IMG/VR virus record: IMGVR_UViG_3300046507_000901
Location: 1 to 24,723 of that record
Reading direction: 5' to 3' (one strand)
DNA: 24,723 bases
Origin: a virus
Shown here one piece after another: positions 1 through 24,723 of the stretch. The notes under the pieces were generated by a model. It saw only the letters and a list, made by a program, of their open reading frames with translations. It was not told the origin of the DNA and searched no databases. The first letter of the stretch is position 1; every line of letters starts with the position of its first letter. The position numbers and the translations under genes are program-made.

Positions 1-342
1 ATGCCTCGATTGATCTGGTTTGGGTTGACCTTTTGTATGTTAATATTGGTACTAAAAGACATGAAAACACCTTTACTATTCAATAAGGCGGTATATTACA
101 TAGGTAACGTAAGTTATACTTTATATTTGTCACACTTCGTTGTAATTTATGCATTCAATACGTTAAACTGGTTCAATATTTTCCATGGTTATTCAGCAAC
201 TGCAGCATATGCAAACTTTATCTACAACTATCTTATAGGTCTTGCAGGCAGCTTTGGTATTGCAGCCATTTTGCATTACAGCTGGGAGTTACCAATGCAA
301 AATGTGGGCAAAAAGATAATCAACAGCTTTAACAAATTGTAA
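1..342 (+). CDS. Acyltransferase-3 family membrane protein, C-terminal part only
   Basis: This is the 3' end of a gene that enters from the left. The 113 visible residues hold hydrophobic segments and the motif GNVSYTLYLSHF (about residues 35-46), typical of the last third of acyltransferase-3 (OafA/YrhL type) integral membrane proteins, which transfer acetyl groups to surface polysaccharides. Family members are usually about 340-380 residues, so the ATG at position 1 is unlikely to be the true start. The DNA is more AT-rich than the tail genes and the gene reads toward them from outside, so I take it as flanking chromosome. Its possible link to the SGNH (esterase-type) tail proteins of the locus is inference. 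Confidence 0.8.
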   Translation: MPRLIWFGLTFCMLILVLKDMKTPLLFNKAVYYIGNVSYTLYLSHFVVIYAFNTLNWFNIFHGYSATAAYANFIYNYLIGLAGSFGIAAILHYSWELPMQNVGKKIINSFNKL

Positions 343-421
343 AGTGCCGGATGTTTGTTAAGCATTGAATTTCGTGGATTATGACCTGGCTCCGAATTAA
401 AAATCACAGCAAACAAATTGA

Positions 422-455
422 TCCGTCTTGCGCAATATTGGTTACACTTGACGGA
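422..455 (+). terminator. Possible terminator after the acyltransferase gene
   Basis: TCCGTC (422-427) pairs with GACGGA (450-455), followed by CC and a run of five T. The loop of 22 bases is long for an intrinsic terminator, so this is only a weak call. Confidence 0.3.
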
Positions 456-471
456 CCTTTTTAAACCTTTG

Positions 472-639
472 CTACCTCTCTGATTTTGTTTCTTGGAATT
501 CTTCGGGAAGTAAAATTAACTGAATATAGTCATCACCTGATACATATGCAGTTGCCGTCTTCATAATGTCGCTACGCCCGATGCCATTGACCAAATCGAC
601 GAGATGCTGATAGGTATCAATACAAGTTTGGTTTACCAG
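472..639 (-). pseudogene. Relic coding fragment, unknown family
   Basis: On the minus strand a frame of 55 sense codons runs from 639 to a TAG at 472-474, with an in-frame stop (640-642) immediately upstream. The translation has normal protein composition, including the segments NGIGRSDIMKTATAYVSGDD and LLPEEFQETKSER. It has no start close to the upstream stop. Further upstream, other minus frames also give short protein-like stretches broken by stops. I read it as the end of a gene damaged by stops or frameshifts. I do not recognise the family; a chance frame is the alternative. Confidence 0.25.
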
Positions 640-817
640 CTAATTATTCCAATAACCCAGGCACCAGCATTATTCCAAACGCCGGCCATCCTCTTAAGCT
701 ATTAAAAACTCTGGCCTGATCCTCCCCATCTTAAGGTAATTATCGTATCAAAACAACCAGCGTACTTTAGTACAGGACGAGATCAGATGGTCGATGGGTG
801 CGGACGCATACCATACA

Positions 818-854
818 GGCGGGCAGTTACATTCGCTTTTGCAGCCAGCCCGCC
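818..854. terminator. GC-rich inverted repeat, possible terminator
   Basis: GGCGGGC (818-824) and GCCCGCC (848-854) form a perfect 7-bp stem with a 23-base loop, followed by TTTT on the plus strand. It could end transcription arriving from the left, but no gene directly precedes it. Confidence 0.3.
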
Positions 855-1035
855 TTTTGCCATTCATTTGGCTTAACACTTTTTTGCTTCAGTATCCGAT
901 CAGGAATAGTCCTCTGCGATCACACCTTTACTAAATCAGGTGATTTTTTGCAGGCTTGTCGTTATTGGACAGCTAACTGAAGTGATCCTCAGATAAAAAC
1001 GCAGAGCAGATCGCATTACCCCTGATTCTCCTGTT

Positions 1036-1914
1036 TCAAAACCTCGTCAGCCTATGGGCCATGAATGGCCAGCCACCCGCTGTCCAGTACCGTTCCGACA
1101 GTGGATCCGGGTTTAAAATAACCGTATAATCAGCAGGTATCTCCCGAGGGTCGGTGGACCTGATAAATGCCAAAGTATCGCCGTTGTAAAAGGTGAGCAC
1201 ATCTCCGGAAGTGTATAATTCGCGCCGGGCCGGATCAGGGTTCCTCCCGATATCAATAGCAGAATTATGTAATTCCGTGGTACTGGTCGTAAAATCGGAC
1301 AGGTTTACGATACCCAGTGTGGTACTGTTTTTCATTACATAAAGCCTGTCCGGGTTAAAAGGGTCCAAGCGGATCACCCCGATGTTCGTACATACGCCGT
1401 CATTAAGTACTTTGACAACATCTTGCGACGGAACATCAATGATCTGTAAGTTCCTGTTCTGGTCGATCAGTACCCATCGGTTCCTGACCGCGTCAATTTC
1501 GATGCCATAACCATAACCTACAGACGGTACAGGGATCAGCGCCCCAAACACCAGGCCGGGATAAGACAGCGGGTAAACCCCGTTCGCCCCTCTTGAATAA
1601 CACAAAATCCGGTCGTTATTAATCCCGTCCCATTTTATGTCGATGACGTCCAGGTTTCCGGGAACAGCTATTTCCCCGGAAAAAGCGCCGGACCTGGTAT
1701 TGAAAATTGCAATCCTGCCATCAGGATAAGTAGACATCAGCAAGCGGTCATTAGCCGCTACGTCGTTGAACATTGATTTCGGGCCGGTAAACCGGGCCGA
1801 TAAACCGTCAAACGAGGGGATGGCACCAACATAATAAGTAGAGGTTTCGGCCCCCATAACCATAGATGGACCGGTCCTGATACCGGCCCCGTTAATTCGA
1901 ATCTCTTTTAACAT
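1036..1914 (-). CDS. Beta-propeller-like tail-locus protein, copy 2 (last gene of operon)
   Basis: A 292-residue protein made of repeated short beta-strand units (for example NRWVLIDQNRNLQIIDV and DRLYVMKNSTTLGIVNL) of the kind seen in YVTN/quinoprotein-like beta-propellers. There is no signal peptide or membrane segment. I chose the ATG at 1912-1914, two bases beyond the TAG of the preceding gene, rather than an upstream ATG deep inside that gene. The C-terminus (ERYWTAGGWP...) matches that of the neighbour (IRYFTAGGYLP...), so the two are paralogs from a tandem duplication. Lying at the distal end of the tail operon behind the fibres, it may be a tail-tip or ligand-binding component. The function is inferred from position only. 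Confidence 0.75.
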   Translation of the reverse strand: MLKEIRINGAGIRTGPSMVMGAETSTYYVGAIPSFDGLSARFTGPKSMFNDVAANDRLLMSTYPDGRIAIFNTRSGAFSGEIAVPGNLDVIDIKWDGINNDRILCYSRGANGVYPLSYPGLVFGALIPVPSVGYGYGIEIDAVRNRWVLIDQNRNLQIIDVPSQDVVKVLNDGVCTNIGVIRLDPFNPDRLYVMKNSTTLGIVNLSDFTTSTTELHNSAIDIGRNPDPARRELYTSGDVLTFYNGDTLAFIRSTDPREIPADYTVILNPDPLSERYWTAGGWPFMAHRLTRF

Positions 1915-1915
1915 A

Positions 1916-2764
1916 CTAAGCTGTTGTTTTGGTAAAAGCCTGCGGCAGGTAGCCGCCGGCCGTAAAATAGCGTATCCGGTCCGGAGCATTATCAAAAGCG
2001 ATATAACTATCCTGTGTCCCCAGGTTATCGCTTAAAAGTGCCCACGTATTGGCATCGAAAGCGCTTAGTCCCCCACCACTATTACCGGACGCATAAATCC
2101 GGTTGGCCTCCGGCGAAGGGTCGAAAGCAATGTCGTAAATACCGTACGGCAGCTGAATCGTCCGTATCGCCAGCGTGGCCGCGTTCAACTTCATAAGCGG
2201 CCCGGTGGTCGTAATGACGTAGAACTCTTCCGGGTTTGCCGGGTCTGCTTTTATCATTCGCACTACCGTCGTAAGGCTGCTGTAAAATTTGTACTTCATA
2301 TTAAAGTCCGGAAGACCCAGGATACACAAAGCACCTGTATAATCTGCCGTTATTACTTGGTTCCCTTGCCTGTCGATCTCGAACGATCGGCTTCCGCCGC
2401 CCGGTATCAGGTCTCCGATCTGTAGCGTATCCCGGTCTATAGGATAAAAGCCGTTAAATGTGGAAAACATCAGGTAGCGGTTGTTGACCTCGTCTAGTCT
2501 GATATCCGTAAAATTTCTGCCATTGAGATCAATGACCGTATCAATCTCCAGCGTATCCGCGTTATAGGCAATAATTTTATTTGTCGGATAGGTTCCTACG
2601 AAAAGGCGCCGCCTTTCCCGGTCCAAAAGCATTCCCGTAGTATATATCTGGACGCCGCCGGGCACCGGTAACGTTACTGCATCCCAGTTCATCCTGTCCC
2701 TGAGGTGCAGGGGTGACCCGCTGCTCAAAAAAACAGCGGAATCATTTTTTAATAAATGGCTCAT
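1916..2764 (-). CDS. Beta-propeller-like tail-locus protein, copy 1
   Basis: A 282-residue protein with repeated four-strand-like units (RRLFVGTYPTNKIIAYNADT, NRYLMFSTFNGFYPIDRDTL, NQVITADYTGALCILGLPD), typical of a six- to seven-bladed beta-propeller. It lacks a signal peptide and catalytic motifs that I can recognise. Its ATG follows the TGA of the upstream fibre gene after one base, and its TAG is followed one base later by the paralogous gene, so the three are probably translated from one message. Candidate roles are receptor recognition or a structural cap on the fibre complex. An unrelated cargo gene carried by the operon cannot be excluded. Confidence 0.75.
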   Translation of the reverse strand: MSHLLKNDSAVFLSSGSPLHLRDRMNWDAVTLPVPGGVQIYTTGMLLDRERRRLFVGTYPTNKIIAYNADTLEIDTVIDLNGRNFTDIRLDEVNNRYLMFSTFNGFYPIDRDTLQIGDLIPGGGSRSFEIDRQGNQVITADYTGALCILGLPDFNMKYKFYSSLTTVVRMIKADPANPEEFYVITTTGPLMKLNAATLAIRTIQLPYGIYDIAFDPSPEANRIYASGNSGGGLSAFDANTWALLSDNLGTQDSYIAFDNAPDRIRYFTAGGYLPQAFTKTTA

Positions 2765-2765
2765 A

Positions 2766-4604
2766 TCAGGCGATGCTTATGGGGTATTTGATCCAGTTCG
2801 ATGCGTCTATTTTTTCATAGACATAATTCAGGCCCCGCACATGCTGAAATATGGCCGCCGAAGGGTAAGCTGAATTAAGCTGAACCGATGTCAGGGCTCC
2901 CGCACTGTCATCGACCCCGGTCGCCAGATAATAATCCTGAACGGTCGCCGCGACCTGTGCCGTCCTGCGCCACTGGTTGATCCCCACGCAATAGTAGACG
3001 TACTGATCATCAGCACTTTGCTGGCCAGGCCTACCGGACACACTGGCAATACCAGTAGAAAAATCAGCTGAAGTTAGTGCGCTGTTAGATACCATGATCT
3101 CCACGAGATCATAGTGGGCTTCAGGTCCCTGGTTGGTAACTGACACCATTTTTTCCCCGTTAGGAACTACGGGAACCGCATAACCGATCTGCCCGGTCGC
3201 CGATTTTCTCAGGATGCTTTCCGAGACTTTGATATGCCCTCCCCTGTTGGGATGTATTCCGTCATCGGAGTCAGCCGGGTCATTGGGGTCATACAGTTCA
3301 TTAAAATCGACGACCGTAACCGGGTAACCCGGAAACTGCAGTACGGTATCTTTGATCGCCGCCGTCATGGCCACCGTATTTGCCTGACTTCTGTTCCCTG
3401 GATCTGCCAGATATTGCGCATCCGAGGCTTCCGGGCAGGTCAGCACGAACACAGGCGGATAAATACTGGCAGGCCCCAGCCAGCCGATGTAATCAATGAT
3501 CGTTTTATTGTTACTGCTGGTCGTTATCTCCAGTGCCCCCACATCGTTCACATAAAAATCCGAGATCAATACCACCTGCGGTGTCAGCGAATTATCAGCA
3601 AAGGTGTTATCGGTTACGCCGTTCGTCTTACCCACCGGATCATAGGTATAGATGACGTTACCCTGGTAGGAGACCGTGAAACCGCCGAGTTCCTCGGGAT
3701 TGGCGCAACCGTAAGTCCCGATGACCATCGTATAGCGGTTGGACCGCTGTACGATCACCATTGAACTTCCGCTGACACTCGAAGAAATAGCGGAAGGGTT
3801 CGTAAAAGAAGTAAGCGTAGCTGCTTTACTCCCCCTTCCGCTCATATTTTCATCTACCCAGGAGCCAGTTTTCGAGCCGGCATTGAAATTATTCGCCGGA
3901 TACACTTCTTCCATAAAAGCACTTGCCAGCAAAGAACCCAGCGTGCCCCGCACTTTATTGGTACTTTTCGCCAGATCGCCGCCTTTAAAATCGTTAAAGC
4001 CGACCTCGACCAGGAACCCGGTATTCCGGTTAGCCATCAGCGGCGCATTCGCGTAGAATCGCTTGAGCGTCTGAAAACTGTTGGCATTGTTTTCGGCGAG
4101 GTTGAAAAAATTCCAAATGCCTCCTGCCTTGCTGAAGAATAGCGAGCTATAGCCTTCATAATAAACACTGCCACTGTGGTATGCAGTTATGTCAGAGCCA
4201 TAAGACTGGGCTAATTTAATATTATTGACCGGCATGTTCGGCCAATATTCGGTTAAAGCGCCGACATCTTTGATATTGCTCCAGGCGACCTCTCCTTCTC
4301 CAGCCCCCGCTTTTGTCAGTAGCTGGCCCGCTGTTCCGCCTGCCGGGATCCCATCCCCTTTTGCCGCTAGTTCGTCGATCTGTCCCTGTAATTCATTGTC
4401 GATAGCCGAACGGGTAGCCGCTTCGTTATCCACATCGTTAATAGATGCTTTGCCTGCCAGTACCGATGCAAGTCCTGTTATTTTATCAACAGGGATAGTA
4501 TCCTCATCCTTATGCCAGAATGAATCAATCCAGGATGCAAACTGACCTGCTGTTGGTTTTGCCCCTCTTGAAAAAAATGATTTTAATGATAGCCTTGATG
4601 CCAT
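2766..4604 (-). CDS. Tail fibre with SGNH/GDSL-hydrolase domain
   Basis: This 612-residue protein starts with a foot domain of about 55 residues (MASRLSLKSFFSRGAKPTAG...), shared with the fibres at 5575-6894 and 22378-24723 and probably the part that docks on the tail. A linker with GGTAGQLLTK follows. The middle part has SGNH-hydrolase blocks: a Ser in GSDIT (S137, in place of canonical GDSIT), GFND (G202-N204-D205) and DGIHPN (D448, H451). About 240 residues separate the last two blocks, so an extra beta-rich domain is inserted there. The C-terminal 140 residues are probably receptor-binding. Such domains in phage tails usually remove acyl groups from surface polysaccharide. Upstream lies a 263-bp gap with an SGNH relic, so a separate promoter is possible. 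Confidence 0.85.
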   Translation of the reverse strand: MASRLSLKSFFSRGAKPTAGQFASWIDSFWHKDEDTIPVDKITGLASVLAGKASINDVDNEAATRSAIDNELQGQIDELAAKGDGIPAGGTAGQLLTKAGAGEGEVAWSNIKDVGALTEYWPNMPVNNIKLAQSYGSDITAYHSGSVYYEGYSSLFFSKAGGIWNFFNLAENNANSFQTLKRFYANAPLMANRNTGFLVEVGFNDFKGGDLAKSTNKVRGTLGSLLASAFMEEVYPANNFNAGSKTGSWVDENMSGRGSKAATLTSFTNPSAISSSVSGSSMVIVQRSNRYTMVIGTYGCANPEELGGFTVSYQGNVIYTYDPVGKTNGVTDNTFADNSLTPQVVLISDFYVNDVGALEITTSSNNKTIIDYIGWLGPASIYPPVFVLTCPEASDAQYLADPGNRSQANTVAMTAAIKDTVLQFPGYPVTVVDFNELYDPNDPADSDDGIHPNRGGHIKVSESILRKSATGQIGYAVPVVPNGEKMVSVTNQGPEAHYDLVEIMVSNSALTSADFSTGIASVSGRPGQQSADDQYVYYCVGINQWRRTAQVAATVQDYYLATGVDDSAGALTSVQLNSAYPSAAIFQHVRGLNYVYEKIDASNWIKYPISIA

Positions 4605-4606
4605 TG
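4564..4606 (-). repeat. 43-bp identical fibre-start repeat, copy 2
   Basis: The first 41 coding bases plus two bases upstream are identical to positions 6854-6896. Downstream the two genes diverge quickly at the DNA level although the protein foot domain stays similar. This fits recent gene conversion or recombination at the shared fibre start. Confidence 0.85.
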
Positions 4607-4737
4607 TAATGTATTTTTAAAATGTCGGAAATTGGGATGTCCCGGGTAAACATTCAGCCCGGTCTCCCTTAGTTTAAACTATAGTTGTTTTTTGCCGCGA
4701 ATAAAGCACGGTTTCAAATGTTCCTGATGAGTGTGCG

Positions 4738-4866
4738 TTATATAAGCTTTTTAATGGCTTTTGCCACACTTCCTGTAAACCTCCCCGCCCCTTTGTCTGT
4801 TAAATGAACTTGGCTAAGCCCGTCGACATCTTTTGGATTGAAATAAACTGGATTATCTGGAGCATA
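4738..4866 (-). pseudogene. Orphan 3' end of a second SGNH hydrolase gene
   Basis: A minus-strand frame of 42 codons ending in TAA (4738-4740) encodes ...DVDGLSQVHLTDKGAG..., which aligns over its whole length with the last about 43 residues of the intact SGNH hydrolase just upstream (...DPDGLSKVHPTDQGAG...). The start, nucleophile block and central blocks are missing. The relic begins directly after the stop codon of the intact gene. This is what remains when a fibre/esterase cassette is replaced by recombination inside the 3' end of the gene. Confidence 0.8.
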
Positions 4867-4867
4867 T

Positions 4868-5575
4868 TTAATTAGCCAAAGTATGTATAGCGGCTGCAAC
4901 TTCTGTTGCTATTAGTCCGGCTCCCTGATCGGTCGGATGCACCTTACTTAATCCATCCGGGTCAGGACTGGCAAAATACGTAGGATCGTCGGGTGCTGCA
5001 TCCGCATATATATTGGGATGCAAAGACAAATCGGCAAATCCATCGGCGAAAGCGGGCCAATTGGCGCTTAACATCGCATTTACTGCTAATCGTTTTGAAT
5101 TTGTATCTGCCTGGGCATAACTGTCTTTACGATTCAGAATAGGCACTACTATTGTTTTCGCCCCTCCCGCACGCAATGAAGTATGACAGGCTACAATAGA
5201 ACTGTAAATGTTAGCCGCCGTCTTGTCGGGGTAGCAAATATCATTCGCGCCAAAAAACACAACACATGCTACAATATCGAAGGTGTTTACCCGAAACATG
5301 TTTATTGTGTTTATCATTTCGTTATCGTTAAACCATTGCTGTGTTTGGCCGGAAAAACCCCGAATTGTACTTGACACATTAATATCGCTCAACATTGTCA
5401 AAGCTTGTTTGGGATACGTATTGGGGCCGACAATACCGCTATTTGATTGCCCGGTCCCGGTTGTACCGATGCCGTAAGTTATACTATCGCCTAAAAAGAA
5501 AAGCTGAATACGCTTAGCAGGATTACCGCCTGACCCTGTGGAAACCATCTTCCTTATTATTGCAGCTGCTGACAT
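4868..5575 (-). CDS. SGNH/GDSL-family hydrolase of the tail locus
   Basis: A 235-residue single-domain SGNH hydrolase. Block I is LFFLGDSITYG with nucleophile S31, block II is the Gly of RGFSGQT (about G76), block III is GAND (G109, N111, D112), and block V is DGLSKVHPTD near the end. There the acidic residue lies six positions before His instead of the usual three, so the catalytic Asp is less certain. No signal peptide is seen, which fits a structural or particle-associated enzyme. The ATG shares one base with the TAA of the fibre gene (TAATG), implying coupled translation and a fibre-enzyme pair. The probable activity is deacylation of a surface glycan; the substrate is unknown. Confidence 0.88.
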   Translation of the reverse strand: MSAAAIIRKMVSTGSGGNPAKRIQLFFLGDSITYGIGTTGTGQSNSGIVGPNTYPKQALTMLSDINVSSTIRGFSGQTQQWFNDNEMINTINMFRVNTFDIVACVVFFGANDICYPDKTAANIYSSIVACHTSLRAGGAKTIVVPILNRKDSYAQADTNSKRLAVNAMLSANWPAFADGFADLSLHPNIYADAAPDDPTYFASPDPDGLSKVHPTDQGAGLIATEVAAAIHTLAN

Positions 5576-6894
5576 TAAGCATCAATTAGATTACCGGATA
5601 ATTGCACGTTAGTCAATGATGATCCCTCGGGATTCATAGAAATATCCACATACAAAGGAAAAACAGGCGCCATCAGAGATGTATAGATCAATATGTCATT
5701 TTTATAGTATTTAACATCCGTATCAGACAATACTATTTCAAGCTTTGTTGTGCCACTAATTAAAGTTCCAGTGGCTTTGCTTGTCCCACTTTCGTATATA
5801 ACGTACCCACTTGAACTATCCCAATAAAATGCATATTGAATGCTACTGTAGCTGCTATCTCCTACCGTGTTAGAAAAACCAATAACCATTGCCCCTGATA
5901 CTACTAAATGATCGAACGTTAACCGGCCTTGTTCTCCAGTACCAGATAGTTGAACTTTTTTACTGCCAATGGCGCTACCATTCCAACCACTCGAATTTGT
6001 CTTTGTTAAGGTAGTACCATCAAATTGAGTATTTATGAGATTTTGCCATATCATATAAGGGAAGTCCTGCGTAGGTGTATCAAAAGCTTTCGACATCGAC
6101 CAGTAATAATTGTTCCCATCAAAATAAAAAGCCAGCAAATCAACGGCGTTCGCGGCCGTAGAAAGTGAAAACCCCGATTCCCTGCGCGATCCGTTAGGTA
6201 GCCTTAATTTAGCGCCCCCGGTGGAACTCTGGCGCACTATTAAAATACCACATGCAAAATCGGGGACATTTGATATATCTAATCGGCAATCACCTGCGAT
6301 AGTTATATCGGCGGTATTACCAAGTAAATAATTCCACGCTGAAAGGAACGAATCTACTGTAAGGATAACATTTGAATTCGCAGCCCCCGTGAGAGCGTTC
6401 AGAGTTCCGTCCGCTGTAATAATTACGTTGCTTCCTTGTTTGACACCACCTAATACAGTATTTGTCGCTATCGGCAACGTATAATCACCGCCGCCCGCCG
6501 AAGCATCTACCCAATGCGTATCAAAATCTTCATTCGTGTTTTTTGCCAAAATTTGGCCGGGGGTGCCACCAATTGGAACACCAACACCTGCCGCGCCCGG
6601 CGCTCCGGATTCGCCTTGTGGCCCAACCGCGCCGGGAGCACCTACTCCATTTGCCACAAGCTTATCAATTTGCGCCTGCAAACCCGCGTCCGCTATCACT
6701 CTATTCGCTGTTTCATTTTGTAAATCTTCCGCCGCCCCCTTTCCGGCTAAAGTAGTCGGCAAGTTTGTTATTTTAGAAATAGGGATTGTATCTTCGTCCT
6801 TACTCCAAAAGCTGTCAATTAGCGAGGCAAATTGTCCCGCCGTAGGTTTTGCTCCTCTTGAAAAAAATGATTTTAATGATAGCCTTGATGCCAT
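5575..6894 (-). CDS. Tail fibre with shared foot, collagen-like stub and lectin-like C-terminus
   Basis: This 439-residue protein has the same N-terminal foot (MASRLSLKSFFSRGAKPTAG...) as the fibres at 2766-4604 and 22378-24723. Gly-X-Y triplets follow at about residues 81-105 (GAPGAVGPQGESGAPG), a typical trimerising fibre stub, then the linker GGTPGQILAKNTN shared with the other fibres. The last about 150 residues look like a jelly-roll or concanavalin-type lectin domain (VKYYKNDILIYTS, FPLYVDISMN). It lacks an enzymatic domain of its own, but the next gene, overlapping by one base, is a free SGNH hydrolase. I infer a receptor-binding fibre that works with that enzyme. Confidence 0.85.
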   Translation of the reverse strand: MASRLSLKSFFSRGAKPTAGQFASLIDSFWSKDEDTIPISKITNLPTTLAGKGAAEDLQNETANRVIADAGLQAQIDKLVANGVGAPGAVGPQGESGAPGAAGVGVPIGGTPGQILAKNTNEDFDTHWVDASAGGGDYTLPIATNTVLGGVKQGSNVIITADGTLNALTGAANSNVILTVDSFLSAWNYLLGNTADITIAGDCRLDISNVPDFACGILIVRQSSTGGAKLRLPNGSRRESGFSLSTAANAVDLLAFYFDGNNYYWSMSKAFDTPTQDFPYMIWQNLINTQFDGTTLTKTNSSGWNGSAIGSKKVQLSGTGEQGRLTFDHLVVSGAMVIGFSNTVGDSSYSSIQYAFYWDSSSGYVIYESGTSKATGTLISGTTKLEIVLSDTDVKYYKNDILIYTSLMAPVFPLYVDISMNPEGSSLTNVQLSGNLIDA

Positions 6895-6896
6895 TG
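6854..6896 (-). repeat. 43-bp identical fibre-start repeat, copy 1
   Basis: Identical to positions 4564-4606 and in the same orientation. Recombination between the two copies would delete the intervening cassette and fuse one foot to the other fibre body. A diverged inverted copy starts the fibre gene at 22378. Confidence 0.85.
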
Positions 6897-6921
6897 CAAT
6901 AATATATTTATAAGGTAAAAA

Positions 6922-7722
6922 TCAAAATGTTCCTGGCAGAGGTTCGATCCAGCAACCCGTTTTATAGGGATTTAAAATATTCATCGGATCCGGGGTAGCG
7001 CTCCCCGTTGTTTTCGTTCTTCCAAATAGCTTTGCCCACAATCCCCGTCCGCTTCCGCCATCGATATGGTTCGCTTCGATCTGGATACCTGTGGTGTCCG
7101 TCACGGAAACATACTGCTCGTGGTCGTGTTCGATCAGGTTGTTGCTGGTCATGGTCACTCCTTTTGCGCCGCCTGTCCTTCCTTCAGTAAAATCAGGATC
7201 GTCGGGATTAAAATGTACTGGGAACCGTCCGCGCCAGCCGGAAACCTCACGCCAGCCAGCCGGGATATTGTTAACCCCTCCCGTCCACCACCACGCGCCT
7301 CCGCCGTTCTTAAAAGGTGCTGTTAGTTTTTCGACCCGGTCCAACCGTGCCAGCACACCTTCCGCTGTGTTCCGTTTAAAGTCTGACCATAGATAGCTGC
7401 TGACGCCGTTATCGCCGAATTTAGCCGTACGGACATACTTCACCGTTCGGGAGACATTATCCTCGAAAGTCAGCGCGGTCGCTTCTTCTGTAATGATAAC
7501 TTTGGTCTGTGCGACACCGCCTGTAAAAGGCAGGATCTCGCCGTTAATGACCACTACGCCGTTACTGACCGACCCACCACTGACCACACAGCCGGATAAG
7601 ATCGACATTGGTCCCGAAAGGTTTGCAGCCGAAGCCGCGGTATTGATGCAATCCTGCATGAATTGAAGAACACCCTGGTCAAACGGGAAACCGCCAGGCT
7701 GTGTAAAATCATATCTGTTCAT
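6922..7722 (-). CDS. Collar-type short fibre or baseplate-tip protein
   Basis: A 266-residue protein. The first half is beta-rich with alternating Gly/Val/Ser. The second half has features of phage tail-collar domains: IPAGWREVSGWRGRFPV, then GGAKGVTMTSNNLIEHDHEQY with a His pair of the kind that can bind metal in trimeric fibre tips, and a final CWIEPLPGTF. It follows the I-like baseplate gene with a 4-base overlap, the normal place for the first fibre or collar protein in P2-like and Mu-like tails. It lacks the MASRL foot domain of the other fibres, so it probably sits at a different position on the baseplate. Confidence 0.75.
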   Translation of the reverse strand: MNRYDFTQPGGFPFDQGVLQFMQDCINTAASAANLSGPMSILSGCVVSGGSVSNGVVVINGEILPFTGGVAQTKVIITEEATALTFEDNVSRTVKYVRTAKFGDNGVSSYLWSDFKRNTAEGVLARLDRVEKLTAPFKNGGGAWWWTGGVNNIPAGWREVSGWRGRFPVHFNPDDPDFTEGRTGGAKGVTMTSNNLIEHDHEQYVSVTDTTGIQIEANHIDGGSGRGLWAKLFGRTKTTGSATPDPMNILNPYKTGCWIEPLPGTF

Positions 7723-8207
7723 ATCGTTCTGTATATTAAAAATCGTTTTCCTGCCAGTTTATAGTACTTCACCAGCGCGTTCATTTCTACCAGGTCCTGC
7801 GTGCTCAGGGGAACCGAGGAGGGTACGTTGACGATAAAGTCGACGCCTGTATCGCCGTAATCCCCGGGATTGTGAAGCGCTACTGTACCGGTGTACAAAG
7901 GTTTGTTTTCATCAGTCCTGAAAATAAAGGTCCGGTCAAAGGCGAAAGCGTCAGCGATCGAGATCCTCCGCCCGACGGTATCAAAACGGTCATTGAGCAC
8001 AGCCCGGAGGCTGAAGACCCTGCCATCGTGCACCAGGTTGTATAGATCTGCCGCCCGGCGTACCTGTAACCTGTTGTAAAGCAGAATAAAAGGGCTGCAC
8101 AACGCACGCAACCAGGCGAAGGTCACCGGTTTCCGTTTGAAACCGGGTATGGATTCCATGATCAATCTGTCATAGCCGATATTGAAAAGCTTATCATAAT
8201 CAGGCAT
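7719..8207 (-). CDS. Baseplate I-like tail protein
   Basis: A 162-residue protein between the J-like wedge gene (8-base overlap) and the collar fibre gene (4-base overlap). In P2-type tails this place is taken by gpI, which links the wedge to the fibres. The sequence has an N-terminal helical part and a beta-rich C-terminal part (FRTDENKPLYTGTVALHNPG) ending in RFLIYRTI. Similarity to gpI itself is too weak for me to call from sequence alone, so the assignment rests on gene order. Confidence 0.6.
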   Translation of the reverse strand: MPDYDKLFNIGYDRLIMESIPGFKRKPVTFAWLRALCSPFILLYNRLQVRRAADLYNLVHDGRVFSLRAVLNDRFDTVGRRISIADAFAFDRTFIFRTDENKPLYTGTVALHNPGDYGDTGVDFIVNVPSSVPLSTQDLVEMNALVKYYKLAGKRFLIYRTI

Positions 8208-9030
8208 ATGGGTAATAATTTATGGTGAAACCATCCCCGATGACCCTCAGGTAACCCGCATCCGGTATGAGCCGCTCCTGGATCTCGGAAAAAGGCCGGA
8301 TACCATAACGCGACTGTGCGCTTAAGATTCCCACCAGCTCGACGCCTTCCACAGTCTGCAGCTGGTCCATCAGCCGGGTCTTGGCGAATTCTCCGTTGAA
8401 CCGCAAATTTTTCAGATAGGCGTTGACCGCGTCGATCACCGGGGTATCCCCGTTACCATCGATGCGGCTTCCTGTACCATCGAGTACCAGCGGATCATAG
8501 TAGACATCCAGTACCAGTTTAAGGTCATCCGGGGGCAGGCTGTCCACGTGAACACGTACCCCGGCATCCTTGGTATCGAAGACATAGGCACTGAACGCGA
8601 GCTTTTCCTCATCGGAAAGCTGCCCGTAGTCACCTCCTGCCTGTTTCACCACTTTCATCCTGACGGAACCATCGGTATTTTCGGTAACCGCCGCCTGGCT
8701 GATAATTTTCTGGGCCGCTATCTGCGTGTCGCTCAGGCCGGTATTCAGGTACTGATCCGTATCTTCAAGGAGCGCCTGCCCATACTGAAAGCGCAGCGCC
8801 AGTTCCCGGTACCAGTTCAGCGTATGTGGTTTTTTAGTAGCCAGCGTGTCCGAGATCTCCGCAGCGCGCAGGTCAAAAAGTACGTCGACCGTCCATGCGA
8901 CGAAGGCCACAATGTAAGCCCATAATTTAAAATCGGCCACCGCGCTGGTGTGGTCCAGTGCCGCCAGTGTTTCATCGCTGTTTACCTTGCTGATGATCTG
9001 GCCGTTCCAGTAATCTATTGTTTGTGCCAT
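8200..9030 (-). CDS. Baseplate J-like wedge protein
   Basis: A 276-residue protein with features of the baseplate J family: a helical N-terminal third, a region on accumulated Ala/Val strands (ISQAAVTENTDGSVRMKVVK), then a segment with VIDAVNAYLKNLRFNGEF and MDQLQTVEGVELVGILSAQS, which resembles the conserved J pattern in which an integer-numbered helix precedes a short strand. It forms the wedge ring that expands on contraction. It lies between the LysM gene and the I-like gene, as expected. It is somewhat shorter than typical P2 gpJ (about 300 residues). Confidence 0.75.
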   Translation of the reverse strand: MAQTIDYWNGQIISKVNSDETLAALDHTSAVADFKLWAYIVAFVAWTVDVLFDLRAAEISDTLATKKPHTLNWYRELALRFQYGQALLEDTDQYLNTGLSDTQIAAQKIISQAAVTENTDGSVRMKVVKQAGGDYGQLSDEEKLAFSAYVFDTKDAGVRVHVDSLPPDDLKLVLDVYYDPLVLDGTGSRIDGNGDTPVIDAVNAYLKNLRFNGEFAKTRLMDQLQTVEGVELVGILSAQSRYGIRPFSEIQERLIPDAGYLRVIGDGFTINYYPYA

Positions 9031-9031
9031 A

Positions 9032-9322
9032 TTAACTTACTATAAAATCGTATTCAATTATCCAATACTCTATCCCGCCGGGGGCAAGCACCTGTACATC
9101 AGCGACCGACGAAGCGGGACTGATGCCGTAGGTCGCGAAGTAGTTGGCTACTTCAAATACACTTACCGTACCCGCATCTATCGTTGCCCCCGGCTTCAGC
9201 GCATCGGTTATCCCAATTCCGTTCAGGGCTGCAAGCGCAAACACGTTTTCCGCTGTCCCCGTGTACTGCGTGGCGATATCGGCCAGTGCCTGGCCTGCCT
9301 TGATTATCTTATTATTTGACAT
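9032..9322 (-). CDS. LysM-domain tail protein (P2 gpX-like)
   Basis: A 96-residue protein whose first half is a LysM module (IKAGQALADIATQYTGTAENVFALAALNGI... ends at LKPGATI; only key parts given). Small LysM proteins, such as gpX of P2 and gp53-like proteins, sit at the tail tube-baseplate junction and do not cut peptidoglycan. The C-terminal 40 residues contain SPASSVADVQVLAPGGIEYWI. It overlaps the wedge gene upstream by 11 bases and is followed one base later by the J-like gene. Confidence 0.75.
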   Translation of the reverse strand: MSNNKIIKAGQALADIATQYTGTAENVFALAALNGIGITDALKPGATIDAGTVSVFEVANYFATYGISPASSVADVQVLAPGGIEYWIIEYDFIVS

Positions 9323-9608
9323 AGTCTCCTCTGATATTTAAAAAGCTGTTTTCAAATCCCATGCCCTGGATCGCCACACCGTCCTGACTGAAGCGAAGCC
9401 TAATTTCACGCAGCAAATCCTCACCTGCGACGCTTCCTTCATCATTCAAAAACTGGAACGTGCCGACGGTAGCCAGCGGCGCCTGGCGGTATTCTCCCTT
9501 TTCAGCCAGCAGCAGCTTCCGCTGCTGCTGCTGGTTACTTTCACCGCGAACGAAGTCGCCGTTTACGATCAGCAGATCGTCATTGTCATCCATCAGGTAA
9601 TCAATCAT
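9312..9608 (-). CDS. gp25-like baseplate wedge protein
   Basis: A 98-residue protein with a pattern common to gp25/gpW baseplate proteins: a short strand pair around DDLLIVNGDFVRGESNQQQ, then the segment LLAEKGEYRQAPLATVG, which corresponds to the gp25 region where a conserved Pro-containing loop nucleates sheath assembly, then LLREIRLRFSQDG and a C-terminal strand. It overlaps both neighbours. It is next to spike and J-like genes, the place of gpW in P2. The canonical EPR motif of gp25 is not obvious, so the call combines length, pattern and order. Confidence 0.65.
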   Translation of the reverse strand: MIDYLMDDNDDLLIVNGDFVRGESNQQQQRKLLLAEKGEYRQAPLATVGTFQFLNDEGSVAGEDLLREIRLRFSQDGVAIQGMGFENSFLNIRGDYVK

Positions 9609-9823
9609 TGTAAATGCCCGTTAAAAGTTCCTGTTACCGGGTTATTCCCGGCTGTCAAACCATTATTGTATATGATGTCGGCCGTCCTGATATAGGCTTC
9701 CAGCCTATCGGCGAAAGCATCGATAAAAGCATCCAGCGCCACATCCCTGTCCCCGGAAGCTTCATAGGTCCGGGTGTAGACCTCTTTCAGGTCCGCCTTG
9801 AAACCCTGTGTATCCAAACTCAT
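9605..9823 (-). CDS. Small tail-locus protein, unknown
   Basis: A 72-residue acidic, mainly helical protein (DVALDAFIDAFADRLEAYI) with a flexible Gly/Asn-rich end (GLTAGNNPVTGTFNGHLQ). It overlaps the spike gene upstream by 4 bases and the wedge gene downstream by 4 bases, so it is translated as part of the baseplate block. I do not recognise the family. The end of the protein could be a partner-binding tail, perhaps to the spike or hub. Confidence 0.65.
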   Translation of the reverse strand: MSLDTQGFKADLKEVYTRTYEASGDRDVALDAFIDAFADRLEAYIRTADIIYNNGLTAGNNPVTGTFNGHLQ

Positions 9824-10281
9824 GGTAAAAGATCGTTTATACGCGTTATCAAATCGGTTATTGCTGGTACATCCTTTGGGGCGGCAATACTCAGTACCCC
9901 CCGGACAAGATCGTTAAGGATCTTGCCCAGGGTTTCGTCGCCTTTACTGACAACGACCCCATCAGGATCCACCTTGAGAATTGTGTTGCCGGTCGTTATC
10001 CGGTACATAGCGATCTGATCACAGGCGATCACGATATAATCATCATCTGCCAGCTTCCCGATCACCACCGGAGAGCCCGCGACCGGCAACACATCAATGC
10101 TTTTATGCTCGCTCATCACTGCTCTCAGGCGGACCCCATAAATTTCCACCCCGTCCAGCGTAATATCACAGGTAAAGTCGCCCTGGTCAACAGCGATCAC
10201 GACAGCATCGAGAAAGCTCACCGGTCCGCCGGCATGGGCGAGCTTTACAAACGACCTTCTTAGTTTATTTAATTCATTCAT
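9820..10281 (-). CDS. Baseplate spike protein (gpV/gp45-like)
   Basis: A 153-residue protein with an N-terminal helix, an OB-fold-like region from about residue 20 to 95 (VVIAVDQGDFTCDITLDGVE, SPVVIGKLADDDYIVIA), then TILKVDPDGVVVSKGDETL, a strand pattern typical of the trimeric beta-helix stem, and a C-terminal helical segment. This is the domain order of P2 gpV and Mu gp45 membrane-piercing spikes, except that it ends in a helix rather than an iron-binding HxH tip. It overlaps the hub gene by 4 bases. The tip may therefore be supplied by another protein. Confidence 0.75.
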   Translation of the reverse strand: MNELNKLRRSFVKLAHAGGPVSFLDAVVIAVDQGDFTCDITLDGVEIYGVRLRAVMSEHKSIDVLPVAGSPVVIGKLADDDYIVIACDQIAMYRITTGNTILKVDPDGVVVSKGDETLGKILNDLVRGVLSIAAPKDVPAITDLITRINDLLP

Positions 10282-11387
10282 TTGACCTCTGTGTTAGTTG
10301 AATCTTCGGCCAGTCTGTAGGTCAGCTGGACTTTCCGCGAGCCCCCGTTAATTCCAAAGGAAACCTCGGTACCCTCAATAAAGTAGGTGCCCGCGCGCCC
10401 GCCGTTATACTTTTTGTCGGATATGACCGCTTTCCAGCCCGGTTTGCAATAAGGCTCCAGCAGGCCCGCAATCGACCCTTCGTACCCGTCATATTTTAAC
10501 TGCATCAAACCATTCTTAGCGAGTGCGGCAAGGCTTTCCGGATGTCCGGTAAACGGAATATTACGTTCCTCGACTGCCCCCCCGGGGTCCCCCGCCTCAT
10601 AGGTGGTGACGGTGCCGGTGCGGCTGCGCTGTTTTATCCTGACCAGCACCTTGGTATCTTTGGCCGACCTGACCTTCAGATCCGGCTGATCAGATGTACA
10701 GTTAAAACCCAGGGCATAAGTGGCCTGCGCCAGGTTGGTGTTACTATGCTGACCACCTTCACCCACCGTGGACCTCACCTCGGAAATACCCGCGTACAAA
10801 ACATTGTCGTCAAAACAGACGGTTAGGAACATCTGGTCCTTGAGCGATTCCAGCACCTGGAGACCGTTCCTGTTCGGTATCCGGTAATTCGTCAGCGGCA
10901 TGTTCGGTATTTCGGGGCTCAAGACGATATCTGTCCCCGCGATGACCTGCCCGAGCACCTCGCGGAGTGAGGTTTTCTTCCAGTTGCCCAATACGTTCCT
11001 GTTGCGGAGCTGCCATGCATAACCTTCCATTTCAATGCTGACCGGCGTCGTCATGTTAACCCGTCTGACAAAGCCTCGAAATTCGTTCCTCAACGTTCCG
11101 TTATAGCCAAGATCAATGCAGACCGGGTCCCCCTCCTTAAATAGTTTGGCAATATCAACGCTTTCCGCCCGGCGATCGGAGGCGCCCCCAGGCTCTCCCA
11201 GTCCCGCGAAACCAAGGGCGTCCCTGATGGCAGAGGTCTCCTCCTTGACGATTCGGACCACCCCGGGTATTTTGAGTACCGCGCTGTCCACGATCGTGTG
11301 AATATTCTTTTTGATCACCAAGTCGTTGACACCACCCCAGAAGCTATAATTACCTATTCTGATAAAGCTGTTCAGTACAAAAGCCAT
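10278..11387 (-). CDS. Baseplate hub protein (late control gpD/gp27-like)
   Basis: A 369-residue protein with the layout of gpD/gp27 hubs, which form the trimeric ring between tube and spike. Recognisable parts are a beta-barrel with VCIDLGYNGTLRNEFRGFV, the helical part TSLREVLGQVIAG followed by NRNGLQVLESLKDQMFL, where a Bacteroidota hub would carry the typical 'vLe.Lk..y.l.v.f' pattern, and a second barrel with KVLVRIKQRSRTG near residue 245. The C-terminal region (AGTYFIEGTEVSFGINGGSR) is the usual tube-binding strand pair. It shares one base with the upstream gene and overlaps the spike gene by 4 bases. Confidence 0.85.
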   Translation of the reverse strand: MAFVLNSFIRIGNYSFWGGVNDLVIKKNIHTIVDSAVLKIPGVVRIVKEETSAIRDALGFAGLGEPGGASDRRAESVDIAKLFKEGDPVCIDLGYNGTLRNEFRGFVRRVNMTTPVSIEMEGYAWQLRNRNVLGNWKKTSLREVLGQVIAGTDIVLSPEIPNMPLTNYRIPNRNGLQVLESLKDQMFLTVCFDDNVLYAGISEVRSTVGEGGQHSNTNLAQATYALGFNCTSDQPDLKVRSAKDTKVLVRIKQRSRTGTVTTYEAGDPGGAVEERNIPFTGHPESLAALAKNGLMQLKYDGYEGSIAGLLEPYCKPGWKAVISDKKYNGGRAGTYFIEGTEVSFGINGGSRKVQLTYRLAEDSTNTEVK

Positions 11388-11998
11388 TACTTTTTATTTG
11401 GATCGATCATTAATGTTAAAATGCTGTCGCTTTTCATCTCCATCGCGAAGTCACGGACGCCTATTACCCTTGGCTTTTCCGGAATGGATAGCTTGTAGAT
11501 CAGCACGCGGTCATTTGCGGAAAGAAAAAGGTCTGAGTACGCTGATTTCAACCGAACTTCCTCTTTACTTTCAAACACATACTTGAGCGCCTGCAGCTCG
11601 TCGCCCGGTAATTGTTCCTGATATCCGATCACGAAACCTTTGACCGAGATACTCCAGTCCTTCATGCTGATGATCTGTTTGGCCGCCCCGCCGGCTTCCG
11701 TCATTTCTGTTTCTTTAATCGTTTTTTCACGTTCAAAGCCGATGACGGTATAAGGGAAAAAATATTCTATCTGGCCGACCATAATGGTCAGCGGACAAAA
11801 CACCTCGCGCCCGATTGTATCTTGGCCACCGTACAGCGCATTACCGTAAATGTTGGTATCCGTTCTCGGACTGATACTAAAGGACGGCTCGGCAGGAGCA
11901 GGCGGAAGGTCCGGAATATGGGCTGGTTTATAGCCATACAACTGCTTAAAAATGGCAGCGATATCAAATACGGTATCGTTGTGGTTTATTGTTGACAT
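11387..11998 (-). CDS. Tail adaptor-like protein (DUF6046-like)
   Basis: A 203-residue beta-rich protein with FSISPRTDTNIYGNALYGGQ, CPLTIMVGQIEYFFPYTVI and KQIISMKDWSISVKGFVIG. The last pattern (a self-interacting strand followed by 'v.G' and a helix with EELQAL-like spacing) is common in tail-tube initiator or LysM-adaptor proteins downstream of tape measures. I recall similar Bacteroidota proteins as DUF6046, from memory and not checked. Its ATG shares a base with the tape-measure stop (TAATG). The probable role is to join tube and hub. Confidence 0.65.
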   Translation of the reverse strand: MSTINHNDTVFDIAAIFKQLYGYKPAHIPDLPPAPAEPSFSISPRTDTNIYGNALYGGQDTIGREVFCPLTIMVGQIEYFFPYTVIGFEREKTIKETEMTEAGGAAKQIISMKDWSISVKGFVIGYQEQLPGDELQALKYVFESKEEVRLKSAYSDLFLSANDRVLIYKLSIPEKPRVIGVRDFAMEMKSDSILTLMIDPNKK

Positions 11999-13902
11999 TA
12001 GTTGGGATTTACGGCGGCATTACCGCTATTAATAACCTGGTTAAACATTTCGATGAATATGGCCCTGATCTCAGCGGCTCCTTCGGTCACACTTGCCGCA
12101 TGCAGGCTGATCTGGTCCACACCAAGCTTGGCTATATTAATGACCTGGTTCCTTTGACCACCTGCACTGATACCTTTAGCAGTATCTGTAACCGTTCCCG
12201 GTACATTTGCCGTAGAGGTTCCTGGAGAAATTCCCTCGTGTGTTATTGGGGCTCCCATTGATGTTAAACCATTCAAATTCATGGCTCCTATCGGGGAATT
12301 ACTCTTTTCTGTTTTACTGCGTGAAATACCTATCCCCTTAGTGCTGGTAGCAATCGTCTGTGCGTATCCTATAAATTCCTTTCCATGTTCATTTGCACGT
12401 TTGATACGTGTTCTGATCGCATCATTGAATTCTTTGTCAGCATCTGTCGTTATATGGGCTGTGAGTATGTTTTTTGCGCCTGAGAAATCGCCGTTGAGTG
12501 CCATTTTTATAGCTTGCGCAGCATTGGAGGCTAACTGGCCTATATATTGAAATACGCTTTTGGCTTTGAGGTATAGTAGATTGAATGGAAATATATAATC
12601 GTCGACCATCTCCATAAAAAGCACTTTTCCCATACCAAAAACGCTTTTAATGATTTGCCACATTGACATCAGGCTTTTCCCTACACCATCATAACTGCTG
12701 CAAAGCCAGACAACTGCCCCAACAAGTACACCTATGATGACAAGGGGCCAGAGCATCGCCGCATCGAGTATGGCCTGCCAGGTGGTTGCAATCTGCGTCC
12801 AGGAAGAATACAATGACCAGGCTATAGCCATTGCCCCGATACCCGCCGCTATGCCATACATCAGGGGCTGATTGCTTGCAAGGCCGCTGATTACATCTGC
12901 TGCTACACCCAACACCGGTAGCAAAGTTGTCGCAAGGGAAACTCCCATGGCCTCGAACGTTCCCTTTAATGCTGTTATTTTGCCAGCTGGGCTTTCAGCC
13001 ATACGCTGCATTCCGTCATGGAAATTCCCCATAGGTCCTGTTGCCGCCTGCATCGATTCAACCAACGACCGGAAACTGATCTTCCCATTGTCCAGGTCTT
13101 CACTGAGTTCGGTCGTACTCTTGCCCGTTTTTTTGCTCATTTCCAGTAAAGGGTTAAAGCCTGCATCGATTAGTTTCGGAAGATCGTCAGCGGACAGTTT
13201 ACCGCTACCTGCCGTATTGGCGAGCACATCGGATAGCGCCTTCATTCGCTCCGAATCACCTAGGGCAATATCTCCAAGCATTTTCATGCCCGGTAAAATG
13301 TTCTCAGGAGTGACTCCGGAGGCGAGTAGCTTCTTGCCCTGTGTTAAAACGTCGTCTCCAAGCCCGCTGCTTTCCGCAAAATCATTGAGGCCGCGCTTTA
13401 AGTTACCGCCATCCTTTTTCCCTGCCATAATCGCTATTTCATTACCCGTATTTTCTTTGGATATAGCTTTTTTAAACAGATCCGTTCCTACGTCAAGAAT
13501 CTTATCCAGACCCTTTTCGGCGAGTTCTTTTATCTTTGACTCTTTTTTTTCCCCTTCTTCCCCTTCCTTCTTTCCTTTAGCGGGAGAAAGGGCGGAACTC
13601 TTATTTTCGAGCTCTGCGAATTCCTTAGCGGCTACCTTGATCTCCGTGGAAAGTTTATTTCGCTGAGTTTCAAGTTCAGCAAGTTCCTTACCGGCCATCT
13701 TGATCTCACTACTGTCTATCGCTATCTGCCTTGGCTTCGTTAGGCCTTCCATCGATTCATCCAGACGGCGTACCTGTCCCTGGATCCGTCCAAGCCGCGA
13801 ACCGATGGTATGAAAGACAGCGTTTGCATTCTGAGCGAGTAAACGCATTTGGGCGGAAGCCGCATCATGCATGACGAAACTGTATTGAATTAAAGTAATC
13901 AT
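11998..13902 (-). CDS. Tail tape-measure protein
   Basis: A 634-residue protein with a Lys/Glu-rich coiled-coil region at about residues 50-135, a helical middle with Gly-rich turns, two hydrophobic segments at about 345-365 and 380-402 (GIAAGIGAMAIAW, PLVIIGVLVGAVVW), and a low-complexity end. This is the usual composition of a tape measure, which sets tail length and is threaded through the tube. It lies directly behind the chaperone pair, where tape measures are found. The phage rule of about 0.15 nm per residue would give a tail of roughly 95 nm. Its ATG begins one base after the TAA of the frameshifted chaperone. Confidence 0.92.
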   Translation of the reverse strand: MITLIQYSFVMHDAASAQMRLLAQNANAVFHTIGSRLGRIQGQVRRLDESMEGLTKPRQIAIDSSEIKMAGKELAELETQRNKLSTEIKVAAKEFAELENKSSALSPAKGKKEGEEGEKKESKIKELAEKGLDKILDVGTDLFKKAISKENTGNEIAIMAGKKDGGNLKRGLNDFAESSGLGDDVLTQGKKLLASGVTPENILPGMKMLGDIALGDSERMKALSDVLANTAGSGKLSADDLPKLIDAGFNPLLEMSKKTGKSTTELSEDLDNGKISFRSLVESMQAATGPMGNFHDGMQRMAESPAGKITALKGTFEAMGVSLATTLLPVLGVAADVISGLASNQPLMYGIAAGIGAMAIAWSLYSSWTQIATTWQAILDAAMLWPLVIIGVLVGAVVWLCSSYDGVGKSLMSMWQIIKSVFGMGKVLFMEMVDDYIFPFNLLYLKAKSVFQYIGQLASNAAQAIKMALNGDFSGAKNILTAHITTDADKEFNDAIRTRIKRANEHGKEFIGYAQTIATSTKGIGISRSKTEKSNSPIGAMNLNGLTSMGAPITHEGISPGTSTANVPGTVTDTAKGISAGGQRNQVINIAKLGVDQISLHAASVTEGAAEIRAIFIEMFNQVINSGNAAVNPN

Positions 13903-13903
13903 G

Positions 13904-14445
13904 TTATTTCGCTTCTTCTTTTCGTATTTGTTCTATTTGTTTGTATACTTCCGCCCAACGTTCATCAGACAATGTTGAGGGATCATAGGTGGTATAGTAG
14001 GCTATCGTGGTATCTATAAAACCGAGATAGTTGCTACTGATATCCCCACGGGCGGCCTCTATAATTTTTTTAGCTCCGATGATTTAATATCGAGCACGCT
14101 CTGTACCGTTGGCATGACGCTGTAAAAAGCTTCATCATCGGTTTTGATCTGCTCATCGCCGCCTAACCACAAAGTATCCAGCACGATCTCCGTATAAGTC
14201 ACCGGGTCGGTCTGCTTAGAGGTCAGTTCGCGCATCTCATCCCTGGTCGGCTTGCGCATGTAACCTTTGTAGCGGACAACAGGCACCCTGACGGGTGCTT
14301 TGCTGTCTTCACTGTGAATGGTCTCAAATTCGCCGCTATGGACTACCAGTTCAAAAACGCCGGCCGGATAATCTTTTTTCCAGGCAGCAAGCAATTCGGG
14401 TGTAACGTTAGCCGCATTGCGGGGCATGATATCTTTTGTCTTCAC
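13904..14445 (-). CDS. Tail-assembly chaperone, -1 frameshift fusion product
   Basis: A -1 slip on A-AAA-AAA (14065-14071) joins the first 127 residues of the short chaperone to a 53-codon downstream frame (starting IIEAARGDISSNYLGFIDTT, ending QIRKEEAK) that stops at TAA 13904-13906. The fusion would be about 180 residues. The downstream frame has no ATG of its own near its start, has normal protein composition, and fills the gap between chaperone and tape measure exactly (its stop lies one base before the tape-measure ATG). In tailed phages such fusions recruit tube subunits through the extra domain. That slippage occurs is inferred from sequence and from family behaviour. Confidence 0.8.
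14059..14445 (-). CDS. Tail-assembly chaperone, short (zero-frame) product
   Basis: A 128-residue protein between the tube and tape-measure genes, ending ...SSELKKL-TAG. Position, length and the frameshift site at its end match the short chaperone of the lambda G/GT and P2 E/E' type, which coats the tape measure during tail assembly. The body contains RKPTRDEMRELTSKQTDP and DTLWLGGDEQIKTDDEAF. The last codons CTA AAA AAA contain the heptamer A-AAA-AAA. The stop follows two codons later, so most ribosomes should make this form. Confidence 0.8.
   Translation of the reverse strand: MKTKDIMPRNAANVTPELLAAWKKDYPAGVFELVVHSGEFETIHSEDSKAPVRVPVVRYKGYMRKPTRDEMRELTSKQTDPVTYTEIVLDTLWLGGDEQIKTDDEAFYSVMPTVQSVLDIKSSELKKL
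14065..14071 (-). promoter_or_regulatory. Slippery heptamer for programmed -1 frameshift
   Basis: Seven A residues on the coding strand are read as A-AAA-AAA in the zero frame, the classical X-XXY-YYZ form. The zero-frame stop follows two codons later, and the -1 frame is open for 53 codons. A short GC-rich stretch (GGCCGCCCGTGGGG) begins a few bases downstream and could form a weak stimulatory hairpin. Confidence 0.8.
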
Positions 14446-14476
14446 AATTCCTTTTTTTGTTTTACTTGTTAAAAAT

Positions 14477-14911
14477 TTATACCGACTTTAAGCTTAAGGC
14501 AATGAAAGGGCAATCGATCTCCATCAGCTTGGCGCCCTGTTCCATGCCTTTTTCAAATTCAGTGAATTTGATACCGCTTATGACGTCGGTCTGTTTCTCC
14601 CTGCCAAATGCCTCTTTATAATGGAAGGTAGCTGTGATCACCTGGTAAGGCACTTCGCTGAAATCGGCGTAGCCTGCAGCCCTTGCAGCCTTATTGAGAC
14701 GGTCCAGTTCCGATTTCAATAGCTTGATACTGCCCTCGATCTTTTTATTGCCGGTCTGGATACCGACAGGCTGGTCACCGGCAGCGAAGAGGTGTTCACT
14801 TTCCGTAGATTTTTTGTACTTAAAGCCACGCAGTCCTCGGATGGTTACACCAAGAAAACTGAGGTCCGCGTGTTTCCATTCCAGTTCCTGACTGTTTACA
14901 TAATTTGCCAT
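14477..14911 (-). CDS. Tail tube protein
   Basis: A 144-residue beta-rich protein directly behind the sheath gene (2-base gap). The pattern SFLGVTIRGLRGFKYKKSTE followed by HLFAAGDQPVGIQTGNKKIEG (split here; the key part is the 'G..p.gi..G...veG.i.l' tube signature), a central helix (LLKSELDRLNKAARAAGY) and a second strand set (VITATFHYKEAFG, DVISGIKFTEFEKGM) is typical of contractile-tail tube proteins, which stack as hexamers around the tape measure. Size and order agree. Confidence 0.88.
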   Translation of the reverse strand: MANYVNSQELEWKHADLSFLGVTIRGLRGFKYKKSTESEHLFAAGDQPVGIQTGNKKIEGSIKLLKSELDRLNKAARAAGYADFSEVPYQVITATFHYKEAFGREKQTDVISGIKFTEFEKGMEQGAKLMEIDCPFIALSLKSV

Positions 14912-14913
14912 TT

Positions 14914-16110
14914 TTAGTTGTTGTTTTGCGGGTTATTGAAACCCAGTTTGATATTGATTAATTTGCTGTATCCTTTACGGCGGATGCCTATTTCAACCTG
15001 CAGGGTCGAGGTTTGGGTGATCTGCTGGGTATCGTCTATATAAACAACCGGATCTCCGCTCATGCTTTCAGCCATATTCAGGTTAAGTGCATTGACCATA
15101 GAAGCCTCGAGTGCCTTCAGCACAACCGGCTCAATCTGGCCGTTGTCATCCAGATCGATATCATCATTGATCTCATTAACATAAGTCTGGTAGGCGACGA
15201 TCGCGGCCTTGTCGATCACACGGCCAAAAGCAAGGCTGTTGTAGTCATCCGTTTCAGGACTGGCCATCGGGTCGTTGCTGATAAACAAACCGCCCTTCTG
15301 ATCATACTTTTTGACCGTGATGTACCCTGCATCGATCAGCTGGTCAAGCTGCCTGAAATAAGCCTGCGAAGGATTATCCAGGTCCGGCAGAATGCTTTGC
15401 GTACCGATGAAATAGGTACTAACCGGTAGGTCTCCGTCTTTTACCCTGCCGATATTGACATGCGGTGCGGTAGCGGCGACCCTGCCAAGCACCAGGCCGA
15501 GAGAGGTAACACCGTTTGCTGCGGTTCCGCCGATCACCAGGCCTACATTATTGGCGGTCAGCTCATTTGGACTATCGATCGTGCTGCTTGTCACATCGTT
15601 AACGCGGGCCGCAAGCAGGATACGCAACGGTTTGTGTGCGGCAAACATGGCCTGGGCGAAAGCTTTCGCATTCGGAACCGCGGTGATCACGTCGCTGTCG
15701 ATAAACTTGGATACAGTAGGTGTATACCCGGCAACCGGGGTGCGTGCAACGGCAGCTACACGGATGTCTCCGCCGCCGAAATCGATCAGCTTTTTCAGGC
15801 CGTTTGCCACGGTGAGATCGCAAAGCGACGTTAAGCTTGTCGCCGCAGCTGCGAGCATCAGGTATACAGGGCATCCCTGTGTACCGTCAATACTGTAGAA
15901 TTCACGGACGAACTGGTAGGCCTCCGGTTCGGCGTCTTCGGTGATACCCCTGGATTCGGCATCCTCTAAGCTTACAATCTTAACCGGGGTAAGCAGCGGT
16001 AGTGTTCCCGTTCCGGAACCGGTAAGCAGAACGCCTGTTACATTGTCATTGGTTGCGGTAGAGCCGCCTAGCTGGCCTTTGGCCAGTTGTACATTTACTG
16101 CAGGAATCAT
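14914..16110 (-). CDS. Contractile tail sheath protein (DUF2586-like)
   Basis: A 398-residue protein with the features of a compact sheath: an N-terminal beta region (VNVQLAKGQLGGS), a domain with AYQFVREFYSIDG and LMLAAAATSL, a central alpha/beta part (AKAFAQAMFAAHKPLRILLA), the conserved sheath-type segment NDPMASPETDDYNSLAFGRVI followed by the helix DKAAIVAYQTYVNEI, and a C-terminal strand ending in INIKLGFNNPQ that would be donated to a neighbouring subunit. It is shorter than T4 gp18 and close to P2/pyocin sheaths. It has a good Shine-Dalgarno, AAAGGAG, about 12 bases before ATG, which fits a highly made subunit, and it shares one base with the previous stop. Confidence 0.92.
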   Translation of the reverse strand: MIPAVNVQLAKGQLGGSTATNDNVTGVLLTGSGTGTLPLLTPVKIVSLEDAESRGITEDAEPEAYQFVREFYSIDGTQGCPVYLMLAAAATSLTSLCDLTVANGLKKLIDFGGGDIRVAAVARTPVAGYTPTVSKFIDSDVITAVPNAKAFAQAMFAAHKPLRILLAARVNDVTSSTIDSPNELTANNVGLVIGGTAANGVTSLGLVLGRVAATAPHVNIGRVKDGDLPVSTYFIGTQSILPDLDNPSQAYFRQLDQLIDAGYITVKKYDQKGGLFISNDPMASPETDDYNSLAFGRVIDKAAIVAYQTYVNEINDDIDLDDNGQIEPVVLKALEASMVNALNLNMAESMSGDPVVYIDDTQQITQTSTLQVEIGIRRKGYSKLINIKLGFNNPQNNN

Positions 16111-16484
16111 TAGTTTTTATCTCCTTTAATTGATTGGGTTGCCTTTTCTATCAGGCTGTTTTGAAATGGTGTTCTTTCATCGTCCGCGGTGGCAAAAGCC
16201 TCCGCTAAAGTGTTTTTCGTTGTGCCGGCAGCTTCTTTCGCCAGGTCTTTCCCTAAAGCTTCCCCGAACAGTGTCTCTCGGCGGGTAACTTCAATAAAAT
16301 CCGTGCAGGCAAGCTTTTGCGAATGACTACAGGCGGAGCCTTCAGGGAAAAAGGCCAGCCCGTCTGAGGTCACAAAGACGCTTTCCTGTTCCGGATGGGT
16401 CGCAAACAGCACTTCGAGCGAAGCTTGCGTGACCCCGGCATCACAGAGCGCCTTGATGAACGCTTGGTTCTTTTCGATTTTCAT
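16110..16484 (-). CDS. Unknown protein upstream of the sheath gene
   Basis: A 124-residue protein, mainly helical with a central strand pair (HPEQESVFVTSDGLAFFPEG), two Cys residues (SACSHSQKLACT) and an Ala/Lys-rich helical C-terminus. There is no signal peptide or membrane segment. Its TAA shares a base with the sheath ATG, so the two are translationally linked. I do not recognise the family. It may be a tail-assembly factor or a leftover of a connector gene. Confidence 0.7.
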   Translation of the reverse strand: MKIEKNQAFIKALCDAGVTQASLEVLFATHPEQESVFVTSDGLAFFPEGSACSHSQKLACTDFIEVTRRETLFGEALGKDLAKEAAGTTKNTLAEAFATADDERTPFQNSLIEKATQSIKGDKN

Positions 16485-16494
16485 TTTATATGGT

Positions 16495-16974
16495 TTATTG
16501 TTTATTGAATATTTGCTTAAAATAGATTTCGAGTATACTCACCGCCTCGCTCCAGTTTACCCGGCCTTCGCTGACGACCGTCATCAGCCTGGCGGCCAGC
16601 GCATGGTACAGATGGTCCTTATCCGCATCAGCTGCGGATTTTATTTTATCAAGCGGTCCGCTAAGCAGATCACCATGACCGGCGGGCTGACCGTCAGTCA
16701 AAAAAGTGAGCCCCGATAATATACCTGGTAATGCTTCTTCAACCATCTTCCTCATCCTGTCATCAGCGGGGCCGGCGAGCAGCGAAGCCGGTTCTGCAGT
16801 TAAATCACCGTTCAGGGCGTTTTTAATATTATTCACCACCGTGATGCAATAATCGATCTGCAGGTTACTGATCGCTATGCCTTCGGACAGGCGTACCTGG
16901 AGCGCCCTTAGCCCGGTTAGTTTTTGCAGAAGGCCGGCAAAAAGGCCGCCTATAACTCTTAAAATATTGTTCAT
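16495..16974 (-). CDS. Unknown helical protein between lysozyme and tail genes
   Basis: A 159-residue protein, predicted almost fully helical. The N-terminus is amphipathic and hydrophobic (ILRVIGGLFAGLLQKLTGL), possibly a membrane-surface helix; the rest contains DDRMRKMVEEALPGILSGL and KDHLYHALAARLMTVVSEG. It starts four bases after the lysozyme stop. With this position it could belong to the lysis cassette (an accessory or spanin-like factor) or be a tail protein. I cannot decide from the sequence, and no lipobox is visible. Confidence 0.65.
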   Translation of the reverse strand: MNNILRVIGGLFAGLLQKLTGLRALQVRLSEGIAISNLQIDYCITVVNNIKNALNGDLTAEPASLLAGPADDRMRKMVEEALPGILSGLTFLTDGQPAGHGDLLSGPLDKIKSAADADKDHLYHALAARLMTVVSEGRVNWSEAVSILEIYFKQIFNKQ

Positions 16975-16978
16975 CTAT

Positions 16979-17455
16979 TCAGACAGGTGTGTTAAACAGT
17001 TTCATTTCTTTTTCACGTCTTTTAACCAGCACTTCGCTGACTTTTTTCATTCCAGTTCCGGGATCGGTTACCTTGTTCCAGGCCAGGAACTGCGCCGCGG
17101 CCCCTGTATAATCCCCCTTGTTCAGCTTTTTCAGCAGGGTACTTGAGGGCAGGCTGCCGGTATTGTAGTGAAAGCAGACCAGCGCGTCATATTGGTTCTG
17201 ATTGACCGGTGCGCTTACCACCCTGTTCACCGTCCGTTCGAAGTCTTTTAAAACCGCTGAAAGCAGGTCCGCAGCGCATTCCTTGTTGGGCAGCCGGTCC
17301 GCCGGCTGTATCGCCTTGCCGTTCGCATAGTAAGTGCATCCGTAACCGATCGTCCATTTACCCGCCTCGTCCTGGTACGCGGTTAATTTCAGGCCCTCGA
17401 ACGACCTGATCATATTTAATCCGCGTTCACTGAGCGTATGTTTATTTATCGCCAT
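16979..17455 (-). CDS. Endolysin, GH24 (T4-type) lysozyme
   Basis: A 158-residue lysozyme of glycoside hydrolase family 24, cutting the MurNAc-GlcNAc bond of peptidoglycan. The catalytic triad has the exact T4 spacing: E20 in RSFEG, D29 in YQDEAG, T35 in WTIGYG. The later conserved segment NQYDALVCFHYNTGS is also present. There is no signal peptide or N-terminal anchor, so release through the holin is expected. It overlaps the holin gene by 10 bases. In a headless tail locus its job would be to lyse the producing cell to free the particles. Confidence 0.95.
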   Translation of the reverse strand: MAINKHTLSERGLNMIRSFEGLKLTAYQDEAGKWTIGYGCTYYANGKAIQPADRLPNKECAADLLSAVLKDFERTVNRVVSAPVNQNQYDALVCFHYNTGSLPSSTLLKKLNKGDYTGAAAQFLAWNKVTDPGTGMKKVSEVLVKRREKEMKLFNTPV

Positions 17456-17991
17456 AATGATGTTATTTTAGTTTTGATAGATTCGATCCAGGCTGATTTT
17501 TCCTTGCCTTCAATTACCGCCAGGTTTTCCAGTATGGAAACCATATTTTCCTGCGCGATATGAATGATCAGGAAGTTTTGCAGCCAGTCAAAGCATTCCG
17601 CCATGACCGCCTCCCCCTTGGCCGCGTAATTCTGAGACCAATGGTACGGGACCGCGATGAGCACCAGGTATATAAAGACCTTAAATGAAAACCGGGAGAG
17701 CCGAAAACTGCTGAAACGTTCCTTTTTTATTCTGGATGCGGCTATGCCGCTTAACAACTCCACCACAAAGGCCATCAGCATCATGACCAGGGCGGCTGTC
17801 TGGATACCAAGCGCGAGCGGGATATCCGGAACGAGGGAGGCCAGCCCCGAAAGACCCGGGAACGTCAGGCTCACCAGCAGCAGTGGTCTTGTCAGGCTGT
17901 ATTTATAAGAAGGGGCGATACTTTGAAAAAGGGCCCTCAGGTCCTCGTAGTCAAAAGTCACGAGCATCCTCGTTAGCAGAGAACTTATCAT
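17446..17991 (-). CDS. Phage holin (holin family 4 type)
   Basis: A 181-residue membrane protein, first gene of the tail/lysis operon. I chose the ATG at 17989-17991 (MISSLLTRML), because the upstream in-frame extension would run into the GC-rich leader hairpin. Hydrophobic segments lie around PLLLVSLTFPGLSGLASLV, ALGIQTAALVMMLMAFVVEL and FKVFIYLVLIAVPYHW. The segment ELLSGIAASRIKKERFSS between segments two and three matches the conserved loop of family-4 (toxin secretion/lysis) holins. It probably makes the inner-membrane holes that let the following lysozyme out. Confidence 0.85.
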   Translation of the reverse strand: MISSLLTRMLVTFDYEDLRALFQSIAPSYKYSLTRPLLLVSLTFPGLSGLASLVPDIPLALGIQTAALVMMLMAFVVELLSGIAASRIKKERFSSFRLSRFSFKVFIYLVLIAVPYHWSQNYAAKGEAVMAECFDWLQNFLIIHIAQENMVSILENLAVIEGKEKSAWIESIKTKITSLWR

Positions 17992-18036
17992 GGTACATAT
18001 TTTTATTATATAGATCTTAATTTTTCTTTTTTTAAA

Positions 18037-18078
18037 CCGCGCCGCCCCTGACCGTATCGGGGGACTATTAAGGCGCGG
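18037..18078 (-). promoter_or_regulatory. Strong hairpin in the 5' leader of the lysis/tail operon
   Basis: CCGCGCC (18037-18043) and GGCGCGG (18072-18078) form a perfect 7-bp stem, and CCCC/GGGG inside (18045-18048 with 18060-18063) can extend it. On the transcribed minus strand it lies about 45 bases before the holin ATG and is followed by TTT and seven A, not by a terminator-like T tract. It could control translation or stability of the leader. Confidence 0.55.
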
Positions 18079-18229
18079 GTGCACTTACGACCGGTATGCA
18101 TCTCCTACCCCTGCGGGGGGCCCTTTGATCAAGCAGCAACTGCTTTTCCCTGTTTTCCGGAGTTCCCAAACGGTCATTATAGGTTGTCATTTTTCTTATT
18201 TCCCGTCACCTTTCCAAGCGACTTCATGA

Positions 18230-18260
18230 CAAACGTACGGCGGGATTTCGGAGATAAAAA
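18230..18260 (-). promoter_or_regulatory. Promoter of the lysis/tail operon
   Basis: On the minus strand a TACGTTTG (18237-18230) matches the Bacteroidota -7 consensus TAnnTTTG exactly. Nineteen bases upstream lies TTTT (18260-18257) at the -33 position, where TTTG is consensus. The segment is conserved, without gaps, with the region before the fibre gene at 22378. The expected leader to the holin ATG is about 230 bases. Confidence 0.7.
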
Positions 18261-18294
18261 ACCGCGTTTATGGTTGATTGACAGTGTTTTTAAC

Positions 18295-18318
18295 AATGAT
18301 GAAAGCTGCGTTAATCAT
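18295..18318 (-). promoter_or_regulatory. 24-bp activator-box candidate A (tail operon)
   Basis: Minus-strand reading: ATGATTAACGC, then AGCT, then TTCATCATT. It shares 16 invariant positions with boxes B (22172-22195) and C (18794-18817); arms ATGAT and ATCAT are inverted. It ends 57 bases before the -7 box, the same distance as at box B. Confidence 0.65.
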
Positions 18319-18369
18319 CCGTTTTTTGATTCACCTCAGCAGAAAAAGCACCATGCTCAAAATGAGGCA

Positions 18370-18390
18370 ATTGCTAATATTATTAGCAAT
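18370..18390. promoter_or_regulatory. Perfect palindrome, possible operator
   Basis: ATTGCTAAT (18370-18378), ATT, ATTAGCAAT (18382-18390). It lies 51 bases upstream of box A as read from the minus operon. It lacks GC strength for a terminator, so a protein-binding site is more likely than a stop signal. Confidence 0.4.
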
Positions 18391-18793
18391 TCAGATTGAA
18401 AGTTTTTATTATCCGGAAGGATACCCTACCCGGCATCCGGTAAATAATGAGATTGCCAGAATCTCCGCTCCCCCCCCGGGGGTATACAGGTACAGCTACA
18501 GTCCGGAAGCTGCATTTTTCGGGGATAATCGATAATCAAAGTATCCGGGAATAGCAGAGCTCCCCCGCTTTAAGTTATAGCGTATTAAAAATGTTAATAA
18601 GACCGGCCGAAACTGACGGCAACAACGCGGGACCGCTAGGCACACCAAGCTGAACGCACTTTGTAAATATTTCGCCGCTTTGTTTTTTGCATAAACCGCA
18701 CAGGACACTTTTTCGGTTGCTACAGATACTACAGTATACAGATCGGCATCCCATTGCCCACCCTTTTTCAGGATGATAGATGCCGTTTCAGGC

Positions 18794-18817
18794 AATGATG
18801 CACAGCGCATTAATCAT
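18794..18817. promoter_or_regulatory. 24-bp activator-box candidate C
   Basis: Minus-strand reading: ATGATTAATGC, then GCTG, then TGCATCATT. It matches boxes A and B at the 16 shared positions. It lies 63 bases before the -7 candidate of the plus-strand tail terminator gene. Because the box is nearly palindromic its working direction is uncertain. Confidence 0.55.
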
Positions 18818-18840
18818 CAGAATATGCGATTGGCGGGAAA

Positions 18841-18853
18841 CCTGTAAAACAGG
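18841..18853. repeat. Small inverted repeat before the terminator-gene promoter
   Basis: CCTGT-AAA-ACAGG, a perfect 5-bp stem with a 3-base spacer, between box C and the -33 element at 18858. It could be a weak operator or chance. Confidence 0.3.
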
Positions 18854-18857
18854 CATC

Positions 18858-18888
18858 TTTGAATATAAAGAGCCCGGTATTACGGATA
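18858..18888 (+). promoter_or_regulatory. Promoter candidate of the tail terminator gene
   Basis: TTTG (18858-18861), exactly 19 bases, then TACGGATA (18881-18888). The -33 element and the spacing are consensus for Bacteroidota; the -7 element keeps TA but deviates in the last four bases, so activator help would be expected. Confidence 0.5.
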
Positions 18889-18960
18889 AAGCACGGCTTA
18901 AGGATTTTTTTTCCAGCGTCATAGGCTACTGGCTAACAGCATATTAAAAAAAACAAATAA

Positions 18961-19473
18961 ATGAGCACATCACAAACAGATGCCATCCTGGCCAATGTAT
19001 TTTTGAGCGTACAGGAGCGGCTTGCCACGATCCCGGATTTACAATTTATCGGTATGGATATCGGGCAGCTGGAATGGGGCGAAGAAAATGCGAGCCCGGT
19101 CCTATTTCCCTGCGTATTGCTTGGACGGATCGATATTAACTATACCGACAACAAGAAATCCATCCAGCAGGGGGATGCCATACTGGAATTATTACTGGCC
19201 ATGGCGACACCGGGGCCGGGGCAGGACAGCGGATCTACTGCAACTGATTATTTTAATCTTGAACACAAGATCAATCAGGCCCTGCACGGCTGGTGTGACC
19301 AGCAGTATTTCAATCCCATGAGCAGGGTCCGCGCCAGGAACAAACGCAGAAAGCGGACCGATATCCGGGTTAGAGCGCTGCGTTTCGGCTTTGGCTTCGT
19401 CGACGATACCGCCATGCAGGTCGGACAAACGGGCCAACGCCCGGAGATGGTACTGTCAATGCAATTGTCCTAA
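18961..19473 (+). CDS. Probable tail terminator/completion protein
   Basis: A 170-residue protein with an N-terminal helix (DAILANVFLSVQERLATI), the strand SPVLFPCVLLGRIDINYTD, a strand after GDAILELLLAMA, a helix (YFNLEHKINQALHGW) and a basic end-region (RVRARNKRRKRTDIRVRALRF). This order resembles tail terminators, which form a hexameric ring on the head-proximal tube end. The family assignment is inferred, not certain. In a headless particle such a cap would be needed to stop tube growth. The gene is separated from the other tail genes, on the opposite strand, with a separate promoter, a box-C element and a strong terminator directly behind it. Confidence 0.65.
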   Translation: MSTSQTDAILANVFLSVQERLATIPDLQFIGMDIGQLEWGEENASPVLFPCVLLGRIDINYTDNKKSIQQGDAILELLLAMATPGPGQDSGSTATDYFNLEHKINQALHGWCDQQYFNPMSRVRARNKRRKRTDIRVRALRFGFGFVDDTAMQVGQTGQRPEMVLSMQLS

Positions 19474-19510
19474 AACAAAAAAGCCGCTTTACCCAGCGGC
19501 TTTTTTGTTT
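19473..19510. terminator. Bidirectional intrinsic terminator
   Basis: AAACAAAAAAGCCGCT (19473-19488), loop TTACCC, AGCGGCTTTTTTGTTT (19495-19510): a perfect 16-bp inverted repeat with T runs on both strands. It serves the plus gene ending at 19473 and the convergent minus gene, whose stop codon (19489-19491) lies in the loop. Confidence 0.92.
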
Positions 19511-19734
19511 AGAAGGACCAAAAGTTCGGCAGTCCGTCTGATATCCCTGACCTCATCGCTTACGGTTACAGTGACTTCATCGCAGGCGGTAAACAATACG
19601 CTTATATTTCCCCGCCGGTATATTTCCGGAATTCCTATAAAAAAAGAGGAGACGGCGAGCTGTTTGAAGCCCAGCGCTTCCACGACGGAATAATTTATAA
19701 ACTCAAAAGCCTCGTGGTAGTGTGGTATATCCAT
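19489..19734 (-). CDS. Small unknown protein, last gene of regulatory operon
   Basis: An 81-residue protein, with aromatic-rich N-terminal part (YHEAFEFINYSVVEALGF), a hydrophobic segment (LAVSSFFIGIPEIY), a strand region (NISVLFTACDEVTVTVSDEV) and a helix (RRTAELLVLLNKKAAG). Its last six codons and stop are inside the bidirectional terminator. It follows three other small minus-strand genes and probably belongs to the operon starting at 20866. I do not recognise the family; no HTH or membrane anchor is clear. Confidence 0.6.
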   Translation of the reverse strand: MDIPHYHEAFEFINYSVVEALGFKQLAVSSFFIGIPEIYRRGNISVLFTACDEVTVTVSDEVRDIRRTAELLVLLNKKAAG

Positions 19735-19826
19735 GTGTCTGTTTACTTGTTTGTGTCTGTTTCAATTTGAATCCGGCCCGCGACAATTGCGGCCTTGTCA
19801 GGAGGGATCTCCGCCAGGTATTATGT

Positions 19827-20138
19827 TTATGACCAGTTGAAATGAGGCAGAAGCTTCTGAAGGTATTTGCTGTCCGCTTCCTCCGATTTAAGCTTTTCGA
19901 GCACGTCACGTTCCTGCATAATGATCTGGGAAATTGTTGTCTCACCCAGATAAAATTCAGTATTCAGTTTTTCAACCGCACGCTCATATTGCAGGCCTTT
20001 GATCTTGTAATGAAAATACAGGCGGCATACAATATCATGATCACGGCGCGCTTTAAAAACGCCTTTGACATGTTTAACGCCTTCTTTCTTTAAGGGTTCT
20101 GAAAGTATATTGGAAATCAATTGTTTACCGAGTGCCAT
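19827..20138 (-). CDS. Small basic protein with HTH-like segment, candidate activator
   Basis: A 103-residue protein. I chose the ATG at 20136-20138 (MALGKQLISN) rather than an ATG 23 codons upstream whose extension is hydrophobic and unlike the rest. It is basic in the first half (KGVFKARRDHDIVCRLYFHY). The part YERAVEKLNTEFYLGETTIS reads as helix, turn and the start of a second helix, resembling a helix-turn-helix, and the rest is a charged helix (QERDVLEKLKSEEADSKYL). I recall similar short Bacteroidota proteins in phage and mobile regions, from memory. As the best DNA-binding candidate in the repressor-controlled operon it may activate the 24-bp boxes; this is inference. Confidence 0.6.
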   Translation of the reverse strand: MALGKQLISNILSEPLKKEGVKHVKGVFKARRDHDIVCRLYFHYKIKGLQYERAVEKLNTEFYLGETTISQIIMQERDVLEKLKSEEADSKYLQKLLPHFNWS

Positions 20139-20387
20139 AGTTGGTTTAGATATAAAATAAAAGTAAAACGAAATTATCAGCAATAATGTCCGGCCCTGGT
20201 CATTCAAAAGCTGATCCTGTTAAAAGTTACAGCAAGATTGTTATATGGTGTTATTCCTGATGCAAAGCAGAAATAACTTGAAAAGACTGGCAATTTTCAG
20301 CAAGGAGCCCCTGGTGTTTACTGTTTTTGTAAGTGCTGCTTTTAGACAGGATCCCCTCCCGGCATTTGCCTGTCCGAGGTACGTTGC

Positions 20388-20696
20388 TCATGCGTAAAGC
20401 TTATTTAAAAGGTTCAGTTGATCATTAATGAATGCCTGTTCGTATCTCCACCGCTCCCCCAGGTAACGCTGGTTAAAATAAAGATAATATGCTTTGGCCT
20501 CCATATCAGTCAGCGATATGCTATAGCCATCGCCTTTAAGCCTGGCGGCCAGTTTTGCCTCTAGCTTTCTGAAGACCGGCTTCAGCAGGTCTTTTACCAG
20601 GCTTTCGGTCATATCAGGGGCAGGATCCTGGTTCACGATTTCCCGGAAAAGGTTGTGCAAGGCTTCCGCCTGCCGGATGGTTAGTTTTAGTGTCAT
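20388..20696 (-). CDS. Small helical Bacteroidota-type protein, unknown
   Basis: A 102-residue protein starting at the ATG 20694-20696 (MTLKLTIRQAEALHNLF); an upstream in-frame ATG would overlap the preceding gene. It is mainly helical (KDLLKPVFRKLEAKLAARL) with a conserved-looking segment ISLTDMEAKAYYLYFNQRYL and C-terminus LNLLNKLYA. I recall this pattern from hypothetical proteins of Bacteroidota mobile regions, not checked. It is the second gene of the operon and starts 11 bases after the end of the first. The role is unknown; it could be a regulator partner or anti-repressor. Confidence 0.65.
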   Translation of the reverse strand: MTLKLTIRQAEALHNLFREIVNQDPAPDMTESLVKDLLKPVFRKLEAKLAARLKGDGYSISLTDMEAKAYYLYFNQRYLGERWRYEQAFINDQLNLLNKLYA

Positions 20697-20707
20697 ATTC
20701 AAGGATG

Positions 20708-20866
20708 TTAAACAGATGGATAGCGAGTAGTGGTCAGCGTATGTTTTAAACCGGGGGCAACGCATCCTTTGCCCGGGCAGGTATCTCCTGCTGTACGTGC
20801 GTGCAGGACCGATCCGATACCGTGTTCCTTGATATAAGTGAATTTAATATTTTTATTTTTGCTCAT
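20708..20866 (-). CDS. Small unknown protein, first gene of regulatory operon
   Basis: A 52-residue protein, MSKNKNIKFTYIKEHGIG at the start and a CPGKGC motif in the middle. I chose the ATG at 20864-20866 because AAAGGA lies eight bases before it and the promoter described at 20888-20919 would give a leader of suitable length. It diverges from the repressor gene, and an operator lies in its promoter, so it should be induced when the repressor is inactivated. No family is recognised; size and position fit an anti-repressor or small regulator, but this is speculation. Confidence 0.6.
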   Translation of the reverse strand: MSKNKNIKFTYIKEHGIGSVLHARTAGDTCPGKGCVAPGLKHTLTTTRYPSV

Positions 20867-20887
20867 AATAATGTTCCTTTGCACATA

Positions 20888-20919
20888 CAAATATTAGACT
20901 ATTGTCTATTATTTACAAA
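20888..20919 (-). promoter_or_regulatory. Promoter of the small-gene operon
   Basis: On the minus strand TTTG (20919-20916), 19 bases, then TAATATTTG (20896-20888), which is TAnnTTTG with one extra base. AAAGGA and the ATG at 20866 follow. Operator O1 occupies the spacer and touches the -7 element, so repressor binding would block this promoter. Confidence 0.7.
20894..20909. promoter_or_regulatory. Repressor operator O1
   Basis: TTAGAC-TATT-GTCTAT: half-sites AGAC/GTCT with a 4-base spacer, nearly perfect. It lies within the small-operon promoter and 31 bp (about three helical turns) centre to centre from O2. Confidence 0.7.
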
Positions 20920-20924
20920 TAAAA

Positions 20925-20940
20925 TTCGACAAAAGTCTAA
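20925..20940. promoter_or_regulatory. Repressor operator O2
   Basis: TTCGAC-AAAA-GTCTAA: the same GAC-N4-GTC form with one half-site change. It lies 15 bases before the repressor ATG, so it could give autoregulation. Confidence 0.7.
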
Positions 20941-20955
20941 TAACGTTATCAAATT

Positions 20956-21852
20956 ATGCCTAATAGCCCCATAGACAGGCTTTTAATTTTTTTAGCCCAC
21001 AAAAAGATTTCTCCCTCAAAGGCGGAAAGACAGTTATCGCTGGGAAATGGCTATATAAAAAAGTCCCAGCAACGGGACGGCGGCATAGGAAGCGCCATAC
21101 TGGAAAAGATCTGCAGGACATACTTAGACATTAGTCTAACATGGCTTATCACCGGCGAGGGAGCGATGCTGCTTGACGAAAAAAGCGGAGCCGTATCAGC
21201 CCCAGATGAAGCGCAAACGGTTACCGCAACAGTTGCGGCCGCCGGTACAAGCAGGCGCCCCGGCAGCTTCAAACAGCTTCAGGCTACGTCGCCCCCGATC
21301 TCTCCGCTCCAGGTGATCAGCGTGGACAGCGATGGTAACGAAACTATTTTGTACGTCCCCCTGAGAGCTTCAGCCGGCTACCCCAAGGGATACGCTGACC
21401 GGGAATATATGGAAAAGCTAACTTCTTTCAGCTTGCCATACCTGAACAACGGAACGCACCGGGCATTCGAGGTAGACGGTGACAGCATGTTCCCAACGCT
21501 CGAAAACAAGGAGATCGTAGTAGGGCGCTTTGTAGAAAAGTTTGAGGATATTGTAGAAGATCATGTGCACATCATTGTAACCAGGGACCGGGGTATACTG
21601 ATCAAGAGACTGCTGAACAGGATCCAGAAATATGGCTTTATCGTCGCCAAATCCGATGCCCTGGACAACCGTAACCTGTATCCTAACCAGGAGATCTACC
21701 CCGATGAAGTGGTGGAGGTCTGGTTTGCAGTGGGCCACATCAATAATAAGTTCCGGCACCCGACAGACATGTATAAGCGCGTGAACAACTTGGAGGCGGA
21801 CCTTACAGAAATCATGAGGGTGCTGAAGTCGAAAAACCTGCTGGATAAATAA
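20956..21852 (+). CDS. HTH / S24-peptidase phage-type repressor (CI/LexA-like)
   Basis: A 298-residue repressor. Residues 1-65 form an HTH-like DNA-binding region (PSKAERQLSLGNGYIKKS). The C-terminal half is an S24 (LexA/CI) autoprotease: the cleavage site is Ala140-Gly141 in RASAGYPKGY, the nucleophile is S177 in VDGDSMFPTL, and the general base is K217 in GILIKRLL. The linker is Ala/Pro/Thr-rich. On DNA damage, RecA-stimulated self-cleavage should inactivate it, as known for the family. Operators O1 and O2 are just upstream and O3 lies in codons 57-62. There is no good Shine-Dalgarno and I could not resolve its own promoter. A stem-loop follows at 21945-21968. Confidence 0.92.
   Translation: MPNSPIDRLLIFLAHKKISPSKAERQLSLGNGYIKKSQQRDGGIGSAILEKICRTYLDISLTWLITGEGAMLLDEKSGAVSAPDEAQTVTATVAAAGTSRRPGSFKQLQATSPPISPLQVISVDSDGNETILYVPLRASAGYPKGYADREYMEKLTSFSLPYLNNGTHRAFEVDGDSMFPTLENKEIVVGRFVEKFEDIVEDHVHIIVTRDRGILIKRLLNRIQKYGFIVAKSDALDNRNLYPNQEIYPDEVVEVWFAVGHINNKFRHPTDMYKRVNNLEADLTEIMRVLKSKNLLDK
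21124..21139. promoter_or_regulatory. Intragenic repressor operator O3
   Basis: TTAGAC-ATTA-GTCTAA, with perfect 6-bp inverted half-sites, inside the repressor coding region (codons for ...LDISL...). It is the best match among the three operators. Its distance of about 200 bp from O1/O2 would allow DNA looping or a roadblock to repressor transcription. Confidence 0.65.
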
Positions 21853-21944
21853 GTAATTTTCGCTTGAAGGGCTCAACAACGCATATAAGCCATTGTTAAC
21901 TCCTCCCTATATTTCTTAAAAATTCTATCTCAACAGATTGATAT

Positions 21945-21968
21945 GATGACGGCAGTTTGGCCGTCATC
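21945..21968 (+). terminator. Stem-loop after the repressor gene, probable terminator
   Basis: GATGACGGC (21945-21953), loop AGTTTG, GCCGTCATC (21960-21968): a perfect 9-bp stem. Only TT follows before AAG, so the T tract is short, but position and stem strength suit a terminator. Confidence 0.6.
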
Positions 21969-22171
21969 TTAAGACTGTTCAAATACGCTGCCCCTCAAAT
22001 CGAACTTCCTAAGCCGACTGCAACAACCGAAGTTCAACACTTTTTCCCAAAAAGGCATCCGAAAATTATCAACCATCCCATTACGGATTTCTGAGCCAAT
22101 TACCAGCAACTCACAACCGAGGCATCATCATCAGGAAATCCATTGAATCTTTGTATCGGATGGAGATCTGA

Positions 22172-22195
22172 ATGATTGACGCTACATTAATCATT
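22172..22195 (+). promoter_or_regulatory. 24-bp activator-box candidate B (third fibre)
   Basis: ATGATTGACGC, then TACA, then TTAATCATT. It has the 16 positions shared by boxes A and C and ends exactly 57 bases before the -7 box of the fibre promoter, as box A does before its promoter. Confidence 0.65.
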
Positions 22196-22229
22196 ACCCT
22201 GAGGGCAATTAATCACCCAAAAACCGCGT

Positions 22230-22260
22230 TTTTTATCGCCAAAATCCCGTTGTACGTTTA
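22230..22260 (+). promoter_or_regulatory. Promoter of the third fibre gene
   Basis: TTTT (22230-22233), 19 bases, TACGTTTA (22253-22260), one base from the TAnnTTTG consensus. From about 22206 to 22260 it aligns without gaps with the tail-operon promoter at about 42 of 55 positions, so both promoters are probably read together. Confidence 0.7.
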
Positions 22261-22377
22261 CCCTGAAAAGGATCATAACGATACACAATGCTTTCATTCC
22301 TCCATGCAGTTACAGCTCAAACGTTTTGCACTGCAGGATGAATGCTAAATTTCAATCATTTAAATTATTAAACTATA

Positions 22378-24723
22378 ATGGCATCAAGATTAACATTAAA
22401 AGGCTTTTTTAAAAAAGGAGCGAAACCAACGGCTGGCCAGTTTGCTTCCTGGATAGACTCATTCTGGCATAAGGATGAAGATGCGATTCCGGTTGACAAA
22501 GTAGCTGGTTTATCAGAAGTTTTAGCCGGCAAAACATCGACGGACTCGCTGGACTATGAAACAGCCCAAAGGGTTTCAGCGGATTCAAACTTACAATCCC
22601 AAATCGATTATCTTACTAACCGCGGCATAGACTACATTGCGGAAAATGCCGCAAATAAAAACGCCGCAAACGGCTATGCGGGGTTAGATGAAACAGGCAA
22701 AATCGCTGCAGCTCAATTGCCCTCTTATGTGGACGACGTGATGGAATTTGCGGTTTTTTCAGCACTGCCTGTACCGGGGGATCCTGGTAAAATCTATATA
22801 ACCACTGACAATAATAACGAATACCGGTGGAGTGGTTCAACCTATGTTCAAATCGTCGCCTCGCCCGGTTCTACCGATGCTGTACCGGAAGGCGCAACAA
22901 ACAAGTATTTTACGGGTTCAAGAGTATTAAACGCTATTTTAACCGGAATTAGCTTTGGTACATCTGCAGCAGTTACGGCAACAGATACCATCTCACAGGC
23001 TTTGGGTAAATTACAGGCTCAAATAACGGGTTTGTTTAAAATCCCCACAGGCGGTGCAGCCGGACAGGTACTGGCTAAAAACAGCAATACAGATGGTGAT
23101 GTGTATTGGGTAAATGCGCCATCTGAAGGAGCACAAGGCCCCGCCGGTGTCGGCGTTCCCAATGGGGGGACGGCAGGTCAGATATTAGCTAAAAACACCA
23201 ATACCGATGGCGATACACATTGGATTAATGCGCCGTCCGGCGGCGGCAGCGGTTCCTCAGAACCTTCCGGCCAAATAAAATCTTTCCGGGTTGATTACGG
23301 CGCAGCAGGTGACGGGGTGACCAACGACCTGGCTGCTATCAATAATGCTATTGCGGCCAATGATGTCTTAGAGGACAACGGGGACTTCTTTATATCAGGA
23401 GGGAGTATTTCAAATAAATATGGAAAAAGAATCCAGGGGAATATCCGCTTTCTTCAGAACAGTGTTAACGGCACAGGCCAGTTACAGCAATTAAACAGCT
23501 ACGCGGATGACGGCCAGCATATTTTTGGCGCTGAATATTTGAGTTCTTTTCATAAAAAATTGAAAGCTAACATGACCGCCACTACGCCTACTCCATTAAC
23601 GATCGTATTTAGCGGAGATAGCACTACAGCAGGAACGGAAGACGGATCGGATACGGCTATAGACCAGTTATTCACAGTCATGATGGCCAAGGATTACATA
23701 CCTGCTATAACTACAGTGAATCATGGCAGGGGTGGTAAAACTGCTTCAGACTGGCTGTCGACCTATCTGGCAGACGATCTGGCGGCTAACCCTGATGTCC
23801 TGGTGATCAGATGGGGGATTAATGACACCGCCAATGGTGTCACGCCGAAACAGTTAGTGGACATGATGGATGCTGGTCTCAGCACCATTCGCAGCAATTC
23901 TTCTTTCACCAAAAACAAGCTTGCTATCGTATTATGCTCTATGAATACAACTACAGACGACCATCTCAGTCACAAGGGGGAGATATTCAACGAAGAGTAT
24001 AACAGGGGCTTAAGAACACTTGCAAGAAAATATGCTTGCTGCTATATAGATATATACGCTTTGTGGCAGGATGCAAGACAAGGCCATGATTATTTCATCC
24101 CATACGATACAAGCAATTACCCTAATGAATTTATACACCCATCAAGATCATTTAAGATTTTGATCGCATGCAAAACTTATGAGATTTTATTCCCTATATA
24201 TTACAGAGGCAGAGATATTGTAGACCTTGGAGCATCATCACGCTTATTTACAGCGCCACCGACTTCATATCGTTATGGAATGACCTACGAATGCGTCAAC
24301 ACATCTAACGGCTGGCCTATAGATGGATTTTTGATCACTCACCGGCTTAATTATGATATGTACAGGCAAGAACTGGCTTCCTATGGTTCTACTGATAATA
24401 AACTGTATATAAGGGTTGGATGGAATGCGGGAGGCTGGCAGCCTTTTTATGTTGTGGAACCGCTACCAGTTCAAACTTCATATAACAGGAATAATTCCGG
24501 GGCAAAATTTACTGATGCCTATACATCCTGGCCCAATTTTGCGATGACGATGGAATATGTCGAAACAACTAACGGCTGGCCTGTTGACGGCGTTTTACAT
24601 ACCATGAGAATAGAAGGCATCTTTAATCAGACACTGACAAGTTACAGTACACCACTCCGTCAATTTGTTAGAGGTGGTTTCTTGAGCGCCGGCACATTTA
24701 AAGAAGTTAGTTTTATCTCTTAA
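22378..24723 (+). CDS. Large tail fibre with SGNH domain and two pyocin-knob-like repeats
   Basis: A 781-residue protein. Residues 1-55 are the foot domain (MASRLTLKGFFKKGAKPTAG...) shared with the minus-strand fibres. A helical part and two linkers follow (GGAAGQVLAKNSNTDGD, GGTAGQILAKNTNTDGD) around a GPAGVGVP stub. Next comes an SGNH domain with S415 in FSGDST, GIND (G480, N482, D483) and EFIHPS (E584, H587), where Glu replaces the usual Asp. Two tandem repeats with the signature NGWP-[IV]-DG (about 621-700 and 713-781) resemble pyocin-knob domains of tail fibres. The gene is complete, lies inverted on the far side of the locus, and has its own promoter and box B. Confidence 0.88.
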   Translation: MASRLTLKGFFKKGAKPTAGQFASWIDSFWHKDEDAIPVDKVAGLSEVLAGKTSTDSLDYETAQRVSADSNLQSQIDYLTNRGIDYIAENAANKNAANGYAGLDETGKIAAAQLPSYVDDVMEFAVFSALPVPGDPGKIYITTDNNNEYRWSGSTYVQIVASPGSTDAVPEGATNKYFTGSRVLNAILTGISFGTSAAVTATDTISQALGKLQAQITGLFKIPTGGAAGQVLAKNSNTDGDVYWVNAPSEGAQGPAGVGVPNGGTAGQILAKNTNTDGDTHWINAPSGGGSGSSEPSGQIKSFRVDYGAAGDGVTNDLAAINNAIAANDVLEDNGDFFISGGSISNKYGKRIQGNIRFLQNSVNGTGQLQQLNSYADDGQHIFGAEYLSSFHKKLKANMTATTPTPLTIVFSGDSTTAGTEDGSDTAIDQLFTVMMAKDYIPAITTVNHGRGGKTASDWLSTYLADDLAANPDVLVIRWGINDTANGVTPKQLVDMMDAGLSTIRSNSSFTKNKLAIVLCSMNTTTDDHLSHKGEIFNEEYNRGLRTLARKYACCYIDIYALWQDARQGHDYFIPYDTSNYPNEFIHPSRSFKILIACKTYEILFPIYYRGRDIVDLGASSRLFTAPPTSYRYGMTYECVNTSNGWPIDGFLITHRLNYDMYRQELASYGSTDNKLYIRVGWNAGGWQPFYVVEPLPVQTSYNRNNSGAKFTDAYTSWPNFAMTMEYVETTNGWPVDGVLHTMRIEGIFNQTLTSYSTPLRQFVRGGFLSAGTFKEVSFIS

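Follow-up and report, generated by a model that had tools for sequence, protein, structure and literature searches.

A probable late-promoter module of Mu-like phages, with its candidate activator, in a tailocin-like locus of Mucilaginibacter

The R and F pyocins of Pseudomonas aeruginosa are regulated by PrtR and PrtN, with a P-box (PMC8609362), and the P2-like BceTMilo tailocin has kept Ogr together with a CI-like repressor (PMC5411513). Excerpts of the report on Flavobacterium phage fF4 note a Mor-like ORF by HHpred (PMC7761591), and the hankyphage is placed under a CI-like repressor in excerpts of PMC12135933; a late promoter, operator or late activator is not described for either phage in those excerpts. 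More widely, the open-licence literature yielded no account of late-gene control in Mu-like phages of Bacteroidota, the hankyphage included, and no Mu-like prophage of Mucilaginibacter, and its titles and abstracts held nothing specific on Bacteroidetes tailocins.

The window, by which we mean the whole stretch of DNA analysed here (24,723 nucleotides of IMG/VR virus record IMGVR_UViG_3300046507_000901), appears to be a tailocin-like locus of Mucilaginibacter, a contractile tail domesticated from a Mu-like phage. Its main genes are as follows, placed relative to three promoter boxes, A, B and C, that are detailed further below.

2766-16974, minus strand: tail operon, with no head genes
to 2766, minus strand: fibres and esterases at the end of the tail operon
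10278-11387, minus strand: baseplate hub
11998-13902, minus strand: tape measure
14477-14911, minus strand: tube
14914-16110, minus strand: sheath (DUF2586)
16979-18084, minus strand: lysozyme (16979-17455) and holin (17446-18084, as ORF), the first genes behind box A
18961-19473, plus strand: tail-completion-type gene (phrog_6911), alone behind box C
19827-20138, minus strand: candidate late activator, an HTH protein of 103 aa, phrog_17154 family
20388-20866, minus strand: two small early-type ORFs between repressor and activator (20388-20693, and 20735-20866, which is remnant-like)
20894-20940, no strand assigned: TTAGACTATTGTCTA and TTCGACAAAAGTCTAA, likely operators of the S24 repressor, situated between its gene and the leftward operon and bearing no relation to the boxes
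20956-21852, plus strand: S24/CI-like repressor, with the Ala-Gly (RASAGYPKG), Ser (GDSMFPT) and Lys (LIKRL) motifs of self-cleaving repressors, read from the sequence
22378-24723, plus strand: extra tail-fibre gene with a GDSL esterase domain, behind box B, at the contig end

The gene set is that of an R-type tailocin, comprising sheath, tube, tape measure, hub, holin and lysozyme without the head or packaging set; terminase, portal, capsid and transposase genes were not found within the 24.7-kb window, which also encodes DUF6046 and GDSL esterases. Two virus records and the Mucilaginibacter genome G127 contain closely related loci. For 11 genes, dN/dS calculated against two related loci is 0.005-0.14, which shows strong purifying selection: the locus is being maintained and is not decaying. 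The fibre genes at 2766-4604, 5575-6894 and 22378-24723 share their N-terminal ~83 aa and differ in their C-terminal parts, two of the three having GDSL esterase domains. Downstream of the fibres, the ORFs at 1036-1995 and 1916-2764 are neighbouring paralogues (~28% identity), one of them weakly DUF5074-like.

An earlier note on this DNA had described a 24-bp box, with the pattern ATGATTrAyGC-N4-TknATCATT, in two copies, A and B. Both lie where it had placed them, as exact matches to the pattern that each end 57 nt before TACGTTTG/A, and the -33 position is, as it had remarked, not TTTG, being occupied by a T-tract. Two boxes proved too few, as a third exact match, box C, is present. The parts of the three copies are:

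18295-18318, minus strand: box A, a 23-bp palindromic predicted operator, ATGATTAACGCAGCTTTCATCAT(T), exact match to the pattern
18272-18283, minus strand: GTCAATCA, the third half-site of copy A; it lies 22 bp past the right arm of the palindrome, with its end 36 nt short of the -7 box
18256-18264, minus strand: T-tract of copy A, GGTTTTTTA, replacing the -33 TTTG box and kept in relatives
18230-18237, minus strand: -7 box A, TACGTTTG, of the holin-lysozyme-tail transcript, predicted to start near 18224
18794-18817, plus strand: box C, exact pattern match on the minus strand, read on the plus strand as 18795-18817, ATGATGCACAGCGCATTAATCAT
18854-18861, plus strand: -7 box C, CATCTTTG, exactly 36 nt from box C, like the terminase promoters of complete phages
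22172-22195, plus strand: box B, ATGATTGACGCTACATTAATCATT, exact pattern match
22209-22215, plus strand: third half-site of copy B, TTAATCA
22253-22260, plus strand: -7 box B, TACGTTTA, upstream of the extra tail-fibre gene

Because the pattern was built from A and B alone, box C, which serves a leftward-type promoter facing 18961, is an out-of-sample match, where chance would give 0.07 matches in the window at up to three mismatches. Copies A and B agree at 19/24 positions of the box, 36/57 of the spacer (15/30 in its first half, 21/27 in its second) and 7/8 of the -7 box, so the figure of 42 of 55 given previously was too high. On each flank identity drops to 13/40, so conservation does not extend past the edges of the element. 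One promoter has clearly been copied within this locus, and one might hold that the likeness of A, B and C reflects recent DNA duplication only, with no regulatory meaning; we regard this as extremely improbable, given that similarity ends at the edges of the element, that boxes A and C are conserved islands in intergenic DNA among the tailocin loci, and that distant phages keep the geometry with different sequences. In G127, box B and its fibre gene have decayed together; in the corresponding stretch (L050, 12520-13300) the box-B promoter persists as a remnant carrying indels, the start of the fibre gene is decayed, and genes of conjugation type come next.

Comparison with complete relatives suggests where the element came from. 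In the Mu-like prophage relatives (L023/L024, L026/L025, L052, L053, L055, L058, L063 and L064), MuA and MuB homologues are followed by GemA, the 103-aa protein, a leftward packaging operon, of which the phrog_6911 gene is the last gene, and a rightward protease-capsid-holin-tail operon. The element sits between the divergent terminase and protease/capsid operons of these complete prophages. On the leftward side, 36 nt separate the left arm of the palindrome from the start of the -7 box (cAnnTTTG); on the rightward side, the third half-site is the same 36 nt away from its -7 box, so that in both directions a half-site ends 36 nt before a -7 box. The two -7 boxes are 118 nt apart and, owing to the 36-nt spacings on both sides, the dyad centre is 48 nt away from the leftward one and 70 nt away from the rightward one. 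This geometry is gap-free in relatives with sheath identity down to 66%. The half-site at 36 nt, rather than the box end at 57 nt, is the probable activator-proximal contact. In the tailocin the two outlets have been parted: copy A has kept the rightward -7 box, for holin, lysozyme and tail, and lost the leftward one, whereas copy C has kept the leftward box CATCTTTG exactly 36 nt away in 4/4 tailocin-type loci and lost the rightward one, with the tail-completion gene downstream. Copy B, we infer, drives the extra tail fibre. Judged by its sequence and setting, the element is the late promoter of Mu-like phages, retained after loss of the head and transposase genes, and is not particle-specific in origin. 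A better description is that of a domesticated tail locus in which the late-promoter module of a phage has been kept, together with its candidate activator, and has been multiplied.

The geometry holds where the sequence does not. Phages of the same bacterial family with diverged 103-aa proteins have other operator sequences (L096, TATCATAGCAATAATTGCTATGATA; L105, ATATCTATGCAATAGCGTTATAGATA), and across phages with other operator sequences the dyad at -70 recurs to a degree reached by none of 20,000 shuffles, as does the third half-site at +22 bp (likewise 0/20,000). Two phages outside the set from which the rule was drawn, G837 and, from another order, the Elizabethkingia phage TCUEAP3, fit it exactly. 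One relative speaks against the rule: at the expected place L063 has a weak dyad (2/9). Site 2 is a full palindrome only in TCUEAP3, the others having a half-site, so the full palindrome was set aside as a general description. Divergent -7 boxes 116-118 nt apart occur in hankyphage p00, a P. gingivalis phage and other distant Mu-like phages, with a P value for this spacing that is nominal, since the range was fixed after the data had been seen; a pair at 116 nt in G734 was discounted as probably lying inside the protease gene. A dyad with a 22-bp repeat at the exact position was not found in the hankyphage, the P. gingivalis phage, G571, G538, G673 or G734.

Among 150 Mucilaginibacter genomes, the composite of box, 57-nt spacer and TACGTTTG is almost restricted to loci of this kind. 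At up to three mismatches it has four matches there, three of them in activator-bearing prophage or tailocin loci and one that looks like chance. Pattern matches in unrelated viral contigs (L013-L015, L017 and L018) come without a promoter and were put down to chance. These results bear on whether the boxes might bind an activator supplied by the host rather than the phage-encoded 103-aa protein. Binding by the latter is a prediction, and some elements have the protein without the box, both of which leave room for a host factor; yet the composite is all but absent elsewhere in the 150 host-genus genomes, and a single host factor is hard to reconcile with a constant geometry around dyad sequences that vary among phages of one bacterial family. 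We consider a host activator unlikely. Similarity of operators correlates with that of activators in a Mantel test (r 0.69), a value that cannot separate co-evolution from descent because the core promoter correlates too (r 0.71).

The best candidate for the binder is the 103-aa HTH protein. In complete phages it occupies the position of Mor/C, after early genes that include GemA. Each of the 16 homologues in the initial collection matches phrog_17154, a family with no assigned function. The protein is 100% identical at a dS of 0.79 (dN/dS 0.005), and is the most conserved among the proteins compared. Two AlphaFold models (pLDDT 74 and 77) show a helical protein whose C-terminal half contains an HTH. 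Structural matches include Mu C (Z 5.7, 24% identity) and Mor (Z 5.0, 21%) among many HTH proteins; these two have the highest sequence identity among the matches listed, all of which have Z below 7 and cover the HTH part only. In hhalign the HTH falls in register with that of C, at a probability of 8%. Foldseek gave no significant match, and a sequence search of solved structures found nothing. None of 16 members matched the Pfam Mor family at E up to 10, no Pfam family was significant, and the N-terminal GG-xxx-YIP-G motif, invariant in six Mor/C proteins, is absent from the 103-aa family. By these tests the protein may work like Mor/C, but they do not place it in that family.

A search of genome contigs with the activator as query recovered three loci only. 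Beyond the prophages and tailocins, small transposable elements encode activators 62-64% identical to that of the window, with no box found nearby, which counts against the pairing of activator and box. Eight small transposable elements (L054, L056, at ~9 kb, L057, L060, L061, L099, L102 and L104) have a late-activator homologue and a short protease-like gene alongside MuB-like genes, frequently GemA-like genes as well, and sometimes a tape measure and hub, L056 also having a phage-type tail fibre; terminase large subunit, portal, capsid and sheath were not found in the eight. By analogy with P4 delta for P2, they look like satellites of Mu-like phages that carry the late activator of the helper. 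In hankyphage p00 a homologue lies at the same genome position (L109 3684-3947; BK010646 about 10183-10446), where it is annotated as a hypothetical protein.

The S24/CI-like repressor is encoded within the locus, between the boxes, which invites the explanation that the boxes are its operators and that the tail genes are repressed directly. Its S24 domain scores 22.9 bits in Pfam against a cut-off of 23.3, and matches phrog_4 at E 2e-12. However, the divergent promoter of the repressor itself has different palindromes, TTAGACwwwwGTCTAA, and these vary in step with its N-terminal domain. L026 has an unchanged box, although the repressor of that phage (L025) matches that of the window in the C-terminal part only. 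With an N-terminus and operator that differ between the two, and a box that does not, the S24 protein is an unlikely binder of the box. A dyad centre ~70 nt upstream of the -7 box would, further, be a poor spot from which to occlude polymerase. Direct repression through the boxes is accordingly a very unlikely reading, in our judgement. Instead, the repressor probably controls the activator through its separate operators, which in the tailocin is proposed from gene order. Co-transcription of the activator under the repressor is uncertain there, on account of the ~250 bp between the 20388 ORF and the activator gene.

Overall, we think it likely that a late-gene activator of phage origin has the boxes as its operators, and that the locus is a domesticated tail descended from a Mu-like phage. 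The scheme that follows adds a binder, activation, repressor control and induction to elements, geometry, conservation, linked genes and purifying selection, which are sequence-based. The S24/CI-like repressor would hold the activator operon off until it is lost, probably through self-cleavage after DNA damage, whereupon the 103-aa HTH activator would be made. Bound as dimers 22 bp apart to the 23-bp palindrome and the half-site next to it, the activator would sit at a constant distance upstream of Bacteroidota -7 boxes that have no -33 TTTG, and would turn on holin, lysozyme and tail from box A, the tail-completion gene from box C and the extra fibre from box B. In complete phages, one element would fire both late operons outward as a single divergent promoter. 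The dedicated particle regulon proposed earlier, with its P-box-like logic, is well supported on comparative grounds by specificity across the 150 genomes, fixed geometry, the linked HTH candidate and the S24/CI-like repressor; the element, however, is not particle-specific in origin, and it has three copies.

A broader proposal, to which we give a little less than even credence, is that, across the whole of the Bacteroidota, Mu-like phages, the gut hankyphage among them, use one two-way promoter (-7 boxes 116-118 nt apart and facing away from each other) to control both late operons around an operator for the phrog_17154 activator, that operators are phage-specific, and that tailocins and satellite-like elements kept or took the activator, as P4 does with P2. 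Neither the two-way late promoter nor the activator family was found described in the open-licence literature. The analysis offers a concrete candidate function for an unnamed family in Bacteroidota Mu-like phages, among them the hankyphage, and an example of a phage late promoter split into copies as the phage became a tailocin. Phage-specific pairs of operator and activator, if true, would be useful inducible promoters for Bacteroidota.

Among known systems, Mor/C of Mu resembles the candidate activator in its position after GemA-type early genes, in being a small HTH protein, in a low-probability HTH alignment and weak fold match and, by inference, in addressing late promoters through a dyad. 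The differences are the lack of a significant Pfam match and of the GG-xxx-YIP-G motif, and the two divergent promoters served; the site here also lies further upstream than that of Mor/C in Mu. With fF4 and hankyphage p00 the locus has in common a Mu-like gene order and a CI-like repressor, and with p00 also an activator homologue and a similar divergent -7 pair. As with the PrtR/PrtN pyocins, a phage-tail particle is involved, an S24-type repressor is proposed to control a small activator, and a conserved box stands upstream of lysis and tail genes, a common box preceding each late unit in that A, B and C lie upstream of three units. Unlike the pyocins, the locus belongs to another phylum and uses another promoter type, and its operator combines a palindrome with a half-site at 22 bp, held at a fixed distance and derived from a two-way phage promoter. 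BceTMilo is likewise a head-less tail locus in which a CI-like repressor and the late activator of the parent phage have been retained, but whereas that parent was P2-like and the activator Ogr, here the parent appears to have been a Mu-like phage of Bacteroidota and the putative activator belongs to an unnamed HTH family.

Follow-up and report, generated by a model that had tools for sequence, protein, structure and literature searches.

Gene content of the window

The window, by which we mean the whole 24,723-nucleotide stretch of viral DNA analyzed here (IMG/VR record IMGVR_UViG_3300046507_000901), carries contractile-tail, baseplate, fibre, and lysis genes identified in gene-family searches. 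These belong to a Bacteroidota tail island (1036-21852) that includes a hub (10278-11998), tape measure (11998-13902), tube (14477-14911), sheath (14914-16110), lysozyme (16979-17455), and holin (17446-18084). The gene-family searches of the window found no terminase, portal, or integrase, and on its gene content the window may thus represent a headless, tailocin-like island under a CI-like repressor rather than a phage fragment, although the record may be incomplete. The island is perhaps a tailocin of Mucilaginibacter-type hosts. One tube-like gene also matches a PHROG family labelled major head protein, and another gene has a head-fibre Pfam match below the cut-off. Another genome (G376) has a similar island, with pieces of DNA that are 78-88% identical, bordered by an IS110 element on one side and by conjugation genes on the other.

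A plus-strand gene (18961-19473) of PHROG 6911, a family without an assigned function, separates the small leftward genes from the lysis genes, and the G376 island has an ORF (L211:2612-3124) that equals it in length and orientation. A GDSL-lipase/tail-fibre-type gene occupies positions 22378-24723 of the plus strand. Two segments of the window in opposite orientations, 22377-22482 and 6781-6910, both match a single part of the fibre region in G376, as if fibre modules had been duplicated or inverted.

The putative repressor

At the right end of the island, a plus-strand gene (20956-21852) encodes a protein of 298 amino acids comprising a five-helix helix-turn-helix (HTH) domain, a linker, an S24 domain, and a predicted C-terminal helix. 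The structure model has a mean pLDDT of 69 and was therefore used at the level of domains only. It places five helices in residues 5-66, as in the HTH domains of the lambda/434/P22 type, and a re-check of Foldseek matches aligned this N-terminal part with P22 c2 (Z 8.0, rmsd 2.0, 64 residues aligned) and the C-terminal part with both LexA (Z 13.1, rmsd 2.5, 119 aligned) and lambda CI (8gmu; Z 11.3, rmsd 3.0, 117 aligned). The Pfam Peptidase_S24 match is just below the curated cut-off (E 7.1e-5), and the repressor sequence, searched against PDB chains, had no match. The Ala140-Gly141 bond, Ser177, and Lys217, corresponding to the Ala-Gly cleavage site and Ser-Lys dyad of S24 proteins, are invariant in 20/20 homologs. 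Confidence in the predicted C-terminal helix (269-292) is modest, and the helix is not in itself evidence of oligomerisation. The gene thus appears to encode an S24 (CI/LexA-type) repressor, and its product would be expected to undergo RecA-stimulated self-cleavage.

Three operators and a leftward promoter

A preliminary description of this DNA had proposed three GAC-N4-GTC operators at the repressor, and all three are present. O1 (20894-20909, TTAGACTATTGTCTAT) was said to sit between the -33 and -7 elements of a promoter, and it is indeed bracketed by leftward-strand TTTG elements at 20919-20916 and 20891-20888, touching the -7 element. O2 (20925-20940, TTCGACAAAAGTCTAA) adjoins the repressor start on its upstream side and is probably the autoregulatory operator; its centre is 31 bp from that of O1, as claimed, or about three helical turns. 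O3 (21124-21139, TTAGACATTAGTCTAA) is a perfect palindrome within repressor codons 57-62, where it had been reported, running from base 1 of codon 57 to base 1 of codon 62. The O2-O3 and O1-O3 centre distances are 199 bp and 230 bp, and the sites together span 246 bp, in keeping with the 250 bp first given.

A scan of the whole 24,723-base window for TTAGAC-N4-GTCTAA with at most one mismatch returned O1, O2, and O3 only, against 0.03 matches expected, and 0/100 shuffled windows contained three. Allowing two mismatches added a single match (5479-5494), which lies inside a GDSL-lipase/tail-fibre-type gene, so operator copies are absent near the tail promoters, bearing out the earlier observation. 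The related G376 island has the same three sites with spacings of 31 and 199 bp and no others with up to two mismatches in 40 kb; the wider search for the motif that had been suggested therefore yielded no further site with at most one mismatch in either the window or these 40 kb. The region had no nucleotide match in the phage collection. That other copies are lacking is consistent with indirect control of the tail genes, as first proposed.

Bacteroidota promoters of the -33/-7 type have the consensus elements TTTG and TAnnTTTG. On the minus strand, the candidate -33 element TTTG (20916-20919) lies between O1 and O2, and the candidate -7 element TAATATTTG (20888-20896), one base longer than TAnnTTTG, overlaps the outer end of O1. 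The two TTTG elements are 28 bp apart, which fits a promoter of this type with O1 inside its spacer. The first small leftward gene (20708-20866, minus, ATG at 20866) lies downstream of this promoter, presumed to be the lytic one and to be controlled by O1. A family search with a longer ORF in its frame gave no match. We did not find the rightward promoter of the repressor itself in the window, where TTTA stands at the place at which two close homologs, L005 and L012, have TTTG, and a scan for sigma-70 promoters gave matches no more often than chance. We also considered an antisense promoter under O3; no TTTG element adjoins O3.

Codon conservation at O3

Lack of conservation at synonymous positions had been named beforehand as the result that would speak against O3. 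Homologs instead have identical O3 codons while neighbouring codons drift. O1, O2, and O3 are all letter-identical to the window in L005 (91% identical). L012 (85%), in which O1 is a perfect palindrome, keeps the O3 codons TTA GAC ATT AGT CTA, and many surrounding codons are synonymously changed. The more distant L016 and L017 (48% and 50% amino acid identity) have TTA GAC ATT AAT CTA at the same place; in each comparison with the window, 4/4 shared O3 residues keep their codon, compared with 50/128 and 46/132 shared residues elsewhere. Over five pairs drawn from four lineages including the window and L012, with the window-L012 pair left out, the same codon was used at 21/21 shared residues inside O3 vs 240/646 elsewhere, members being shared between these pairs, which are not independent. 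Among 1000 permutations of synonymous codons within the window gene, none reached the observed O3 score (p=0.001, the lowest value that the test allows).

A possible objection is that O3 is a coincidence of coding, in which conserved residues (LDISL, LEKIL) written in AT-rich codons happen to resemble an operator. LDINL in an unrelated gene also gives TTAGACATTAATCTAA, and helix-4 motifs favour near-palindromes. Across 399 genomes, TTAGACATTARTCTAA occurs at 5 places, three of them at the O3 place in repressor homologs and two in unrelated genes; a reversed control occurs at 4, so the string is hardly commoner than its control and its location alone is notable. A scan of viral contigs with TTAGACATTARTCTAANNTGG found 7 stretches, with a repressor in only one of them (the L005 contig), and for that reason lends no support to generality. 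Against coincidence, the permutation test preserves the protein and still gives p=0.001. Together with the results from other loci given below, this leaves the coincidence reading already disfavoured, and we consider it highly improbable.

Third sites in other repressor loci

We extended the analysis to 204 dereplicated repressor loci. Before any counts were made, we discarded loci with 80% or more identity across the ungapped N-terminus. This reduced the discovery set from 99 to 92 loci and took 31 loci from the first later set; from the second, 30 loci were discarded as redundant or as having no start codon, and 3 of the remainder could not be analyzed (2 in the first later set, 1 in the second). 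For each locus, the best pair of similar upstream palindromes was chosen blind to the gene, and the gene was then scored with the locus's own pair against synonymous codon permutations. An O1/O2-like pair 28-34 bp apart and with an adequate score was present in 102 loci. The other 102 were left out of the main counts before any third site was scored, as some pairs are overlooked or put in the wrong place by the automatic search; among these loci, a third site at p<=0.05 was seen in 7/44 discovery loci, 1/18 of the first later set (read by hand), and 5/40 of the second.

Among the 102 loci with a pair, 65 have a third site inside the gene at p<=0.05, and 37 have no significant one. The discovery set contributed 31/48 (16/48 at p<=0.01), and the same procedure gave 18/26 and 16/28 in the first and second later sets. 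Related sequences among the loci are not independent even once dereplicated; with dereplication to 50% identity of the aligned N-terminus, a third site was still found in 24/43. In whole-locus searches, the best site other than O1 and O2 fell at +100 to +220 from the start codon in 55/74 loci of the first two sets (mean 3.2 kb per locus) and in 20/28 of the second later set. The window's O3 lies between the codons for helix 4 and helix 5, and many relatives use helix 4 codons; the near-palindromic character of the latter may make a third site easy to evolve.

The operators of loci with a third site are often quite different in sequence from those of the window. When genes were scored with operators from other, dissimilar loci, p<=0.05 was reached in 12/268 tests, which is the chance rate, whereas operators from other but similar loci reached it in 40/176. 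The third site therefore tracks the specificity of its own repressor, and both this and the 65/102 loci that pass a protein-preserving permutation count against coincidence. The same result bears on whether O3 might be the site of another regulator of the same specificity, such as a Cro-like protein or an antirepressor complex. Composite CI/MOR binding in phage TP901-1, whose OD operator lies in mor, offers a model for such an arrangement, and the window has small leftward genes without an assigned function. No HTH family was matched by the small leftward ORFs tested, however, and O3 follows the repressor's own operators; we regard a different regulator as very improbable.

Leftward-strand TTTG elements were placed relative to the O1/O2 midpoint in the 49 loci of the first two sets that passed both filters. 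They pile up at -28/-29 (33 cases) and at 0 (19 cases, with 6 more at -2), indicating that O1 typically sits in the spacer of a leftward promoter whose -33 element lies between O1 and O2.

One of six named phages was positive. Porphyromonas phage008a has O1 at -36, O2 at -6, and O3 at +158 (p=0.003), as scored with a pair finder that permits O2 to touch the start codon. No significant third site was found in TCUEAP3, Ingeline_1, Porphyromonas phage010a and phage005a, or fF4, in several of which either the start as annotated or the pair chosen automatically is open to doubt. In Elizabethkingia phage TCUEAP3 (L213), palindromes of the TACAGA-N4-TCTG type at -30 and +11 lie on either side of the start codon annotated for the repressor, and either this start or the second operator may have been misjudged.

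Operator spacing and helical phase

O1 and O2 are 29-34 bp apart across 61 selected loci, and O2-O3 distances range over the loci from 138 to 202 bp. In 30 discovery loci, the latter cluster at 150-151, 160-163, 171-175, 179-184, 192, and 199-202 bp and are in phase at 10.5 bp (R 0.55), and the single positions of O3 (R 0.16) and O2 (R 0.13) are unphased. This phase was recorded as a prediction ahead of the two later sets. In V-tests, p was 0.06-0.08 for the first later set alone and 0.014-0.017 for the second; combining the two (n=31) gave p=0.0043-0.0068 over three periods, with p=0.0068 at 10.5 bp. Re-pairing O2 and O3 among loci at 10.5 bp gave p=0.0004 for the 25 loci left after dereplication to 50% and p=0.024 for the 16 left at 45%. 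The best period across all 61 loci was about 10.0 bp, these loci having been preselected with p<=0.05 and O3 at +100 to +220 as requirements, and with phylogenetic dependence remaining among them. Placement on the same helical face, as in a looping autoregulator, is therefore seen for the set of relatives; the window itself contributes the distances 31, 199, and 230 bp.

The preliminary description had offered looping or roadblock autoregulation as possible roles for O3, and codon conservation and the co-varying third sites support a role of this kind, with the phasing favouring a loop. The main rival is a transcription roadblock, in which repressor bound at codons 57-62 would stall polymerase on its own gene and provide feedback without a loop. 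In the scored loci, the third site is always downstream of the repressor start and within the repressor's own gene, which suits a roadblock. It requires neither a distance of 138-202 bp nor a helical phase relative to O2, however, and both are seen. The persistence length of DNA is about 150 bp, and because the range of distances begins near this value and is phased, we prefer looping. According to the accessible text of PMC6237814, the controller C.Kpn2I acts as a roadblock from a site in its own coding region, which also argues for the rival, but that site is intragenic with none upstream of its promoters, whereas here there are two upstream sites. We judge the roadblock on its merits to be unlikely, and it could operate at the same time as a loop.

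Cellular LexA-like repressors

Among the S24 matches from the same host family is a non-canonical LexA already described in the literature, whose motif is CTAA-N5-TTAG. The non-canonical LexA of Bacteroidetes binds CTAA-N5-TTAG or GGA-N5-TCC, at sites that are upstream in the accessible text of the study describing it (PMC8565304); from its main text, the words intragenic, coding region, and downstream are absent. We examined 60 cellular lexA-like genes hand-picked from a homolog listing (L218-L277). CTAA-N5-TTAG occurs within 250 bp upstream in 60/60, and 22/60 also have a perfect intragenic copy, always at +147 or +160 and nowhere else in the gene. After dereplication, a perfect intragenic site was present in 14/50 genes vs 0.97 expected from synonymous permutation, and a site with at least 7/8 bases in 45/50 vs 13.7. 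The leucine codon of the site is CTA in 42/47 alignable dereplicated genes, compared with 67/925 other leucine codons, so that a codon rare elsewhere is kept at the site, a further point against coding coincidence. The commonest distance from the upstream to the intragenic site is 168 bp, or 16 turns of 10.5.

In a phylum-wide sample, an intragenic SOS-repressor site was not found beyond Sphingobacteriaceae-like genes. A perfect upstream motif was present in 9/25 sampled genes, of which 4/9 have an intragenic match of at least 7/8 and 5/9 have none; three genes with 7/8 matches in the gene and no perfect upstream motif were not counted. On this sequence evidence, the cellular SOS repressor of Sphingobacteriaceae-type genomes also appears to keep an intragenic site. 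Three of the 5/9 genes without one, from other Bacteroidota (L285, L287, L288), have an alternative arrangement of two upstream CTAA-N5-TTAG sites 22-23 bp apart with no intragenic site.

Proposed mechanism and significance

The three palindromes would be binding sites of the adjacent S24 repressor, with one dimer per site. We think it probable that O1 serves to block the lytic promoter, O2 to autoregulate, and O3 to anchor a helically phased loop. From its placement, an occupied O1 would occlude RNA polymerase at the leftward promoter, and at O2, three helical turns away, the repressor would hold down its own gene, presumably binding cooperatively with O1. O3 would be a third high-affinity site, which a tetrameric or larger repressor on O1/O2 could reach through a loop on the same face of the helix. 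We infer this loop from the conservation, co-variation, and helical phasing of O3; it would strengthen repression at the two divergent promoters and keep the amount of repressor low. Since the S24 residues are conserved, DNA damage would be expected to lead to RecA-stimulated self-cleavage at Ala140-Gly141, dissolving the loop and opening the leftward operon, and the tail genes further left would then be switched on indirectly.

The matching third site at a similar place in many distant relatives suggests that the repressor ties its own gene into a short DNA loop. More tentatively, with odds that we place somewhat short of even, a phased intragenic third operator may be a general and old design of Bacteroidota phage-type S24 repressors, re-evolved by prophage and tail-island repressors at each change of DNA specificity and kept in the Sphingobacteriaceae LexA-like SOS regulator. 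If so, part of the HTH coding sequence from helix 4 to helix 5 doubles as an operator. Lysogeny control in Bacteroidota phages is little studied, and a recurring intragenic operator would provide a readable motif for each phage, with three sites rather than two, and predict a loop. The third operator also shows regulatory DNA constraining coding sequence in step with repressor specificity. Additionally, through the corresponding site in the SOS repressor, phage switches are connected with the phylum's SOS control, and domestication of a phage repressor becomes a testable idea.

Comparison with known systems

In the open-access literature, which leaves out most subscription papers, we came across no account of a third operator that lies inside the gene, co-varies with the others, and recurs among Bacteroidota repressors. 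Intragenic operators and looping are each already known singly. The looping operators of lac and ara and the intragenic operator of purR are auxiliary operators 100-400 bp away, phased or intragenic; they involve other repressor families and are not part of a prophage switch. C.Kpn2I likewise has a site within its own coding region and is negatively autoregulated. It is, however, a restriction-modification controller with an intragenic site only, and the accessible text describes no upstream pair or helical phasing (PMC6237814), whereas O1 and O2 here lie upstream.

The Bacteroidetes non-canonical LexA resembles the window repressor in being an autoregulated S24 repressor with a CI-like N-terminal domain, as far as the accessible text describes it (PMC8565304), but its motifs are CTAA-N5-TTAG and GGA-N5-TCC, whereas the window repressor's own gene has TTAGAC-N4-GTCTAA. 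TP901-1 CI is also a temperate-phage repressor with three operators (OR, OL, and OD) near divergent promoters; that CI is of another type and acts with MOR, and in the accessible text OD is not placed in the repressor gene (PMC7250872). Mycobacteriophage BPs has a different repressor and half-site structure, and the text available mentions no third site within its repressor gene (PMC4557955). Its arrangement is otherwise similar to that of the window, with one operator between the -10 and -35 elements of the lytic promoter and a second beside the repressor gene.
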